Source: Nitrosopumilus oxyclinae
Lineage (GTDB): Archaea; Thermoproteota; Nitrososphaeria; Nitrososphaerales; Nitrosopumilaceae
Direction of reading: 5' to 3'
Assembly (NCBI RefSeq): GCF_013407165.1
Contig: NZ_CP026994.1
Location: forward strand, 558,001 to 622,000
DNA: 64,000 nt
Positions 1 to 64,000 of the stretch are shown piece by piece. Numbering within the stretch: position 1 is the first letter of the stretch; each line of letters begins with the position of its first letter. The notes beneath the pieces were generated by a model, which was not told where the DNA came from, searched no databases, and was given only the letters and a program-made list of their open reading frames with translations. Both the position numbers and the translations under genes were made by a program.

Positions 1-1
1 A

Positions 2-1387
2 ATACTACGTGATCTTAAACTAGTCAAAACAAAAGAGTTCAACACTGTCATCACGATTTTGATAGTGGAAGATCTTGCAGCCGTATTGCTTTTAGTAATT
101 TTAGGAAATGCATCAGCTGGTGCAGAGCTTGATTTCACTGGTGTTGGAATTTTAGTTTTACAGAGTTTAACGTTCTTTGTAATAGCGTTGGGCTTGGGAA
201 TTAAACTAATTCCAAAACTGTTGGAGAAAATTCATGGATTAGATATCCCCGAAGCGCCGTTTATCACTGCATTAGCGCTGGGCTTTGGTTTGGCAGTTCT
301 TGCTCATTTTCTAGGACAAAGTTCTGCAATTGGTGCATTTATCATGGGAATGATTATTGCATCATCGAAGCATTCTGAACAAATTACTAAAAAAATTCTT
401 CCGTTACGTGATTTCTTTGGGGTGATATTCTTTGTGTCAATTGGAATGCTTGTAAATATAATGGCAATTCCTGAAGTTGCACTAATTTCAATACCTATAA
501 TCATTTTAGCAATTATTGGAAAATTTGTAGGCAACTTCTTTGGAGCATCTATTGGTGGTCATGATGTCCCTGGTGCGTCTACTATTGGCACAGTGATGGT
601 TCCTAGAGGGGAATTCTCATTTATCATGGCAAAACAGGCAGTAGATGGCGGTTCTGTTCGAGATACACTGTATCCAGTTACAATGCTTGTGACATTAGCT
701 ACAATGCTGTGCATTCCATTGTTGCTGAAGATATTACCTACTCTTGCAAATAGAGAAAGTTATGTTCCAATGAAATTGTTAAATCCGATTTTCATTGTAG
801 GTAGATTCTTCAACAAATTAATGAATTCATCAGATGGTGATACTCAATTTAATAAATTACTCAAAGAACATGGTCCTAAATTCTTTGTAAATCTAATGAT
901 AGTAATTGCAATTTTAGCAGTTATTGATTACTTTAATGATGATATAGTGAACATCATTACTCAAACTGGAATTCCTTTGGCCATTGATCCTGAAATATTA
1001 CTAACCATTGTGAGTGTACTGTTAATTATTTATCCAGTAATTGCAATGCTTGGTAAAATTGAGAAACTGGTTACAAACATATCTGATATTTTATCTACAA
1101 AACTAATTCCAGCTGACACTCAAAAGTTGGAAGAGAAACCTCTACATAGATTACTGCGAAATATTTTCTTTACTGGATTTATTCTAGTATTGATTGCTGT
1201 GATTCAACCCTACATTGGAGATTTAGACTATTTGCCCTTTTTACCATTTATTATTTCAGGTATTGGTCTTGCTATAGCAATTCTATTAATTGCAGATTCT
1301 GTATTTGTATTTCAGAAATTGTCTCATGGACATATCATGGATAGCTTGATGAAAGACGATGAAGAATTGGAATCTGAAGAAAAATAA
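2..1387 (+). CDS. Kef-type (CPA2) cation:proton antiporter, 5' end outside window
   Basis: Integral membrane exchanger of the CPA2/KefB family, expected to move K+ or Na+ against protons across the cytoplasmic membrane. The frame is open to the first bases of the window: 19 sense codons precede the TTG at 59 and read straight into the conserved VEDLAAV segment, so the true start lies upstream and the gene is truncated by the window edge. About ten hydrophobic segments are visible. The PRGEFSFIMA segment (about 600-630) is typical of Kef transporters. The C-terminus is an acidic tail with no TrkA-N or CBS domain, unlike the second antiporter at 43553, which carries CBS domains. Ion specificity cannot be read from the sequence. 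Confidence 0.88.
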   Translation: MLRDLKLVKTKEFNTVITILIVEDLAAVLLLVILGNASAGAELDFTGVGILVLQSLTFFVIALGLGIKLIPKLLEKIHGLDIPEAPFITALALGFGLAVLAHFLGQSSAIGAFIMGMIIASSKHSEQITKKILPLRDFFGVIFFVSIGMLVNIMAIPEVALISIPIIILAIIGKFVGNFFGASIGGHDVPGASTIGTVMVPRGEFSFIMAKQAVDGGSVRDTLYPVTMLVTLATMLCIPLLLKILPTLANRESYVPMKLLNPIFIVGRFFNKLMNSSDGDTQFNKLLKEHGPKFFVNLMIVIAILAVIDYFNDDIVNIITQTGIPLAIDPEILLTIVSVLLIIYPVIAMLGKIEKLVTNISDILSTKLIPADTQKLEEKPLHRLLRNIFFTGFILVLIAVIQPYIGDLDYLPFLPFIISGIGLAIAILLIADSVFVFQKLSHGHIMDSLMKDDEELESEEK

Positions 1388-1560
1388 CATTACATACTAT
1401 AACCAAACAGAGATATTGTAAAATCAACTGTCTTTGTAAATTTCCTATAGACCTAATCTCCAAAATCCCAGTTTACAAATGTGATAAATTTTGAGCCTGA
1501 TTTTACAAATTTATGTGATTTGGGGCGTGATCTTTATCTATCATAAATGGGATTGAAGGT

Positions 1561-1815
1561 ATGCAAGCCTATATTCTCATAAATTGTAAAACTGGCCGTG
1601 AAATTAGCGTAATTACAGAACTCAAAGAATTACCTGAAATAATTGAAATTAATGGTATATGGGGCAAGTATGATGTTTTTATTAAAATTAAAACTCCAGA
1701 TCCTAACGGCGTAGAACTAATTCTCCAAAGATTAAGAAACCATCCTGATGTTACTGATACGTTTACCATGCATGTGTTGTATGGTCAAGGTGGAAGTATT
1801 GATCAAGAGATTTAA
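1561..1815 (+). CDS. Stand-alone Lrp/AsnC ligand-binding (RAM) domain protein
   Basis: An 84-residue protein that is just the effector-binding and oligomerisation domain (RAM, ACT-like alpha/beta fold) of Lrp/AsnC regulators, with no helix-turn-helix. The pattern AYILINCKTG at the start, then the G-x-YD-x-F strand (GKYDVFIKI) and a closing strand near HVLYG, is characteristic. Such proteins bind amino acids or modulate full-length Lrp partners by co-assembly. ATG start; TATA-like sequence (ctttatct) lies about 30 bp upstream. It stands alone between the antiporter and the TPP enzyme. Its ligand is unknown. Confidence 0.85.
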   Translation: MQAYILINCKTGREISVITELKELPEIIEINGIWGKYDVFIKIKTPDPNGVELILQRLRNHPDVTDTFTMHVLYGQGGSIDQEI

Positions 1816-1951
1816 TTTCTAATCATTGTAATTCCAATATGTTAAAATTATAGATGCATTCTCTTAAAAAATTAGCAATACATGTTGATTACTAATTTTG
1901 TCATTGGAACTTTTTTAAGAAATAATTGCGTTGTAAATTACAGGAACAATA

Positions 1952-3622
1952 TTGAAAGCTTCTGATTTATTTGTAAAATGTCTTGAAACTGAAGGCGTAG
2001 AATACATTTTTGGCATCCCGGGTGAGGAGAATGCTGATTTTATGATGTCGTTATCTGAGTCTAAGATTAAATTCATTTTGACTCGGCATGAACAAGGAGC
2101 TGCATTCATGGCAGATGTGTATGGGCGACTAACTGGTAAAGTTGGAGTGTGTTTGGCTACTTTGGGTCCTGGCGCGACAAATCTAGTTACTGGTGTTGCA
2201 AATGCAAACATGGATAGGTCAAGATTACTTGCAATTACTGGACAGACTGATTCTCATCTATTGCATAAAGAATCACATCAAAATATGGATGCAATTACAA
2301 TGTTCAAGCCCATTACAAAATGGAATTGGTCTATACGTAATCCGCAAAATATTCCAGAAATTGTAAGACGTGCATTCAAAATTTCATTAGAGGAAAAACC
2401 AGGCGCTGTACATATTGAACTGCCGCAAGATATTGCAAAAAAAGATACGGACATTCCCCCAATAGAACCTCAGCCCATCTTTAGATCTGGTGCAAATGAA
2501 GAATTGATTAAACAGGCTGCACAATTGATTCTTCATGCAAAAAATCCTATAATTTTTCTAGGAAATGGGTGTGTTCGAGAAAACGCTAGTTCTCACATTC
2601 GTAAATTTGTAGAGAAAACTGGCATCATTGCTATGAATACGTTTATGGGAAAAGGAGTGGTATCTGATGATTCGCCATTACATTTGCATACTATTGGAAT
2701 CAAAGATGCAGACCATGCATTACTTGCAATGAAATCTGCAGATGTTGTAATTGCAGTGGGTGTTGATCTTGTAGAGTATAGTCCTAAAAATTGGAATCAA
2801 GATTTGAATAAAAAAATTATCCATATTGATTTTACGCCTTCTGAAGTGTATACCTATTATCGACCCAAAGTGGAAATAGTTTCAGATATTGAATATGCCA
2901 TTGATGATATTTTATCTGAACTAGAATCTCAAAAAGAAATACATCCTGAATTAGATATTTTCCCACGAAAAGAGATTCCAGAAATTTTTAAGAAAATTTT
3001 ACGTGAAGTTGATGAGCGACGTGATTCATTTAATGATGATATGTCTTTCCCAATAAAACCTGAGAAATTAATAATAGATGTTAGAAATGCCATGGGCGAA
3101 CATGACATTGTTTTGTCTGATGTCGGAGCACACAAACTTTGGATTGCTAAAATTTACAAAACATATCAGCCAAACACTTGCATTATTCCAAATGGATTTT
3201 GTTCTATGGGATTTGCATTTCCAGGCGCAATGGCTGCAAAATTAGTTTATCCTGAACGAAATGTGGTTGCAATGTGCGGTGATGCAGGTTTTTTGATGAA
3301 CGTGCAGGAACTTGAAACTGCAGTCAGACTAAAGATTCAAATCATTACTGTAGTATGGTGTGATCGTGATTTAGGTATGATATCTATGAAACAAAAAAAT
3401 GAGTTTGGTAAGAGTGTCTTTACAAATTTTACCAATCCTGATTTTATCCAACTAGCTGAAAGTTTTGGAGCCGTAGGGTATGTAGTCAAATCTACAGAGG
3501 AATTTCCAAGGATTTTAGATGAGGCTAAAAAAATCCAAGACAAGCCTGTGATTATTGCAATTGATGTAGATTATTCTAGAAATAACGTTCTCTTAAATGA
3601 CAGTAATTATGAAAATGTATAA
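1952..3622 (+). CDS. Acetolactate synthase-like thiamine-diphosphate enzyme
   Basis: A 556-residue ThDP-dependent enzyme with the three-domain layout of acetolactate synthases: N-terminal PYR domain with the cofactor-activating glutamate (E47 in RHEQGAAFMA), a middle Rossmann domain (about 190-330) and a C-terminal PP domain with the GDA metal/diphosphate motif and the segment ITVVWCDRDLG. The PP motif resembles the catabolic AlsS subgroup (usually WND) more than biosynthetic IlvB (usually NN), with Cys replacing the first Asn. It likely condenses two pyruvates to acetolactate, but other 2-oxoacid or acyl substrates are possible. No small regulatory subunit is adjacent. Start is TTG; the next ATG would remove conserved sequence. 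Confidence 0.8.
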   Translation: MKASDLFVKCLETEGVEYIFGIPGEENADFMMSLSESKIKFILTRHEQGAAFMADVYGRLTGKVGVCLATLGPGATNLVTGVANANMDRSRLLAITGQTDSHLLHKESHQNMDAITMFKPITKWNWSIRNPQNIPEIVRRAFKISLEEKPGAVHIELPQDIAKKDTDIPPIEPQPIFRSGANEELIKQAAQLILHAKNPIIFLGNGCVRENASSHIRKFVEKTGIIAMNTFMGKGVVSDDSPLHLHTIGIKDADHALLAMKSADVVIAVGVDLVEYSPKNWNQDLNKKIIHIDFTPSEVYTYYRPKVEIVSDIEYAIDDILSELESQKEIHPELDIFPRKEIPEIFKKILREVDERRDSFNDDMSFPIKPEKLIIDVRNAMGEHDIVLSDVGAHKLWIAKIYKTYQPNTCIIPNGFCSMGFAFPGAMAAKLVYPERNVVAMCGDAGFLMNVQELETAVRLKIQIITVVWCDRDLGMISMKQKNEFGKSVFTNFTNPDFIQLAESFGAVGYVVKSTEEFPRILDEAKKIQDKPVIIAIDVDYSRNNVLLNDSNYENV

Positions 3623-3729
3623 TCTTACTATGCTCCCAATGGTTACAAAATATCTTGAGTATTCATCTATGACCGTAACTTCTTTGACTGGTAGGCTGTA
3701 ATATTTTATAATTTAATAATTGATTATAC

Positions 3730-5064
3730 ATGACAACAAAAATTCTAATTTTAGGAGGTGGATTTGGAGGAGTAAATGTTCTCAAATCAATTCAAAATAA
3801 ATTCAAAAACGATTCAAACATTAGAATTAGCATTGTAAGTCAAGATAATTATTTTCTTTATACTCCTATGTTACCACAGGTTTCATCAGGATTAATTCAT
3901 CCTAGTGATATCACTGTTCCAATTCGTAAACTGTGCAAACAGGCAGAATTTTATCATGCTGAAATATCTTTTATAGATTTAAAACAAAAATTAGTTACTA
4001 TTACTAGGACATTTGATGGAAAAGTGCATGCACTTGATTATGACTATTTGGTAATTGCTCTTGGAAGTAACACAAACTTTTTTCATAATAAAAATATTGA
4101 AAAACATTCGTTTGTTATTAAAACTGTGGAGGATGCAGTATCTATTAATTCACAAGTGATCAATATGCTTGAAAGTGCAGCCCAAACTTCAGATGAAGAT
4201 TTCAAAAAAGCGTTGATGACATTTACTGTTGTAGGTGGTGGTTTTGCAGGTGTAGAAACAATGGGCGAGATAAATCAACTTGTTCGAGATTCTGTCAAGA
4301 ATTTCTATCCGAGCATAGGCACAGAGAATATTTCTATGAATCTAGTTGCCTCTAAAGAATTTATTTTATCTGAACTTGGGCCAAAGCTTGGAAAAATTGC
4401 TGGTAACTACTTACGCAAAGCTGGAGTTAACGTACTCACTAAGACTAAAGCAGTAGATGCGGGAGAAGATTTTGTAAAATTAGATAATGGTAAAGTAATT
4501 CCATGTATGACTTTGATTTGGGCTGCAGGGACTGATATTGATCCTGTAATATACAACTTGGAATGCCAGCATCACCAGTCGGGAAAAATCATGGTTGATG
4601 AATATTTACGAGTTCTTGAAAATGAAAATGTTTTAGCTTTGGGGGATAATGCATTGATAAAAAATCCCCTTACTGGGGAGCCATACCCTGCAACTGCTCA
4701 AAACTCAATTCATCAAAGTAGTACCGTAGTAAATAATTTGTATTCTGCAATTACTGGTAAAACAAAATTAAAAAAATTCTCTTTTAAAAGTAAAGGTATG
4801 ATGACTACCTTGGGTAGGAAAATTGCCATTGCAGTGATGTTTGGTTTGCCTATTACTGGTCCTGTTGCGTGGTTAATTTGGAGAACATATTATTTGTCAC
4901 AGTTGCCAATGTTTGAAAAAAAATTTCAGGTTGCTACTAGCTGGATGGCAGACTTGTTGTTTAAACGTGACTTGACGTTTATTGGTTTGATTAAAAATAA
5001 ATCCCTTACAAAAGTTGACATGAAATACGATACACCGCCAATCGAAGATTTTTTTAAAGATTAG
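3730..5064 (+). CDS. Type II NADH dehydrogenase-like FAD oxidoreductase (NDH-2)
   Basis: A 444-residue two-dinucleotide-binding-domain flavoprotein. The first Rossmann motif binding FAD is GGGFGG at residues 9-14; the second, for NAD(P)H, is GGGFAG at 169-174. The PATAQNSIHQ segment is the NDH-2/SQR signature near the quinone side. The C-terminal part (about 350-420) has hydrophobic and amphipathic stretches suited to monotopic membrane attachment, as in NDH-2. It would pass electrons from NADH to the quinone pool without pumping protons. Sulfide:quinone reductase is less likely, since the conserved cysteine pattern of SQR is not seen. Its promoter is probably the A/T-rich ttttataattt stretch just upstream. 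Confidence 0.85.
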   Translation: MTTKILILGGGFGGVNVLKSIQNKFKNDSNIRISIVSQDNYFLYTPMLPQVSSGLIHPSDITVPIRKLCKQAEFYHAEISFIDLKQKLVTITRTFDGKVHALDYDYLVIALGSNTNFFHNKNIEKHSFVIKTVEDAVSINSQVINMLESAAQTSDEDFKKALMTFTVVGGGFAGVETMGEINQLVRDSVKNFYPSIGTENISMNLVASKEFILSELGPKLGKIAGNYLRKAGVNVLTKTKAVDAGEDFVKLDNGKVIPCMTLIWAAGTDIDPVIYNLECQHHQSGKIMVDEYLRVLENENVLALGDNALIKNPLTGEPYPATAQNSIHQSSTVVNNLYSAITGKTKLKKFSFKSKGMMTTLGRKIAIAVMFGLPITGPVAWLIWRTYYLSQLPMFEKKFQVATSWMADLLFKRDLTFIGLIKNKSLTKVDMKYDTPPIEDFFKD

Positions 5065-5073
5065 TTAATTGTA

Positions 5074-6102
5074 TCACGAACACGTTGATGCTGCTTGTAG
5101 TTGAACTGTTTTTGTTGAAAACATTGAATGCTCATTTGATATTATGATGTAATATTCGCCTGGAACTAATGTTACATCAAAGGCCCCTGATTCGACTTTG
5201 TTGCTTTTGTAATGTGTTGATGCATTTTGTCCCTCTTTGAATTTTTTAAAATTCTCTTCATTTAGAATAAAAACAACTATGTCATTTCCAAGTAATGCAT
5301 TTGCAATAAATCCCCCTTTGATATTTGCTGTACATTCTAGTGTAAAGTAGATATGTGAATATGACTTGGGGGTGACTTTGTAGGTAGAGTCTACAATAGT
5401 TTGCCCTGATAATGACAGTTCCAAGTCTTCTGCACCAAACAATTCAGTTGTTATTGAATTTAGTACGTTTTCAAGAGGGTTTTTTGCTGTAGTGCTTACC
5501 CATCCATCATTTTGTGGTTGGTTTTTTTGAATTTCTGAATTTATTTTATTTCTGACTTCATCGTAAATTGAAATTTGTTTAGATGATTCAAATGGAATTG
5601 GTATGTTCATTCCAAATATTTTAAAATATGCCGTGCCCCTTACTTTAATTTCCATGATTCCCTGAGTACTCACTATGGAATTTATGGCCGGAGAAAAACT
5701 ATTTTTTTGAATATTTTGAAATGATATTATTTCTTTAGTTTCTCCAGGATAAATTGTGGTGTCTATGTTGCTATTTCCTCTACCAATTCTGATATCATTG
5801 ATCAAAATATCATAATACAAATCTGGAATGTACACGGGAAGAAAACCATTATTATTTACATTAAAAATAAAATTCAAGTTAATTCCTTGAATCAAACCAA
5901 ATGCTGCGTTAAACCAATCTCCAGATAGTGTATCTAGTCCTACATTTAGTAGATTAGACCAAGTTAATGTCTCCCAGTCTATACTTTGAAATTCAACATC
6001 CTTTAGATTTATGCTCAAATGAGTATACGAATATGCAAATAATATTCCTAGAATTATTATTATTACCAGTATGCTAATACCAATTAGTTTTATTTTGCCC
6101 AC
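5074..6102 (-). CDS. Membrane-anchored LEA14/WHy-like protein
   Basis: A 342-residue protein with one N-terminal membrane segment (about residues 7-24) followed by a large extracytoplasmic region. Residues about 90-175 resemble LEA14/WHy beta-sandwich domains: a strand with asparagines (FIFNVNNNG), a middle part with a proline turn and a conserved hydrophobic pattern ending in KVRGTAYFKIFG. A second beta-rich domain fills the C-terminal half (about 215-335) and ends with a single cysteine near the last residue. LEA14-like proteins are linked to desiccation or osmotic stress but have no known enzymatic role. It converges on the NDH-2 gene with only 9 bp between them. Confidence 0.55.
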   Translation of the reverse strand: MGKIKLIGISILVIIIILGILFAYSYTHLSINLKDVEFQSIDWETLTWSNLLNVGLDTLSGDWFNAAFGLIQGINLNFIFNVNNNGFLPVYIPDLYYDILINDIRIGRGNSNIDTTIYPGETKEIISFQNIQKNSFSPAINSIVSTQGIMEIKVRGTAYFKIFGMNIPIPFESSKQISIYDEVRNKINSEIQKNQPQNDGWVSTTAKNPLENVLNSITTELFGAEDLELSLSGQTIVDSTYKVTPKSYSHIYFTLECTANIKGGFIANALLGNDIVVFILNEENFKKFKEGQNASTHYKSNKVESGAFDVTLVPGEYYIIISNEHSMFSTKTVQLQAASTCS

Positions 6103-6197
6103 GATTTTTTAGATATTTGGTAAATTTAGACTTTTAAGACTTTGAATTTATTGGTGTTCTAAATTATGTTGTTATTTTTTGAAATTATTAACTGATT

Positions 6198-6344
6198 TTA
6201 TCTTCCTGATTTTTCTATGTCTTTTAATTTGTCAGAGCAAATCTTAATCTCTTCAACGGTATGATCTTTTCTTGGTCTATTGCATACGGGACAAAGATCT
6301 CCTACGTTACTATTTCCAGATGGTTTTTCTATTAAAAGTGGCAT
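6198..6344 (-). CDS. Short zinc-binding microprotein (48 aa)
   Basis: A 48-codon frame reading MPLLIEKPSGNS at the start, with a CPVC pair followed by an acidic helix containing one more cysteine (IKICSDKL). It is read on the minus strand directly downstream (27 bp) of another cysteine-rich mini-gene (6372-6503), so the two probably share a transcript. Codon use matches the surrounding genes. The CPxC pair suggests half of a zinc ribbon, or a metal site shared in a dimer. The function is unknown. Confidence 0.5.
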   Translation of the reverse strand: MPLLIEKPSGNSNVGDLCPVCNRPRKDHTVEEIKICSDKLKDIEKSGR

Positions 6345-6371
6345 TTCTATATTTCCTCTATTATTCACTTG

Positions 6372-6503
6372 TTATTTTATTTCAATATTTCGTCTGTCGG
6401 GCTTTACTTTATCCCAACATTTTGAGCATAATGTTCCATAACAGATAATTTGATTTGTCAGGTCGCCACCACAATTATTACAATAAAATTGAATTTTTTT
6501 CAT
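6372..6503 (-). CDS. Zinc-ribbon microprotein (43 aa)
   Basis: A small protein with two CxxC knuckles (CNNC and CSKC) spaced as in zinc ribbons, ending in a basic tail. The frame is open to 6581, but an ATG at 6503 gives a compact start MKKIQFYCNNCGG. Starting further upstream would add a non-conserved hydrophobic leader and overlap the promoter region of the divergent transglutaminase gene, so I prefer 6503. It likely binds one zinc ion. It could be a nucleic-acid or protein adaptor, as is common for thaumarchaeal mini zinc proteins. Confidence 0.55.
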   Translation of the reverse strand: MKKIQFYCNNCGGDLTNQIICYGTLCSKCWDKVKPDRRNIEIK

Positions 6504-6597
6504 TAACGTAAGTATACAAAATTCACAGTACTTGCTTTGGATTAGAATCTTTGTATCTGATTTTAGTTTAAATAGCCTCAAACAAAATAATTACGTC

Positions 6598-7425
6598 TTG
6601 AAGGTTTCAGTAGAATATGACGTCAGTTATTCTTATGATAATATAGTTACAATAAATGATAATGTTTTACGTGTATTTCCTTCAAAAGAATTTTGGCAAA
6701 CTCCTATTGATGAGCAAGTGACTATAACCCCTACTGGAAAGGAACTCTACTATACCGATAGATTTGGAAACAGAAATTTACGAATTAAAATTACTGAGCC
6801 ACACTACTCATCTTACTTTAAAGTAATTTCAACTGTAGAGACAACTCCTTACAAAGTTACAGTAGATGATGACATTAGTTTGCCACTTGACAAATCTATT
6901 TTCTCACCTGATGTTAGGACTTACCTTAATGCTTCAACTCTTATCAATCCAGATATGATTAGACAGAGAGCTCCTGATATTGTAGACAATGTCAAAACTT
7001 TGAAAGAAGCATTACAGGTTCTTACAGAGTGGGTTACAACAAACATAGAATATGTTCCTGCATCAACTACAATTCAAACTAAAGCTAGAGAATCATTGGC
7101 CATGGGTGTAGGGGTATGTCAGGACAAAGCCCATATTCTTATTGGATTTTTACGCTCACTTGGAATTCCATCTAGATATGTCAGTGGCATTTTAGTAGAT
7201 ACACCTGGAGCAACTCATGCATGGGCAGAAGCTTACTGGCCAAATGTTGGTTGGATTCCTTTAGACCCTACTCATAACAGATCTTTTGATTTAGAACACT
7301 ACTATGTAAAATATGGGCATGGCCGTGATTACAATGACGTATCTCCAATTACTGGTTCTTTTGAATCTGACAGTCCGAACAGTCTAACTCAGTTGAATGT
7401 TATCCCAACAATTATTCCACAATAG
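6598..7425 (+). CDS. Transglutaminase-like cysteine protease/amidase domain protein
   Basis: A cytoplasmic protein with an N-terminal beta domain of bacterial transglutaminase-like proteins followed by the transglutaminase core. From the TTG at 6598 (start MKVSVEYDVSYSY, the usual family start), the catalytic triad is Cys174 (GVCQDKAH), His207 (THAWAEAYW) and Asp223 (LDPTH). The frame is open to 6532, but those extra residues are not family-like. It heads a cluster with alpha-E and circularly permuted ATP-grasp genes. In bacteria this set is proposed to make and cleave peptide or amide conjugates (comparative genomics work on ATP-grasp ligases). Here the peptidase would be the hydrolytic partner of the ligase at 7967. 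Confidence 0.85.
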   Translation: MKVSVEYDVSYSYDNIVTINDNVLRVFPSKEFWQTPIDEQVTITPTGKELYYTDRFGNRNLRIKITEPHYSSYFKVISTVETTPYKVTVDDDISLPLDKSIFSPDVRTYLNASTLINPDMIRQRAPDIVDNVKTLKEALQVLTEWVTTNIEYVPASTTIQTKARESLAMGVGVCQDKAHILIGFLRSLGIPSRYVSGILVDTPGATHAWAEAYWPNVGWIPLDPTHNRSFDLEHYYVKYGHGRDYNDVSPITGSFESDSPNSLTQLNVIPTIIPQ

Positions 7426-7499
7426 AATTTTTTGTATTAGTTTAATAAGGTAATTTTCTTTTGTTATTTGTTCTGAACGATAAACTGGATAAAAAAAAC

Positions 7500-7970
7500 T
7501 TGATTCTTCCAAGTAAATTATACAAAGCATATTGGTTAGGTCGTTATGTTGAAAGAGTAGATAGTATAACTCGCTCCTTACTTAGTGCTCTCCATACGTA
7601 CAAAAATCTAAAAAGTGAAGAACCATTGATCTCTCTTGCAGATAGTTTGGGAATAGAATTTACAAAGCGTGAAAAATTTCTTGAAGTAATATTACACGGA
7701 GATGTCTCATCTAGCGTTCTATATGCTGTAAGGAATATGAGAACAAATGCAATGGGTTTGGGAATTGATAGATTAGTTAGAGAATCAAATATTCTGGTAA
7801 TAGCAGTAGAAGAAAGACCTGATTTACAAAATATTGATGAGGTAATCAAACATGCAAATGATGTAGTTGCAGCAATTAATAATTTAGGTAGGGTTATCGA
7901 CGAAGAAATTGCTCCTCCTAAAATCTCAGACGATACAAGACAAAATCAAACTCGTCATCAACAACAGTGA
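7500..7970 (+). CDS. Alpha-E domain protein (partner of ATP-grasp peptide ligase)
   Basis: An all-helical protein with the alpha-E signature YWLGRYVERVDSITR near its N-terminus. Family members usually start a few residues before YWLGRY, so I chose the TTG at 7500 (MILPSKLYKAYWLGRY). A TTG at 7461 would add 13 residues. It is shorter than typical bacterial alpha-E proteins (about 300 aa). The stop overlaps the start of the downstream ATP-grasp gene by 4 bp, indicating translational coupling. Alpha-E proteins have no known enzymatic activity and almost always co-occur with this ATP-grasp and a transglutaminase-like peptidase. Confidence 0.8.
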   Translation: MILPSKLYKAYWLGRYVERVDSITRSLLSALHTYKNLKSEEPLISLADSLGIEFTKREKFLEVILHGDVSSSVLYAVRNMRTNAMGLGIDRLVRESNILVIAVEERPDLQNIDEVIKHANDVVAAINNLGRVIDEEIAPPKISDDTRQNQTRHQQQ

Positions 7971-9397
7971 ATATAATGCATGTAGACTCTCTTCCTTCAA
8001 AATCAATTGATTTTTCAAAAGATGAAAGTTTCAATGAGGCAATTGATTCTAATCTTATAATACGTAAAGAGTACCAACAATTTTTTAAAAACATTCAAAA
8101 TCCTCGTTTACTTCGATTGGGGGAAAAGGTAATGTCTGCAGATCTTACAGCGTATCTTGAAGGCTTCACATACAATGTAAAACCTACTGAGTACAATGCG
8201 GTTCCTATGGATTTTGTTCCACGTATAATTTCAAAACAAAATTTTCAAACAATTCAAGATGGAATTAAACAGCGTGCAAAAGTACTCAACATGTTCCTAA
8301 AGGATGTCTATACTCAGAAAAAAACAATTGTCCCTGATGAATTAATTTTCGGTTCTGAATATTTTAATCCTGATTTAATTGGGCATTTGCCAAAAAATGA
8401 TATCTTCATTCAAGTTTATGGTGCAGATCTTCTATACAATGGGGAAACGTACTATGTGATTGAGGATAATCTTAGGGTACCTAGCGGCGTTACATATCCT
8501 ATCAAGATTCGTGAAATGAGTGATAGGTATCTGGATATTTTGAAAAAGGGATACAAACTTGAATCATACAAGCCTTGGAAATTTCTACTTGATGCAATGA
8601 AAGATGCTTCATGGGTAAAAAATCCATTCATGGTGTTGCTGACAGATGGTACATCTGGCTCTGCGTATTTTGAGCACATGTATCTTTCAAAATTAATGAA
8701 CATTCCACTAGTGGAGGCAGGAGATCTTTACATCACTGCATCAGGTAATGTTGTAGTAAAAATTCCTGGTGAGGGTGAAGTTCAAGTGGATGTAATTTAT
8801 CGCAGAGTTGAAGATTTGGATATTTTCGTACCTGGAATTACAAAAGCATATCTTGATGGAAAAGTTGCATTGGTTAATTCTCCAGGAACTGGTATTGCAG
8901 ATGACAAATTAGTTTACTCTTATGTTCCTGAACTTATACGACATTATCTTTCTGAAGAACCTATTTTAGAGCAACCTAAATCATACAACCCAACAATTCC
9001 TGAAGATTTGGAAAGTGCAATCAAAAATGTGGAGAACCTTGTTGTAAAAGAGAGAGGGGGATATGGTGGTATGGGAACTGTAATTCCACGAGATCATCCA
9101 AAATCTAAGAGAGGTGCACTAATTGAAAAGATTAAAACAGAGATCACTGAAAAACCTGATGACTATTTGTTACAGGAAACTTTGGATTTTTCTACTACAA
9201 TCACAAGAGAATCTTTCAACCCCCTGATCATGCGAGATTCATACGTGGACCTTAGAGTATTTTCATATTATACAAATGATGGTCCACAAGTTCCACCAGG
9301 TGGTTTATCAAGATATGCCAGACATGGAAGAATTACAAATAATTCTTCTGGCGGTGGTGTAAAAGATACTTGGGTTGTTAATTTAGAATCCATTTAA
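7967..9397 (+). CDS. Circularly permuted ATP-grasp ligase
   Basis: A 476-residue ATP-grasp enzyme of the circularly permuted type 2 family. Visible hallmarks are DVIYRRVEDLD (about residues 270-280), the glycine-rich loop KERGGYGGMGT (about 365-375, nucleotide-binding), LQETLDFSTT and the terminal DLRVFSYYT with GGLSRYARHG. It would join a carboxylate to an amine through an acylphosphate, making a peptide or amide bond. Substrates are unknown. It is translationally coupled to alpha-E and co-directional with the transglutaminase-like gene, giving the conserved three-gene set in a different order from most bacteria. Confidence 0.85.
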   Translation: MNIMHVDSLPSKSIDFSKDESFNEAIDSNLIIRKEYQQFFKNIQNPRLLRLGEKVMSADLTAYLEGFTYNVKPTEYNAVPMDFVPRIISKQNFQTIQDGIKQRAKVLNMFLKDVYTQKKTIVPDELIFGSEYFNPDLIGHLPKNDIFIQVYGADLLYNGETYYVIEDNLRVPSGVTYPIKIREMSDRYLDILKKGYKLESYKPWKFLLDAMKDASWVKNPFMVLLTDGTSGSAYFEHMYLSKLMNIPLVEAGDLYITASGNVVVKIPGEGEVQVDVIYRRVEDLDIFVPGITKAYLDGKVALVNSPGTGIADDKLVYSYVPELIRHYLSEEPILEQPKSYNPTIPEDLESAIKNVENLVVKERGGYGGMGTVIPRDHPKSKRGALIEKIKTEITEKPDDYLLQETLDFSTTITRESFNPLIMRDSYVDLRVFSYYTNDGPQVPPGGLSRYARHGRITNNSSGGGVKDTWVVNLESI

Positions 9398-9487
9398 TTT
9401 TAAAAAATTTTTTCAGATATGATTGAAATAAATCTGGTCATGTACTTGTCTTGATAGGCATAAATAGTCAACTAGTTTAATGAAATT

Positions 9488-10795
9488 GTGGGTCTTTCTT
9501 CTTCAAATCTTTTGGGATTGAAAGTTTTTCAACCAATATCTATTAAAAATAAAAATTTAGAATTTTTTGAATTTTTAAGATATGAGACAAAATCACTTAG
9601 AGATAAACCAATTTTATTAAAATCAGAATTACTTGATGCAATATCCCAAAGTACTAAAATTAAAGAGGTGTCAAAAATTAAAAAACCTCAACTTGTAAAA
9701 CAATTTGAAGATTTTTTAAAAGAACTAGATAGGGCATTATTTATCAAAAATTCCAAAGATGAAATTTCTAATATTAAATGGAATAGAATTGATATTTTTT
9801 GTGGTCTGTTGAGATTAATTGAGAGAAGTGATGAAAGAAAAATTAGATGGGCACTATATTATATATTTGCTGCAAATAATCTAAAAATTTCCACAGTTAA
9901 GATATCTGAACTTTTAAAAGAGTTTAAAATTAAAAATCTTGAAAAAATTCTCAAAAAAATCCTCAAAGATGAAAACCTATCTGGCCTTAATGCACAATTT
10001 GACGGAAAAGCATTTGTTATCAATCATGAAAAAACTGACAAGATCGTCTCTCACTATTTAGCTGATGCAATTGATGAGCCATCTAGACGTTCTCCAGGGG
10101 AATTGGAAGAAGAAATTTTAGATTTAATTGATGAAGGATCTTATTCTAACCAAGAAGTTTCGCAAGCATTGCTAATTGATGAGGGACTTGTCTCAAGAAC
10201 AATTGGTAAACTACGTGAACAAGACAAAATTGTTCTTTCAAGTTTTGGTCAAAGAGGAGCTAGATACTTTACAACAAATTGTGATAATTGCCCATTTGGA
10301 ACTACAAAGGCATCTTGTAGAAAAGAAGCAATTTCATATATTGCAGCAGCATTTATGCATGATTTTGGTTTGGATCTTTCTGCAACTGACTTTGATTCTG
10401 TTGAGACTAATCAGGCCATTCTAAAAATTAAGAGAATTGTAATGATGGCTAGAAAAGAAAAGAATACAAAACTTGAGAGGAATTTAGGCGAAAATCTAGA
10501 AACATTACTCTCTAAAGTAGTGGACAAATTCACCGAAATTGAGACCCCTGAAGAAAAAATCACTCTTCCTGAAATCAAGATGAATATACCAAATGATATG
10601 TCCAAATTGCCTCTGCTTTACCAATTAGGGCTCAAAAAAGGAGCACAAGGAGGAATTAATCTTATGGATGAGATGCTACAACTAGCCTCAAAATCTATTC
10701 AAAAAGATGATAGGGTGAAAATCAAAAAACATGCTCTAGAAGAATCAAACAAATTTCTAAAAAATATTGGACTTGATCAAAAAGAAAACAATTGA
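9488..10795 (+). CDS. Winged-helix protein with cysteine cluster, putative regulator
   Basis: A 435-residue cytoplasmic protein. The middle (about residues 200-250) looks like a winged helix: NQEVSQALLIDEGLVSRTIG is a helix-turn-helix stretch followed by a wing ending GQRGARYF. Immediately after comes a four-element cysteine pattern (CDNCPFGTTKASC, about 264-277) that could hold zinc or an Fe-S cluster. The N-terminal 180 residues are lysine-rich helices and may hold another winged-helix repeat. The C-terminus is helical. GTG start. It follows the ATP-grasp cluster after 90 bp, so it may be separately transcribed. DNA binding is inferred only from the fold pattern. Confidence 0.6.
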   Translation: MGLSSSNLLGLKVFQPISIKNKNLEFFEFLRYETKSLRDKPILLKSELLDAISQSTKIKEVSKIKKPQLVKQFEDFLKELDRALFIKNSKDEISNIKWNRIDIFCGLLRLIERSDERKIRWALYYIFAANNLKISTVKISELLKEFKIKNLEKILKKILKDENLSGLNAQFDGKAFVINHEKTDKIVSHYLADAIDEPSRRSPGELEEEILDLIDEGSYSNQEVSQALLIDEGLVSRTIGKLREQDKIVLSSFGQRGARYFTTNCDNCPFGTTKASCRKEAISYIAAAFMHDFGLDLSATDFDSVETNQAILKIKRIVMMARKEKNTKLERNLGENLETLLSKVVDKFTEIETPEEKITLPEIKMNIPNDMSKLPLLYQLGLKKGAQGGINLMDEMLQLASKSIQKDDRVKIKKHALEESNKFLKNIGLDQKENN

Positions 10796-10857
10796 TTTAA
10801 TCCAATACAAACTCAATAACTGTAATGTTTTTTAATGATAAAAAATGGTGATTTATT

Positions 10858-12174
10858 ATGAATACAGTTCCTATCTTTGCAGTTATTTTAGGAGTTATTT
10901 TAATTTCAGGCACTTTACCTTCTCAATCATTTGCAGATGTAATTAATCCCAGACAACAAATGAAATTAGACTTTACAAATGAACAGATTATCTGTGCAGA
11001 AGGATTAGTAAAAATCACTAAAAGTTCTTCTGGTAAAGTTGCTTGTGTAAAACCAACCACTGCTGAAAAATTGGCAGAACATGGATGGGCAAAACAACTT
11101 TCTGAGAAAAAAGTAGCAGAAATTAAAGAAAAGAAATTGAAAAAAGGTGAGTCTGTTGGAAATATAACCAAAATTGTAACATTAAAACAACTGGCTGGAG
11201 GTAACACTCCTGCAAAACCTAGTACTTCTGGATATTCATATGTCTTTGAAGCATGTAGTACTACAAAATTAATTAGAGCACCTGAAATCTTTGTCACATC
11301 TGATAGTGAAACTAAAAATGTAAAATTAGCAACTCCACTAAAAGCAAATTCTTGCTATACTAGCTCTGTAAATATTAAAGCTGCAGATCCTAATTCTATT
11401 TCTGCAACTCTGTTGAATAAAGGAGGAATTTCAGAAAAAATCTCCTCACTTGAATCTCAAATCACTGATTTAAAAACTAAAATTGCTACTGCTAAAGCAA
11501 AATTACCAAAATCTAATGATCAATCCCCCGAGTCTGAAAATATGACTAGTATCATAACTATGAAAAAAGAATTGAAAGACCTTCAGGATCAACTTAGAAG
11601 ATATTTCATGGTTTTGTATGTCCCTCCAAGTACCAAAGTATCTAAAATTGATTTACCAAAATCCATTACAGGACAACCTCTTGAGGGAATGAGTACCAAC
11701 CTTATTTCAGTAACTCCAAGTGTTGTTGCTCCATCTGGAACAAATAACCCTGACGTTAAAAGATTCAATGTAGTTTTCGAAGCATGTGCTGGTATGCAAT
11801 CTATTAGATTGCCAATAATCACTGTTACATCAGATACAGAAACAATTGATGTCAAATTAATTGATAGAATAATTCCTGAATCTTGCCAAGTCGGTATTGC
11901 AAGAATAAACGCATTAGATTCTGAATCCATCATACCTACAATTAGTGGAAACTCTGGAATCTCAAAACAAATCAAATCTTTAGAAACTCAGATATCTGAA
12001 ATGGAAGTTATTCTTGCTGATAAGAGAAGCAATTTGGGTGATCTAATTTCTAAAAAACTTGATTCTACAACTGAACCAATTGCTCTTAAATTAACTCAAG
12101 AAATTAGTGAATTACGAAATGATATTTTAGAAAATAGAGTGAAACTCAATTCACTATTACTCAAGGCTTCATGA
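10858..12174 (+). CDS. Secreted two-repeat cysteine/coiled-coil envelope protein (family A)
   Basis: A 438-residue exported protein. Signal peptide is residues 1 to about 26, ending before DVINPRQQ. A short N-terminal domain follows (QMKLDFTNEQIICAEGLVKI ... ACVKPTTAEKL) with two cysteines. Then come two copies of a domain of about 120 residues: VFEAC, RAPEI or RLPII, a TSDSET or TSDTET strand, and ANSC or ESC, each followed by a coiled coil (ISSLESQITDLKTKI; IKSLETQISEMEVIL). The cysteines of each repeat probably form a disulfide outside the cell. It is closely related to the next gene and to 37178-38551, and has smaller relatives at 30250 and 29226. A weak SD (ggtga) lies 7 bp upstream. Confidence 0.65.
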   Translation: MNTVPIFAVILGVILISGTLPSQSFADVINPRQQMKLDFTNEQIICAEGLVKITKSSSGKVACVKPTTAEKLAEHGWAKQLSEKKVAEIKEKKLKKGESVGNITKIVTLKQLAGGNTPAKPSTSGYSYVFEACSTTKLIRAPEIFVTSDSETKNVKLATPLKANSCYTSSVNIKAADPNSISATLLNKGGISEKISSLESQITDLKTKIATAKAKLPKSNDQSPESENMTSIITMKKELKDLQDQLRRYFMVLYVPPSTKVSKIDLPKSITGQPLEGMSTNLISVTPSVVAPSGTNNPDVKRFNVVFEACAGMQSIRLPIITVTSDTETIDVKLIDRIIPESCQVGIARINALDSESIIPTISGNSGISKQIKSLETQISEMEVILADKRSNLGDLISKKLDSTTEPIALKLTQEISELRNDILENRVKLNSLLLKAS

Positions 12175-12220
12175 TATTATTAATTTTAGGAAATCTAAAA
12201 ATCAATGATGAGATGTTTTT

Positions 12221-13561
12221 GTGATGATTAAAATAATCCCAGTTTCATTTTTGATATTTGTACTACTTGCATCAACAGTAACTACATCAAATATTGTATT
12301 TGCAGATGTCCTTTCACCAAAAGGCCAAATGGATCTGAACTTTACTGCAAAAGAAGTAATTTGCAATGAAAAATTTGTTAAAATTATCAGAACATTAAAT
12401 GGAAATGCTGTTTGTGTTTCACCTGTAATGGCTGATTTACTAGTTAAGCGAGGGTTTGCATTACCTCCTGATCCAATAGATGTTTCTAAAGTTGAAGAAT
12501 TAAAGTCAAAACCAATTGGTACACTTACACACATGGCAACAACAAAACAATACAAAAATCCAGGTGCTGTTGAAACATTCCCAAAAATTGACACTCTCAA
12601 CTATGTGTTTAAAATATGTGCCATCGATGAAAAAATTCGTTCCCCTGAGGTGATAATTACTTCTGATTCTGAGACAAAATCAGTTAAACTTAGAGATGTA
12701 GAACTGACTTCTTGTTATACAACTGCCGCTAAAATTAGAGCTTCGGATCCTGAAAGTATTTCTGCAAGATTGCTAAATCATGGTGGTATCACTGAATCAA
12801 TTACAGAATTAGAAAATAAAATAACTAGTCTCAAATTAGATCTTTCTTCACAGAGGGAAAAATTATCTACTATTGATGTAGACACATCGGCTACAGCTAA
12901 AGCAAAAATTGTTTCTGCAATTCATAAAAAAATATCTGAAATTAGAACTGACTTGAACAATACACGAGCAGAATTACAAAAATATTTGTTGTTTTTGAGT
13001 CTAAGTGCCACCACTGATAATATTACGATACAAAAAGGCAAATCAATCACTGGAATGAATGTTGATGGTGTTGTTTCTGAGATAATATCAGTTAATTTGG
13101 CTTTGATTCAACCTGAAGATCGACCTGAAAATTCAATGGCATACAACGTAGTTTTTGAGATTTGTACTGGTGATAATCCATTGAGAATCCCAGTAGTAGA
13201 ATTGTCTTCAGACATTGGTACCAAAGTTGTAAAAATGGCTGAAAAAATAGTAAAGAACTCTTGCCAAGTATCTACTGGAAAAATCAATGCACTCTCTCCA
13301 AGTTCAATTATTATCAAACTAGCTGGACAAACTCAATCCTCAGAAACCATAGTACAATTAGAAAAGAAAATTGAATCAATAAAAGATGAAATGATGGTAG
13401 TACAAAAAGCACTCAATTCAGCTTCTACTTCAAGCTCAATCAGTAAAGAAGAACGTCAAAAATTAATTTCTGAGGGAACTGACAAAACTATAGAATTACG
13501 TAAAGAATTAAATTCTCTAAAAGTTGAATTGCATAAAATTCTCTTAGAGATATATAGATAA
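12221..13561 (+). CDS. Secreted two-repeat cysteine/coiled-coil envelope protein (family A)
   Basis: A 446-residue paralogue of the preceding gene with the same order: signal peptide (1 to about 28), the QMDLNFTAKEVICNEKFVKI domain, then two VFK/VFE-C repeats each ending in a coiled coil (about 190-250 and 365-446). Cysteine positions match those of 10858-12174 and 37178-38551. The start may be GTG at 12221 or the ATG one codon later. The 46-bp gap to its neighbour suggests a shared transcript and a tandem duplication. A structural role near the S-layer is inferred only from export, repeats and coiled coils. I see no catalytic motif. Confidence 0.65.
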   Translation: MMIKIIPVSFLIFVLLASTVTTSNIVFADVLSPKGQMDLNFTAKEVICNEKFVKIIRTLNGNAVCVSPVMADLLVKRGFALPPDPIDVSKVEELKSKPIGTLTHMATTKQYKNPGAVETFPKIDTLNYVFKICAIDEKIRSPEVIITSDSETKSVKLRDVELTSCYTTAAKIRASDPESISARLLNHGGITESITELENKITSLKLDLSSQREKLSTIDVDTSATAKAKIVSAIHKKISEIRTDLNNTRAELQKYLLFLSLSATTDNITIQKGKSITGMNVDGVVSEIISVNLALIQPEDRPENSMAYNVVFEICTGDNPLRIPVVELSSDIGTKVVKMAEKIVKNSCQVSTGKINALSPSSIIIKLAGQTQSSETIVQLEKKIESIKDEMMVVQKALNSASTSSSISKEERQKLISEGTDKTIELRKELNSLKVELHKILLEIYR

Positions 13562-13580
13562 CATTTGAAAATATTTTTAA

Positions 13581-13973
13581 TTAAATTGTAGATATTGTTA
13601 TATCGTCAAATAACTCTTCTGCTTTTTTAATTATTTCCTTATCATCCGCATCAGGTTCTGCTGAAATGAGAACCAAATTGTTTCCAATTGGCACACTAAT
13701 TATCAATTGTTTTTTTCTTCTTGATGCAATATAGTCAATTGGTCCAAGAGCCTCATCAAATTCTTGTCTCATTTTAAAATCTAATTGCATTTGCATGTAT
13801 GTCATGGCAATTTTATCGCTGTCTAAGAGAGGCGATGTTCCTGCTTTGAAACCTCCTGCAATTAGTTTTCCAAGATTGTTAATTACTCCTACATGTCTAA
13901 TTTTATTTTCATTTGATAGATTTTTACATGCGATATCTAGTTTCTTTATATCTTCAACTGTAGCATCTGACAT
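13581..13973 (-). CDS. Roadblock/LC7-like small protein (DUF6659-type)
   Basis: A 130-residue soluble alpha/beta protein: an N-terminal helix, strands HVGVINNLGKLIAGG, two central helices rich in Met and Gln, then LIISVPIGNNLVLISAEP and a final helix. This order resembles the Roadblock/LC7 or profilin-like fold of regulators that act with small GTPases or as sensors. It is related in layout to 24404-24772. It is divergent from the zinc microprotein at 14134, and the shared 160-bp region holds one copy of the 20-bp repeated element (14040-14059). The exact role is unknown. Confidence 0.6.
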   Translation of the reverse strand: MSDATVEDIKKLDIACKNLSNENKIRHVGVINNLGKLIAGGFKAGTSPLLDSDKIAMTYMQMQLDFKMRQEFDEALGPIDYIASRRKKQLIISVPIGNNLVLISAEPDADDKEIIKKAEELFDDITISTI

Positions 13974-14039
13974 ATTTTTTAGAAATCTGTCTCAATTTTA
14001 AACATATTGAATTATGAATATTTTTCAAATTTTATTTAC

Positions 14040-14059
14040 TTGACTTAAATCAGAATCAA
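14040..14059 (+). promoter_or_regulatory. 20-bp repeated palindromic element, copy 1
   Basis: TTGACTTAAATCAGAATCAA, flanked by C and G to give the inverted repeat CTTGA...TCAAG. It lies 74 bp before the ATG at 14134 and 66 bp from the start of the divergent Roadblock-like gene. It matches the consensus TTGATTTNATTCAGAATCAA shared with five other intergenic sites. The 30 bp downstream also resembles the sequence after copy 29971. Confidence 0.55.
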
Positions 14060-14100
14060 GACAGCTAGCTATTTGATTTCTAAACTAGTTCAAAATCCTC

Positions 14101-14110
14101 TATACTTATA
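14101..14110 (+). promoter_or_regulatory. TATA box of the 14134 microprotein gene
   Basis: tatacttata is centred about 28 bp before the ATG at 14134, the spacing expected for a leaderless archaeal transcript starting at the start codon. No Shine-Dalgarno sequence is seen before this ATG. Confidence 0.5.
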
Positions 14111-14133
14111 GAGTGTAAAAATTACGAGTAAAT

Positions 14134-14298
14134 ATGAGATGTCCAAATTGTGGAAATCAGGCAAGCTGGAGAGATCCTGACTGTAACAAATGTGATGCTA
14201 CCTTACATCACAAAGATTGCAAGGGAAAAAGTGCTGATTGTAAATGCCATCAACTTAATGAACAGGCATGGACTCAGAAAAAGGCCCCTCCATCATGA
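14134..14298 (+). CDS. Eight-cysteine zinc-finger microprotein (54 aa)
   Basis: A 54-residue protein beginning MRCPNCGNQASW and containing CPNC, CNKC, then a histidine/cysteine-rich part (LHHKDCKGK, DCKCHQ). Eight cysteines and three histidines could hold two zinc ions. TATA box at 14101-14110 and the repeated 20-bp element further upstream support real expression. It precedes the ATP-grasp/peptidase gene by 41 bp on the same strand and could be the first gene of that cluster. Confidence 0.65.
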   Translation: MRCPNCGNQASWRDPDCNKCDATLHHKDCKGKSADCKCHQLNEQAWTQKKAPPS

Positions 14299-14339
14299 TG
14301 CATGGGTATAAAGCCAATTAAAAAAAATGAGATGATATA

Positions 14340-16508
14340 ATGAAAGTTGCTTTAATTTACAATGAAAATAAGATAGATCCTAATGACGTAATCAATGTCT
14401 TTGGTATGACTACCAAAGAACACTATAGTTCAAAAGCAGTTGAGAGAGTTGCCCAATCCTTAGAAAAAGGCGGACACACTGTCAAGGTAATTGAAGGTGA
14501 TATTCACTTAAATGAAGAATTAAAAGAATTTATGCCAAAAGTGGTTGCAGGTGAAAATCCTGGCATGGTCTTTAACATGGCATATGGTATTCAAGGTCAG
14601 AACAGATACACTCACATTCCTGCAATGATGGAGATGCTTGGAATTCCATACATCGGTTCTGGTCCAGCAGGTCATGCCATTGTTCAAGATAAGGTGATGA
14701 CCAAAATAGTTTTGCAGAAAAATAAAATTCCTACTCCTGGATTCTGGGTGTTTAGAACTCCTGAAGACAAACATGATGACTTGATATTTCCTGTGATTGT
14801 AAAACCAAAACTAGAATCTACTTCTATGGGAATGGAAGTTGTAGATAATTGGGATGACTTGAGAGCTGCAGTTAAAGTTCAAATTGAAAAATTCCAACAA
14901 GATATTTTGGTAGAACAATTCATTTCAGGAAGAGAGTTTGCTGTGGGTTTGTTGGGAAATAAACCAAACATAGAAGTTTTACCAATCGTTGAAATTAATC
15001 TTGATCATCCTGATCAAATACAAACTATTACTGATAAAAAGAAAAAAGGTGGAGTTGAAAAAACATGTCCTGCAAAATTATCAAAAGAAAAAGAGGCTGA
15101 GATGAAACAAATGTGCATAGATGCATTTTCAGCTTTAGGATTAAATGATTATACTAGAGTGGACTTTCGAATGGATAAAGATGAGAATCTTTACATCCTT
15201 GAATTAAATTCAATGGCTAGTCTTGGAACTGGTGGTTCATTTTATCATGCTGGGAAAACTGCTGGATATACGTATGAATCTCTAGTGAATAAAATTTTAG
15301 ATGTTGCAGTAATTCGCTACTTTGGTTCTACTACTCAGCATAATGATGAAGAAGTGGATTTGACTCAACCTTTACGTGTTGTTGCAAGAACCTATCTGAG
15401 AAGTCATTTGCAGAGTCTAAAAGAGACTTTGAAAGATTATGTTAATCTCAATACACATGTATACAATATTGAAAATGTAAATCAATTAGGAACTAAATTA
15501 TCTAAACGATTATCTCATCTTGGATTTAGTGAACAAGTTTACAAACAATCTGATGTTGGAGACTTTCGTTATTTCAAAAATCACTCTGATTCTCACAATG
15601 ATGTATTATTCATATCTCATATGGATACTCATTATGGGCCAAATGATTTGATAACATATTCTGAAACTAGTGATAAGATCGTAGGCTCAGGTGTTGCTGA
15701 AAGTAAAGGTGGATTGGTAGTGATGTTAGGTGCATTACATGCACTAAGATTTTCAAAAAGACTCAAAAAAATAAAATGTGGTGTATTACTTACAACTGAT
15801 GATAGTTTGGGTGGACGACACAGTAGTAATTTGATTGAAGAGATTTCTAAAAATTCAAAATACATTCTTGGATTAAAATCAGGTAGTGTTGATGGTGGAA
15901 TTATTACAACTTGTTATGGTAGAAGTGATTATGAAGTTAGATTTACATCAACAGGTGATGAAGCTAATTCAAACATTCATGGAATCATACCTGTTTTGGC
16001 AAAAAAATTAGCTGCAATTGATAAGATCTCAAAAGATGAAAAGAATTATCGATTAAGTACAACTTCTGTTGTAGCTCAAGGCTCTCATGGACATACTCCA
16101 AATTATGCTACAATCTCACTAACATGTAGTTACAAAACAGAAAAACTTGGAGAATTATTAGATTCAAAAATTAAATCTGTGATGAAAAAACGAGAATCTA
16201 ATTCTAAAAAACTAGATGTCGCAGTAAATAAAATTCAAACACGACATCCTGTATTGGAAGAGCCTTCTGATACAAAATTCTACAAATTAGTAGAAGATTT
16301 GGCTAAAAAACATGAAATTAAAATTAAAAAACATGCCCAACTATTATCCTCTGACATTAGTAATGTGCCAGTTAGACTCCCTGCATTGGATGGATTTGGT
16401 CCATTAGGAAATCATTATCGTACATCTAAAGAATACATTATTCATGACAGTCTTATAGAGAGGGCAGCATTATTGGCATCTGTCGTCTTCAAGTGTGCTG
16501 CGAAATGA
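14340..16508 (+). CDS. ATP-grasp ligase fused to M20-type peptidase domain
   Basis: A 722-residue fusion. Residues 1 to about 340 form a D-Ala-D-Ala-ligase-like ATP-grasp: N-terminal lobe, VQDKVMTK, the FPVIVKPKLESTSMGM ATP-binding strand and loop, and the metal-binding end DYTRVDFRMD ... YILELNSMASLGTGG. Residues about 350-722 resemble M20/M28 zinc peptidases, with the ligand pair His427/Asp429 (SHMDTH). The bridging acid, normally Asp before KGG, is Glu454 (AESKGG), and the canonical DEE is Asp487-Asp488-Ser489, so metal binding and catalysis may be altered. A ligase and a hydrolase in one chain suggest making and trimming of a peptide-like compound. The stop overlaps the next start (ATGA). 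Confidence 0.75.
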   Translation: MKVALIYNENKIDPNDVINVFGMTTKEHYSSKAVERVAQSLEKGGHTVKVIEGDIHLNEELKEFMPKVVAGENPGMVFNMAYGIQGQNRYTHIPAMMEMLGIPYIGSGPAGHAIVQDKVMTKIVLQKNKIPTPGFWVFRTPEDKHDDLIFPVIVKPKLESTSMGMEVVDNWDDLRAAVKVQIEKFQQDILVEQFISGREFAVGLLGNKPNIEVLPIVEINLDHPDQIQTITDKKKKGGVEKTCPAKLSKEKEAEMKQMCIDAFSALGLNDYTRVDFRMDKDENLYILELNSMASLGTGGSFYHAGKTAGYTYESLVNKILDVAVIRYFGSTTQHNDEEVDLTQPLRVVARTYLRSHLQSLKETLKDYVNLNTHVYNIENVNQLGTKLSKRLSHLGFSEQVYKQSDVGDFRYFKNHSDSHNDVLFISHMDTHYGPNDLITYSETSDKIVGSGVAESKGGLVVMLGALHALRFSKRLKKIKCGVLLTTDDSLGGRHSSNLIEEISKNSKYILGLKSGSVDGGIITTCYGRSDYEVRFTSTGDEANSNIHGIIPVLAKKLAAIDKISKDEKNYRLSTTSVVAQGSHGHTPNYATISLTCSYKTEKLGELLDSKIKSVMKKRESNSKKLDVAVNKIQTRHPVLEEPSDTKFYKLVEDLAKKHEIKIKKHAQLLSSDISNVPVRLPALDGFGPLGNHYRTSKEYIIHDSLIERAALLASVVFKCAAK

Positions 16509-17761
16509 GTTTAGAATATCAATTAGCTGCACTTGCCGCATTAATTGGCCTTTCAGGATTTTTTAGTGGTTTAGAGGTAGCACTTGTAGGTACAAGTCAA
16601 GCCACAATTGAGAGATTGGTGAAAAATAAAACAAAAGGTGCAAAGGCTCTTCAAAAATTACATTCCAACCCTGGCTGGATGATGTCAAGTGTAAATCTTG
16701 GAAATAATTTAGTGAACATTGGCTCTGCATCCCTTGCAACAGTTGTTGCTATCGAAATTTTTGGTGATAATGGAATGGGAATTGCAGTTGGACTAATGAC
16801 ATTTTTAATTATTATTTTTGGTGAAGTAACTCCTAAAACATATTGTAATGCAAATGCAACTAAAGTCGCTTTAAGATGTAGTGGAATTTTATTAGCTTTT
16901 AGTTATGTGCTATACCCAGTTGTTTGGGTTCTTGAAAGAATTACTAGGGCAATAATCAAACTTACTGGCAGTGGATATAGACCACCTGCATTGACTGGTG
17001 AGGAGATTAAAGGTATTATTGATCAAGGTCACAGAGATGATGCACTAGAAACATCTGAAAGAGATATGGTTCATGGTGCATTGGACTTTAATGATAATGT
17101 GATAAGATCTGTAATGATGCCACGAACTAAGATGTTTACCTTACCTGGTGATATGGAATTGTTTGATGCAGCAGACACAATTCATCAAAGTGGACATTCT
17201 AGAATTCCAATTTATGGAAAAGATCGTGATGATATTATTGGCATTTTGCATGTTCGAGATTTACTAAAACATCTAAAAGATAGTGAACTGCAACACAAAA
17301 AAATTAGAGATTTTGTACGTGAACCAATTTACGTGTCACAAGAGAAGAAGATGACTACTCTGCTTAGGGAAATGCAAGCAAAAAATACCCACATGGCAAT
17401 AGTTGTTGATGAATTTGGAGGTGTAGAAGGAATTGTTACTTTGGAGGATCTCATTGAAGAGATTGTAGGTGAAATTAGAGATGAAACTGATTCTGATATT
17501 CAACTTTATGAGCGAATTGATGAGAATACCATAATCACAAATGGTGATGTTGAAATAGATGAAATCAACTTGGCTTTCAAAACAAATATTCCATACCCTG
17601 ATCATTATTCTACTTTAAACGGATTGTTACATGAACAACTCCATGATATACCCAAAGTTGGAGATGTTGTGAAAATTAGCTCTCTATCAATTAAAATCGA
17701 GCAAGTAGAAAAAAACAAACCTACGTCTATTAGAATTCAGCGAATTTTAGATGAGGTGTAA
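16505..17761 (+). CDS. CNNM/CorC-family membrane protein with CBS pair
   Basis: A protein of about 418 residues with the DUF21 membrane domain (3-4 hydrophobic segments, residues 1 to about 150), a pair of CBS domains (about 195-315, first one following [12 protein letters not shown]) and a C-terminal CorC/HlyC domain (about 335-415). CNNM/CorC proteins are linked to Mg2+ efflux or to regulation of cation transport, and bind adenine nucleotides at the CBS pair. The ATG at 16505 overlaps the upstream stop by 4 bp and gives a normal N-terminus ([13 protein letters not shown]); an upstream TTG-like start is unnecessary. The CorA-like gene follows after 5 bp, so this is likely one operon. Confidence 0.88.
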
Positions 17762-17766
17762 CTGAA

Positions 17767-19416
17767 TTGAGAGATAAAATTGGAATAATTACCAATAGAC
17801 TCGTCTATGGGTTTACTTTTGCATTTTTATATCAAATTGTAATTGGAATCGCAACATCACTACTTTCTTTACCGCTAACCGGAAATATTCAAGATCTAAT
17901 ATCTGGAGTTGAACAAATTGAATCTCAACAAGGTCCTTGGCTTGTAGGTTGGTGGATAATTTCAACAATAATTATCACTGCAATGGCATTGTTGATTATT
18001 CGATACAAAAAATTTCTTTCTCCATTCAAAGGTGAAAAAAATATTGATATTCCTCCAAAAATTACCGTTGTCACTGCAATAATTATTGGTGCGTGTATCT
18101 CTTTTCTATTCTTCCTACTTGACACCGTTATTGGTTTGATTGTACCTGCAGGTTCCCAGACTGATGTAAATGCAATATATCAATCTGCAATTATTGGGGA
18201 TTTCACACCACTATTGGTAAGTGTACTCTTTTCAATTATAGCTGGATTCATTATTGTTGGAGTTGCAAGTAAGACATCCAAAGTCAAAGAAATAACAAAT
18301 GATTTGGGATTGCAAGACATTGCTGGTATTATGGGTGGTATTGTAAACAAAACTAAAACTCAGAAAACAACACTATCTGATACAATCGGTCAACGTCCTG
18401 GGGCTTTAATCCACGTTGGAGAGCAAAAAGTAGACAAAGTAACTGTAAATTTAATTGAATACGATTCTGAAAGAATTAACGAAATTCCAAATGCGTCATT
18501 TGAAGAATGTTTGGAATCAAAAAACAAACCAAATGTTTCATGGGTGAATATAATTGGGGTACATGATCCCAATGTCATTAAAACTTTTGGAGATAATTTT
18601 GGAATTCATTCTCTCCATCAGTCAAACATTATGAATACTGAACTAAGACCATCCGTTGAAATATTTGATGATCATATTTTGATAATGTTGAAAATGCCTC
18701 ACTATGATACTCAAACGGGGAAATTGGATTTAGAACAAATATCAATCGTATTGGCTGAAAATCATCTTTTAACTTTTCAAGAAATTCAGGATGACTTTTT
18801 TGATGAGATTAGAAAACGATTACGAGAAAATTCTGGTAGTATTAGAAAACTAAAGACAGATTATCTTGCTTATTCTCTAATTGATGCAATCATTGATAGT
18901 TATTTCTTAGTATTAGAAAAGATTGGTGATCTTACAGAAGATTTAGAAGAAGACTTGATGCAAAATCCTACACCTGAAACAATGCAAACAATTCAGACTT
19001 TAAAACGCAGAATGATTGCATTAAGAAAAGCAATTTGGCCAGGACGAGAAATTATTAATTCATTGGAGCGAGATTCTACAGTTTTGGTATCTGATAACAC
19101 TAGAACGTATCTTCGTGACGTCTATAACCATACTATTCAGGTAACTGATTCCATTGAAGGACTGCGAGATGTGATTGGTGGTATGCTTGATACCTATCTA
19201 TCCAGTGTAAGTAATAGAATGAATGAGGTTATGAAGACTTTGACCATAGTTGCAGCAATTTTCATTCCTATCACGTTCATAGCTGGTCTCTATGGAACTA
19301 ATTTTTCATATGTGCCCGAATTAGAATGGGAGGGAAGTTATTTTGCTATGCTAATTGTAATGGGGATTATTTCTGGAGCGATGATTGCTTGGTTTAAGAA
19401 AAAGAGATGGCTTTAA
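17767..19416 (+). CDS. CorA-family Mg2+ transporter with extra N-terminal membrane domain
   Basis: A 549-residue protein with an N-terminal module of about four membrane segments (residues about 10-165), a soluble alpha/beta domain plus long helices (about 215-480) and the two C-terminal helices of CorA channels. The signature loop YGTNF corresponds to the family's YGMNF ion-selectivity loop. CorA proteins are pentameric Mg2+ channels; canonical members lack the N-terminal membrane module, so this is an unusual composite. TTG start, 5 bp after the CorC-like gene, suggests co-regulation of divalent-cation transport. Confidence 0.85.
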   Translation: MRDKIGIITNRLVYGFTFAFLYQIVIGIATSLLSLPLTGNIQDLISGVEQIESQQGPWLVGWWIISTIIITAMALLIIRYKKFLSPFKGEKNIDIPPKITVVTAIIIGACISFLFFLLDTVIGLIVPAGSQTDVNAIYQSAIIGDFTPLLVSVLFSIIAGFIIVGVASKTSKVKEITNDLGLQDIAGIMGGIVNKTKTQKTTLSDTIGQRPGALIHVGEQKVDKVTVNLIEYDSERINEIPNASFEECLESKNKPNVSWVNIIGVHDPNVIKTFGDNFGIHSLHQSNIMNTELRPSVEIFDDHILIMLKMPHYDTQTGKLDLEQISIVLAENHLLTFQEIQDDFFDEIRKRLRENSGSIRKLKTDYLAYSLIDAIIDSYFLVLEKIGDLTEDLEEDLMQNPTPETMQTIQTLKRRMIALRKAIWPGREIINSLERDSTVLVSDNTRTYLRDVYNHTIQVTDSIEGLRDVIGGMLDTYLSSVSNRMNEVMKTLTIVAAIFIPITFIAGLYGTNFSYVPELEWEGSYFAMLIVMGIISGAMIAWFKKKRWL

Positions 19417-19476
19417 TCTGAATTCCTGCACAAAAATCTTGATTCTTTTAATTTCTTTTCAACAAATTGAGGCTAA

Positions 19477-20283
19477 ATGATGACCAATAAAGCATTACAA
19501 AGAACATATGAAATCCTTGAAGGTACAACTAATGACAAAGTTACAAAGGCTTTTCAATTCTTCATTATTGCTTTAATCACTGTAAATGTTATTGTAGTTA
19601 TTATTGAAACAGAAGAATCTGTTTTAGATGAGTATGGTTATCTCTTTACTCCTTTTGAAATATTTTCAGTTGTAATTTTCACTGCAGAGTATATTGGAAG
19701 AATTATAGTTTGTAAACTAAATCCAAAATACCAAAATTCAAAATTTGGTGTACTTCGATTTGTATTTACTCCTATGATGTTAGTTGATTTGGCAGCAATA
19801 CTTCCATTTTTCTTACCGTTTGTAGTTACAGACACTCGCTTCATTAGAATAATTAGACTTTTGAGATTGTTTAGACTCTTCAAACTTGCAAGATACTCTG
19901 ATCCAATGCAAACTTTGGGGCAAGTATTCAAATCAAAGGCTGGTGATTTGGCAGTTGCATTTTTCATTTTATTTATTGTGTTGATATTTGCATCTAGTTT
20001 GATGTATCATGCAGAACATGAAGCACAACCTGCAGTTTTTTCTAGCATTCCTGCATCTATGTGGTGGGGAATAGTTACTCTAACAACAATAGGTTATGGT
20101 GATGTTTATCCAATTACTATACCTGGAAAATTAATTGCTGCAGGTGTTGCTGTCATTGGAATTGCCGTTTATGCAATTCCTACAGGAATTATGGCTTCTG
20201 CATTTACTGAAGAACTTAGAAAAAAGAAGGCATCAACTAACAATACATGCCCTCATTGTGGAAAGGATATATCCCATGATTAG
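19477..20283 (+). CDS. Voltage-sensor type potassium channel with C-terminal zinc knuckle
   Basis: A 268-residue six-helix channel subunit. Helices S1-S3 span about residues 28-115. S4 (about 121-139) has arginines and lysines every third or fourth residue (RFIRIIRLLRLFRLFKLAR). The pore helix leads to the filter TTIGYGD (203-209), the K+ signature. The C-terminus is short and ends in CPHCGKDISHD, a CxxC pair that could bind zinc or a redox signal within the tetramer. It would carry K+ flux across the membrane in response to voltage. It is part of the co-directional transport and peptide cluster; 16 bp before GGT. Confidence 0.9.
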   Translation: MMTNKALQRTYEILEGTTNDKVTKAFQFFIIALITVNVIVVIIETEESVLDEYGYLFTPFEIFSVVIFTAEYIGRIIVCKLNPKYQNSKFGVLRFVFTPMMLVDLAAILPFFLPFVVTDTRFIRIIRLLRLFRLFKLARYSDPMQTLGQVFKSKAGDLAVAFFILFIVLIFASSLMYHAEHEAQPAVFSSIPASMWWGIVTLTTIGYGDVYPITIPGKLIAAGVAVIGIAVYAIPTGIMASAFTEELRKKKASTNNTCPHCGKDISHD

Positions 20284-20299
20284 AGAAAGGTATCAGTAA

Positions 20300-21928
20300 A
20301 TGAACATTGAAAAAATAGAGAATTCCTTTAAACCCACTTCTGATAAAAAATGCTCTGTTGCCAAAAAAGGAATGGTCTCAACTGCGTTCCCTGATGCGAC
20401 AAAAGCTGGAGTTGAAATGCTCAAAAAAGGTGGAAATGCTGTAGATGCTGCTTGCGCATCTGCTCTAGCCTTGGGCGTGTGTGAACCTCAAGCTTCAGGA
20501 ATTGGTGGTCAATCTATGGCAATTGTACATGTAGATGGAAAATCAGTAGCTGTAGATGGCTCCAGTAGGGCCCCATCATTTGCACATATTTCTAATTTTG
20601 CAAGAAAATCTCATGGATTAATTGGATACAAGGCAACTACAGTTCCAAGTACTGTTGCAACTTTGGGATATCTAAATGAGAGATATGGTAGATTACCTTG
20701 GGATACTATTGTGAAACCTTCTGTTCGTATTGCAAAGAATGGATATAAAATTACTAAACTACAACATGAGTTACAAGAAAAACACCTTAAGAATTTTTTA
20801 AAAGTTCCATCAAAATCCGGAGCAAAATATTTCCTAAAAGATGGAGTAGTACCTTATGATGAAGGAGATCTTTTTGTTCAGGATGATTTAGCTAATACTT
20901 TAGAACAACTAGCAACATCTGGGTTTCGCTCATTTTATCATGGATTGATTGCAACATTGATTGATAAAGATATGAGACTTAATGACGGTTATCTACGACA
21001 AGAAGATCTTTCATTTATTCCACTACCAATTGAAAGAAAAGTAATTAGTAAAAGATATCGTGGAATTCGTGTGGAAACTGTACCTCCACCTGCAGCAGGT
21101 GCTACGATGTTGTTAGTATTAATGATGCTTAATAATCTCACAAAAAAATTCATAAACACTAGTTCTCCTCAATCATTTCACTTTGTTGCTGAATCTTTTC
21201 GTAAAGCATTATTGTATAGAGAACAACGTAAATTTAATCCAAGAACCTATCATCAAGTAAATGATAAAACTCATCTCAGTAGAAGTTTTGCAAAAACCCT
21301 TTCAAAGTCTATTCGAAATTCAGTTGATCCTGACCTTCCATTAAGAGATTCCATGGATACTGAAGACACTACGCATCTTTCAGTAATGGATAATGAAGGA
21401 AATGCTGTTGGCATAACTCAATCAATTGAATTAGTCTATGGCTCAAAAGCAGCTGCTGATGGATTAGGATTCTTGTATAACAATTACATGTCTGCATTTG
21501 AGCTTAAGAATGCAAATCATCCTTACTATTTACGACCAAATGCTATTCCTTGGACATCTGTATGTCCATCAATTTTATTTTATAATCATGAGCCCTGGAT
21601 TGTTATGGGAACTCCTGGCAGTGCACGTATCTTTTCAGTATTAAGCCAATTTGTTTCAAGAATTATTGATAGGGATAATTCTATAGATGTAGCAATGACA
21701 AAACCAAGACTACATTGTGGAGTGGATGGTACAATCAGTTTGGAAGATGACGTTTCAGGTGTTGAAATAATCAAACATCTCAAAAATATGGGTTACAAAA
21801 TAGACCTTAGGGAAAGATATTCGTTCTTTTTGGGCGCAATTCATGCTGTTATGAAATGTCAAACAGGTGAAGGATTTCAAGGAGTAGCAGAAGTTCGTCG
21901 TGATGGAATTGCGGAGGGATTGAATTGA
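20300..21928 (+). CDS. ggt: Gamma-glutamyltransferase-like Ntn hydrolase
   Basis: A 542-residue member of the GGT family. Autocleavage would expose Thr357 (in DTTHLSV), the N-terminal nucleophile of the small subunit, with the following GNAVGITQS segment typical. The large-subunit motif GGNAVDAACASALALGVCEP near the start and GTPGSARIF near the end support the assignment. There is no signal peptide, so it should act in the cytoplasm, unlike bacterial periplasmic GGT. It hydrolyses or transfers gamma-glutamyl groups of peptides, or acts on related acyl amides. Its stop overlaps the start of the N-formylglutamate amidohydrolase gene by 4 bp, which points to a shared pathway. Confidence 0.87.
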   Translation: MNIEKIENSFKPTSDKKCSVAKKGMVSTAFPDATKAGVEMLKKGGNAVDAACASALALGVCEPQASGIGGQSMAIVHVDGKSVAVDGSSRAPSFAHISNFARKSHGLIGYKATTVPSTVATLGYLNERYGRLPWDTIVKPSVRIAKNGYKITKLQHELQEKHLKNFLKVPSKSGAKYFLKDGVVPYDEGDLFVQDDLANTLEQLATSGFRSFYHGLIATLIDKDMRLNDGYLRQEDLSFIPLPIERKVISKRYRGIRVETVPPPAAGATMLLVLMMLNNLTKKFINTSSPQSFHFVAESFRKALLYREQRKFNPRTYHQVNDKTHLSRSFAKTLSKSIRNSVDPDLPLRDSMDTEDTTHLSVMDNEGNAVGITQSIELVYGSKAAADGLGFLYNNYMSAFELKNANHPYYLRPNAIPWTSVCPSILFYNHEPWIVMGTPGSARIFSVLSQFVSRIIDRDNSIDVAMTKPRLHCGVDGTISLEDDVSGVEIIKHLKNMGYKIDLRERYSFFLGAIHAVMKCQTGEGFQGVAEVRRDGIAEGLN

Positions 21929-22695
21929 CTAAACTACCTGTATTGTTATCCATACCTCATGGAGGAACTCGGAAACCTTCGGAACTTGACGGACATTTAT
22001 CCATTACAAACAAAGATCTGTTTGATGATTCTGATCCTTTTGTAATAGAACTCTATGATTTGGGGGATAAAGTTCAGCGTGTAATTAAAACTGATATTGC
22101 AAGACCCTTTGTAGATCTTAATCGCTCGTTACAAGACATGCCTCCAAATAATCCTGATGGGTTGATTAAGAGTAAGACATGCTATGATAAACCAATCTAT
22201 ACCAATGGAAAAGAACCTGACGATTCACTCAAAACAATGCTTATTGAAATGTATTACAATCCATATCATCAAGCAATTCAAAAAAGTATTACTGAATTAG
22301 ATTTGAAATTATGTTTGGACTGTCATTCAATGGCTGCTACTGCTCCTTATTTTTCACCAGATAAAACACAATCAAAAAGACCTTTGTTTTGTATTTCTAA
22401 TGATGATGGAAAAACAGCTTCTCAGGAAATGATGGAATTATTAGCTGATTCTATATCTAAATCATATTTTATTGATAGAGATGAAATATCCATAAATGAT
22501 CCATTTCATGGTGGTCACATTACAAAAACATATGGGAATAAACCTCTTCCCTGGATTCAAGTTGAGATGAATAGATCATTATATTTGTCATCTCCATGGT
22601 TTGATGAAGATGCACTTACTGTGGATGTTAATCACCTTCAAAAATTAAATAAGCAATTTGAAAATTCACTTGATTATTTCTTTTCAAAAATCTAA
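21925..22695 (+). CDS. N-formylglutamate amidohydrolase family protein
   Basis: A 256-residue zinc amidohydrolase of the FGase family. It begins LLSIPHGG, where the His is a usual metal ligand, contains DLNRS, and has LCLDCHSM with the second histidine. Family members deformylate N-formylglutamate in histidine breakdown, but no hut genes are nearby, so the substrate may be another N-acyl or gamma-glutamyl compound. TTG start overlaps the GGT stop, indicating coupled translation. It is the last gene of the 14.3-22.7 kb cluster. Confidence 0.85.
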   Translation: MTKLPVLLSIPHGGTRKPSELDGHLSITNKDLFDDSDPFVIELYDLGDKVQRVIKTDIARPFVDLNRSLQDMPPNNPDGLIKSKTCYDKPIYTNGKEPDDSLKTMLIEMYYNPYHQAIQKSITELDLKLCLDCHSMAATAPYFSPDKTQSKRPLFCISNDDGKTASQEMMELLADSISKSYFIDRDEISINDPFHGGHITKTYGNKPLPWIQVEMNRSLYLSSPWFDEDALTVDVNHLQKLNKQFENSLDYFFSKI

Positions 22696-22758
22696 GTAGC
22701 AGACTCAAAATTTAATTATAAAATTACAACTAGTTTAGATTGCTCTGTTGAATTGCAA

Positions 22759-22778
22759 TTGATTTAATTCAGATTTAA
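22759..22778 (+). promoter_or_regulatory. 20-bp repeated palindromic element, copy 2
   Basis: TTGATTTAATTCAGATTTAA ends 45 bp before the ATG at 22824. A TATA-like ttcttata lies between them at about -27. The distance is nearly the same as for the copies at 24338 and 26030. Confidence 0.55.
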
Positions 22779-22823
22779 CACAATTACAAATTGTTTCTTA
22801 TAGGGAAACAATGAAAATATTGC

Positions 22824-23219
22824 ATGACAAACGTAGACCCAAGTGCAATTATAGGAAATGGCGTGAAAATGCAAGAAAGTACTGTAATTGAAGGTGACGC
22901 CAAAATAGGCGATAACTGTGTCTTTGGAAACAAAGTAGTAATTGAAAAACATGCAGTTATTGGCAATGGTGTTACGATGGAAGATGGTTGTATCATTGAG
23001 CGTAAAGTCAATGTAGGCAATGATTGTGTATTTGGCAAAAAAGTAGTAGTAGAAGGTCATGCAGTTATTGGCAATGGTGTCAAAATGGGCGATGACATTG
23101 TATTGGAAAAAGACACTACTGTTTTAGACAATGCAGTCATAGCTACTGGCACTGTTTTACCTGCTGGAAAGACATTTCCAGATGGAATGACAACCAAAGC
23201 AAAATACACTCCATCCTAA
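22824..23219 (+). CDS. Hexapeptide-repeat (left-handed beta-helix) protein
   Basis: A 131-residue protein made almost wholly of hexapeptide repeats of the [LIV]-G-x-x form (IIGNGVKM, IGDNCVFG, VIGNGVTM, VGNDCVFG, VIGNGVKMGDD). It ends in a short basic tail. This is the left-handed beta-helix found in acyltransferases and gamma-carbonic anhydrases, which usually trimerise. The protein is much shorter than those enzymes and I see no clear three-histidine zinc site. It has the same length and close similarity to the protein encoded at 23766-24161 on the other strand, and a diverged relative at 23372-23749. Likely leaderless. Confidence 0.8.
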   Translation: MTNVDPSAIIGNGVKMQESTVIEGDAKIGDNCVFGNKVVIEKHAVIGNGVTMEDGCIIERKVNVGNDCVFGKKVVVEGHAVIGNGVKMGDDIVLEKDTTVLDNAVIATGTVLPAGKTFPDGMTTKAKYTPS

Positions 23220-23371
23220 GAGAAAATAATTTCTCTAGTTTATTTTTTTTATTTATAATTATTTTGTACTAGTGATTTTGAATTTTTATTTTTAAAAACT
23301 GTTTGTTAAATGTCTTTTTTATGCAGGTTATTTTTTAAAATTCCAGTGAGATAATCTTTCTCTAAAACTTG

Positions 23372-23749
23372 TTAGTTTTTTTTTGGTTCGCTTCGGAAAG
23401 TTTCTTCTTCTTTAACAACTGTTCCATCTGGTACGACTGAATTATCTTTAACAATGGATTTTTTTTCTAATATCACATTATTTCCAATTGTAACTCCTTT
23501 ACCTATTGTTGATTTTTTTGTGACTAGAACTTTGGTGCCCAAGACACAATCATTACCTATGTGAGCTTTTTTCCCTATTACGGTACTGTCTCCTATTTTT
23601 ACGCCACTACCTAATACTGCCTTTTTTTCAATTACTACTTTACTTCCGAAATTACAATTATCTCCAACGTGGGTTTCTTCTTCTATTGTTACAGTGTCGT
23701 CCATAGTTACATTGTTCCCTATGATTGCACTTGGATCAATTTTTGTCAT
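23372..23749 (-). CDS. Hexapeptide-repeat protein, diverged paralogue
   Basis: A 125-residue left-handed beta-helix protein starting MTKIDPSAIIGNNVTM and built of hexapeptide repeats, with many lysines replacing other residues at the turns (VIEKKAVLG, VTKKSTIG). It ends in a charged tail. It lies 16 bp downstream of the paralogue at 23766-24161 and is likely co-transcribed with it, using the element at 24203 for regulation. Whether it makes mixed trimers with its neighbours is open. Confidence 0.78.
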   Translation of the reverse strand: MTKIDPSAIIGNNVTMDDTVTIEEETHVGDNCNFGSKVVIEKKAVLGSGVKIGDSTVIGKKAHIGNDCVLGTKVLVTKKSTIGKGVTIGNNVILEKKSIVKDNSVVPDGTVVKEEETFRSEPKKN

Positions 23750-23765
23750 GATAATTAATTTTAAT

Positions 23766-24161
23766 TTATTTTTTATAATATTTTGCCTTTAGTGTTGTTC
23801 CGTCTGGATAAGTTTTACCTGCTGATAAAACAGTGCCCATTGGAATATCTGCGCCATCTGGTACTTTGGTATCTTTTTCTAATACTACATCGTCACCTAT
23901 TTTTACTCCGATGCCGACAACTGCGCCTCCTTCTACTACTACATGTTTTCCAAAATTACAGTCATTACCTATGTTGACTTTTCTTTCTATGACACAATGC
24001 TCACCCATTTTAACACCGCTACCAATAATTGCATGCTTTTCAATTACTACTCTTTTATCTAAAACACAATTATCTCCAATATGTGCATCTCCTTCTATTA
24101 CAGTACTTTCTTGCATTGTAACATTACTTCCTATAATTGCACTTGAGTCTACATCTGCCAT
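23766..24161 (-). CDS. Hexapeptide-repeat (left-handed beta-helix) protein
   Basis: A 131-residue paralogue of 22824-23219, starting MADVDSSAIIGSNVTMQES. The frame is open to 24227, but the ATG at 24161 aligns exactly with the starts of the other two family members and has a TATA-like cttattag about 27 bp upstream, so I use it. Repeats and C-terminus (GTVLSAGKTYPDG) match the sister protein closely. The two sister genes face each other across the third copy, an inverted duplication. Confidence 0.8.
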   Translation of the reverse strand: MADVDSSAIIGSNVTMQESTVIEGDAHIGDNCVLDKRVVIEKHAIIGSGVKMGEHCVIERKVNIGNDCNFGKHVVVEGGAVVGIGVKIGDDVVLEKDTKVPDGADIPMGTVLSAGKTYPDGTTLKAKYYKK

Positions 24162-24202
24162 TGTTACTATATTTTGATGATTACTAATAAGGACATCCCA
24201 AG

Positions 24203-24222
24203 TTGATTTCATACAGTTTAAA
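24203..24222 (-). promoter_or_regulatory. 20-bp repeated palindromic element, copy 3 (diverged)
   Basis: On the plus strand TTGATTTCATACAGTTTAAA, followed by GTCA as in the copy at 29971. It lies 41 bp upstream of the minus-strand start at 24161. It is the weakest match on the right arm and its orientation relative to its gene is opposite to that of the other copies. Confidence 0.4.
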
Positions 24223-24337
24223 GTCATCTAACCCATTTTTAGATTGTTAGACTAATCAAATGGCTTTGTTTTTCTAACTAAAAATACAACATTTATTGGC
24301 ACATTTGGATTGAGCCAAAATAATATTCAATATGCAA

Positions 24338-24357
24338 TTGTGCTGACTCTGAATCAA
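24338..24357 (+). promoter_or_regulatory. 20-bp repeated palindromic element, copy 4 (diverged)
   Basis: TTGTGCTGACTCTGAATCAA keeps the outer TTG and the right arm GAATCAA. It ends 46 bp before the ATG at 24404, with a TATA-like ctttaattata in between at about -27. Confidence 0.4.
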
Positions 24358-24403
24358 CACAACTACTACTTTCTTTAATTATAGAATAACCGAATGTAGT
24401 TTT

Positions 24404-24772
24404 ATGAATGAACTAAAAATTGCAGATCAAGAAAAATTCTTGAACAGCATTATAAACATTTCAGGAAACATCCGATATGTTATGGTTTATGATTTGCAAG
24501 GAAATGCAATACATAAACGAATTATGGATGGTATCACTGATCATTTAACTGAAAGAGAAAATATTACTGCACTACAGCATACCATTGAATCGTGGAATTT
24601 TAGAACTTCACTTTCAGAAAAAATTGGTAAAACTCAGTATACTTTACAGGTATATGATAATCTGATAAGAGCAATTTTCCCATTTGGGAGTGAAATGCTT
24701 TTAATTGTAACATTAGATAATGCAGGCGAACCTGGTGATATCATTCGAAGAATTCAAACGATATTATCATAA
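24404..24772 (+). CDS. Roadblock/LC7-like small protein (DUF6659-type)
   Basis: A 122-residue alpha/beta protein: helix, strand pair YVMVYDLQGNAIHKR, helices, then TQYTLQVYDNLIRAIFPF and LLIVTLDNAG with a closing helix. Layout matches 13581-13973, and both genes sit beside a copy of the 20-bp element. The fold suggests a ligand or protein sensor of the Roadblock/profilin-like class. No enzymatic motif is visible. Leaderless promoter likely (TATA at 24373-24383). Confidence 0.6.
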   Translation: MNELKIADQEKFLNSIINISGNIRYVMVYDLQGNAIHKRIMDGITDHLTERENITALQHTIESWNFRTSLSEKIGKTQYTLQVYDNLIRAIFPFGSEMLLIVTLDNAGEPGDIIRRIQTILS

Positions 24773-24887
24773 TGGAATGAGGCTGAGGATATTTTAAAAA
24801 ATCTATGCGGTCTTCATTTTCCTCTTTATTTTTAATTAACCTACTCACAAAGTATTTACCTGATTTTAGATTAAGGATAGTGAACTT

Positions 24888-25817
24888 TTGAAGCCTCTTT
24901 GTTTTGTATTAATAATTTTAGCAGTACTGCAAACTCCTTTAGCATTTGCAGCATTTGAAGATTTTTCAATTGAAGATGAATGGATAAAATATTTCAGCTA
25001 TGTAGAAAATATTACGGGTTCTCTTGCAATTGAAGTTTCTTTTACTGATTTAATTTTGTATTCTATTGGGATGGTAGTATATGGTATTTTCATTTGGAAT
25101 TTTTATAGATTCATTGCAAGGCGTGAAATGATTCCTCTTGGACTAGACAAATATCAGACAGATGGTAAAAAAATTACATCGATAATTGCATACGTTGTAA
25201 AATATGTAGTAGTTTTTCCGTTGGTAGTTTTAGTTTGGTTTGTAGTATATTCTACATTTTTGTTCTTTATGGCTCCAGATCTTTCTATAGAATTAGTATT
25301 TCTAGTAGTAATTTCTTTAGTTGTGACAGTAAGAATATCTGCATACTATAAAGAAGATCTTGCAAAAGATTTTGCAAAATTAATTCCATTTGCACTGTTA
25401 GGTATCTTCCTTACAAGCAATATTTTCTTCACAGCAGATCAGGTGCTTGAACGATTAGATGATTTTATTCCATTTTTAGGAAAAATAGCAGGATTTGTTA
25501 TTTATGCAATTATTGTTGAGGCAATTTTACGTGTTTTATTCTTGATAAAAAGAAAAATTCTTCCTGTTGCAGAAGAAAAATTAGAAGAATCAATTGAAAA
25601 ACAAATTAATGAAAAAATTAAAGTTCATGTGGAAAAAATTGAGGGTAAACATGAAAGTCTTGAGAAAAAAATAGACAAAGAAACAGATGAGATTGAGAAA
25701 AAAATAGACAAAGAAACAGATGAGATTGAGAAAAAAATAGAACAAAAGACTAGTGATGTTGAGAAAAAATTGAAAAAAGATGAAGCAGATACAAATGATG
25801 ATGAAAATCTAAGATAA
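24888..25817 (+). CDS. Membrane protein with C-terminal hendecad coiled coil
   Basis: A 309-residue protein with a possible signal or first helix (1-22), then about five to six membrane segments (about 45-215) and a long highly charged C-terminal coiled coil (about 225-309). The coiled coil contains two perfect copies of an 11-residue repeat (EKKIDKETDEI), encoded by a 33-bp tandem repeat. The membrane part resembles small mechanosensitive-like proteins in length, but I see no firm signature. The charged rod should face the cytoplasm. TTG start at 24888 gives a hydrophobic N-terminus. Confidence 0.55.
   Translation: MKPLCFVLIILAVLQTPLAFAAFEDFSIEDEWIKYFSYVENITGSLAIEVSFTDLILYSIGMVVYGIFIWNFYRFIARREMIPLGLDKYQTDGKKITSIIAYVVKYVVVFPLVVLVWFVVYSTFLFFMAPDLSIELVFLVVISLVVTVRISAYYKEDLAKDFAKLIPFALLGIFLTSNIFFTADQVLERLDDFIPFLGKIAGFVIYAIIVEAILRVLFLIKRKILPVAEEKLEESIEKQINEKIKVHVEKIEGKHESLEKKIDKETDEIEKKIDKETDEIEKKIEQKTSDVEKKLKKDEADTNDDENLR
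25662..25727 (+). repeat. 33-bp perfect tandem repeat (two units)
   Basis: Units 25662-25694 and 25695-25727 are identical; a third unit starts at 25728 and diverges after 14 bases. Each unit encodes 11 residues, one hendecad of coiled coil. The nucleotide identity implies a recent slippage-type duplication. Confidence 0.9.
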
Positions 25818-25926
25818 TATTGGCAACAGGTTTACTAAAGTAGTTTATGTTGCACTTTTTAGAAATCTTGGAATAGCAATTGCAAAATTTATTGCATCTG
25901 CCATGAATGAAAGTGAATTCAAATGA
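25813..25926 (+). pseudogene. Remnant of a cation diffusion facilitator (CDF) transporter
   Basis: An open stretch without a start codon translates to a segment including KVVYVALFRNLGIAIAKFIA, which strongly resembles the first membrane helix of CDF metal exporters. It ends at a stop at 25924. About 40 bp further on, pieces recalling the family's AMLSE-IHS-DT motif can be seen in shifted frames (MAVLS then IH or DT, about 25965-26000). No other CDF domain follows before UspA. I read this as a decayed gene start. The alternative is a chance likeness of hydrophobic codons. Confidence 0.4.
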
Positions 25927-26029
25927 AGGCAGACCCATTTTTGAAAATTAGATGTAGAACAATGATGGCTGTCTTATCACGAATTCACTGATACGTTATG
26001 GATATACAAATTATTAAGGTAAATTCTAG
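25927..26029. other. Intergenic remainder of the 25818-26200 gap
   Basis: Apart from the CDF-like remnant, the 20-bp element at 26030 and a small frame at 26095, this gap holds only A/T-rich sequence. No RNA gene or convincing terminator was seen. Confidence 0.4.
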
Positions 26030-26049
26030 TTGATTTTATTCAGAATCAA
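26030..26049 (+). promoter_or_regulatory. 20-bp repeated palindromic element, copy 5 (best palindrome)
   Basis: TTGATTTTATTCAGAATCAA; with flanks, the arms AGTTGATT and AATCAACT (26028-26051) are a perfect 8-bp inverted repeat around an 8-bp centre. It ends 45 bp before the small frame at 26095 and 151 bp before the UspA gene. Confidence 0.6.
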
Positions 26050-26094
26050 CTCAATTTCCATTTTATTTAATTTACAAGTAACCATTAAAATTGC

Positions 26095-26208
26095 ATGATC
26101 GAATTAATTGAGATGACTGTGTATTTCTTTAATTGGTTTAAAGACACTGTTAGATATAAAATTGGAAAAACTTTATTTCCATTGAAGAGCACTAGGGCTC
26201 ATGTATAA
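26095..26208 (+). CDS. Possible 37-aa microprotein upstream of UspA
   Basis: A short frame starting MIELIEMTVYFFNWF and ending 8 bp inside the UspA gene. It has no family likeness. Support comes from the 20-bp element ending 45 bp upstream, with a TATA-like ttttatttaa at about -27, the same geometry as for 22824 and 24404. It may instead be a leader, or the promoter may serve UspA with a 5' UTR. Confidence 0.25.
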   Translation: MIELIEMTVYFFNWFKDTVRYKIGKTLFPLKSTRAHV

Positions 26209-26662
26209 CACAATTTTAGTGCCTCACGGAGGTACAGATGCTGGAGACCAGGCACTGAAACATGCTAAATACATCGCAAAAAATTCTTCTGCAAAAATTG
26301 TCATTCTAAATGTAATCATGCCTTGGTCTAATCCTTTTTTTGAGGAATTACCTGATGATGATAACTCTACACATGATCAAATAGAGTCTCTGCTCTCAAA
26401 TGTAAAAGATAATGTTAGAAAATTTTTAGCAGAACGAGTTGCACATTGTAGAGCCGAGGGCTTGAAATGCGATGGAATTTTTAGAACTGGTAATCCTGCA
26501 AATTCAATCATAAAATATGCAAATGAAGAAAATGTTGATCTTATAGTGATGGCTAAAAAGAAAAAATCTACTACTGATTACATATCTCTTTTCAAGATAG
26601 GTGGAACCGCAAAAAAAGTACAAGAAAAGGCAGAATGTTCAATTTTACTAGTTGAAACATAG
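26201..26662 (+). CDS. Universal stress protein (UspA family)
   Basis: A 153-residue UspA-fold protein. It starts with the ILVPHGGTDAGDQAL segment, and ends with DLIVMAKKKK ... GGTAKKVQEKAECSILLVET. The usual ATP-binding pattern G-2x-G-9x-G-S/T is altered: the first glycine region is replaced by lysines (MAKKKKST), so ATP binding is doubtful. UspA proteins are cytoplasmic dimers induced by stress or starvation. A TATA-like ctttattt about 27 bp before the ATG suggests its own leaderless promoter, in addition to the element at 26030. Confidence 0.85.
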   Translation: MYNTILVPHGGTDAGDQALKHAKYIAKNSSAKIVILNVIMPWSNPFFEELPDDDNSTHDQIESLLSNVKDNVRKFLAERVAHCRAEGLKCDGIFRTGNPANSIIKYANEENVDLIVMAKKKKSTTDYISLFKIGGTAKKVQEKAECSILLVET

Positions 26663-26744
26663 ATTTGTAAATTCTAAATATTAGTTTTTTATTATTGATT
26701 AATTTAGATTCTAGATTTTTATACTGAGTTTTGATATTGTAGTC

Positions 26745-27095
26745 ATGCTTGATAATTTCCCTGACATGGATAGATCTATTTCAGCAATTAAAATTCTTGA
26801 AGGTGATCGAACTCAAGAATTTAAAGAATTAGCTTCTGCATTAGGGATATCACAATCTTCTGAAAGTTGGAAGGAGCTTGTAATGGATTTTTGTTTAGAG
26901 TTTAAAGATTGCTTTACAATAATAACTGACAACCAAGATCCTGAAGAATCTGAACGTGACCCTATTGTCCATTGCTTTATTTTAATGCGACAGCTTGGAA
27001 AGGGGAAATCTAGTATGCGAGAAGTTACATATCTTCAAAATATTGCAGATACTTTGGCCAAAGAATTCAAACTCATTTACACTCACACAAAATAA
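26745..27095 (+). CDS. Hypothetical protein (116 aa), no recognised family
   Basis: A soluble acidic protein with helix-rich start and a central hydrophobic strand (DCFTIITDNQDP), ending in helices. One His and three Cys residues show no metal-binding spacing. ATG start; TATA-like tttttatact lies about 25-30 bp upstream, suggesting a leaderless monocistronic transcript. Lone position between UspA and a convergent zinc protein gives no functional hint. Confidence 0.5.
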   Translation: MLDNFPDMDRSISAIKILEGDRTQEFKELASALGISQSSESWKELVMDFCLEFKDCFTIITDNQDPEESERDPIVHCFILMRQLGKGKSSMREVTYLQNIADTLAKEFKLIYTHTK

Positions 27096-27125
27096 TTTAA
27101 AATAAAATTATCTTTTAAAGAAACG

Positions 27126-27398
27126 TTATTCAGCTAACTGTGTTTTTTCTTCAAGCATATCTACAGCCCACTCAAGTAATTCATGTTTCTGATGTGCCCA
27201 TCTGTAATGTGCTGCTGCATGTTTGTCACTAGCAGACATTTCAGGATAGGAACAAAATTCACATTCATCTGATACTGCAACTAGATGCTCTATGATTTCT
27301 TCTTTATGCTTTGCAAGATGGATTAACCATAGTGTGCGTGTAGCAACTATTGGATTTCCGTGTTCACAATAGGGGCATTTGCTATGAATATACGTCAT
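27126..27398 (-). CDS. Small zinc-finger protein (90 aa)
   Basis: Contains CPYCEHGN near the N-terminus followed by HLAKHKEEIIEH, and a second CEFC with histidines (HAAAHYRWAHQKH), consistent with two C2H2-like zinc sites. Helical and tryptophan-bearing C-terminal part. Such stand-alone fingers are abundant in thaumarchaea. It converges on 26745-27095 with 30 bp between them. DNA, RNA or protein binding are all possible. Confidence 0.6.
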   Translation of the reverse strand: MTYIHSKCPYCEHGNPIVATRTLWLIHLAKHKEEIIEHLVAVSDECEFCSYPEMSASDKHAAAHYRWAHQKHELLEWAVDMLEEKTQLAE

Positions 27399-27584
27399 TT
27401 TGTTCTGTAAGGGATAGTTATTTCCAGTATAATAAACAAAATGAATGTAGCCTGAATTTCATATATCTCTACATCAATCAGATGCACTGTACATGTGATG
27501 TGTTTTAGAATTTTATCTTTTTTGATGAGATGTTTTTCAGTGTATTTGAGTTGGTTTAAAAGAATGCGTTTCTAAAATGATGTA

Positions 27585-28403
27585 TTGGCTGATAAGTCTG
27601 CTCAAGATATTGCAAAAAAAGGTGTCAAGAATTTACTTTCCCCAAAAACACCTAGTATTGTAGATATGCTAATGGGGAGAGGAACTGAAACAATTGTTGA
27701 TTCTGAAACTCTTGCTGAAGAAGTTCAAAAACGTGTATCTCAATCACTAAAAGGTAATTCTACTTATTCTACTGTTACTGAAGAATCTGAACAGTTTTTG
27801 AGAAAAAGAGTGTTACAAAGTATGCCTATGGCAATATTGTTTATTGATTTAGTTGGTTCAACATCAATGATCTTAAATTTACCAAAGGAAAAACTTGCAA
27901 CCATTTTCACTACTTTCTCTCAAGAGATGGCATATGTGATTAAACGCCATGATGGATTTGTATTGAAATTTGTAGGTGATGCAGTAATTGGTTACTTTGT
28001 TGCCGAAGAATTATCTGTATCTGTTGCAAGTCGGGCAGTTACATGTGCAGAATCGATGCTTAAAATAATCAAAGTTGGAATTAATCCAATTCTAAAAAAT
28101 AATGATTTACCTGAATTGAATGTAAAAATTGGAATTGATTTTGGAGAGAACACTATTGTAAGATATGGTGATGACTTGCAAGAAGCACATGTTGATATTT
28201 TAGGCGCTTCAGTTAGCATGGCAGCTAAAATTCAGAACTTGGCTGAAACTGATCAAATATTGGTAGGATATGATATTTATGAAAAAATACATCCTTCAAT
28301 TCAAGAATATTTTGTACATTTGGATTTGGATAAATCTCAATGGAAATACAAATCTGCAAAAACTGGAAAAATCTATCCAGTTTATGCCTATATCGGAAAA
28401 TAA
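27585..28403 (+). CDS. Class III nucleotide cyclase-domain protein (soluble)
   Basis: A 272-residue protein: an N-terminal region of about 75 residues without a known domain, then a class III adenylate/guanylate cyclase catalytic domain. The two metal-binding aspartates are D88 (FIDLVGST) and D132 (KFVGDAV), and a base-specifying Lys (K128) is present, as in adenylate cyclases. The transition-state Asn is Ser here (ASVSMAAK) and the Arg is Lys, so activity may be weak. It is a paralogue of 42056-42856, which keeps the Asn. TTG start. No phosphodiesterase is adjacent to this copy. Confidence 0.82.
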   Translation: MADKSAQDIAKKGVKNLLSPKTPSIVDMLMGRGTETIVDSETLAEEVQKRVSQSLKGNSTYSTVTEESEQFLRKRVLQSMPMAILFIDLVGSTSMILNLPKEKLATIFTTFSQEMAYVIKRHDGFVLKFVGDAVIGYFVAEELSVSVASRAVTCAESMLKIIKVGINPILKNNDLPELNVKIGIDFGENTIVRYGDDLQEAHVDILGASVSMAAKIQNLAETDQILVGYDIYEKIHPSIQEYFVHLDLDKSQWKYKSAKTGKIYPVYAYIGK

Positions 28404-28571
28404 TTGTGAAAAAATTATTATTTTTTAATTTACTATCTGCTAGTTTTAAACAAATCTGGGTGTTTTGCGCTTTTCACTAAATTTCAATCTTCATCCTCTC
28501 TATCTCTGAACAATTTTCTTTTCCTTTTCTTTGGTGTAGTCATTTTATGTAGTTCAATCCTATCATCAGTA

Positions 28572-28730
28572 TCACGTGTTAATCATAATCATTGCAGTGT
28601 ATTGAATTACATTATTTGATAACACTGCTGTGGATAGTTTGATGTCTTTAACATCTCTGTCTTGTACACATTCATTGATCAAATTATCTAATTCTGATTT
28701 ATTTTGAGATTGTATAATTTCAACTTTCAA
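28572..28730 (-). CDS. Cse60-like small protein (52 aa), TTG start
   Basis: A 52-residue protein starting MKVEIIQSQNKSELDNLINE and ending with a strand (VIQYTAMIMINT). The order strand, helix, IKLSTAVL strand, then a final hydrophobic strand resembles the small Cse60-type family (MKVKVF ... INEFL ... DIKYS ... YSAMIIY). Start is TTG at 28730 with ggtg upstream. The next gene on this strand (28744-28935) ends 13 bp before it, so the two likely form an operon. Confidence 0.5.
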   Translation of the reverse strand: MKVEIIQSQNKSELDNLINECVQDRDVKDIKLSTAVLSNNVIQYTAMIMINT

Positions 28731-28743
28731 TTATGCACACCTA

Positions 28744-28935
28744 TCATTTGTATTCGTCCAGAATACTGTTTCTAAATTGAGGTTTGTTGGTTCTTACATA
28801 ATCTTTGATAACTGCTATTGTTGTAGCAAGCGAATTTTTTACATTAGTTAAAGTTTGATGTGTTTCAGGACTAATTGCAAACCACGGACCTATGTATGCA
28901 TTTGTAAATGTTTTGTCATTATCGATTTGTTTCAT
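28744..28935 (-). CDS. Hypothetical protein (63 aa)
   Basis: A 63-residue soluble protein with no cysteines and no membrane segment. It has a helix-forming centre (HQTLTNVKNSLATTIAVIKDYV) and a basic-acidic end. ATG start at 28935. It is probably co-transcribed with the Cse60-like gene that starts 13 bp after its stop. I do not recognise a family. Confidence 0.45.
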   Translation of the reverse strand: MKQIDNDKTFTNAYIGPWFAISPETHQTLTNVKNSLATTIAVIKDYVRTNKPQFRNSILDEYK

Positions 28936-29225
28936 GATCTTTTATCTTATTTTGATTAATAACTTGCAAAGAAATTATCTTAATCTATTACAAAGTAAAC
29001 AAGATGACTTCATCCACAATAAGGTTAACTATACAGAACTTTAAATAGCAAAAATCACACGGTGACTAATAATTGTTATAGATTTTCTGATATTCTCAAC
29101 TATTTGCATGCCTCTAGATTTTGATAGTTTGATGTTTTAATTTACAAATTATGTTCTTTTTTATTTTTAAAATGTATCTGTTTTTTAATGAATAGCTTTT
29201 ATTCAAGCAGTGATTAATCAACATA
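28936..29225. other. A/T-rich intergenic region of 290 bp
   Basis: Separates divergent genes at 28935 (minus) and 29226 (plus). It holds T-rich and A-rich runs and only frames under 15 codons. I see no RNA gene and no copy of the 20-bp element. Confidence 0.5.
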
Positions 29226-29954
29226 TTGAATAAATCAATACTATTAATTCCATTTTTGTTATTGCTGTTTGTAGGTGTATCTTTTACCTATGCAGAAACT
29301 ATTCTTCCAGATTGGATAAAAAATATCGCCCTTTGGTATGGCCAGGGTATTGTTTCTGAGCAAGAATACATTGACTCTATCAAATTTTTGATTAATAATA
29401 AAATCATATTTTTAGATGTAGATGAAAAAAATATCCTACTTGATCCTAGTATAACCTCAACTGATGTAATAGTTACAAAACCTAGAATAAACCAATGTTC
29501 AGTGTTATATCAGTCATACAAAAATATTGGAAGTGCACAGTTCGTATCAAAATATGCTCATGTAAATTTCATCAATACTTGTGTGAAACTTTACCAAGAT
29601 CCAATTTGGAAATATCAAGGTGATGACAGAGTTGATAAACTGCATGAAAAATTTCTAGAGTTTGATACTAAATCAAAGATTGGAAAACCCAAGATATCTT
29701 TTGAACCTAGTGTGAAAATTTTATCTACTACTGATATTGGTCAAGGAAAATTTGATGTGAAATTCAATATTTGTGCAGGTGATAAAGCCATTGACAAAGC
29801 CAAAGTTTTGGTACAGTCTAAAATAGAATCAATTCAAGTTGGTTCAAACAAAGATATCCCACAAAATGTGTGTAGAACCTATGTGACCCAAATACATGCA
29901 AACAATGTTGCAAATATACAAATTACAATTTTAGAACAAGTTTTAGTGAATTGA
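29226..29954 (+). CDS. Secreted protein with diverged family A domain
   Basis: A 242-residue exported protein. Signal peptide is residues 1 to about 22 (ends SFTYAE). Next comes a short helical domain common in thaumarchaeal exported proteins (ILPDWIKNIALWYGQGIVSE ... FLINNKII, about 24-60). The C-terminal part (about 160-240) is a worn version of the repeat found in 10858, 12221, 30250 and 37178: FDVKFNICAG, then VQSKIESIQVG, NVCRTYVTQI and a final strand, keeping both cysteines but no coiled coil. TTG start. It opens the 29-41 kb cell-surface region. Confidence 0.55.
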   Translation: MNKSILLIPFLLLLFVGVSFTYAETILPDWIKNIALWYGQGIVSEQEYIDSIKFLINNKIIFLDVDEKNILLDPSITSTDVIVTKPRINQCSVLYQSYKNIGSAQFVSKYAHVNFINTCVKLYQDPIWKYQGDDRVDKLHEKFLEFDTKSKIGKPKISFEPSVKILSTTDIGQGKFDVKFNICAGDKAIDKAKVLVQSKIESIQVGSNKDIPQNVCRTYVTQIHANNVANIQITILEQVLVN

Positions 29955-29970
29955 TTAGTATTTTTTAGAT

Positions 29971-29990
29971 TTGATTTCATTCAGAATAAA
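29971..29990 (+). promoter_or_regulatory. 20-bp repeated palindromic element, copy 6
   Basis: TTGATTTCATTCAGAATAAA, followed by GTCAACTAG. It ends 75 bp before the ATG at 30066, nearly the same distance as copy 14040 before 14134. A TATA-like gattaaataac at 30034-30044 is centred about -27. Confidence 0.55.
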
Positions 29991-30065
29991 GTCAACTAGT
30001 TATTCAGTTCCTAACTCCTGACAACTCTCATGTGATTAAATAACTACTTTCTACTTTCTACATTC

Positions 30066-30221
30066 ATGAAACAAATTACACTACGATCCCAAAGCCCACC
30101 AACTAAATTAGTTGAAAGTGACACTCAAAATGCTCTTACAACTAATCCTTCTGTAGATTGGACTGATTTTGCAGGATTGTCGTGGATATTTCTAGATCAT
30201 TCGTTTGAAGATTACACTTAA
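30066..30221 (+). CDS. Small orphan protein (51 aa)
   Basis: A 51-residue frame starting MKQITLRSQSPPTK and ending with a tryptophan-rich acidic part (DWTDFAGLSWIFLDHSFEDY). No known family. It is supported by a leaderless-type promoter and by the 20-bp element upstream. It may be a regulated microprotein or a leader peptide for the secreted protein at 30250. Confidence 0.4.
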   Translation: MKQITLRSQSPPTKLVESDTQNALTTNPSVDWTDFAGLSWIFLDHSFEDYT

Positions 30222-30232
30222 CAAACTAAGAT

Positions 30233-30239
30233 GAGGTGA
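30233..30239 (+). promoter_or_regulatory. Shine-Dalgarno sequence of 30250 gene
   Basis: gaggtga matches the anti-SD of archaeal 16S rRNA and lies 10 bp before the ATG at 30250. Its presence argues that this gene is translated from an internal position of a longer transcript, perhaps with 30066. Confidence 0.55.
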
Positions 30240-30249
30240 AAAGAAAAAA

Positions 30250-30834
30250 ATGAACAAAAAAACAACTACGCTAACTATAACTACAATTACTTTGGCTACA
30301 ATTCTTCTTACATCTGGATTTGGTCTTAGTTCTGTACATGCACAATTGAGTAAAAATAATACAACTGAAATCAAATTAGTAACTTCGTCCTCCTTGGGTA
30401 ATCACAGTGTTATCTTCCAAGTTTGTGCAAATGATTATACTATGAGGGCTCCAGAAGTGATACTCACATCTGATAGTCAAGTAAAGTCAGTTAAACTAAA
30501 CAAGGAAATTGCAGCAAATACATGCAAAGTTACTTCAACTACCATCAAAGCATTTGATAAAAATTCAATTCAGCTAAAGAAAGTTGATAAATCTAAAATC
30601 AATTTGATGATTAGTGATGCAGAAAAGAGATTGACCAACATCAAATCTAAAATCTCTGACAAAAACACTCAACTTGAGGAAGCATATATGGCATTCCAAA
30701 GTCTAAGTTCTTCTGCAAAACCGGCCAACATGAAAAAGATTAATGATGTTACGGCTGAATTGGTTGACCTAAGAAAGGATCTTCAAGATGCTAGAACAGA
30801 ATATTACCGACTGTTGTATGTACTTAGAGGATAA
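30250..30834 (+). CDS. Secreted single-repeat cysteine/coiled-coil protein (family A)
   Basis: A 194-residue exported protein with signal peptide (1 to about 34, ending VHAQ). It has one copy of the family domain: VIFQVCANDYTMRAPEVILT, SDSQVKSVKL, AANTCKVTSTTIKAF, then a coiled coil (about 115-190) with heptad-like spacing. It is the minimal form of the two-repeat proteins at 10858, 12221 and 37178. A strong SD precedes it. A T-run (cctctttttttct) right after the stop may end transcription before the S-layer gene. Confidence 0.65.
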   Translation: MNKKTTTLTITTITLATILLTSGFGLSSVHAQLSKNNTTEIKLVTSSSLGNHSVIFQVCANDYTMRAPEVILTSDSQVKSVKLNKEIAANTCKVTSTTIKAFDKNSIQLKKVDKSKINLMISDAEKRLTNIKSKISDKNTQLEEAYMAFQSLSSSAKPANMKKINDVTAELVDLRKDLQDARTEYYRLLYVLRG

Positions 30835-30835
30835 T

Positions 30836-30849
30836 CCTCTTTTTTTCTT
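30836..30849 (+). terminator. Oligo-T terminator
   Basis: T-rich run directly after the stop of 30250-30834 and before the S-layer promoter. Archaeal terminators are typically such T tracts. Confidence 0.4.
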
Positions 30850-30880
30850 ATGTTTCATTCACAATGCTTTCATACTATGA

Positions 30881-30892
30881 AAATAAATAATA
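30881..30892 (+). promoter_or_regulatory. TATA box of S-layer gene
   Basis: aaataaataata is centred about 25 bp before the ATG at 30911, as expected for a leaderless, strong archaeal promoter. Confidence 0.4.
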
Positions 30893-30910
30893 TTCAATTC
30901 AATAATTAAA

Positions 30911-33900
30911 ATGATAACTACTAAACCTCTCTCTGCAATTGTTTTGTCTCTTCTAATTCTTACTGGCAGTATGTCATTAGGAGGTTTTTCTAATGTTGAA
31001 GCTCAAACATCTAACCTTTTTGTTTCTGCAGATAGTTCTGTGTTTAATAACAAAATTTCAGGCCCTCAAGTTGTTCAAGTCGTTATTCGTGATCAAAACA
31101 TCAGTAATACTGGTGAAGGAAAGGGTGAACCTGATGTAACAGTAAATGGAAAAGATTTGCGTATGGTTCAATCTACTGATGGAAATTGGTATGGTTATTT
31201 CTCTGACAGAAAACAGGCTCAAATAGCTGATAGTACAGTTGGTCTAACTGGTAAAGGACTTGACTTTGGTACATTTTGTTCACGGAATACTTCAATTTTG
31301 GGCGTATCTGTTTCAGAAACTGATGGAATTGCAATTCCTATCAATGGGGCTACTGTCGGTGGAGAAAACGGCAAAAATCCACCAAATCAAATATCTCAAG
31401 ATTGTTCATTGAGTTTACCATATTCTAAAAAAACGATTAATGTTGTAAGACAAGCAAAAGAGATGAATCCTGGAAATACTAAAGTAAATCTTGGACAAAT
31501 TGGCATCTCATCAAAAGATCTTTGGCCTTTTATCCAACTGTATGATTTTTCTAAAGGTAGTAATGTTATAGTCCAATACAATAAAGGAGGAGGGGCTCAA
31601 CAAACAACTCTAACGTTTGATTCTGCAGAAAAATCAATCACACATGAGTTAGACAGAACTTCTTATCCTAGATCATCTGATGTTAATTTAAAAATTAAGG
31701 ATCTTTCTTTAAACATTGATCCTACCTCTGTTGATTCTTGGTCATTTGGAACTTCTCCAACTAGTCCTTCTACTTTCTACATGCTATATGGAGAGTCTGG
31801 AAATTCAAACTCTGATGGAACTGCAGGTGCTGTAAATCTTATTCCAAATCTTACTTCTATGATGTTCAAAGACAATGGCATTCTTAAGATAAATCCAAAT
31901 GTCCAAGGACAATCAAATGTACTTACAATCAAAGATAACAGTCATTCTCAAACAAATGGTAATGGCGAAATAGATATTTCATTAATTTCTTCTAGTGCAG
32001 GCTCTATTGCAGCTGGCAAACAACCTGTAACGATTACTGAAACATCTCCAAACAGTGGAATCTTTACAACCTATGACCCAAATAATGATTCTGTTATAAT
32101 CACAACACAAAATGCTCAAAGAGGAACATCTGCTTCTATCGAATATAATAAAAAACCATTAACTCTTCTCATAGGATTTGGAAAAGCTAGTTTATCCCTT
32201 GATGAACAACTCAAAGGAACTGAGTGGAATTCAGGTGAAGAAATGCCGGTAATACTAATTGACTCTGATGCAAATAAAAATAATTTAGCAAAAGAAGACC
32301 TTGATCTTTTCAATCCTTCATACAAAGCAATTCCTGCATTAAGTACTGGAAATCCATATACTTTGGGGGAGAGCGGTACTGAAGCAAACAGTAAGGTTTC
32401 TGCATCCTTTTTAGATGGATTTGTTTTAAATCCCACCACTCCTGGATTATTCACTCTTTCAGGTACTAATTTAGGCACGACATCCACTGTAATGGTTGAA
32501 AAATTCAGCGATAGGGCAAGAATTGATCCTGTGAATAATTCTGATTCAGATGCTCTAGTTATTGATCTTAAAACAAATCTGAACAAACTTTATGCTTCAA
32601 TAAATAATCCATTTGATTCTACATCCAATTTTAGAGGGGTAAACATGTTTAATTTTGATTTACGTTCTCTTAACAACACTATCAATAATTTTGATATTTA
32701 CTTGCTAGTTGGAACGGGTTCTTCTCCTATTCTTGATTCTTCGGGAAACCCAACACCCAACATAACTGCAATTAAAATTGCATCTGATACATCTTTACAA
32801 AATCTAATTAATTTGAATTCTAATTTACAAGTAGCAGATCCTCAACTACTTCATTCTAATTTATTTTCAAGTTCATTTTCAGGAAATGAGCAAATAGGAT
32901 TAATGTTTTCATATTCAAAAATTCAAAAGATGGGAACCGAAACAAGACCTATTGTAGCTGACTTTTTCTCTTATGGGTTGATAAAAGATGGAAAACTAAA
33001 AACTGAAAGAATTGCAAATCAAATTGTCCGTGTAGAGGTAGAAGAATTATCTACAAATTCTGGAAAGTTTAGAGGAAGTCTTGAATATATCATGTTGAAT
33101 CAATTAAATATTTTTGATCCAAAAACATATGAAAAAATAATTCCAATTGATGATGAACCAATATTTCTAATGATTGATGAGCTAAAGGGAAATGATTCTC
33201 CAAGAATCAGTTATAATGACTTGGGTACTGATGGAGTCTTTACTGCAATTTCAGACCAACAAGAGGTTCTAGCTCACATGGGGCTTGTTGTGCTTTCTGT
33301 AAAAACATTCAAGCCTGGTGATACAGTAGGAGTCACTTTATCTGATAAAGATCTTAATACTAATTCTGATTTAATTGAAATCTATACCGTAGTAGATCCT
33401 TCAAAGTATCCAAATGATCCTGCAGTTGATACAGTAGGTCTTCCAAATTTAGGATTGACTGCTGACAATCAACCATATGGACGATTGTTGGCAATCACAT
33501 TTGATGATGAAACTTGGTTAAAATCATCTGTTTCTAAAAATGGAAAATCTTGCTCTCCTATTTCTGGAAGTGACGGATTGGCCTCAACTGGATTTACCTT
33601 AGTTGAAACTGGAGCAAAGACTGGTGAGTTTACTGGAAATTTTAAAATCCCCTCCCAATATTGTTCAAGAAATAGTGGTGGTACCATCAAGGTAACCACT
33701 GGAGTGGATATTGGTGCACGATATTATGACTTTAGAGGACTATCAAGTCAAGCTGCAATTACTAGTGCAAGTGCTGCAGTTGGTGCAACAAGTGGAAGTG
33801 TTCAACTTGATAGGACCAGTTATCCTGTTCCAGTAGGTTCTGTTGCTGACTTTTTTAATTCAGGAAAATCTACTTCTGATAGGCCAAACAGTTTATCGAT

Positions 33901-36025
33901 TTTCCCATTTCACTTGACTGCAATTACCAAAAATGGTGATCTTAAAGTAATTGATTCAGGCGAAGAGATTGGACCTAAAGACACAGTACTGTACGTTCGA
34001 ATCAATGACAATGACTATAATTTATCTCCAAATGGAGAAGACACAATCTCCCAAAATATTCCAGGAACTTCTAATGGACCAGTCAAAGTAATTGTAACAA
34101 GGGGAAGCTCTAGTTTACTGTTGGCCACAGCTGGTGGTGAGGATGCAAATTCTGGAGTGATTACAACTGGAAAGACTACAAAAAGTGGTGTTACTCGTGA
34201 ACTTGGACCTATAACTGAAACTTCTCCTAGTTCTGGTCTTTTCCAATTTAGTTTACCAATTAGATACGTTGATGGACCTTCATCCCTCAAATGTCCTGTT
34301 ACTCCTGATTCTGGATTTACAAAGTTGGACAAAACAAAATCTGGGGTTTTATCCAGATTTGATGTGTCTCCACCTACAGGCAATTACTGTATCTTGCAAG
34401 GAGATGTGATTACAGTAGAATACTCTGATCAAACAGATGCATCGGGTTCTCAGAGAACTGTAACCGGTTCAGCAGCATTCGATCTTAGAATAGGCTCATT
34501 GCAATCTGATACCACTTCTTATGTTATTGGACGTGACGCAATAATTACATTAGTTGATCCTGATCTAAATTTTGATTCCAAAAAAGCAGAAACACACTCA
34601 CTTGATATTTTAGAATGGAATTCAGGTAATGTAAAGACTACAATGGGAAAGATGGGTGGCGCTGCTACAAAGAATGGACTAGTATTTGACTCACAACCCT
34701 TTGGATTGCGTGAAACTGGTGATTCTACTGGAATTTTCCAAACTGTTATTAAAATTCCATCTGAAATAAATGGAAAATCACTTGATAGGGGTGAGTCAAT
34801 TAAACTTACATACACTGATTGGGGAACCGCCGGCTCTGATTTTGTAGGAAAGAATGATCAAAAAATAGAAGCAAAATTTTTCACATCCAACTTTCAATCT
34901 TCAATCTCTTTAGATAAGAGAATCTATACCTGGACTGACAAAGTCTATGTTACAATTGTAGCTCCTGATCATAATTTTAATTCAAATAAAGTAGATGAGA
35001 TTGGTTCAAAATCTACAAATGAAATAAAAATTTCAAGTCGTGCAAACAAACTCACTCAATACAAACTTGTTGAAACTGGTGGTGATACTGGAATTTTTAC
35101 TGGAGAAGTAATACTAACTGGATTCAAACATGACGCTGATGGAAATTCAAGAACAGGAGACATTGATGGATTTGATACAAATCCTAGAACTCAACCAAAA
35201 ACTGGCGGAGGTCCAACAAACGGTTTCTTGGAAACTAAAAATGATGATGGACTTACTGTATCATTTCAATTCACAGACCGAGAAACATCTACTGCATCTG
35301 CATTGATTAGATGGAACATTGGAGATATTGAATGGGTTCAAGGTGCTTCATCTGCCAACGGAAATGGAATTATCAGAGTAGTTGATCCTGACATGAATCT
35401 CAATCCTGAAACTGTAAACACCTTTTTGATTGATGTGTGGTCTGATTCTGATCTTGGTGGAATTGATGTAACTGTAACTGAAACAGGCCCTGCCACAGGC
35501 ATCTTTGAAGGCTCTGTCACATTTTCTTCACGAGACCAATCATCTGGTCATAAATTACGAGTAAATGAAGGTGACTATGTTACTGCAAAATATGAAGACA
35601 ACACTTTACCAAAACCTTATTCGAGAACAGATGAACTTAAAATTACATCTAGTACTACTGTAGGTCCTGTAGTTCCTCCTATGGAGCGTGCACCTGTATC
35701 GAATCCGCGCGTTGTTGATTCTTTTGGAAATTCTATTAGTTTGATAAATGTGGATAATCAAGTTCAAATTTCTGCAAGTATAATTAACAATAATGTTGGA
35801 ACTCAACCATTTACTTATTTGGTCCAGATTCAGGATTCCTCAAATGCTGTAAATTCATTGTCTTGGATTACAGGAACTCTCTCAAAAGGACAAATACTGT
35901 CCCCCTCTGTATCTTGGATACCTGATGCTCCTGGAAAATATATTGCGACAATCTTTGTTTGGGATAATCTGAAAAACCCTGCAGCAATAAGTCCAACTGT
36001 TGATTTTGAAATCAATGTTTCATGA
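30911..36025 (+). CDS. Major S-layer protein (SlaA/Slp1-like)
   Basis: A 1704-residue exported protein, close in size to the known S-layer proteins of Nitrosopumilus. Signal peptide is 1 to about 32 (ends VEAQ). The mature protein is rich in Asp, Asn, Ser and Thr and has few cysteines. It is built of Ig-like repeats that share an ETG-x-x-TGIF end (at least six copies, about 32035-35510) and acidic loops such as DPDLNFDS, DNDYNLSP and DPDMNLNP, likely Ca2+ or other cation sites. Another repeated start is LDRTSYP or LDKRIYT. No C-terminal membrane anchor is seen, so anchoring may need a partner. The charged lattice has been proposed to concentrate ammonium at the cell surface. Confidence 0.85.
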   Translation: MITTKPLSAIVLSLLILTGSMSLGGFSNVEAQTSNLFVSADSSVFNNKISGPQVVQVVIRDQNISNTGEGKGEPDVTVNGKDLRMVQSTDGNWYGYFSDRKQAQIADSTVGLTGKGLDFGTFCSRNTSILGVSVSETDGIAIPINGATVGGENGKNPPNQISQDCSLSLPYSKKTINVVRQAKEMNPGNTKVNLGQIGISSKDLWPFIQLYDFSKGSNVIVQYNKGGGAQQTTLTFDSAEKSITHELDRTSYPRSSDVNLKIKDLSLNIDPTSVDSWSFGTSPTSPSTFYMLYGESGNSNSDGTAGAVNLIPNLTSMMFKDNGILKINPNVQGQSNVLTIKDNSHSQTNGNGEIDISLISSSAGSIAAGKQPVTITETSPNSGIFTTYDPNNDSVIITTQNAQRGTSASIEYNKKPLTLLIGFGKASLSLDEQLKGTEWNSGEEMPVILIDSDANKNNLAKEDLDLFNPSYKAIPALSTGNPYTLGESGTEANSKVSASFLDGFVLNPTTPGLFTLSGTNLGTTSTVMVEKFSDRARIDPVNNSDSDALVIDLKTNLNKLYASINNPFDSTSNFRGVNMFNFDLRSLNNTINNFDIYLLVGTGSSPILDSSGNPTPNITAIKIASDTSLQNLINLNSNLQVADPQLLHSNLFSSSFSGNEQIGLMFSYSKIQKMGTETRPIVADFFSYGLIKDGKLKTERIANQIVRVEVEELSTNSGKFRGSLEYIMLNQLNIFDPKTYEKIIPIDDEPIFLMIDELKGNDSPRISYNDLGTDGVFTAISDQQEVLAHMGLVVLSVKTFKPGDTVGVTLSDKDLNTNSDLIEIYTVVDPSKYPNDPAVDTVGLPNLGLTADNQPYGRLLAITFDDETWLKSSVSKNGKSCSPISGSDGLASTGFTLVETGAKTGEFTGNFKIPSQYCSRNSGGTIKVTTGVDIGARYYDFRGLSSQAAITSASAAVGATSGSVQLDRTSYPVPVGSVADFFNSGKSTSDRPNSLSIFPFHLTAITKNGDLKVIDSGEEIGPKDTVLYVRINDNDYNLSPNGEDTISQNIPGTSNGPVKVIVTRGSSSLLLATAGGEDANSGVITTGKTTKSGVTRELGPITETSPSSGLFQFSLPIRYVDGPSSLKCPVTPDSGFTKLDKTKSGVLSRFDVSPPTGNYCILQGDVITVEYSDQTDASGSQRTVTGSAAFDLRIGSLQSDTTSYVIGRDAIITLVDPDLNFDSKKAETHSLDILEWNSGNVKTTMGKMGGAATKNGLVFDSQPFGLRETGDSTGIFQTVIKIPSEINGKSLDRGESIKLTYTDWGTAGSDFVGKNDQKIEAKFFTSNFQSSISLDKRIYTWTDKVYVTIVAPDHNFNSNKVDEIGSKSTNEIKISSRANKLTQYKLVETGGDTGIFTGEVILTGFKHDADGNSRTGDIDGFDTNPRTQPKTGGGPTNGFLETKNDDGLTVSFQFTDRETSTASALIRWNIGDIEWVQGASSANGNGIIRVVDPDMNLNPETVNTFLIDVWSDSDLGGIDVTVTETGPATGIFEGSVTFSSRDQSSGHKLRVNEGDYVTAKYEDNTLPKPYSRTDELKITSSTTVGPVVPPMERAPVSNPRVVDSFGNSISLINVDNQVQISASIINNNVGTQPFTYLVQIQDSSNAVNSLSWITGTLSKGQILSPSVSWIPDAPGKYIATIFVWDNLKNPAAISPTVDFEINVS

Positions 36026-36057
36026 TCCTTTAATACCTGAGAATTCTATCTAACCCT

Positions 36058-37131
36058 ATGAACAAGAATATCTTTGTTGTATTTTTCACTGTTTCAATAT
36101 TATTACTAGGTACAATATCCGGTCCACTTACTCTAATCCCTGCTGATGCATTGAAAGGACAAGGAGTTCCTTCTTCACAATATGGCTCTGCAACAAAAGG
36201 AATTGTCTGTGGTGATAGACTGTGCTCTGAAGTTGAACCTGAAGAAAAGAAAGCAGAACCAAAAACAACACCAAAAGTTGAACCTAAAGTAGAAAAGAAA
36301 GCAGAACCAAAAGCAGAAAAAAAGGAACAAGTTAAAACAGAAAAGAAAGAATCTGAAAAAAAGAAATTAGATGACAAGGCATCATCTGAACAAGCAAGAT
36401 ATGATGAAACATCATTACCTCCAAGAACAATTAAAACTGGAACTATAACGTCTATACAAGATCCAGGCCAAGGACATGAAAATCACCAATTAGCATTAAT
36501 CCTTCCACCATCAGAAAAAGTATATCGTGGATTGTTTACATTTACTTCCTCTGAAGATGTACAACTAGTAGCACTTCATGGACCGTTAAAAGAAGGTGAA
36601 GATAAAGGCCAAGCAATTTGGTCTCCTGATGGAAAAACAAAATATGCCCTAACATTTGTCCCATTAAATGCCAAAGCAGGAACTTGGCAATTTGCTGGAA
36701 ATGCTTTAGCAGTACATACTATGAATGAAGATCCATTTACTGTTTCATATTCAGTTGCATATAGGGAGAGAACTCTTTCTGATACTGTAAAAAGTGAAAC
36801 CATCACATCTGTGCAAGATCCAGGCCAGGGACATGAAAATCACCAATTAGCAATTATTTTACCTCCTAGAACTTATGCATATTTTGGAACATTGGGATTC
36901 TCAGCATCTGAAGATGTACAACTAGTAGCACTTCATGGTCCATTACAACCTGGACAAGGTGCACATGGTCAAGCAATTTGGTCTCCTGATGGAATAAAAA
37001 AATATGCCCTAACATTTGTCGATAAAGAAACTGCAATGGGTACTTGGCAGTTTACCGGAAATGCGGTTGCATTACATACTATGAAAGATACCCCATTCAC
37101 TGTAAGTTATTCAATAGCAACAGGACAATGA
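36058..37131 (+). CDS. Secreted two-repeat protein with CGDRLC motif and Lys/Glu-rich linker
   Basis: A 357-residue exported protein. Signal peptide is 1 to about 33 (ends ADALK). A short segment with CGDRLCSE comes next, then a low-complexity Lys/Glu/Pro linker (about 65-115), then two copies of a beta-rich domain of about 105 residues. Each copy has TSxQDPGQGHENHQLA, LVALHGPL, a WSPDG turn, a TWQFxGNAxAxHTM strand and PFTVSYS. It is a paralogue of 39642-40664. Starts 32 bp after the S-layer stop, so it may be co-expressed. Likely an envelope component; the histidines of the GHENHQ motif could bind metal. Confidence 0.65.
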   Translation: MNKNIFVVFFTVSILLLGTISGPLTLIPADALKGQGVPSSQYGSATKGIVCGDRLCSEVEPEEKKAEPKTTPKVEPKVEKKAEPKAEKKEQVKTEKKESEKKKLDDKASSEQARYDETSLPPRTIKTGTITSIQDPGQGHENHQLALILPPSEKVYRGLFTFTSSEDVQLVALHGPLKEGEDKGQAIWSPDGKTKYALTFVPLNAKAGTWQFAGNALAVHTMNEDPFTVSYSVAYRERTLSDTVKSETITSVQDPGQGHENHQLAIILPPRTYAYFGTLGFSASEDVQLVALHGPLQPGQGAHGQAIWSPDGIKKYALTFVDKETAMGTWQFTGNAVALHTMKDTPFTVSYSIATGQ

Positions 37132-37177
37132 GCCTATTTTGATAGCATTCTTTATTAATAATAAAATCTGAATTTAA

Positions 37178-38551
37178 TTGAAAACTATTACCATGAAGTT
37201 CCAATTCTTAATTCTAATCGCAGTTTCATTATCTGTACTACTTGTTTCACAAGTAGCTGAATCATCATATGCTGATGTTGTATCCCCATCAAAGCAAGTC
37301 AAAATAGGTATTGATAAATCAGAAGTTATTTGTAAAGCTCATCTAGTTAAAGTATACAGAATTAATGCAGATAGTATTGATTGCTTTACTCCTACAACTG
37401 CTGAAAAATTAATAAAATCTGGTATTGCAAAAGATATTCCTAAAGCAAAATTAGATGCAAAAAAATCCTTTAGACAAAATTCCCCTATTGGAACAATTAA
37501 TGGATTCGATACCGTAAAGAAATTTGGTTCTGAAGGAAAATTCACTTCTACACCTAGAACTGTAGAATATCTTTACGTCTTTGAAGCATGTGCAAATGAG
37601 AAAACAGTTCGTGTTCCAGAAGTACTTGTTACCTCTGATAGTGAGGCCAAAACAGTAAAACTCGCAAAAAAAATTCAGGCTAACACTTGCTTTACAAGCT
37701 CCGCATCCATCAAGGCAATTGATCCAAAGTCCATTTCAGGTGTATTGACTAACAAAGGAATAATCACCGATAAATTAACAGAATTAGAAAATAACGTTTC
37801 TCAACTACAAGGAAAATTATCTGTATTGAAAAAGAGTTTCTCTGATGTAATTCCAAAAGATTCTACTCCACTTACTGCTGACTCTAAAGTTATGATATCT
37901 ACCACTGGTGATGAAATTGTTAAACTACGAGCCGAATTGAATCTTGCAAAAGGAGAACTTAACAAATATCTATTCACTCTGCATTCTCCACAATTACCTG
38001 CATCTCAATTTGCAAAGCAAAAATTGGCCTTTACTGGAACTCCACTTGAAGGAACATCTGCAAAAATTCTAACTGTATCAAAACAAACCCTTGGAAATAC
38101 TGACACTCCTGATACCGTAACTGGTGTGAAATTATACAATGTAGTTTTTGAGGCATGTTCAGGAAATGATGTTCTACGAGCTCCTGAAGTTAGAATATCC
38201 TCTGACAATGAAGAAAAAACAATAAAAATTGCTGAAAGGATAATTGCCAATTCATGTCAAATGTCTGCCGGTAAAATTAACGCACTAGATGCAAATTCAA
38301 TTACATTAGAAATTGCAAACAGAGCAGATGTTTCTGCTAAGATTATTCAACTTGAATCAAACATTGGAATGCTTTTAGATGAACAGGTTCAATATCAAAA
38401 AGAACTAAACAAACTTGTTGTATTGAGTGTAAAACCTGCCAATTATGAAGAAAAAGTTACTGAATTATCTAGTAAGATAATTGACTTGAGAAACCAGATG
38501 AGGGATTTAAAATTTCAATTATATGGTAATTTGTATGAAGTATACAAATGA
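37178..38551 (+). CDS. Secreted two-repeat cysteine/coiled-coil envelope protein (family A)
   Basis: A 457-residue third full-length member of the family seen at 10858 and 12221, some 24 kb away. Signal peptide is 1 to about 32 (ends SSYADV). The N-terminal domain KSEVICKAHLVKV ... CFTPTTAEKL follows, then two repeats: VFEACANEKTVRVPEV ... ANTC and VFEACSGNDVLRAPEV ... ANSC, each with a coiled coil (about 195-270 and 385-457). Start may be TTG 37178 or ATG 37193; both keep the signal peptide. Its place beside the S-layer gene supports a role in the envelope. Confidence 0.65.
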   Translation: MKTITMKFQFLILIAVSLSVLLVSQVAESSYADVVSPSKQVKIGIDKSEVICKAHLVKVYRINADSIDCFTPTTAEKLIKSGIAKDIPKAKLDAKKSFRQNSPIGTINGFDTVKKFGSEGKFTSTPRTVEYLYVFEACANEKTVRVPEVLVTSDSEAKTVKLAKKIQANTCFTSSASIKAIDPKSISGVLTNKGIITDKLTELENNVSQLQGKLSVLKKSFSDVIPKDSTPLTADSKVMISTTGDEIVKLRAELNLAKGELNKYLFTLHSPQLPASQFAKQKLAFTGTPLEGTSAKILTVSKQTLGNTDTPDTVTGVKLYNVVFEACSGNDVLRAPEVRISSDNEEKTIKIAERIIANSCQMSAGKINALDANSITLEIANRADVSAKIIQLESNIGMLLDEQVQYQKELNKLVVLSVKPANYEEKVTELSSKIIDLRNQMRDLKFQLYGNLYEVYK

Positions 38552-38609
38552 TAACTAGTAAAAACTATACAACTAATTCTATGAATAAAAATATTGTATT
38601 TTTATTTAA

Positions 38610-39506
38610 TTAATTTTGATCTATTTTTAGAAAACCTCTGCTTGATTTCCATATTGCATCCTCTTCTGTAAATTGCTTGTTGCATTTTAAACAAATAAAA
38701 TCACATCCAATTTCTGTAAATTTATTCTCACATGTATTACAAACATAATGATTTTTAATTTTTCTATAATCTACTCCTATCGCATTTAATTCTTTTTTAC
38801 AGTTTGGACATTTGTCATTAATAAAAGCAGTCTCTTCTTCGATATTTCCACATGGATAATGTTCGATTAAATCAATTTGATTAAAATCTGATTTTTTACA
38901 TTGTGGACAATGAAAGAGATGTCCTGTTTTAATTGAATTACAATGTGGACAAAATACCTCTTTGATGTCATCAATTTGTTTTATTTTTTTATCTGAAATC
39001 CATTTTTCAGTATACTTTCCAAGTTCCTCTATACTAATATCTAATTTATCTGATAACCATGCCTCGCTTAGTCTATTGGATGTTTTTAGTAATTCTGTAA
39101 TGTCTTCCTTATTGGAGGTTGAATCATTTTCTAATTCTAAAATTGCTAGCACGTTTCTTAACATGTCTAATCTTATCGGTTTTGAAAGAATTTCATATGC
39201 TCCTTCGTTGATTAATTTTGAAATTACATCTGAGTCTTTTTCTAATGCAGTCATGATGATGATTTCTCCATCGGTATCTAATTCTAACAATCTACTGAGA
39301 ATCGATATCCCTGAACTGTCTTTAATATCATAATCCATGAATACTATTGGATGAATTCCATCCACTGCTAATTCTTGAAATTTTTTTAATCCTGCATCCG
39401 CATTATTTTCTAAATAATTTTCATTTTGTCCAAGTTTTTCTAAAAATTCTTTAATTCGTATTAAAATACTTTCAGAATCATCAATAACTAAAATCGGTCT
39501 TGCCAT
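38610..39506 (-). CDS. Response regulator with TackOD1 zinc output domain
   Basis: A 298-residue protein. REC domain is residues 1 to about 120: acidic pair D9/D10, likely phospho-acceptor D58 (VFMDYD), Thr in IIMTA and Lys in LSKPI. A helical linker (about 125-180) follows. The C-terminal part (about 185-298) has five CxxC-type pairs (CPHC, CPQC, CPNC, CNTC, CLKC) plus HYPCG and GVDYRKI, which fit the thaumarchaeal output domain TackOD1, a zinc-binding domain. It is a phosphorylation-controlled regulator whose output target is unknown. No histidine kinase is adjacent; it is divergent from the secreted protein gene at 39642. Confidence 0.8.
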   Translation of the reverse strand: MARPILVIDDSESILIRIKEFLEKLGQNENYLENNADAGLKKFQELAVDGIHPIVFMDYDIKDSSGISILSRLLELDTDGEIIIMTALEKDSDVISKLINEGAYEILSKPIRLDMLRNVLAILELENDSTSNKEDITELLKTSNRLSEAWLSDKLDISIEELGKYTEKWISDKKIKQIDDIKEVFCPHCNSIKTGHLFHCPQCKKSDFNQIDLIEHYPCGNIEEETAFINDKCPNCKKELNAIGVDYRKIKNHYVCNTCENKFTEIGCDFICLKCNKQFTEEDAIWKSSRGFLKIDQN

Positions 39507-39641
39507 TTATTGAGCTTATGTTGACTGTTTTTTATATGTGCATTATTTTTTTAAATAACCTAATTATTCATTGTTCTGTTGAATCTTAAGTTGGCCTAAT
39601 TTTGATATTGTTTATAATGTCCCTCAGTATTATGGTCATTA

Positions 39642-40664
39642 ATGACAAAAACAATTCTAGCTATTTTTGCAGTTGCTGTTCTTTTAACAGGAACTATTGC
39701 AGGATCTGCTGGCTTTATTCAATCTGCTGATGCTCTAAAGAGTAAAGGCACATCTTCATCTATAATCAACTCAAACAAAGTTTGTGGTGACAGACTTTGC
39801 TCAGAACCTGCAAAAGAGGTTCCTACTGAGAAAAAGAAGAAAGAAGAAGTAAAGACAGAAAAGAAAACAGAATCTGCCGAAAAAGCTAAAGAAGTTCCAA
39901 AAAAAGACGCTAAATCTGAAACAATGGAAGCAGCTAAAGCAGTTGCAACTCTCAAAGTCCCAAAGACTGTTACTGGTGTTTTAACATCTGAACAAGACCC
40001 AGCACAAGGACACGAGAATCATCAACTAGCTATCGTTTTGCCTCCTTCTGATAAAGTATATCGTGGATATCTAACATATGCTGCATCTGAGAATGTTCAA
40101 CTTGTAGCATTACATGGTCCATTAAAAGACAGTAATGTTAAAGGACAAAAAGTTTGGAGTACTGATGGAAAAACAAAGTTTGGTTTAACATTTGTAGATA
40201 AAGAAACTTCTGCAGGTGTATGGCAATTCTCAGGAAATGCTATTGCAATTCACACAACAAATACTGAACCATTCACTGTAAGCTATTCTGTAACCTATAC
40301 TGAACACATTCCAGATGGTGAGAAAGTTATTAGAAAAACTATAACTTCTCAACAAGATCCTGGAGTCGGGCATGAGACACATCAACTAGCTCTATTGCTA
40401 CCTCCAAGAGACCAAGCATATTCTGGACATCTCACATGGGATGCATCAGAACCAGTACAACTTGTAACATTGATTGGCCCACTAACTAAAGGTGAGGTAA
40501 CAGGTTTGCCAAGTTGGACTGCAGATGGTGAAACATACTATGCACTATCTTTGGTCCCAACAAAATCAGCTGGCTCTACACAATTCTCAGGTAATGCTTT
40601 CGGACTTCATACAATGAACTCAGAACCATTCACTGTAAGCTACTCTCTAGTACTTACAAAATAA
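39642..40664 (+). CDS. Secreted two-repeat protein with CGDRLC motif and Lys/Glu-rich linker
   Basis: A 340-residue paralogue of 36058-37131: signal peptide (1 to about 31, ends ADALK), VCGDRLCSE, a Lys/Glu-rich linker (about 60-105), and two repeats with TSEQDPAQGHENHQLA and TSQQDPGVGHETHQLA, the HGPL or IGPL step, and PFTVSYS ends. Shared features make it clear the two arose by duplication, with the gene at 37178 and a response regulator now in between. Its promoter is in the 135-bp divergent region with the REC-TackOD1 gene. Confidence 0.65.
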   Translation: MTKTILAIFAVAVLLTGTIAGSAGFIQSADALKSKGTSSSIINSNKVCGDRLCSEPAKEVPTEKKKKEEVKTEKKTESAEKAKEVPKKDAKSETMEAAKAVATLKVPKTVTGVLTSEQDPAQGHENHQLAIVLPPSDKVYRGYLTYAASENVQLVALHGPLKDSNVKGQKVWSTDGKTKFGLTFVDKETSAGVWQFSGNAIAIHTTNTEPFTVSYSVTYTEHIPDGEKVIRKTITSQQDPGVGHETHQLALLLPPRDQAYSGHLTWDASEPVQLVTLIGPLTKGEVTGLPSWTADGETYYALSLVPTKSAGSTQFSGNAFGLHTMNSEPFTVSYSLVLTK

Positions 40665-40667
40665 TCT

Positions 40668-40683
40668 TTTTTTATTTTTTTTA
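40668..40683 (+). terminator. Oligo-T terminator
   Basis: A run of T broken by one A follows the stop of the secreted protein gene, in the 58-bp gap before the convergent HD/GNAT gene. Confidence 0.4.
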
Positions 40684-40722
40684 AAAACTAAAACATTGTT
40701 TTAGTTGGGCTCTACCTTCAAT

Positions 40723-42042
40723 TCAAAGAGTGACTCTATAGTAATCTAATCTTTCAGGGTTTAACTTTTGAACAAATTCTATCTTATCTTCACGATTGAT
40801 TCTATTTTGAATCACTTCGCGTAATTGCAATCCGGTCAAATAAGCATATTTTCTTTTTTTAGTTTCTTTTCTAAACAATTCCCGCATGTCTGGTCCTCCG
40901 CTATGTCCCCAATATCCTGCCTTGATGGCCAAAGGTTCTAAGAAAATTGTATTTTGTTTTCCATAATTTTCGTCATTAATTTTATTTGAGAGTGAATATC
41001 TCTCAAGAGGTCCACCTTTTGCAAATCCTATTACCTCTCCAGATTCAGTTCCCAATCGTAGTGTAACTAGAATAGTTTCAGGGTCCTCTAAGGATTCAAA
41101 GAAAGTGCCTTTTTTGAATTGCAAAGGATCTGGCAACTCATCAAATATGTCAAAGAGCATTTCTGCAAATCTACGATCAGAAATCTTCTTCTCTATGACT
41201 GGAATTAATTGCAGTTCTCCATTTGAAATTGATTTCTTTATTTCTAATTCTTTTTCTCGTAACTTGATAAAACTTGAATAGTTTTCTTGAAATCTGTGTT
41301 GCATTGATTTTGGTAAAGATTTCAAAACTTTACTACTCATTTCATTTTCTTCATTTAGTAATGTCTCAAAATATGTTATACTGCGCTGTACTATTTGCTC
41401 AGGTTCCCATCCTAGTGAATGAGAATTCTTCTTTGCCAACTCCATCGCATCCAAAAAATCTCCTAAAGCATATGCCCCTATTCTATCTGTAATTGACAAA
41501 AACCATCCTAAATTAGAATAATGATTTTGTTTTTGTTTTTCCTTGGAATATTTTGATTTTGTATAATGTTTAGCAATCATAGGTTCTATTTCCTTTTGTT
41601 TTATTTTCCAAGGATGAGATGTACGTAGAATCAATGCTGCAACTAAATTAACATCTACATCTATTTTCTTCAATAAATTTTGAAGTTTAGGATCTGATGT
41701 TACAAAATTGGATGCCACAATCTCTTCTGGTTTGTCTTCTGTTTTGTCAGGTTCATAATCATGGAATAATGCAGCAACAAATAGATGCTTAAAATCATCT
41801 TGTGAAATTATTTTTTTAAATTCTTCACCACGAGCTGCTAGTAGTGTATTATGAACCACAACAAGATTGTGACTAATATTGTGGTATCCATAGTAATCTT
41901 TGTTTAGATTTTGTTTATTAAAATCATCCAAGCTGTAATGCATTATTTCTAAATATATCGAGTCATCTAAATTCTCATTTTTTAATAAATCCATTATGAT
42001 GTCTTGTAGTTCTGCAATGGATGGAATTTTGGTACTGGACAA
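40723..42042 (-). CDS. HD-domain phosphohydrolase fused to GNAT-like domain
   Basis: A 439-residue protein. N-terminal HD domain (about 30-230) has His54/His58 (YHNISHN) and His94-Asp95 (ALFHDYE), with a later Asp (SITDRIGAYALGD), a metal site of the kind found in HD phosphohydrolases and cyclic-nucleotide phosphodiesterases. The C-terminal part (about 320-439) resembles an acetyltransferase fold: EVIGFAKGGPLE, a conserved GYWGHSGGPDMRELF acyl-CoA-like loop, and a final helix and strand. It starts 13 bp after the stop of the class III cyclase, so it may degrade that cyclase's product. GNAT assignment is tentative. Confidence 0.65.
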   Translation of the reverse strand: MSSTKIPSIAELQDIIMDLLKNENLDDSIYLEIMHYSLDDFNKQNLNKDYYGYHNISHNLVVVHNTLLAARGEEFKKIISQDDFKHLFVAALFHDYEPDKTEDKPEEIVASNFVTSDPKLQNLLKKIDVDVNLVAALILRTSHPWKIKQKEIEPMIAKHYTKSKYSKEKQKQNHYSNLGWFLSITDRIGAYALGDFLDAMELAKKNSHSLGWEPEQIVQRSITYFETLLNEENEMSSKVLKSLPKSMQHRFQENYSSFIKLREKELEIKKSISNGELQLIPVIEKKISDRRFAEMLFDIFDELPDPLQFKKGTFFESLEDPETILVTLRLGTESGEVIGFAKGGPLERYSLSNKINDENYGKQNTIFLEPLAIKAGYWGHSGGPDMRELFRKETKKRKYAYLTGLQLREVIQNRINREDKIEFVQKLNPERLDYYRVTL

Positions 42043-42055
42043 TACTTGATGTACT

Positions 42056-42856
42056 CTATTTTCCTATATAGGCATAGACTGGATAGATATGTCCAGTAAT
42101 TTTATTTGTATAATTCCATTCATCGTTATCCCATTGCATTTTTTCAAAATATTCTTGAATGGGTGGGGATAATTTTGCATACACATCTCCACCAATCAAT
42201 ATTTGATCCGCATGAGCACGTCCTTGAATTTTTGCAGCAATATTCATTGATTGACCTAAAAGATCAATGTGGGATTCTTTTTCATTATTACCATAACGAA
42301 TTATTGTGTTTTCCCCGTAATCGAGACCAATCTTTATTTTTAAATCAGGATAATCATATTGTTTTAAAATTGGATTTATGCCCATTTCGAGTACTTTGAT
42401 CATTGATTCTGCACAACTCACAGCACTATCTTGATCATTTTCACTAAAATAACCAATAACCGCATCTCCAACAAATTTTAGAATGTATCCTCCATGGCGT
42501 TGAATCACATAAGCCATCTCTTGAGCAAAAGAACTAACTATTGCTGTTAGTTGCTTTTGGGGAAGATCTAAAATCATCTGTGTTGAACCAACAAGATCAA
42601 CATACATTACAATCATGGGAATGCGTGAAAATACATTCTCTCTTAGATAGTTATCTGAATTATTCGTCACATCAGAGTATTGGAAATCTTGATGTAATGC
42701 ACCGTATACTCTTTTTTGAACTTCTTTAATGTGTTCATCAAAATCCACAATGTGGGATTTTTTTTCTTCAGTGATGATGTCTAGAATATTTTTATTTTGA
42801 GAAAGAATATTCTCTATGCCTTTTTTTGCTATTTCTTTATTGGAATTATCTTTCAT
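42056..42856 (-). CDS. Class III nucleotide cyclase-domain protein (soluble)
   Basis: A 266-residue paralogue of 27585-28403, with the same length N-terminal region and a cyclase domain. Metal aspartates are D87 (YVDLVGST) and D131 (KFVGDAV); base-recognition Lys is K127; the transition-state Asn is kept (SMNIAAK) while the Arg is Lys. No membrane segment. It sits between a 147-residue helical protein and the HD/GNAT gene, all on the minus strand with 13- and 53-bp gaps, pointing to an operon. Product is probably cAMP, but cGMP cannot be excluded. Confidence 0.82.
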   Translation of the reverse strand: MKDNSNKEIAKKGIENILSQNKNILDIITEEKKSHIVDFDEHIKEVQKRVYGALHQDFQYSDVTNNSDNYLRENVFSRIPMIVMYVDLVGSTQMILDLPQKQLTAIVSSFAQEMAYVIQRHGGYILKFVGDAVIGYFSENDQDSAVSCAESMIKVLEMGINPILKQYDYPDLKIKIGLDYGENTIIRYGNNEKESHIDLLGQSMNIAAKIQGRAHADQILIGGDVYAKLSPPIQEYFEKMQWDNDEWNYTNKITGHIYPVYAYIGK

Positions 42857-42909
42857 TGTATACTATGGTTATGCATTCTTTTAAGATATTTGAACTATGT
42901 GGAGTTTTT

Positions 42910-43353
42910 TCATTCTTTATTTTTATTCGATGACTCATTAATCTTAGACAAAGTCTTTGCATATGATTCCATCATGGTATGGATAAAACTATCAAAAGAC
43001 TTTACTGCAGAAACTCTCATTTTAAAATATTCATCCCAATATTTTGTGTTCATATCTATTAGATTCAAATAACTTTTCTTTATTGATTCTGAATTTTCTT
43101 TGATCTGTTTCAATATTTTAGGATCGATGTTTAGTTTATCAAAAAACTCCTTTTCAGAAATATAACACGTTCCAAACATGTCATCAAACAAATGAAGATA
43201 TTGAGTATACAGATTTGAATTATTTTGAAATATTGATGGTGCTTGAGCCTCTAATTTTTTAATTATTTCTGAAGTGTCTGTTTTTAGCACATCGCACAAT
43301 GATATTGGTTCGTCTTCTTTAGTTTCATTGTTTTGAATGGGCTCTTCTACCAT
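42910..43353 (-). CDS. Helical protein (147 aa) upstream of cyclase
   Basis: A soluble, mostly alpha-helical acidic-start protein. The N-terminal 35 residues are acidic and probably disordered. The C-terminal helix (WDEYFKMRVSAVKSFDSFI ... YAKTLSKINES) is long and amphipathic, similar in character to phasin-like or PhaE-type helices, but without enough signature to name it. First gene of the putative cyclase operon. It could be a regulator or partner of the cyclase. Confidence 0.45.
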   Translation of the reverse strand: MVEEPIQNNETKEDEPISLCDVLKTDTSEIIKKLEAQAPSIFQNNSNLYTQYLHLFDDMFGTCYISEKEFFDKLNIDPKILKQIKENSESIKKSYLNLIDMNTKYWDEYFKMRVSAVKSFDSFIHTMMESYAKTLSKINESSNKNKE

Positions 43354-43552
43354 GACACAAGTACGATGATATGGAATTTAACTTATTTCCCAAATTTTTA
43401 GGTAAACCCTGTTAGAAAATTACTGTAATGTTATCTGAGTATTTTTTAGATTCTAGTTTACTGAATCCAGGTCAAATATTGTACTAGAGGTTTAATTATT
43501 TTTAGTATAATTCGGATTGGTTTATCTTATGTATGATATGTAATTTAGTAGA

Positions 43553-45163
43553 ATGTCATTTGAGGCAATTTTATTTATTGCAGTGTTAGTTATTGCATCA
43601 AAACTAGGGGGTGAACTGCTTCATAGAATTGGTCAACCTACAATTCTTGGAAATGTTATTGCAGGAATAATTGTAGGTCCTGCGGTTTTAGCTATAGTAC
43701 AGCCAATTGAAGCCATAGAACTTTTTGTCTCAATTGGTGTATTCTTTTTGTTTTTCTTAATTGGGCTTGAAGAGATTGATGTTGCTGGATTATTCAAGGT
43801 AATGAAAGGAAAAATATTTGCAGGGGCAGCAGTGGCATTTTTGATACCCTTTCTAATCGCAGGTATTTTTGGCCTTGCAATTGATTTTAATTTTATTCAA
43901 TCTTTTGCCATAGCCAGTGTTATTGCAGCATCAAGTTTGGGAGTTACGGCCAAGGTTCTCAGTGATATTGGGAAATTAAAATCAACTATTGGTCTTGAAA
44001 TTTTTACAGTTACTGCTATTGTAGAATTTATTGCAATTATCTTTGTCAGTGTATTTATTCAGATAGATGCAAGTTCTGATTCGCCACAAATTTCTGAAAT
44101 GTTGTGGCTATTTGTAAAAATGATTGTTTTCTTTGGTGTTGCTGCACTTCTTTCAGTATATGGATTGCCACAATTTTTCAGGTTTATCAAAAACCATCTT
44201 CGTGTCAAAGAGGCGTATTTTGGCGTAGTGATAGGAATGATCCTTCTTGTTGCATATATTGCTGAAATCAGTGGTGTCCATGGTGCTATAGGTGCACTTC
44301 TCTTAGGAATTGCAGTATCTAGATTGGCAAGAGCTGAATATCAGGAAATTTCTAAAAATATCAATGCAGTAGGATATGGAATATTCATACCAATCTTCTT
44401 TGCAGGAATTGGTTTGCATTTTAGTTTGGCATTTTTGGATTTAGAATGGTGGATTATTGCCGTATTTATTGTAATCATGACGGGTGTCAAGTTTTTGAGT
44501 TCTTACATTGCAGTAAGGATTGCACATATGAGGCCTGCTGCAACTGTAGCTTATGGTGTAATGTCAAAAGGTGCAGTGGACTTGGCATTGATGCTGTCTT
44601 TGCTTCAAGCAGACATTATGGATAACAAACTATTTTCACTATTGGTTCTTGGTACTCTTATCACTATGATAATATCTAGTGTTGAGCTTCAACGCAAACT
44701 AAAGAAAATTACTCCGTTTAAGGTTGGAGATATAGAACTCGGACTAGTTCCAATTTTCTTTAGAAGGGTAGTGTCCGATACTCCTGCAATTGCAGTAATT
44801 AATACAGCATATTCAAAAACAACTCCTGAAATAATGATCAAAGAATTTTGTGAAAAAAATACTTTAACAAAAAATCCTTTCCTTGTTTTTGATAAAGACG
44901 ACAAATTAGTTGGTCTTGTATCAAAACGAGAGATAGACAAATCTCAGAAAAATACCCGTGATCTTACCACAATTGGAGATGTAATGTATGAAAAATTTCA
45001 TACGACCTTACCTGATCACTATCTTTACTCTGTAATTCAAAAAATGAATTCTCATCCATTTGACATGATACCTGTAATGGACCCTGAAAATCCTGGCAAA
45101 GTATTAGGTATAGTTACATCTGAAGCAATAATGAATTTGTTAATCGAAACAGAAAAAGCTTAA
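43553..45163 (+). CDS. Kef-type (CPA2) cation:proton antiporter with CBS domains
   Basis: A 536-residue membrane exchanger with about 12 membrane segments (1 to about 385), including GELLHRIGQPTILGNVIAG near the start and the GVHGAIGALLLGIA helix. A C-terminal cytoplasmic CBS pair (about 410-530: VFDKDDKLVGLVSKREID and VMDPENPGKVLGIVTSE) probably senses adenine nucleotides. It should exchange Na+ or K+ for protons. The antiporter at the window start lacks CBS domains, so the two are likely differently regulated. Monocistronic, with A/T-rich upstream region. Confidence 0.9.
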   Translation: MSFEAILFIAVLVIASKLGGELLHRIGQPTILGNVIAGIIVGPAVLAIVQPIEAIELFVSIGVFFLFFLIGLEEIDVAGLFKVMKGKIFAGAAVAFLIPFLIAGIFGLAIDFNFIQSFAIASVIAASSLGVTAKVLSDIGKLKSTIGLEIFTVTAIVEFIAIIFVSVFIQIDASSDSPQISEMLWLFVKMIVFFGVAALLSVYGLPQFFRFIKNHLRVKEAYFGVVIGMILLVAYIAEISGVHGAIGALLLGIAVSRLARAEYQEISKNINAVGYGIFIPIFFAGIGLHFSLAFLDLEWWIIAVFIVIMTGVKFLSSYIAVRIAHMRPAATVAYGVMSKGAVDLALMLSLLQADIMDNKLFSLLVLGTLITMIISSVELQRKLKKITPFKVGDIELGLVPIFFRRVVSDTPAIAVINTAYSKTTPEIMIKEFCEKNTLTKNPFLVFDKDDKLVGLVSKREIDKSQKNTRDLTTIGDVMYEKFHTTLPDHYLYSVIQKMNSHPFDMIPVMDPENPGKVLGIVTSEAIMNLLIETEKA

Positions 45164-45330
45164 ACCTAGAATTCATTTTTGAAAGTGTTTCAAAAAATAT
45201 CTGTTAATTGAATGGTGTGTGCGTAGCAAGGAACAAAATAATCTTCTAATTTGTTGGTTTTTTGATATTTTCTAAAACAAAGTATGAATTCTACGTCTCT
45301 ATTAAATACAAAAACCACCTAATTCATTCT

Positions 45331-45393
45331 ATGACAATAATGTTTATCCCAATAAGACCATCAAGAAGAAATGATGAAGAATTAGAAGATTGA
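45331..45393 (+). CDS. Possible 20-aa microprotein
   Basis: A 20-residue frame, MTIMFIPIRPSRRNDEELED, in the gap after the antiporter. A TATA-like attaaata lies 22-30 bp before the ATG. Short basic-then-acidic composition is similar to a 19-codon frame at 28484-28543. It could well be a chance frame. Confidence 0.22.
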   Translation: MTIMFIPIRPSRRNDEELED

Positions 45394-45402
45394 TTTTAAA
45401 TT

Positions 45403-45855
45403 TTATCTAGGTGGTTCTTTTTTAATTCTATAGATGTTTTTCTTTGATAGTACGATTATCTCTTCATCTTGAGATGCTCCTTCATAATCTACAAAAATTT
45501 TCCCATACTCCTCATCAATGTCTTCTATCTGTGAGATTGTAAATTTTAATTTCAACACTTGATCAGTGTATAGTGGTTTGAGAAATCGAGTGTTTCTATT
45601 TCCCCATTCTGCATCGCCGTCAGTACCTAGAAAAATTATATCGTTTCCGTAAATTTGATTCAATCTTGTAAATTCCCCCTCCATTCTTGATAGGATGGCT
45701 CTACCTGAAACTAGTTGCTGTTCTCCTTTTCTTTTATCTTCCAAGAATGCATTTCTAACTCTGGAGAATTTTAGATATTCTTCTAGTTCTTTATCTGAAA
45801 TACTACATGTGGAGTGAAATGTATCGCTTACTCTAAACTCTGAGAATTTTTTCAT
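45403..45855 (-). CDS. MaoC/hotdog-like dehydratase family protein
   Basis: A 150-residue protein resembling the MaoC-like hotdog group that hydrates or dehydrates acyl-CoA. Visible are the start FSEFRVSDTF, the VSGRAILSRMEGEF helix region, GDAEWGNRNTRFLKPLYTDQVLKL with the strand and turn usual before the last sheet, and a basic C-terminus. The classical Asp/His hydratase pair is not obvious. It lies 2 bp downstream of the tandem-SDR gene on the same strand, so the two probably act on the same acyl intermediate. Confidence 0.6.
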   Translation of the reverse strand: MKKFSEFRVSDTFHSTCSISDKELEEYLKFSRVRNAFLEDKRKGEQQLVSGRAILSRMEGEFTRLNQIYGNDIIFLGTDGDAEWGNRNTRFLKPLYTDQVLKLKFTISQIEDIDEEYGKIFVDYEGASQDEEIIVLSKKNIYRIKKEPPR

Positions 45856-45857
45856 TC

Positions 45858-47627
45858 TTATCTTGATTCATCAACACAAAATACAATCTCTGCTGATGTT
45901 GCTGCATTTTCTGATACTAGGAAATTAAATGCATCTGCAATTTTTTGATTGTCAGGTTCTGAACCAGTTACTGTTCCTGGGAAAATTGTGAACATTCTAA
46001 TTTTAGAATTTAGAACATCACTTAATTCTTGATTGACAGTAGTTGTAAATGGTCTTAGTGCCCCTCTGAACACTTCTACTTGTGCTCTTTGAGTACCTGT
46101 AACTTTTCTACCTGTTGGTAAATCTGGACCAATGATCATGATTGCACCTTTGGCATCTTTGTAAAGTCGTGGGTCTTTACTTCCACCTGGAACAAATTGT
46201 TCTAGTGCTCTTTGTGCAACCGTTGCTGGAGTGGAGATGAATTTCTCAGTTAATGCTTCCCATACTGACCTTGATACTTCGGTTAATTTTGGCATGTTTG
46301 GAAGTCTTCCAGTTATGTGAATTACGCCTAAAATTTCGCCGATATTGGTCTTTGCGGTGTTTAACCATTTTGCAACTTCTTCGGGATTCTTAATGTCTAC
46401 TACATGTGAGTGGAATTTACTACTGATGTATTCTTGTAATTCTTTTGATGTTGATTGTGATATGAAACAAGCAACTTTCCCTCCGTTCTTCTCAACATGT
46501 TGTGCCAAAAACTCTACTCTCTCAGCATCTGCCTTGTCAGTTGCATCGATTGTGAATACAACTGCTTTTCCTGTAAAGTCTGGTTGATGGACTCCTGGCG
46601 TTGAAGTTCCAATGTGTGGTTTAACTGGATAGAATACTCTGTCTCCTGGAATTACTTTACCGTTAATTATTTTTGCAATTTCATCATCACATAGATTCAA
46701 AACAGTTTCTGCAACTTGTCCTTGTGATAGGAATTCTTTGTTTGCAATCATGTGTGATGTATTGTTTTGAACCTTTTCTGCAATAGTTTGAATTTTGTTT
46801 AATAGATTGGTAAATGTCTCTGTAAGTTTTGAAACATCTTTTCCGTTTGCAAGTTTTGTTGCAGCTGCTGCAATTCCGTTTTTAATTACACTTTCATCTT
46901 CCCCTAACAATTCAAGTAGTTCCTTGTTTGCTACATCTACTTCTGTTGGAGACAAGTCTTCAAATCCACTGACTCTCATAAATTCAGCGGCTGCTTTTGG
47001 ATATACTGTCTTGTAAATTCTATCTGAATGAACTGGTCCTGGGTTTGTTGCAATGGATATGATTCCTTTATCTACTAATTCCCATGACATTAATTCTGCT
47101 AATCTATTTTTTGCCCCCTGTGCTGCAGTATATGGACTTCTAAATCTGTAAGGTCTTTGCTCTAATGGTTTTTCTTCTGTGAAGAATGTTGATATTGTAA
47201 TTATTTTTCCTCCTTCTTTCATTACTTTTAATGCCTGAACAGAGCCCCAAAATGTTCCTGTTAGATGAATTCCAATTGTACTTTTGAATTCATCAAGTGA
47301 TGCATTTGCAAAACATGTGACAGGTCCTGAGACTCCTGCGTTGTTAATTATGTAATCTATGGTTGAATTTTCATTTTTCAGTGTATCAAACATGTTGTTC
47401 ATTGCTGCTTCATCGGCAACATCTACTCCTGAAAAAATTCTAACTGAAGCATTTGTGCCTTGGGGGATTTTTCCTTCAAGTTCTTTTGCTGCTTCTTCTA
47501 ATGGCTCTTTTCTTCTTCCAAGAATTATAACGCTAGCTCCCTCTTCAATGAATTTTGTAGCAATGGCTTTGCCTATTCCAGTACCACTTCCTGTAATTAG
47601 GGCGATTTTATTTTGAAATTTAAGCAT
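45858..47627 (-). CDS. Tandem short-chain dehydrogenase (SDR) protein
   Basis: A 589-residue protein. The N-terminal SDR (1 to about 260) has the NADP(H)-type TGSGTGIG (12-19), RR after the second strand (38-39), NNAG (95-98) and Tyr166. The lysine of YxxxK is Gln170, a serious departure from active SDRs. The C-terminal half (about 350-589) is a second, degenerate SDR-like fold without a glycine motif. The arrangement and several segments (NPGPVHSDRI; YPV turn; second Rossmann strand) recall one half of bacterial bifunctional malonyl-CoA reductase. A role in acyl-CoA or semialdehyde reduction is possible; the hotdog gene follows at once. Confidence 0.7.
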   Translation of the reverse strand: MLKFQNKIALITGSGTGIGKAIATKFIEEGASVIILGRRKEPLEEAAKELEGKIPQGTNASVRIFSGVDVADEAAMNNMFDTLKNENSTIDYIINNAGVSGPVTCFANASLDEFKSTIGIHLTGTFWGSVQALKVMKEGGKIITISTFFTEEKPLEQRPYRFRSPYTAAQGAKNRLAELMSWELVDKGIISIATNPGPVHSDRIYKTVYPKAAAEFMRVSGFEDLSPTEVDVANKELLELLGEDESVIKNGIAAAATKLANGKDVSKLTETFTNLLNKIQTIAEKVQNNTSHMIANKEFLSQGQVAETVLNLCDDEIAKIINGKVIPGDRVFYPVKPHIGTSTPGVHQPDFTGKAVVFTIDATDKADAERVEFLAQHVEKNGGKVACFISQSTSKELQEYISSKFHSHVVDIKNPEEVAKWLNTAKTNIGEILGVIHITGRLPNMPKLTEVSRSVWEALTEKFISTPATVAQRALEQFVPGGSKDPRLYKDAKGAIMIIGPDLPTGRKVTGTQRAQVEVFRGALRPFTTTVNQELSDVLNSKIRMFTIFPGTVTGSEPDNQKIADAFNFLVSENAATSAEIVFCVDESR

Positions 47628-47726
47628 AGATAAACTGACAGAACTTTTGTGATATTTAATTTGATTGATCCCTATTTTTGATATTTTCTTGATATCTTTA
47701 TTTGTGGGTATGATTCATGATTTTTA

Positions 47727-47963
47727 ATGCATGATACAGAGTCAGACACATTTGTCTACCAATCATGGCCTGAAAAATTTTCTGGAATGCTAAAAGAGAT
47801 CGGCATAGATTCTGAATCTAAAGAAATTGGAACTGATGAAATTGAAAACGATGATTACTATAGTAGATATTTTGCTCAAACCCCAAGAATGGTAACTAAT
47901 AGAGGATGTATTGATGTTAAGAATTCAAACATTGACGCAATACAAATAATTCAAAAGGGATAA
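47727..47963 (+). CDS. Hypothetical acidic protein (78 aa)
   Basis: A small acidic protein with one cysteine, starting MHDTESDTFVYQSWPEKF and ending IDAIQIIQKG. No domain recognised. Its stop is 2 bp before the next start, so it is translated together with 47966-48343, and may form a complex with its product. Confidence 0.5.
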   Translation: MHDTESDTFVYQSWPEKFSGMLKEIGIDSESKEIGTDEIENDDYYSRYFAQTPRMVTNRGCIDVKNSNIDAIQIIQKG

Positions 47964-47965
47964 TC

Positions 47966-48343
47966 ATGCAAGACTCAAATCCACTTCCATGGGGCGCATT
48001 AGATAGATTTCAAGCTCAATTCATTGTAAGAAAATCTGCAGGTACTGGATTTGCCAATTATGTTGCAAAAACTAAACTAACTACAAAGGGTCATTTTTCA
48101 TCAAAAACTGTGGTCAAAGTAGAATGGAATGGTTCAGGAAGTTTGGCATCCAAACTAAATGCTGATGCTGAATTAAATGAAATGATAGCAAAACAATCTG
48201 TTAAAGATGCTACAATATATGTTGAACCAACTGACGTGGCAGTAAGAATTAGAGGTAAATGGGATAATCATATTGCTTTTGGAATTACAAAAGAACTTTT
48301 TGAAATTTATGATAGAATAGCTGGCCACATAAAATCAGTCTAA
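47966..48343 (+). CDS. Hypothetical conserved-looking protein (125 aa)
   Basis: A 125-residue soluble alpha/beta protein: PWGALDRFQAQFIVRKSAG start, a VVKVEWNGSG strand, then DATIYVEPTDVAVRIRGKW and a final helix (KELFEIYDRIAGHI). No family recognised. Paired with 47727-47963 and convergent with the EndA gene, with 4 bp of overlap at the stop codons. Confidence 0.55.
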   Translation: MQDSNPLPWGALDRFQAQFIVRKSAGTGFANYVAKTKLTTKGHFSSKTVVKVEWNGSGSLASKLNADAELNEMIAKQSVKDATIYVEPTDVAVRIRGKWDNHIAFGITKELFEIYDRIAGHIKSV

Positions 48344-48876
48344 GCTTTCCACCAATCAAGCGCCAAAAAGTCTACCTTATCTTTACCCTTTGGAATTGCT
48401 AAAATGAATTGCTTTCTAACTGTAGTTGCTAGTCTTCCTGCTAGAACAATACCTGTCGATGTGATAGATTCACTTCTAGTGTACACTTGAATTAAAAATG
48501 GTGCATGATCAATACCTGGACCTTTTTCATATACTGCAAAGTCACATCCGAATTTTATTCCTGGATTAATGATGTATCCTTTGTCTCTAAAGTTTTTGTA
48601 TACTAGATATTTCTTATCAAATTCAAAAACTTCCTCCTTGCAAATCTCAATTAACTGCTCTGGTGTAATTTTTTGTTTAGACTTTGTAATTGTAATTTTT
48701 TTATTTTCTAACAAGTAGAGGCCTTCAATCAAATCTAAAATCAATGGTGCATCTATTTCTTCAATTACTGGTTTTGGAATTCCTATTGGTTTTCCATAAT
48801 ATCCTTGGCTGAAAAGTTTCTTTGAATCTTCAATATCCCATACTATGATTCTGTTTTCGATTAATTCACTTTTCAT
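48340..48876 (-). CDS. endA: tRNA-splicing endonuclease EndA
   Basis: A 178-residue subunit of the archaeal tRNA intron endonuclease. The catalytic triad is Tyr116 (CDFAVY), His124 (DHAPFLIQV) and Lys155 (TVRKQFILA), at nearly the same positions as in the Methanocaldococcus enzyme. Residues 1-80 form the N-terminal domain, about 85-178 the nuclease fold. It cuts the bulge-helix-bulge motif of precursor tRNA and rRNA. Length fits a homotetramer-type or heteromeric subunit; a second, inactive subunit may be encoded elsewhere. Confidence 0.9.
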   Translation of the reverse strand: MKSELIENRIIVWDIEDSKKLFSQGYYGKPIGIPKPVIEEIDAPLILDLIEGLYLLENKKITITKSKQKITPEQLIEICKEEVFEFDKKYLVYKNFRDKGYIINPGIKFGCDFAVYEKGPGIDHAPFLIQVYTRSESITSTGIVLAGRLATTVRKQFILAIPKGKDKVDFLALDWWKA

Positions 48877-48970
48877 AAATTTTTAGACTCTTGTCTGTAT
48901 ATGAATTCTATAGTAAAATATGTGATTTACTTGAAATAAAAATAAAGTAAAAGTGTAGAATTTTGTTTGA

Positions 48971-49624
48971 TTATAGGCTCAGTGCTAACAATATGAAAGA
49001 ATCTGAAACTCTTTGACATTTATCGGACATTTCTTCAATCCCTTCAATGACATCTTTGATTAACAACAATTCTTTTGTATCTGTAACTGCTGTTAGGAGT
49101 TTTATTGTTGCTTGTCTGTATTTTATGTCGATTTCTCTTTCAATTGTTTGTGTTTCTTGTGCCAATTCAATAGCATTTGCAGTGTTTGTGTTAAGACTAC
49201 GAATGATTTCATTTAGTTTGTAAACTTCGTCTACAACTAGTTCAATCAGTTTTGTAATATCTGTATCCAGTTTTGCACTTTTTAGAGTTGTAATTTTTAC
49301 ATTTGATAGTTTGAATGAAATGCCTGTGATGTAACCTGCAATCTCATCCATTGTATATGCTGTATTCAAAAGATTTTCTCTATTCATGATTAATCCTCCG
49401 ACATCAGCTACTTCGCGTGTAATTTTTCTTCTCAAGTTTTCAACTTCTTCTTCAATTGTTGAAATTTGTTCTAATGTGTTTTTTATTCCTGCTTTGTCTT
49501 TTTTCATCATTAGTTCAGGAAGTGTTGCAAGTTCTCTGGATGCATTTAGAATTCTATTGATTTCGTCTTGTAAAACTGCTATAGCCTTTCTTTTTGCTTG
49601 AACTTCAAGCTCTCCGCTATACAT
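48971..49624 (-). CDS. DUF47/PhoU-like helical protein
   Basis: A 217-residue all-helical protein with the periodic acidic and aliphatic pattern of the PhoU/DUF47 family (ISTIEEEVENLRRKI; TQTIEREIDIKYRQA; IKDVIEGIEEMSDKCQRVSDSF). Such proteins usually pair with Pit phosphate transporters and bind metal through acidic residues. No transporter gene is adjacent here. ATG start at 49624; 67 bp downstream of the DNA ligase gene on the same strand. Confidence 0.75.
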   Translation of the reverse strand: MYSGELEVQAKRKAIAVLQDEINRILNASRELATLPELMMKKDKAGIKNTLEQISTIEEEVENLRRKITREVADVGGLIMNRENLLNTAYTMDEIAGYITGISFKLSNVKITTLKSAKLDTDITKLIELVVDEVYKLNEIIRSLNTNTANAIELAQETQTIEREIDIKYRQATIKLLTAVTDTKELLLIKDVIEGIEEMSDKCQRVSDSFILLALSL

Positions 49625-49691
49625 AACATAAATGAAAAATCCTCGAGGTAATTTAAATCCTCTATGATTTTAGAACTTTTTTGAGCACAAA

Positions 49692-51458
49692 TTACATTAA
49701 ATTTTTGTCATGAGCTATTTTTTTCTGCCCCTTGTAAAGAGTTATGACTTCTTCATTAGTTGATGCATCTTCAACAGCTTTTTCAACTCTGATTTTTCCA
49801 GTAAATTTTGGAAATCTCAAAGCTAATCCTGCATCTTTTCTAATTGCATTCATTGCTGCTTTGTGAATTGGACTGAGAGTAATTTCAGATGCAACTACTT
49901 CAATTACTAATTCTGGCTCAAACCATACGTCTGCCTCCATTTCACTAATGATGCGTGGATTTTTTTTAATTGAAACTTTGGGATGTAATATTTGAAATAA
50001 TTGATCTAGGGAATCATCAGAAAAACCTGTTCCAACTTTACAGATGCTGGGAAATGTATCTTCGTCTTCATCATAAGTTGCTAAGAGTAACGTTCCATAA
50101 TTTCCTGTTCTTCTTCCTTTGCCAAAATATCCTCCAATAACTACCAAGTCTAAGCTATCTCCTAATTCGTTTCTGTATTCTCGTTTTAGTTTTAACCAGT
50201 GACTTCCTCTTGAACCTGCTTGATATGGTTTATCTAACATTTTTAGCATCAATCCTTCACTTCCTGCATTGATACTGTTTTCCATAAAATCTTCAATATC
50301 ATTTTCATTTTTTACTATGCTCATGGGGATGTATTTTGCAAATTCATCTTCTTTCACATGTTTTTCAAGCGTTTCTCTTCTTTCTTTGTAACTTAATTCA
50401 ATGCAATTTTTCCCATTACAATATAGCACATCAAAAAAGTTTACACTAATTGGATATTCTGTAACTGCTTTTTCTATTTTGTATTTTCTTCTCCTATGCA
50501 TTAATTCTTGAAAAGGTAAAAACTCTCCAGTGTTTTCATTTATTGCAACAGCCTCTGCTTCTAAAATTATATTGTCTGCTTGAATGTTTTTGGGAATTTT
50601 TTCTATTATGTCTGGATAATAACTTTCAATGTTCTCTAAACTTCTAGAAAACAACATTACTTTGTCTCCCTCTATGTGGAGTTGCACTCTCTCTCCATCT
50701 AGTTTGTATTCTGCTGCAAACTCATTTCCCATCTTCTCAATGGCTTCAGCTTCACTTTTCACTCTATCTGCTAACATTGGTCTAATGGGATTAAACAAAA
50801 CAATTTCAAATTTTTCAATTCCTTCTAGCCCTTTTGTTGCAATTGTTTCTGCAACTTTTCCTAAATCACTAGATACATTGTATGCGTACTGTAGTTTTTT
50901 TCTATTCTCTTTTTCTCCTGTAAATGCTACAGCTAATGCATCCATGACTGTATTTTCAGCAATCCCTAGTCTTAGAGTTCCTAACAATATTTTTAAAATG
51001 AAACTAGCTTCTAGTGGTGTCGCATCATTTAGTAAACTTGAAATATATTTCATCTTCATGTCTTGAGATCTAGAACCACCTAGTTTTGCAATTTTGAATA
51101 GTGTCTCGTATACTCTTTCAACTGTTATGTCCTCGACAAGAAATGTGGTTTGAGTTTTTTGCTCTAATATTATTGAAGATGCATGTCCTAGGTCTCCACT
51201 TTTTCTGTATTCTTCTTCAATTTTTTTAATTGGAATGCCTGCTGATTTTGAAATTGCTCTGATTGCAAGTTTTTCTGCAACTCCTAATTCAATTCCTTCA
51301 AAGTCTGGTCTTAATTTTCCTTGAATGAGATACACTATTTTTGAAATTACATCATGAGGTGTTTTTTCAAATAATTCCACTAAAAATTGTGTTAATTCTA
51401 GTCTTTTTCTAGTTGATTCCATTTTGTTAAATGATTCAGATAAAATTGAAAACTCCAT
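49692..51458 (-). CDS. lig: ATP-dependent DNA ligase
   Basis: A 588-residue archaeal replicative/repair ligase. N-terminal DNA-binding helical domain is 1 to about 215. The adenylation motif I is EYKLDGER with nucleophile Lys252. Then come motif III (VNFFDVLY), IV (EGLMLKM) and V (HWLKLKREY), and the OB-fold C-terminal domain (about 425-588). It seals nicks in Okazaki fragments using ATP, aided by PCNA. Size is normal for the family. Minus-strand neighbours on both sides suggest a housekeeping block. Confidence 0.93.
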   Translation of the reverse strand: MEFSILSESFNKMESTRKRLELTQFLVELFEKTPHDVISKIVYLIQGKLRPDFEGIELGVAEKLAIRAISKSAGIPIKKIEEEYRKSGDLGHASSIILEQKTQTTFLVEDITVERVYETLFKIAKLGGSRSQDMKMKYISSLLNDATPLEASFILKILLGTLRLGIAENTVMDALAVAFTGEKENRKKLQYAYNVSSDLGKVAETIATKGLEGIEKFEIVLFNPIRPMLADRVKSEAEAIEKMGNEFAAEYKLDGERVQLHIEGDKVMLFSRSLENIESYYPDIIEKIPKNIQADNIILEAEAVAINENTGEFLPFQELMHRRRKYKIEKAVTEYPISVNFFDVLYCNGKNCIELSYKERRETLEKHVKEDEFAKYIPMSIVKNENDIEDFMENSINAGSEGLMLKMLDKPYQAGSRGSHWLKLKREYRNELGDSLDLVVIGGYFGKGRRTGNYGTLLLATYDEDEDTFPSICKVGTGFSDDSLDQLFQILHPKVSIKKNPRIISEMEADVWFEPELVIEVVASEITLSPIHKAAMNAIRKDAGLALRFPKFTGKIRVEKAVEDASTNEEVITLYKGQKKIAHDKNLM

Positions 51459-51494
51459 TTCACTTCTCTGTGTAATCTTGAATAAAAGTCTGAA

Positions 51495-51905
51495 TTAGAT
51501 GTATCTGAAGATTGTTGGTTTGTCAGACTTTGGAAGATCTGAAACTAGCGCAAAATTGTAAAATGGATATGCTTCTTTGTATTGTTTCATAAAGCTCCAT
51601 GCAACATCGTGTGTTTTGAAATTTGTTCGTATTCCATCAATCTTGCTTTTTTTACCATACACATCAAATGGTACAATAGAGTATTCTTTTGGACGGTTGT
51701 GAGGTTTTGCTTTAAAGAGCCAAGCAAGTGCAAAAATAAACACTGATCCTAACACCACATATTCTCCAGCAATTTTGAAAAATGCTAAAATGATTCCAGG
51801 AATCGTTTGTCCAAATAGTACTGCTACAAAACTTGAGAAAGATATGACTGCTAATGCTGTGAAAATATACGTTTTCCAATCAAACACCTTTTGAAAAGCA
51901 TTCAT
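51495..51905 (-). CDS. Small membrane protein (136 aa), unknown
   Basis: Two or three hydrophobic segments (about 14-32, 33-50 and 53-64) are followed by a basic cytoplasmic-type domain of about 70 residues with Tyr/Phe clusters (HDVAWSFMKQYKEAYPFYNFALVSDLP). No family recognised. Located 36 bp upstream of the ligase on the same strand. Confidence 0.55.
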   Translation of the reverse strand: MNAFQKVFDWKTYIFTALAVISFSSFVAVLFGQTIPGIILAFFKIAGEYVVLGSVFIFALAWLFKAKPHNRPKEYSIVPFDVYGKKSKIDGIRTNFKTHDVAWSFMKQYKEAYPFYNFALVSDLPKSDKPTIFRYI

Positions 51906-51970
51906 GACCTAATTCTGTTAGGACTTTTTTTGATTTAACTATTTCCTATGATTAGTGTGATCCGAAATTA

Positions 51971-53104
51971 CTAGTCTGGATCTTCGTAATTTTCTTTCTT
52001 TTCACCAGACGATGTTTCTTTCATTGGTTTCATCTTGGTTTCTAGAATATCCATTCTTGCTCTATAGCCTTCTGCATATTCTAGTTCTGATGGTACCAAT
52101 GTTGCTGGATGGATGAATCCCTGACTTCTAATTGCCATGGCTTTCTTTGTTGCAATTTCTCTAATGTAATCCCAATCCGGTGTTGAGAATCCATCAAATG
52201 GTCCTACCAATTTACCATTGTGCATACTAAACACTAGTGATTCAACAATTGGAATGCAAAAGTTGATTGATGCTGCTGAATTTAGTTTCACTGGCATTAA
52301 TGGCATGTTGTGACTGCCTCTTGTGTTGCCTGCAACATAGTGTGGATTGTTAAACATACTTCCTACTTCTTCTGTTGCTGGAAAATTCTTTTGAGTTCTT
52401 ACTAGCATGATTGGATCATCTTTTCCAACATATGTTCCTGCAATGTTGTGTAATCTGTCAGTTGATGCATCGAGAATTGGCTCTCCGTCTCTAGTGTAAA
52501 CTGAATCTACAACATATCTTCCTGGATACATTAATGCTGCTTCAATAGTTGGTTTGTCTTCCCATAATTGCAATGATGCAATTTGTGCTTTCTCTACATC
52601 CATAATGTTCATTACAACACCTGATGCCAAACTTTTGTTTACAATCAATGCTGTGTTACTTAATGTATCTACAAACATTCTATAGATTGGATAGTTGAAT
52701 GCACCTGGTTCTGTTTTATCTGCTGCAAAAACAGTGAATGCTTCGTTAGGTCTTTCTTCAAATTCTAATTCTGCAACTCCTGGACCCATTCCTTTTACGT
52801 TTCCTGAAAAAGAATCTTTTAACAGATCTTGACCTGCACCGTACAGACCTTCATCTTTTGCTACTTGAGTACCTGCCATGAATGCATCCCATGCTAGTTT
52901 GTGGATTTTTTCATTATCGACACCATGTGTGTGAGTCATAACGATGTGGGTATCGTCTCCACAATATCCTATGTAATGATCAATAAGTAAATCCCCTGAA
53001 TTTTCAACGGTGTTTCTAATTGCTTTGATTAGGCCGTCACTAGGTTTTGTATGTCCGCCAATTCCGCCAACATCTGCTTTGATAACTGAAACTGTAATTT
53101 TCAT
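51971..53104 (-). CDS. fbp: Fructose-1,6-bisphosphate aldolase/phosphatase
   Basis: A 377-residue archaeal bifunctional enzyme that condenses triose phosphates and dephosphorylates FBP, making gluconeogenesis one-way. The start MKITVSVIKADVGGIGGH, the metal-binding IGYCGDDTHIVMTHTHG, AGQDLLKDSF, and the late NFCIPIVESLVFSMHNGKL and GFSTPDWDYIREIA motifs are all classical for this family. It would link the CO2-fixation products to sugars in an autotroph. The final 20 residues are a charged extension. Divergent from the EF-1alpha gene. Confidence 0.94.
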   Translation of the reverse strand: MKITVSVIKADVGGIGGHTKPSDGLIKAIRNTVENSGDLLIDHYIGYCGDDTHIVMTHTHGVDNEKIHKLAWDAFMAGTQVAKDEGLYGAGQDLLKDSFSGNVKGMGPGVAELEFEERPNEAFTVFAADKTEPGAFNYPIYRMFVDTLSNTALIVNKSLASGVVMNIMDVEKAQIASLQLWEDKPTIEAALMYPGRYVVDSVYTRDGEPILDASTDRLHNIAGTYVGKDDPIMLVRTQKNFPATEEVGSMFNNPHYVAGNTRGSHNMPLMPVKLNSAASINFCIPIVESLVFSMHNGKLVGPFDGFSTPDWDYIREIATKKAMAIRSQGFIHPATLVPSELEYAEGYRARMDILETKMKPMKETSSGEKKENYEDPD

Positions 53105-53234
53105 AAATTTGTTTTTTGTACCTTTGATTTATGTGCTTTTAGACAAGTCCCCTGATCTGTAATTAATTGAAGATTCTTTATTTTTTTTTCAAAAATCCAT
53201 AACGCTAATAAATGCCATCGGTGAGGCTTTTCAT

Positions 53235-54533
53235 ATGGCAGATAAACCCCACTTGAACCTGATTGTTACAGGACATATTGATAATGGAAAATCAACTACT
53301 ATGGGTCATTTTTTGATGGATCTTGGAGTTGTAGATGAAAGAACTATTGCAGCTCACGGAGCCGAATCCGAAAAGACCGGAAAAGGTGATACTTTCAAGT
53401 ATGCATGGGTTATGGATAACATTAAAGACGAAAGAGAGAGAGGTATTACAATCGATCTAGCTTTCCAAAAGTTTGAGTCACCAAAGTACTTCTTTACTTT
53501 GATTGACGCTCCTGGTCACAGGGACTTTATTAAAAACATGATTACTGGTGCTTCTGAAGCAGATGCAGCAATCTTAGTACTTTCTGCAAAAGAAGGTGAA
53601 ACTGATACTGCAATTGCAGCAGGTGGACAAGCAAGAGAACACGCATTCTTGCTCAAAACACTTGGTGTGAGCCAAATTATTATTGCAATCAACAAAATGG
53701 ATGCAGTCGAATACAAAGAAGACGCATTTAATGCAGCCAAAGAGAAAGGTGAAAAATTAGCCAAATCTGTCGGTTACAAACTAGAAAACGTCCCAGTCAT
53801 TCCAGTTTCTGGATGGAAGGGTGATAACTTAGTCAAAAGATCTGAGAACATGGCTTGGTACAAAGGTAAGACTTTGTTAGAAGCATTTGATGACTTTACT
53901 GTCACTGAAAAACCAGTAGGTAAACCACTACGTGTTCCAATCCAAGACGTTTACACTATTACTGGTGTAGGTACTGTACCTGTAGGTAGAGTTGAAACCG
54001 GTATCATGAAAGCAGGACAAAAAATTATTGTAATGCCTTCTGGTGCACTCGGTGAAATCAAATCTATTGAAACTCACCACACTGAAATGCCATCTGCAGA
54101 AGCAGGTGACAACATTGGTTTCAACCTAAGAGGTATTGAAAAGAAAGATATCAAGAGAGGAGATGTTCTTGGTACCCCTGACGCACCACCAAATGTTGCA
54201 AAAGAATTCAAAGCCCAAATTATTGTTATTCACCACCCAACAGCAATTGCTCCTGGTTACACACCAGTAATGCACGCACACACTACACAAGTTGCAGCAA
54301 CTGTTACTGAGTTCCTCCAAAAGATTAACCCAGCAACTGGTGCAGTTGAAGAAGAAAATCCAAAGTTCCTTAAAGTTGGAGATTCTGCAATTGTAAAAAT
54401 TAGACCGGTGAGACCAACATGTATTGAAACATTCCAAGAATTCCCTGAGATGGGTAGATTCGCTCTTAGAGATATGGGTGCAACTATCGCAGCAGGAATT
54501 GTAAAGGAAATTACCGAAGAGTACAAACCATAG
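53235..54533 (+). CDS. tuf: Translation elongation factor 1-alpha
   Basis: A 432-residue EF-1alpha GTPase bringing aminoacyl-tRNA to the ribosome. Motifs: G1 GHIDNGKS (13-20; usually GHVDHGKS, so the His is Asn), G3 DAPGHRDF, G4 NKMD and G5 SGWKG. The switch I insert (ERTIAAHGAESEKTGKG) is of archaeal/eukaryotic type. Domains 2 and 3 follow (about 225-432). S10 follows after 9 bp, the conserved archaeal order. Confidence 0.97.
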   Translation: MADKPHLNLIVTGHIDNGKSTTMGHFLMDLGVVDERTIAAHGAESEKTGKGDTFKYAWVMDNIKDERERGITIDLAFQKFESPKYFFTLIDAPGHRDFIKNMITGASEADAAILVLSAKEGETDTAIAAGGQAREHAFLLKTLGVSQIIIAINKMDAVEYKEDAFNAAKEKGEKLAKSVGYKLENVPVIPVSGWKGDNLVKRSENMAWYKGKTLLEAFDDFTVTEKPVGKPLRVPIQDVYTITGVGTVPVGRVETGIMKAGQKIIVMPSGALGEIKSIETHHTEMPSAEAGDNIGFNLRGIEKKDIKRGDVLGTPDAPPNVAKEFKAQIIVIHHPTAIAPGYTPVMHAHTTQVAATVTEFLQKINPATGAVEEENPKFLKVGDSAIVKIRPVRPTCIETFQEFPEMGRFALRDMGATIAAGIVKEITEEYKP

Positions 54534-54542
54534 GCGTATTTT

Positions 54543-54851
54543 ATGACACAAACCGCCCGTGTTAAACTCACTTCTACCAGTCTACCGAAATTAGACGGTG
54601 TATGCGGCGAGATAATGGGTATTGGTAAAAAAACTGGTGTTAAAGTTAAAGGCCCAACTCCACTTCCTGTAAAAAGACTACATGTTGCAACAAGAAAATC
54701 CCCATGTGGTAGTGGAACCGAAACTTATGAAAAATGGGAAATGAAAATGCATAGAAGAATTATTAATATCAACGCTGATGATAAAGCTATTAGACAATTA
54801 ATGAGACTTAAAATCCCTGACGATGTCTACATTGAATTGTCTCTAACATAA
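54543..54851 (+). CDS. rps10: 30S ribosomal protein S10 (uS10)
   Basis: A 102-residue small-subunit protein. Conserved segments are ARVKLTSTSLPKLD, GPTPLPVKRLHVATRKSPCGSGTETYEKWEMKMHRRII and the C-terminal strand DVYIELSL. Length and the position directly behind EF-1alpha are standard in archaea. Likely co-transcribed with it. Confidence 0.96.
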   Translation: MTQTARVKLTSTSLPKLDGVCGEIMGIGKKTGVKVKGPTPLPVKRLHVATRKSPCGSGTETYEKWEMKMHRRIININADDKAIRQLMRLKIPDDVYIELSLT

Positions 54852-54880
54852 TCTGGTATCCTTAAATTATAGAAATTTTG

Positions 54881-55084
54881 ATGATAAATATGGTTGAAGA
54901 AGAAATAGACGAAGTAGAAGAAACACCTGTTGAGACTTTTGATGTTAGTTATTCTTGTTTGAGATGTGGTACTAGTGTTTTAAATTCTGAATTATCTAGA
55001 TTACCTGAAATCAAATGTATTTGTGGTTTCAGAGTATTTACTAAAGATAGACCTCCAGTAGTTAAAACAGTAAAAGCAATTTAG
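54881..55084 (+). CDS. rpo12: RNA polymerase subunit P (Rpo12)
   Basis: A 67-residue protein, the zinc-ribbon subunit homologous to eukaryotic RPB12. An acidic leader precedes CLRCGTSV and CICGFRVF, giving a Cx2C and CxC zinc site. The basic C-terminus (FTKDRPPVVKTVKA) is typical of the family. Start may be TTG 54878, ATG 54881 or ATG 54890; the last gives MVEEEIDEVEE. It follows S10 by 29 bp and probably belongs to the same transcript. Confidence 0.88.
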   Translation: MINMVEEEIDEVEETPVETFDVSYSCLRCGTSVLNSELSRLPEIKCICGFRVFTKDRPPVVKTVKAI

Positions 55085-55282
55085 TTATCTGTCTTTTTTG
55101 TAACTGTGTTCTCTTTGTAAATGAGTCCTCATATCTTCCATGTTTGAAAAAAACTTGTTACACTCTTTACAATCATACTTCAAATCTTTTCCATGAACAA
55201 TTTGTATGTGGTTCATCCTTTCTTCTTCTTTTGAAAATTTCTTATCACAAATTTCACATTTGATTTTTTTAAAGAATCCCAC
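55085..55282 (-). CDS. Two-finger C2H2 zinc protein (65 aa)
   Basis: Begins MGFFKKIKCEICDKKF; finger 1 is C-x2-C ... H-x4-H (MNHIQIVHG), finger 2 is CKECNKFF ... HLQREH. Both have the classical C2H2 spacing. Highly basic, suited to nucleic-acid binding. Only 2 bp from the neighbouring zinc-ribbon gene at 55285, so an operon is likely. Confidence 0.75.
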   Translation of the reverse strand: MGFFKKIKCEICDKKFSKEEERMNHIQIVHGKDLKYDCKECNKFFSNMEDMRTHLQREHSYKKDR

Positions 55283-55284
55283 TT

Positions 55285-55695
55285 TTATCCAAACTCTGCT
55301 TTCTTTTCATCCCAGCAATTTCTGCAAAGCTGGCCTTCTATCTTCCAATTCCCCTTTGGATTATACCTGATAAGTCCCATTTTCCCTCCACATAGAGAAC
55401 AAAAATTCTTCTTCTTCCCGTGGTCTTCTTCTTTTTGATCAAAACATTTTTTGCATAACAGTCCTTCCATGTCCCATTGCCATCTAGGTTCCCACAAGTC
55501 AGTAATTTTCTGTGTCATTCCACATACAACACATGGTTGTCTTACTTTCCCTTCATAGTATTCTTTTGATTTATCAAAATGACAATCTCCACATAGTGGG
55601 CCTTTTACATTCCATTCTCGTTTTGGTTTATGTTTGTGAGTAAGTTCTTTATTACAGACACTACAAAATGATGGTTTTTTACTAAATAGTCCCAT
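55285..55695 (-). CDS. Triple zinc-ribbon protein (136 aa)
   Basis: Three tandem units, each Cx2C (CSVC, CVVC, CSLC), a tryptophan-containing stretch (REWNVKG, RWQWDMEG, GNWKIEG) and LCx2C (LCGDC, LCKKC, LCRNC). Each unit should bind one zinc. The MGLFSK start is shared with other small thaumarchaeal zinc proteins (e.g. 57646 and 62749 genes start MGLF). Function unknown; it may be a scaffold or adaptor. Confidence 0.7.
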   Translation of the reverse strand: MGLFSKKPSFCSVCNKELTHKHKPKREWNVKGPLCGDCHFDKSKEYYEGKVRQPCVVCGMTQKITDLWEPRWQWDMEGLLCKKCFDQKEEDHGKKKNFCSLCGGKMGLIRYNPKGNWKIEGQLCRNCWDEKKAEFG

Positions 55696-55754
55696 TGATC
55701 CTCATGATATGATATATTCTATAAATGTAAACAAAATAAAAATAACAAAAAATG

Positions 55755-55877
55755 TTATTCGCTTAAGATTTTTTCAAGAGCCTGACTTGTATTTAGCATG
55801 CCGTTTCTCTTGGCAAATTCTTCGATCATTTTATACTGTTTTTCAGTAAAACATACTGGCATTGAACGATTTTCCAT
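55755..55877 (-). CDS. Small ribbon-helix-helix-like protein (40 aa)
   Basis: A 40-residue frame starting MENRSMPVCFTEKQY. A short strand (MPVCFT) followed by two helices (KQYKMIEEFAKRNG; TSQALEKILSE) is the ribbon-helix-helix pattern of CopG-type DNA-binding proteins, which dimerise. Codon use and start context fit a real gene. No toxin partner is adjacent. Confidence 0.55.
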   Translation of the reverse strand: MENRSMPVCFTEKQYKMIEEFAKRNGMLNTSQALEKILSE

Positions 55878-55952
55878 AAGTATAGTTGATATTTTTACCT
55901 AATATCTTTTTCTCTTGGAAAGATATTTCAAACCAATTTTACAATATTATGT

Positions 55953-56462
55953 GTGGTAAGAAAACGACAAATTTTGGTAATTGGAAATAATACAAATGGC
56001 TGCACTCCAAAACATGAAAAAATTGCTTATGATATTGGTTCTGAAATTGCAAAATCTGATTCTGTTTTGATTAGTGGTGGTCTAGGTGGGGTGATGGAGG
56101 CTTCATCACATGGTGCACATGATGCAAATGGTTTCACAGTTGGAATAATTCCGCAAGATGATGCTTCATTTGCTAATGAATTCTGTGATGTAGTGATTCC
56201 TACAGGGATGGGTCTTACTCGTGACTATCTTAATGCTCTAAGTGCTGATGGTGTAATTATTGTTGGTGGTGGATCTGGAACTTTATCTGAAGCTTGTGCA
56301 TCATATATGCACAAAAAACCTATGGTTGCAATTAAAAATCTTGGAAGTTCAGTTGATCCATATATTGACGGGTATATTGATCATAGAAAAAATATCAAAA
56401 TAATTGGTGTTGATACTGCACAAGAAGCAGTAAAGAAAATTTTGGAATTAATTACTGCATAG
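55953..56462 (+). CDS. SLOG-fold (LOG/TIGR00725-type) nucleotide-binding protein
   Basis: A 169-residue Rossmann-type protein: ISGGLGGVMEASSHGA is the phosphate-binding PGGxGTxxE-type first loop, and VGGGSGTLSEACASYMH is the second, typical of the lysine decarboxylase-like/LOG and TIGR00725 families. Such proteins hydrolyse nucleotide monophosphates or bind nucleotides. GTG start. Its 3' end overlaps that of the convergent 3-hydroxyacyl-CoA dehydrogenase by 11 bp. Confidence 0.82.
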   Translation: MVRKRQILVIGNNTNGCTPKHEKIAYDIGSEIAKSDSVLISGGLGGVMEASSHGAHDANGFTVGIIPQDDASFANEFCDVVIPTGMGLTRDYLNALSADGVIIVGGGSGTLSEACASYMHKKPMVAIKNLGSSVDPYIDGYIDHRKNIKIIGVDTAQEAVKKILELITA

Positions 56463-57591
56463 AAATTAAAAGTGGATCTGGTCTGTAAAATTCACCATGT
56501 TCATCTGCAAGTTTGTTTAATTCATCTACTATTTTTTTAATTCCAATTTCTTTTGCAGTTTCAAATAATGGTTTTTTGAGGCCTAGTCCTAACTGTGCTG
56601 CTCTTTCAATCTCTTCAATGTCACTTGCTCCATTTGAGACAAGCCATGCTGCATTGTTTAAAATATTTGCAACAAGTTGAATTGGATTGCATTTCTCTGC
56701 TAACTCTTCTGAAAGTGCAACACGTTCATATTTATCATCAGAATATTTGTAATACCCTTCCCCTGATTTTTGTCCTAGTTTTTTCTCATCAAACATTTTT
56801 TCTACAAGTGGGTGTGGGTTGATCACTTTTTTGTCACGCAAATGCATCTCTACTGTAGCTTTGTGAATTACATCCATTCCAGTAAAATCTGCCAATTCAA
56901 ATATTCCCATTGGGAATCCGAGTTTAAATTTCACTGCTGAATCAATCTCTTCAAGTGTTGCACCTGTTCTATCTTTTACAAAACATGCTTCGTGAACCAT
57001 TGGGATGAATAATCTGTTAATTATGAATCCTGGAACATCTTTTCTACACAATACGGCTACTTTGTTAACTGATTTGACATATTCTTGAGTTAAATCTGTG
57101 ATTGCCTGTGATGTTTTCTCTCCTGGAATTATTTCTACTAATTTCATTAGTTGTGGTGGATTGAAAAAATGAATTCCAATAAACTTTTCAGGTCTTGATG
57201 TTGTATTTGCAATTTCTGTGATTGGTAATGTACTGGTATTTGATGCAAACACTACTTCAGGCCCTGCAACTTTGTCTAGTTCAGCATAAACTGATTTTTT
57301 TAACTCCATGATTTCGGGAACTACTTCAATTACAAGTTCTGCGTTTTTTACTGCATCACTCAAATCTACAATTGGTGTAATTCTTGAAAATATTGCATCT
57401 CCTTCTTCTTTGGATATTTTTTCTTTTGATACTAGCTTGTCTAGACTCCATTTTATTTTCTCCATTGCTTTGTCTAGAAATTCTTGTTTGATATCTCGTA
57501 AAACTACATTATATCCGGCAGTTGCTGAAACCTGAGCAATTCCGTGCCCCATGACTCCCGAACCTAAAACTGTGATATTTTTTACTGTCAC
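56452..57591 (-). CDS. 3-hydroxyacyl-CoA (3-hydroxybutyryl-CoA) dehydrogenase
   Basis: A 379-residue NAD-dependent dehydrogenase. The Rossmann motif is GSGVMGHGIA (10-19); SNTSTLPITEIA and GIHFFNPPQLMKLVEI contain the catalytic Ser/His region; the C-terminal helical domain has GFIINRLFIPM and FKLGFPMGIFELAD. The C-terminus is longer than in the classical 280-residue HBD and contains a second short 3HCDH-type segment. It likely converts 3-hydroxybutyryl-CoA to acetoacetyl-CoA in the 3-hydroxypropionate/4-hydroxybutyrate CO2-fixation cycle. Confidence 0.9.
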   Translation of the reverse strand: MTVKNITVLGSGVMGHGIAQVSATAGYNVVLRDIKQEFLDKAMEKIKWSLDKLVSKEKISKEEGDAIFSRITPIVDLSDAVKNAELVIEVVPEIMELKKSVYAELDKVAGPEVVFASNTSTLPITEIANTTSRPEKFIGIHFFNPPQLMKLVEIIPGEKTSQAITDLTQEYVKSVNKVAVLCRKDVPGFIINRLFIPMVHEACFVKDRTGATLEEIDSAVKFKLGFPMGIFELADFTGMDVIHKATVEMHLRDKKVINPHPLVEKMFDEKKLGQKSGEGYYKYSDDKYERVALSEELAEKCNPIQLVANILNNAAWLVSNGASDIEEIERAAQLGLGLKKPLFETAKEIGIKKIVDELNKLADEHGEFYRPDPLLISMQ

Positions 57592-57645
57592 AATTTATCA
57601 AAAATCGAGTATCCTTTATAATGTATTTCAAAATTTTATCATTTA

Positions 57646-57813
57646 ATGGGCTTGTTCAAACGAAAGAAAGATGATGAGACTAAAACCAAATGTGATGTTT
57701 GTGGAACAGAGTTGCATGATCCTGAACGATTAAAAAGACACATGAAAAAAGCACATGGCAATATACCTGCTAAGAAATTAGATCCTAATGCAGGTGATGG
57801 TGGAACTTGGTAA
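57646..57813 (+). CDS. C2H2 zinc-finger microprotein (55 aa)
   Basis: A 55-residue protein starting MGLFKRKKDDETKTKC. One C2H2 finger (CDVC ... HMKKAH) is followed by a polar tail ending DGGTW. Its stop codon is directly followed by the ATG of 57814, so the two are translationally linked. TATA-like tttata at about -30. Confidence 0.65.
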   Translation: MGLFKRKKDDETKTKCDVCGTELHDPERLKRHMKKAHGNIPAKKLDPNAGDGGTW

Positions 57814-58092
57814 ATGGAACTCAGCTCAAGTCAGAAAACTAGCATTGTATTTGTAGGTGCTTTTCTTACTGCTGGGATTGTGCTCTCTACATTGGTATTC
57901 CCATTTTGGAATTTAATTCGTGAAGATGTTTTTGAAGAAGTGATTATCTTGAATAATGATAATGGGGTCTGTTATGTCGAAACTGCTGACACTATTCCTA
58001 AAATTATTGAGAATTGTACGATGAATCCTGGGGATGTTGCAACTATAAAGTTTGGAGAAGGTCTTGCGTGGGCAACAATTGTAGAGCCCTAA
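57814..58092 (+). CDS. Single-span membrane protein (92 aa)
   Basis: One membrane segment (about residues 10-33, IVFVGAFLTAGIVLSTLVF) followed by an external or cytoplasmic domain of about 60 residues with two cysteines (GVCYVE and ENCTM) that could pair. The end GDVATIKFGEGLAWATIV resembles a small beta-barrel strand pair. No known family. Adjacent to the zinc microprotein with zero spacing. Confidence 0.55.
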   Translation: MELSSSQKTSIVFVGAFLTAGIVLSTLVFPFWNLIREDVFEEVIILNNDNGVCYVETADTIPKIIENCTMNPGDVATIKFGEGLAWATIVEP

Positions 58093-58129
58093 TCGATGAT
58101 TTAATATTTTAAACCAATTGAAAACTATC

Positions 58130-58537
58130 ATGGATTGTATTTTTTGCAAGATTGTATCTGGTGAAATAAAATCAAAATTTTTGAAAGAAACAAAACATTC
58201 TATTTCATTCTTAGATGCATTCCCTCTTGCAGCAGGCCATGCTTTGATCATTCCAAAAAACCATCATCAAAAAATTCAAGACATGAGTATTGAAGAGAAT
58301 ACTGACCTCTTCTCACTTGTTCACCAAATGATTTCAAATGTGGATAAAATTACTGGGTCTACTTTAGTTGCAATTCATAATGGAAAAGATGCTGGTCAGG
58401 AAATCCCTCATGTTCATGTTCATCTGGTTCCTAGAAGTACTGTTGACTCTGCAGGTCCAATTCATAGTATGTTCAGTTCTAAAGTAAATGTATCTGAATC
58501 TGACATGGATGAACTATACGACAAATTGAAAATCTAA
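58130..58537 (+). CDS. HIT-family nucleotide hydrolase
   Basis: A 135-residue histidine-triad protein: start MDCIFCKIVSGEI, AGHALIIPKNH, and the active-site HVHVHLVP near residue 92. HIT hydrolases cleave nucleotide phosphoramidates or dinucleotide polyphosphates. An in-frame TTG at 58118 would add four residues; the ATG at 58130 gives the typical family start. Ends 4 bp inside the convergent DnaJ-ferredoxin gene. Confidence 0.92.
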   Translation: MDCIFCKIVSGEIKSKFLKETKHSISFLDAFPLAAGHALIIPKNHHQKIQDMSIEENTDLFSLVHQMISNVDKITGSTLVAIHNGKDAGQEIPHVHVHLVPRSTVDSAGPIHSMFSSKVNVSESDMDELYDKLKI

Positions 58538-59208
58538 TAAGGATACAATCTTTCTTTAGTTTCTGTATTCTCTATACTGATTGCTTTAGTTGGGCAAGTT
58601 TCTGCGGCATTCATTATTTTGTTTACACCTGCTCCTTTTTGATTTATTACTGATGATTTAGGGTTTGATCTGCTTTCTTTATTAATTGAAAATACATCTG
58701 GTGCAATCATTTCACAACTACAACATCCTATACACAAGCTTTCATCTACGTTGACAAAAAGATTTGGTTGTTCTTTTGGTTCTTGAGCTTTTTCAAATTC
58801 ACCATTTTTTCCATCTGCACGCACTCGAGCATTGTAATCTTCCCAGAACTTTCGTTCATATTCTTTCCAAAAATCTGGATCTCCTTCTTCAAATTCGCGA
58901 GTGTATTTGCCCCAGTCTTGTTCTGGTATACTCCCATCATCTGGTGCTCCCCATTGAGGTTTTCTTTTAAAATCATTTTTTGGTTTGTTTTGAGTTGTAT
59001 CTTGATAATTGGAATTGATTCTTTGATTGTGATTGTTTTTTAGATGGTTGTATGCTTCAGTAATTTTTTCAAATTCACCATTTTCAGATTTCCCATTATT
59101 TTTATCTGGATGCAATTCTAATGCCATTTTTCTATATGCTGCTTTGATCTCAGTTTGTGATGAACTTGAATCGACATTCAATACTCTGAGCGCTTGAAAT
59201 GTATTCAC
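58534..59208 (-). CDS. DnaJ-ferredoxin fusion protein
   Basis: A 224-residue protein. J-domain is residues 1 to about 65 with HPDK (33-36) for stimulating DnaK ATPase. A hydrophilic middle with Trp and acidic residues (about 70-145) follows. The C-terminal ferredoxin domain (about 148-215) has C-x2-C-x2-C (CIGCCSC) and a distal CPTKA, fit for one 4Fe-4S cluster. DnaJ-Fer fusions are known from Thaumarchaeota and plant plastids and have been reported as a horizontal transfer. It may couple redox state or Fe-S assembly to chaperone action. Confidence 0.88.
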   Translation of the reverse strand: MNTFQALRVLNVDSSSSQTEIKAAYRKMALELHPDKNNGKSENGEFEKITEAYNHLKNNHNQRINSNYQDTTQNKPKNDFKRKPQWGAPDDGSIPEQDWGKYTREFEEGDPDFWKEYERKFWEDYNARVRADGKNGEFEKAQEPKEQPNLFVNVDESLCIGCCSCEMIAPDVFSINKESRSNPKSSVINQKGAGVNKIMNAAETCPTKAISIENTETKERLYPY

Positions 59209-59268
59209 TAGAAATAGAGAATTGTCATATGTTAAAAATAATTGCCTATCATTTACAGGTGATTTTGT

Positions 59269-59631
59269 TTATTCTAACAAAACTTCGTCATCTGCCTTCC
59301 ATGCAGGTTCGACAATACATAAAAATTTCAAATCACTTGTTCCTACATTTTCAATAAATTGTTTTGAATTTGGTGGAACATAAACTGAATCATCTTTTTC
59401 TAGGTGAAATATTTCATCATTTACATGCAAAACCCCCGACCCATCTAAAATATAGAATATTTCGGTTGAACTCATTTTATGAAGTTTTGATTTTTTACCT
59501 GATTCCAATATGAACTGGGCTAAACTATAGTTGATTCCATTTAGTGTATTGTGTGGATGAAAATATTGTTTTATTTTAGTTCCTTCATTTCCTTGAATTA
59601 ATTTGATCTCAGAATTTTTACGCAATGACAT
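59269..59631 (-). CDS. Small cupin-domain protein (120 aa)
   Basis: A single-domain cupin: SKLHKMSSTEIFYILDGSGVLHVNDE is motif 1 with the His and Glu metal ligands, and VYVPPNSKQFIENVG is motif 2. One His of motif 1 pair is Lys-flanked and motif 2 lacks the usual His, so metal binding may be incomplete. Next to another cupin gene at 59637 (5 bp away, same strand). Substrate unknown. Confidence 0.8.
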   Translation of the reverse strand: MSLRKNSEIKLIQGNEGTKIKQYFHPHNTLNGINYSLAQFILESGKKSKLHKMSSTEIFYILDGSGVLHVNDEIFHLEKDDSVYVPPNSKQFIENVGTSDLKFLCIVEPAWKADDEVLLE

Positions 59632-59636
59632 TTCAT

Positions 59637-60092
59637 TTAGATGATCTTTGAAACTTTTGTTTTAAAATCTGATTCATACCATTCTGTTTTGTATATTGCA
59701 TTTTTCTTTGGAAGGATATTGATTGCAATATGTGAAAACTCTTTTTTCTTGTCAATTGAACCATGGGTGTGAAGTGTTTTTGCTGGAATGTGCACCATGT
59801 CCCCTTCATTGAGGCTGATTCTTTCGATTTTTTTAATTTTAAAGTTATTTTTACTTGTACCTGATTTTTTAAAGACTTCTAAACTTCCTTTCCCCTTTAC
59901 TCCTACTAAAATCTGATTACCGTTATGTTGATGTAGTTTTGTTCTAGAACCTTTCTCAAAATGAACGTGATAGATATCTTGATCTTTTGCTTTAATTTTT
60001 TCTGAAAGAACTTTCATCCATGTTTTACCTGTAAACCAATCTGGATTTACATTTCTTTTATCGCCTGTCCCTGAAATGTTTGTTTTTTTCAT
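59637..60092 (-). CDS. Cupin-domain protein (151 aa)
   Basis: A second cupin with a better metal site: HFEKGSRTKLHQHNGNQILVGVKGKGSLEV (His-x-His and Gln) and MVHIPAKTLHTHGS in motif 2. Start MKKTNISGTG. Overall different sequence from its 120-residue neighbour, so not a recent duplicate. Tightly packed between 59631 and 60094 on the minus strand, forming a three-gene operon with the SHOCT protein. Confidence 0.8.
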   Translation of the reverse strand: MKKTNISGTGDKRNVNPDWFTGKTWMKVLSEKIKAKDQDIYHVHFEKGSRTKLHQHNGNQILVGVKGKGSLEVFKKSGTSKNNFKIKKIERISLNEGDMVHIPAKTLHTHGSIDKKKEFSHIAINILPKKNAIYKTEWYESDFKTKVSKII

Positions 60093-60093
60093 T

Positions 60094-60459
60094 TTAAATC
60101 CTGGCTAGTATCTTCTTCTTCTTTTCTTGAAATTCTTTTTCTGTTAACACTCCTGCTTTCCTTAATTTGCCAAGTTTTTCAAGCATTTGCAAATCTTCTT
60201 CTGAATTAGATGTTAATTTTTTTGCAGAAGTAACTCCTTCGTTAATTTTTTTAATTCCTCTTGATTTTATTTTCTCTTTTTCTTTTAATGCTTTTTTACT
60301 TAATTGATCACTAGTTTTTTTTGCTTGAGATGCTGCCATTTCGCTAAACTCTACTGCATCTTCTAGTGCTTCGTCAGCTCTCTTAATTCCATCATCTATT
60401 GCTTTATCTGCTTTTTTTAGAAATCTCTCAATGTATCCTGTTTTCTTTTTTGCTGCCAT
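60094..60459 (-). CDS. Coiled-coil protein with C-terminal SHOCT domain
   Basis: A 121-residue, very lysine-rich helical protein. Residues about 10-90 form coiled-coil helices (DKAIDDGIKRADEALEDAVE). The last 30 residues (LEKLGKLRKAGVLTEKEFQEKKKKIL) match the SHOCT motif, a short C-terminal oligomerisation domain. First gene of the cupin operon by direction of transcription. Role unknown; possibly scaffold. Confidence 0.75.
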   Translation of the reverse strand: MAAKKKTGYIERFLKKADKAIDDGIKRADEALEDAVEFSEMAASQAKKTSDQLSKKALKEKEKIKSRGIKKINEGVTSAKKLTSNSEEDLQMLEKLGKLRKAGVLTEKEFQEKKKKILARI

Positions 60460-60537
60460 ACTAACTAGTTCTAAATTCTATTATTTAATCCCTAGTGGAA
60501 TTGGTTTAATAGATAGAATTGTGTATTTAGAACAGTT

Positions 60538-61245
60538 TTGACTCAATCACCTTATGATGTAAAGACGGTAGTTTTGAGAAAAAATATTGATAAATCTGAA
60601 GCAATGGATATTGTTGAAGAGAAGAAAACTGATCCTTTCAAATCTTTACTTTCACGTCCAAAGAAAGAAGATGTTCATGTTCATTCTTTGAATTTATACT
60701 ATGAATGCATCCTGATGGTTTCTGGAAAGTATGTTGCAGATTATTTTAGAAAAGCTAACCATACTATTTCTGTAGACTCTAATGTACATGAGGTCTCTCT
60801 TGGAGATGGTATTTTTCCAATACGTTCAAAATCTGGCATTACTAAAGCATTTGTTGGCAGTCGTGGTAAAAATAAAATTGATTTAAAATTAGAAGAACAT
60901 GTTTTTGTGGAAGAAGAAGATGTATTGACGTTTGATCATCATGGTAGAGATGTAGAATTTCCTTTTAAAATTGATTCAAAAACTGTTGAAAATTATCCTC
61001 AGCAATTATTAGATGAAAATATCCAAAATACCAAAAAATCTGAAATGACCTATGATGATGCAGTTGAAAAACTTCAAACACAATTAAAAAAACCTCTTGA
61101 AACTGATGTGAGAAATTTGAATGAAGAATTTGTTTTATCTGATATTTCTGAGATCTTTATTCCAATATTTGAGGCTCGATTAATTGGCCCAAAAAAGAAG
61201 GTTGCAATTATTAGAATTGATGCTGTAAGGAAAAAAGTCCTTTAA
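60538..61245 (+). CDS. Hypothetical protein (235 aa)
   Basis: A soluble protein with a mixed alpha/beta N-terminal part including HVHSLNLYYECILMVSGKYVADYF, a beta-rich centre (SLGDGIFPIRSKSGITKAFVG) and a C-terminal strand-turn region ending KKKVAIIRIDAVRKK. No family recognised. TTG start at 60538, with an A/T-rich leader. The HVH segment recalls the start of the partial gene at 63689, but the similarity is too short to claim kinship. Confidence 0.5.
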   Translation: MTQSPYDVKTVVLRKNIDKSEAMDIVEEKKTDPFKSLLSRPKKEDVHVHSLNLYYECILMVSGKYVADYFRKANHTISVDSNVHEVSLGDGIFPIRSKSGITKAFVGSRGKNKIDLKLEEHVFVEEEDVLTFDHHGRDVEFPFKIDSKTVENYPQQLLDENIQNTKKSEMTYDDAVEKLQTQLKKPLETDVRNLNEEFVLSDISEIFIPIFEARLIGPKKKVAIIRIDAVRKKVL

Positions 61246-61390
61246 TCTATTTTTTAATTATTACAGATCTGAGAAAAAAGTTTATGCCTGAAAATTTCCC
61301 ATATTTGGGATTTAATAAAATAAGATAATAATACAAAATATGAATATATGCTAGAATAAAACATGTTCATAAATTTGGGGTTGCTATCCG

Positions 61391-61996
61391 TTGGTTAATT
61401 GTATCCTAATTGATGATGATCCAGATATAGTAGATGTGTTCTCAGAATTATTACATACAATTAATGTGGATATTCTTGCAACTGGGAATAATGGTAAAGA
61501 TGCAGTAGAGTTGTATAAAAAACACAAACCTGATTTAGTTTTGACTGATTTACAAATGCCTCGATATGATGGATACTATGCTGTTGAAAATATCAAGGAT
61601 GTAGATTCAATGGCTAAATTTATTATGATTACTGGCGATTTGGATGTTCGTAATTCAAATCTTCTTAATTTATTGAACATCCCTATACTTCACAAGCCGT
61701 TTGATACTCAACAAATCAAACAAACTATTGATGATGTTCTTTTACGAGAAAATGAATTCCCTACTTCATTTCAAATTCAATACAAATTCAAAGAGGATGT
61801 TAATTATTACACTTGTACTGTAAACTATCAACAATATCGAAATTTTAAACTATTACCTGTGATAGAAGAATGTGAAATTACTAATCAGAAAAACACTAAA
61901 TTATTCTATGAGAAAATGCAAAATGCCTTGAATCTAGCAACTGAAAATGATATTGCGCCCATTCGTAAATTATCTGAGGTGGTTTCTAATGACTGA
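61391..61996 (+). CDS. Response regulator with REC domain and unknown C-terminal part
   Basis: A 201-residue protein. REC domain is residues 1 to about 118: acidic D8-D10, phospho-acceptor D53 (LVLTDLQMP), Thr in IMITGD and Lys in LHKPFD. The remaining 80 residues form no known output domain (SFQIQYKFKEDVNYYTC ...). A DNA-binding-type gene follows after 56 bp, which may provide the output. TTG start. A short palindrome (tcccatatttggga) sits about 90 bp upstream. Confidence 0.85.
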   Translation: MVNCILIDDDPDIVDVFSELLHTINVDILATGNNGKDAVELYKKHKPDLVLTDLQMPRYDGYYAVENIKDVDSMAKFIMITGDLDVRNSNLLNLLNIPILHKPFDTQQIKQTIDDVLLRENEFPTSFQIQYKFKEDVNYYTCTVNYQQYRNFKLLPVIEECEITNQKNTKLFYEKMQNALNLATENDIAPIRKLSEVVSND

Positions 61997-62052
61997 ATTA
62001 ATGCCTATGAACTGGTCTAAAATTAATATGAAAGTATTATTTAATGATAATC

Positions 62053-62664
62053 ATGACTGAGATTGATACATTTTTTGCAGCATCTCTTGAAAAGATGATT
62101 CGAGAGAATCTTGGAGAGACTACTTTCCATAGTATCCAGAATCGTCTATTTGAAAAATATGGTATTTCAATTACAAACTCGATAAAAGAATTCCACAAAT
62201 TAGATTCTGTTTTGAGGGAATTTTTTGGGGCAGGGGCATCTGGTCTAGAGCAGAAATTCTTAGATGGTGTTTGTTGTATGAAATCAAAACAGGACAAGGC
62301 TGAAAAAAGATTTACGATCTCTGATCCTGAAATTAGTCAAGCTATTTTGAAAGCATTCAGCGATGATGAAATGTCAAAAATTCTAAATGCATCGATAGGT
62401 GAACCCTGGACTATATCTGAAATCTTAGAAAAATTAGAAATTCCAATAACTTCTGGATATCGAAAAATTAATTCTTTAATTGAAGGTGGATTACTAATTA
62501 AATCTGGATTTGATTTAACCTCTAATAATAGAGTGGTTGACAAATACAAATCATTATTTGATAATGTGAATATTGATTTTAACAATAAGGTTACTGTTCA
62601 TGTACAATTTACTCCTGAAGTTATTTCAAATAGCACTGTGCTTCAAACAGTTTATGGTGAATAA
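62053..62664 (+). CDS. Winged-helix (ArsR-like) DNA-binding protein
   Basis: A 203-residue protein. The centre (about 110-165) contains a winged-helix pattern: EPWTISEILEKLEIPITSGYRKINSLIEGGLLIKSG, with the recognition helix near TSGYRKIN. The N-terminal 80 residues are helical with a Gly/Ala-rich turn and two adjacent cysteines. The C-terminus ends in beta strands (VTVHVQFTPEV). Start may be ATG 62044 or ATG 62053. It may act with the response regulator immediately upstream. Confidence 0.65.
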   Translation: MTEIDTFFAASLEKMIRENLGETTFHSIQNRLFEKYGISITNSIKEFHKLDSVLREFFGAGASGLEQKFLDGVCCMKSKQDKAEKRFTISDPEISQAILKAFSDDEMSKILNASIGEPWTISEILEKLEIPITSGYRKINSLIEGGLLIKSGFDLTSNNRVVDKYKSLFDNVNIDFNNKVTVHVQFTPEVISNSTVLQTVYGE

Positions 62665-62748
62665 TTTTTTTAGTGTTTAATAGTTTCTAGAATTTACATT
62701 ATTTTTTTTGTATTTGGTGGTTGTTCTATTTTTTAGAATTTTTGTATG

Positions 62749-63570
62749 TTACATCTTGACTAATTTTCTGAATTGATCATTAGAATGCAACTTTGTAAAA
62801 ACTGGTTCTTCTTTTGCCCAACTTCTAATCATTTTTGGATTTTTAGAGATTGATTGTTTTAGTAACTCTAATGCTTGAGGGTATTCTCCTAATGCTGCTT
62901 TGCTTCTTGATTTTGCATAAATAATATTTACATTATCTTTATGTTTTGATAATATTTTATCAAAAATCTCAATTGCTTTTACATGCTTATCTAATTCTGC
63001 AAGTTCGATTCCTTTATGAAAAAATGCATCCATGTGACTTGGATTGTTCTTGTGCACAGAATTAAAACAATTTAATGCCTCTTCATGTTTTTTCATTTTA
63101 CCTAGTATGATTCCTTTGTAAAACAATGCATTTGGTTTTCTTGGTTCTATTGAAATTGCTTTATCTAAAACTTGTAATGCCTCTTCTCTTTCTTGTAATT
63201 TGTCTAACAGTACTCCTTTGTTAAAATATGATGCTGCATTCTTTGGGTCGACTTCTATTGCTTTGTCATAGCATTCTGCAGCAGCTTGTATGTTTCCATT
63301 TTCTGCCATTGCTATCCCTCTGTTATTCCATGCTTGAGAATCTTTAGGATTAATTTCTAATAAAATATCAAAACATGTTATTGCATCACTGTATTTTTTA
63401 ATTTGGTTTAATGCTAGGCCTTTGTTAAATAATGCTGTTGTATTTTTTGATTCTTGTTTTAGAATTTTGTTAAATAATGAGATTGCCCCCTTTGGCTGAT
63501 TTTTCTCCATTAGTGACATTGCATTGTACATTAAATCCTCGGTGTTGTCCTTGGATCCAAACAGTCCCAT
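62749..63570 (-). CDS. Tetratricopeptide-repeat (TPR) protein
   Basis: A 273-residue solenoid of about seven TPRs. Typical 34-residue units are visible: TTALFNKGLALNQIKKYSDA, SQAWNNRGIAMAENGNIQAA, AASYFNKGVLLDKLQEREEA, NALFYKGIILGKMKKHEEA and DAFFHKGIELAELDKHVKA. It forms a protein-binding groove; there is no enzymatic domain. Partners unknown. ATG at 63570 with the common MGLFG start of local cytosolic proteins. Confidence 0.9.
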   Translation of the reverse strand: MGLFGSKDNTEDLMYNAMSLMEKNQPKGAISLFNKILKQESKNTTALFNKGLALNQIKKYSDAITCFDILLEINPKDSQAWNNRGIAMAENGNIQAAAECYDKAIEVDPKNAASYFNKGVLLDKLQEREEALQVLDKAISIEPRKPNALFYKGIILGKMKKHEEALNCFNSVHKNNPSHMDAFFHKGIELAELDKHVKAIEIFDKILSKHKDNVNIIYAKSRSKAALGEYPQALELLKQSISKNPKMIRSWAKEEPVFTKLHSNDQFRKLVKM

Positions 63571-63688
63571 AATTTCTCAAAAATGATATTGCTAATGAAA
63601 GTTTGGCTTGTTCCAAAAATCTGAATATCTTAATTCTTTAGTGTAATTGATCTAATTTCTTGTTTCATGGGATAGGCTTAATTTGTAA

Positions 63689-64000
63689 TTGACTTTAGTA
63701 GGATTATTGTCATCCTCTGAAATTTCATATCTTTGTGAGAAGGTTCATGTTCATAGATGGCCAATGGATGGTCCAATTTGGAGTGATTCTGTCAAAAAGG
63801 AACTAGATGACTCTATAAATAAAAATCCAAAGAGAAAAAAAGTAACTATAAAAAAAGATGTCATTCAAATTGAGAATTTCAAATTTACTTCTCTGAAAAA
63901 AATTGGAATAACTGTACCTTTTTTCAAACAAGAATGCACTTTGATATTTGAGGCTCAGTTTAGTGCTCTTTTGGCACATGTTCATGTGACTGTCAAATCT
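63689..64000 (+). CDS. Hypothetical protein, 3' end outside window
   Basis: An open frame runs from TTG at 63689 (or TTG 63707) to the window end, 104 codons without stop. The translation includes YLCEKVHVHRWPMDGPIWSD, a basic stretch, and KIGITVPFFKQECTLIF ... LLAHVHVTVK. The repeated HVH and alternating hydrophobic pattern suggest a beta-rich protein. No family recognised from the visible part. It is divergent from the TPR gene. Confidence 0.5.
   Translation, partial: MTLVGLLSSSEISYLCEKVHVHRWPMDGPIWSDSVKKELDDSINKNPKRKKVTIKKDVIQIENFKFTSLKKIGITVPFFKQECTLIFEAQFSALLAHVHVTVKS

Follow-up and report, generated by a model that had tools for sequence, protein, structure and literature searches.

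Gene content of the locus

The window analysed here, a stretch of 64,000 nucleotides from the genome of Nitrosopumilus oxyclinae, carries on its reverse strand a gene for a class III nucleotide cyclase, followed directly by a gene for a protein with an N-terminal HD domain and a C-terminal GNAT-like domain (HD-GNAT; Table 1). The original prediction for this DNA had placed an HD protein 13 bp after a cyclase that keeps both metal-binding Asp residues; the spacing and the coordinates of the cyclase are both correct. The spacer between the corresponding genes in genome G059 is likewise 13 bp long, with flanks of similar sequence. A third gene on the same strand and within the same interval was absent from that prediction. 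Its 147-aa product gave no Pfam match above cut-off, and whether the gene belongs with the pair is uncertain. Homologues of this small protein lie next to the HD paralogue of G056 and, in Nitrosotalea, next to genes resembling phaC and phaE; the window genome's own phaC is located at G000:C1:637024.

Table 1. Features of the cyclase/HD-GNAT locus (positions within the window)
Feature	Position	Strand	Evidence
HD-GNAT protein, 439 aa, TTG start	40723-42042	-	ORF
Linker and GNAT-like domain (residues 273-439 of HD-GNAT)	40726-41226	-	Family alignment; GNAT fold; Pfam Acetyltransf_1
PDE-like HD domain (residues 1-272 of HD-GNAT)	41227-42042	-	H54, H58, H94-D95, D186; structure model; fold matches
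Spacer of 13 bp between cyclase and HD-GNAT	42043-42055	-	ORF ends
Class III nucleotide cyclase, 266 aa, ATG start	42056-42856	-	Pfam Guanylate_cyc above cut-off; 38-sequence alignment; PDB relatives CyaB, CyaC, BcPycC
Third gene, 147 aa, helical phasin-like, upstream of cyclase	42910-43353	-	ORF

Elsewhere in the window, a response regulator with the thaumarchaeal output domain TackOD1 is encoded at 38610-39506 (-), and a 1704-aa ORF at 30911-36025 (+) has no Pfam match at E 0.01.

Conserved residues and predicted folds of the two proteins

The cyclase matches the Pfam Guanylate_cyc model at 46.3 bits (cut-off 21.9; E 4.7e-12). Its best PDB matches are the bacterial class III adenylate cyclases CyaC and CyaB, with which it shares the metal-binding Asp pair and the KFVGD motif. 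Unlike these enzymes, it is short and soluble, has an N-terminal region of its own and carries Lys in place of the transition-state Arg. No recognised sensor domain was found in it by Pfam or in the alignment. Both metal-binding residues, D87 and D131, are intact and invariant in 38/38 aligned relatives, as are the base-selecting K127 and D198, which align with the Lys and Thr of CyaC. The transition-state Asn corresponds to N205 in the window cyclase and to Ser in the clade of a second cyclase described below. The transition-state Arg is replaced by K209 in all 38 sequences, so the Asn/Arg pair of class III is incomplete throughout the family. The alignment places Lys at the same position in BcPycC and EaPycC, and the Arg is thus not absolutely required for cyclisation. 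Lys and Asp at the base-selecting positions of class III cyclases indicate ATP as the substrate. The product is most likely a 3',5'-cyclic nucleotide, cAMP, judging from this ATP-type pair.

Class III cyclases of Thaumarchaeota were already known from annotation (PMC9289680), and the cyclases predicted for archaea have been reported to include few of this class (PMC8646023). The window genome encodes five above the Pfam cut-off. One of them lies within the window at 27585-28403 (+), belongs to the same family and is 53% identical to the cyclase of Table 1. The core gene of this family occupies one conserved locus, beside genes whose sequences were judged by eye to resemble those of a threonine dehydratase, purE and purK.

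The metal site proposed for the HD protein (H54, H58, H94-D95) is exact when residues are numbered from the TTG start. These four residues are invariant in 60/60 relatives, and position 186, where the last metal ligand is expected, is either D or E; the site is no chance motif. AlphaFold modelled the HD domain alone with a pLDDT of 90.6 and a pTM of 0.90, and the full-length protein with a pLDDT of 86.6; the full-length model matches both GNAT acetyltransferases and the catalytic domains of cyclic-nucleotide phosphodiesterases (PDEs). A comparison of the predicted HD fold with such enzymes had been proposed as a check. All 50 matches listed by Foldseek for the HD model against the PDB are class I cyclic-nucleotide PDEs (TM by query 0.45-0.64). 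At the level of sequence, a profile of 23 HD-GNAT members retrieved only PDE2- and PDE5-type chains from the PDB, weakly (E 0.017-0.095) and through the YHNxxH and HD motifs, and the same search with the single window protein found nothing. Because the domain sides with cyclic-nucleotide PDEs by both fold and motif, it does not group with unrelated nucleotidases, the other placement that the original prediction had foreseen.

Aligned to PDE5, the HD domain has the YHNxxH acid/metal motif, the HD pair and the later Asp of class I PDEs. The class I signature HDxxHx[AG]xx[NQ] is lacking: the window copy reads HDYEPDKTED, and across the family HDxxH is broken as HDxDP or HDxEP, with a Pro (P98) in the His position in 60/60 sequences. 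Gln is absent from the invariant HD-domain columns, a statement on alignment columns only, and the purine-binding Gln of class I PDEs was not located. The window copy also lacks E59 and E61, both nearly invariant in the core HD-GNAT family. Against the Pfam PDEase_I model the protein scores 20.4 bits, below the cut-off of 24.8, and 0 of 120 genomes of the class have a match above it. Since a protein of another HD family reaches 21.1 bits, this weak match is non-specific, and PDEase_I was rejected as sole evidence.

The invariant Pro makes the HD domain PDE-like rather than a class I PDE; as modelled, it is built like these enzymes and falls outside their formal membership. With PDE1-11, RhoPDE and TcrPDEC1 it has the fold in common, and the YHNxxH and HD motifs are equally spaced. 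It differs from them in having HDxDP for HDxxH, in its sub-threshold Pfam score, in its fusion to a GNAT domain and in its archaeal origin.

The predicted GNAT-like C-terminus was borne out. Pfam Acetyltransf_1 is detected in 12 of 23 relatives (best 1.1e-5), and Foldseek matches the domain to GNAT structures with a probability of 1.00 (target TM 0.5-0.65). The family alignment identifies E369, WGxxGG (378-383), D433-Y434 and R436 as invariant; the loop of the WGxxGG segment differs from the canonical [QR]xxGx[GA]. Judging by their conservation, E369, WGxxGG and the DYYR end are compatible with a transferase that depends on acyl-CoA. In domain architecture, HD-GNAT comes closest to a GNAT of mycobacteria that carries a cAMP-binding domain (PMC8556138). 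In Rv0998 and MSMEG_5458, type III cAMP-dependent GNATs, a cyclic-nucleotide-type N-terminal domain likewise precedes a GNAT domain whose candidate catalytic residue is a Glu (PMC8556138). HD-GNAT differs in that its N-terminal domain is a PDE-like HD and not a cyclic-nucleotide-binding (CNB) domain, and its control by a cyclic nucleotide is putative.

Distribution and genomic linkage

Among 170 good genomes sampled from the class, 131 contain the two-domain family, which is near-universal in the lineage. A scan of 84,980 named species genomes returned 272 relatives of HD-GNAT. The 80 listed among these are thaumarchaeal or unspecified archaeal, except for two contigs of one MAG labelled Neomarinimicrobiota, which is presumably misbinned. 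Matches of the HD-domain profile in 300 genomes of the phylum are confined to the order of the window genome. Carriage by viruses was rejected, as viral contigs contained no HD-GNAT relative; cyclase relatives there reached only 24-27%.

The window genome has two HD-GNAT copies. In the phylogenetic tree, the copy in the window is one of six that form an accessory clade with full support; of the 95 genomes surveyed in the genus, six carry this accessory version, at different loci. Another paralogue clade (L074, L077, L078 and L079) has a conserved divergent neighbour of 268 aa, CBS-like by eye.

Within the accessory clade, a cyclase lies directly upstream of HD-GNAT on the same strand in the window genome, G059 and G119; no adjacent cyclase is present in G056, G061 and G212. 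Around core HD-GNAT genes, no cyclase was found at any of about 80 loci, with flanks examined up to 8 kb on each side. The difference in adjacency (3/6 accessory against 0/79 core loci) has a p value of 2e-4 in a small and phylogenetically non-independent sample. In the family-wide locus set, a cyclase fell within the examined region in four cases, none of them next to the HD gene. These counts rule out a fixed cyclase/HD-GNAT operon: of the single operon originally proposed, the adjacency and common strand hold in the window, and the survey of related genomes that had been recommended recovers the pair in half of the accessory copies and beside none of the core genes. The further proposal of a self-contained unit fails, since the same genome holds the other above-cut-off cyclases and a second HD-GNAT.

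The cyclase adjoining HD-GNAT in G059 falls in the same clade as the second cyclase of the window (27585-28403) and not in that of the cyclase in Table 1; the pairing therefore arose on two occasions, or one cyclase took the place of another. A recombinant origin of the G059 gene was rejected; a sliding comparison assigned it to the second-cyclase clade over most of its length and gave no sign of a mosaic. A cluster encoding CNNM, CorA, an ion channel and gamma-glutamyltranspeptidase occupies 14340-22695 (+) of the window. Its relatives lie near cyclases or HD paralogues in G056, G093 and G178, apparently in a variable region common to them.

At the level of whole genomes, a cyclase is present in 133/133 HD-GNAT genomes of the class sample (lists compared by hand), a co-occurrence that is suggestive of a functional link and confounded by common descent. 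All nine cyclase-carrying genomes of family f3 that lack HD-GNAT encode another PDE-like HD protein with a methyltransferase-like domain. These proteins of about 800 aa (L209:346-2718 and f3 relatives) combine the PDE-like HD with a Methyltransf_4-like domain and have N-terminal membrane helices apparent by eye. They were matched in 24 of the f3 genomes, including the nine cyclase carriers. A cyclase-PDE fusion was ruled out for these Nitrososphaeraceae-like proteins, in which the methyltransferase-like domain is found instead.

A physical coupling of a class III cyclase to a class I PDE-type domain, by fusion, is known from CAPE of streptophytes and some stramenopiles (PMC8115329). The window pair differs from CAPE in consisting of two separate proteins, adjacent in some genomes only, and in having a GNAT domain in addition. 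The lineage is rich in class III cyclases, with up to 16 matches per genome, yet 60 genomes from the genus yielded no match to the textbook receptor domain, the cNMP-binding domain PF00027 of Pfam, which 11 of 14 control genomes contain. A cyclic-nucleotide receptor of another kind is therefore needed.

Candidate functions of the pair

We tentatively favour, at somewhat short of an even chance, a cyclic-nucleotide module in which the cyclase makes the signal and HD-GNAT hydrolyses or receives it, with an acetyltransferase as output. The two genes, presumably co-transcribed, would supply a 3',5'-cyclic nucleotide, most likely cAMP, and a protein that binds it in its PDE-like HD domain. Hydrolysis would probably take place at the metal site formed by H54, H58, H94-D95 and D186, and this step may be coupled to the GNAT domain, which would acetylate a protein or a small molecule. 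HD-GNAT would thus end the signal and also act as its output. The acetyltransferases of mycobacteria that are gated by cAMP offer a parallel, except that HD-GNAT has a predicted PDE-like fold where they have a CNB domain. In the core system of ammonia-oxidising archaea, the genes for cyclases and HD-GNAT lie apart, and the window copy would be an accessory version of that system. A broader proposal is possible and, in our estimation, doubtful: that ammonia-oxidising archaea have a CNB-free cyclic-nucleotide pathway, in which an archaeal relative of the eukaryotic class I PDEs, joined to an acetyltransferase, senses the signal, destroys it and writes a covalent modification. As part of the same proposal, the HD domain of Nitrososphaeraceae-like genomes would be fused to the methyltransferase-like domain in place of the acetyltransferase.

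The alternative that survives best, unlikely in our judgement but to be taken seriously, is that core HD-GNAT has housekeeping duties and its HD domain hydrolyses another phosphoester, either a 2',3'-cNMP or a derivative of a nucleotide or cofactor, with the cyclase nearby by chance or through a common variable region. It would account for the vertical conservation of core HD-GNAT in a cyclase-free neighbourhood, for the half of the accessory copies that have no adjacent cyclase, for the broken HDxxH signature and for the occurrence of cyclases and an HD paralogue in a common variable neighbourhood in several genomes. Against it, fold and YHNxxH motif indicate cyclic-nucleotide PDEs and not nucleotidases, the HD gene is paired with two different cyclase clades, and random same-strand adjacency in 3/6 genomes has a probability of about 4e-8 under a crude independence model.

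It is less probable still that the HD domain is a receptor only, binding the cyclic nucleotide without meaningful turnover and controlling the GNAT domain allosterically. The altered HDxxH motif is compatible with this role, as is the second fusion, in which a PDE-like HD is joined to a methyltransferase-like output. The invariance of the core metal ligands and the presumed acid His in 60 members, however, goes beyond the needs of binding.

Finally, a Pycsar-like antiviral system, in which the cyclase would make cUMP or cCMP upon infection and HD-GNAT would serve as effector or off-switch, is very unlikely: it was rejected as the main reading on the PycC scores of the core family gene and the presence of a PycC-PycTM pair elsewhere in the genome. 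The PADLOC PycC models do give the window cyclase 103.6 bits, where the Pfam cyclase model gives 46 bits; its Lys at the position of the transition-state Arg also occurs in BcPycC and EaPycC, which are Pycsar cyclases, and the accessory pair is patchily distributed. The core cyclase gene at its stable, housekeeping-type purE/purK-like locus nevertheless scores even higher (115 bits). The specificity residues of BcPycC, D94 and R97 (PMC11224242), correspond to V129 and A132 in the window cyclase; together with the ATP-type base-selecting residues, these argue against cUMP or cCMP as its product. A Pycsar effector beside the cyclase was also lacking: HD-GNAT, the 147-aa neighbour (both searched with PADLOC) and the antiporter at 43553 gave no match to PycTIR or PycTM.

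The genome's own PycC-PycTM pair served as an internal positive control for Pycsar detection. It lies outside the window at L187:6582-7804 (G000:C1, about 892581-893803), where the PycC gene is overlapped by 4 bases by a PycTM gene that scores above the Pfam PycTM cut-off, with a Cas1-like gene near. By these matches, this ammonia-oxidising archaeon probably has a Pycsar defence system at the locus. A Nitrosarchaeum genome has been published with 'pycsar_unknown' genes (PMC12097351), perhaps over-called in the same way as the window cyclase.

We found no description of the PDE-like HD-GNAT protein or of its pairing with a cyclase in a literature search that mostly excluded subscription journals and is weak evidence of absence. 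The cyclic-nucleotide module favoured here is directly testable, as it involves two small proteins, the cyclase and HD-GNAT, neither of which shows a recognised membrane domain. The HD domain is prokaryotic, and the solved folds nearest to it are those of eukaryotic class I PDEs, which has a bearing on the origin of those enzymes. The core HD-GNAT, present in most ammonia-oxidising archaea, may belong to an undescribed archaeal signalling pathway, and would be a candidate for both receptor and hydrolase in a group that ranks among the most abundant of all microbes.
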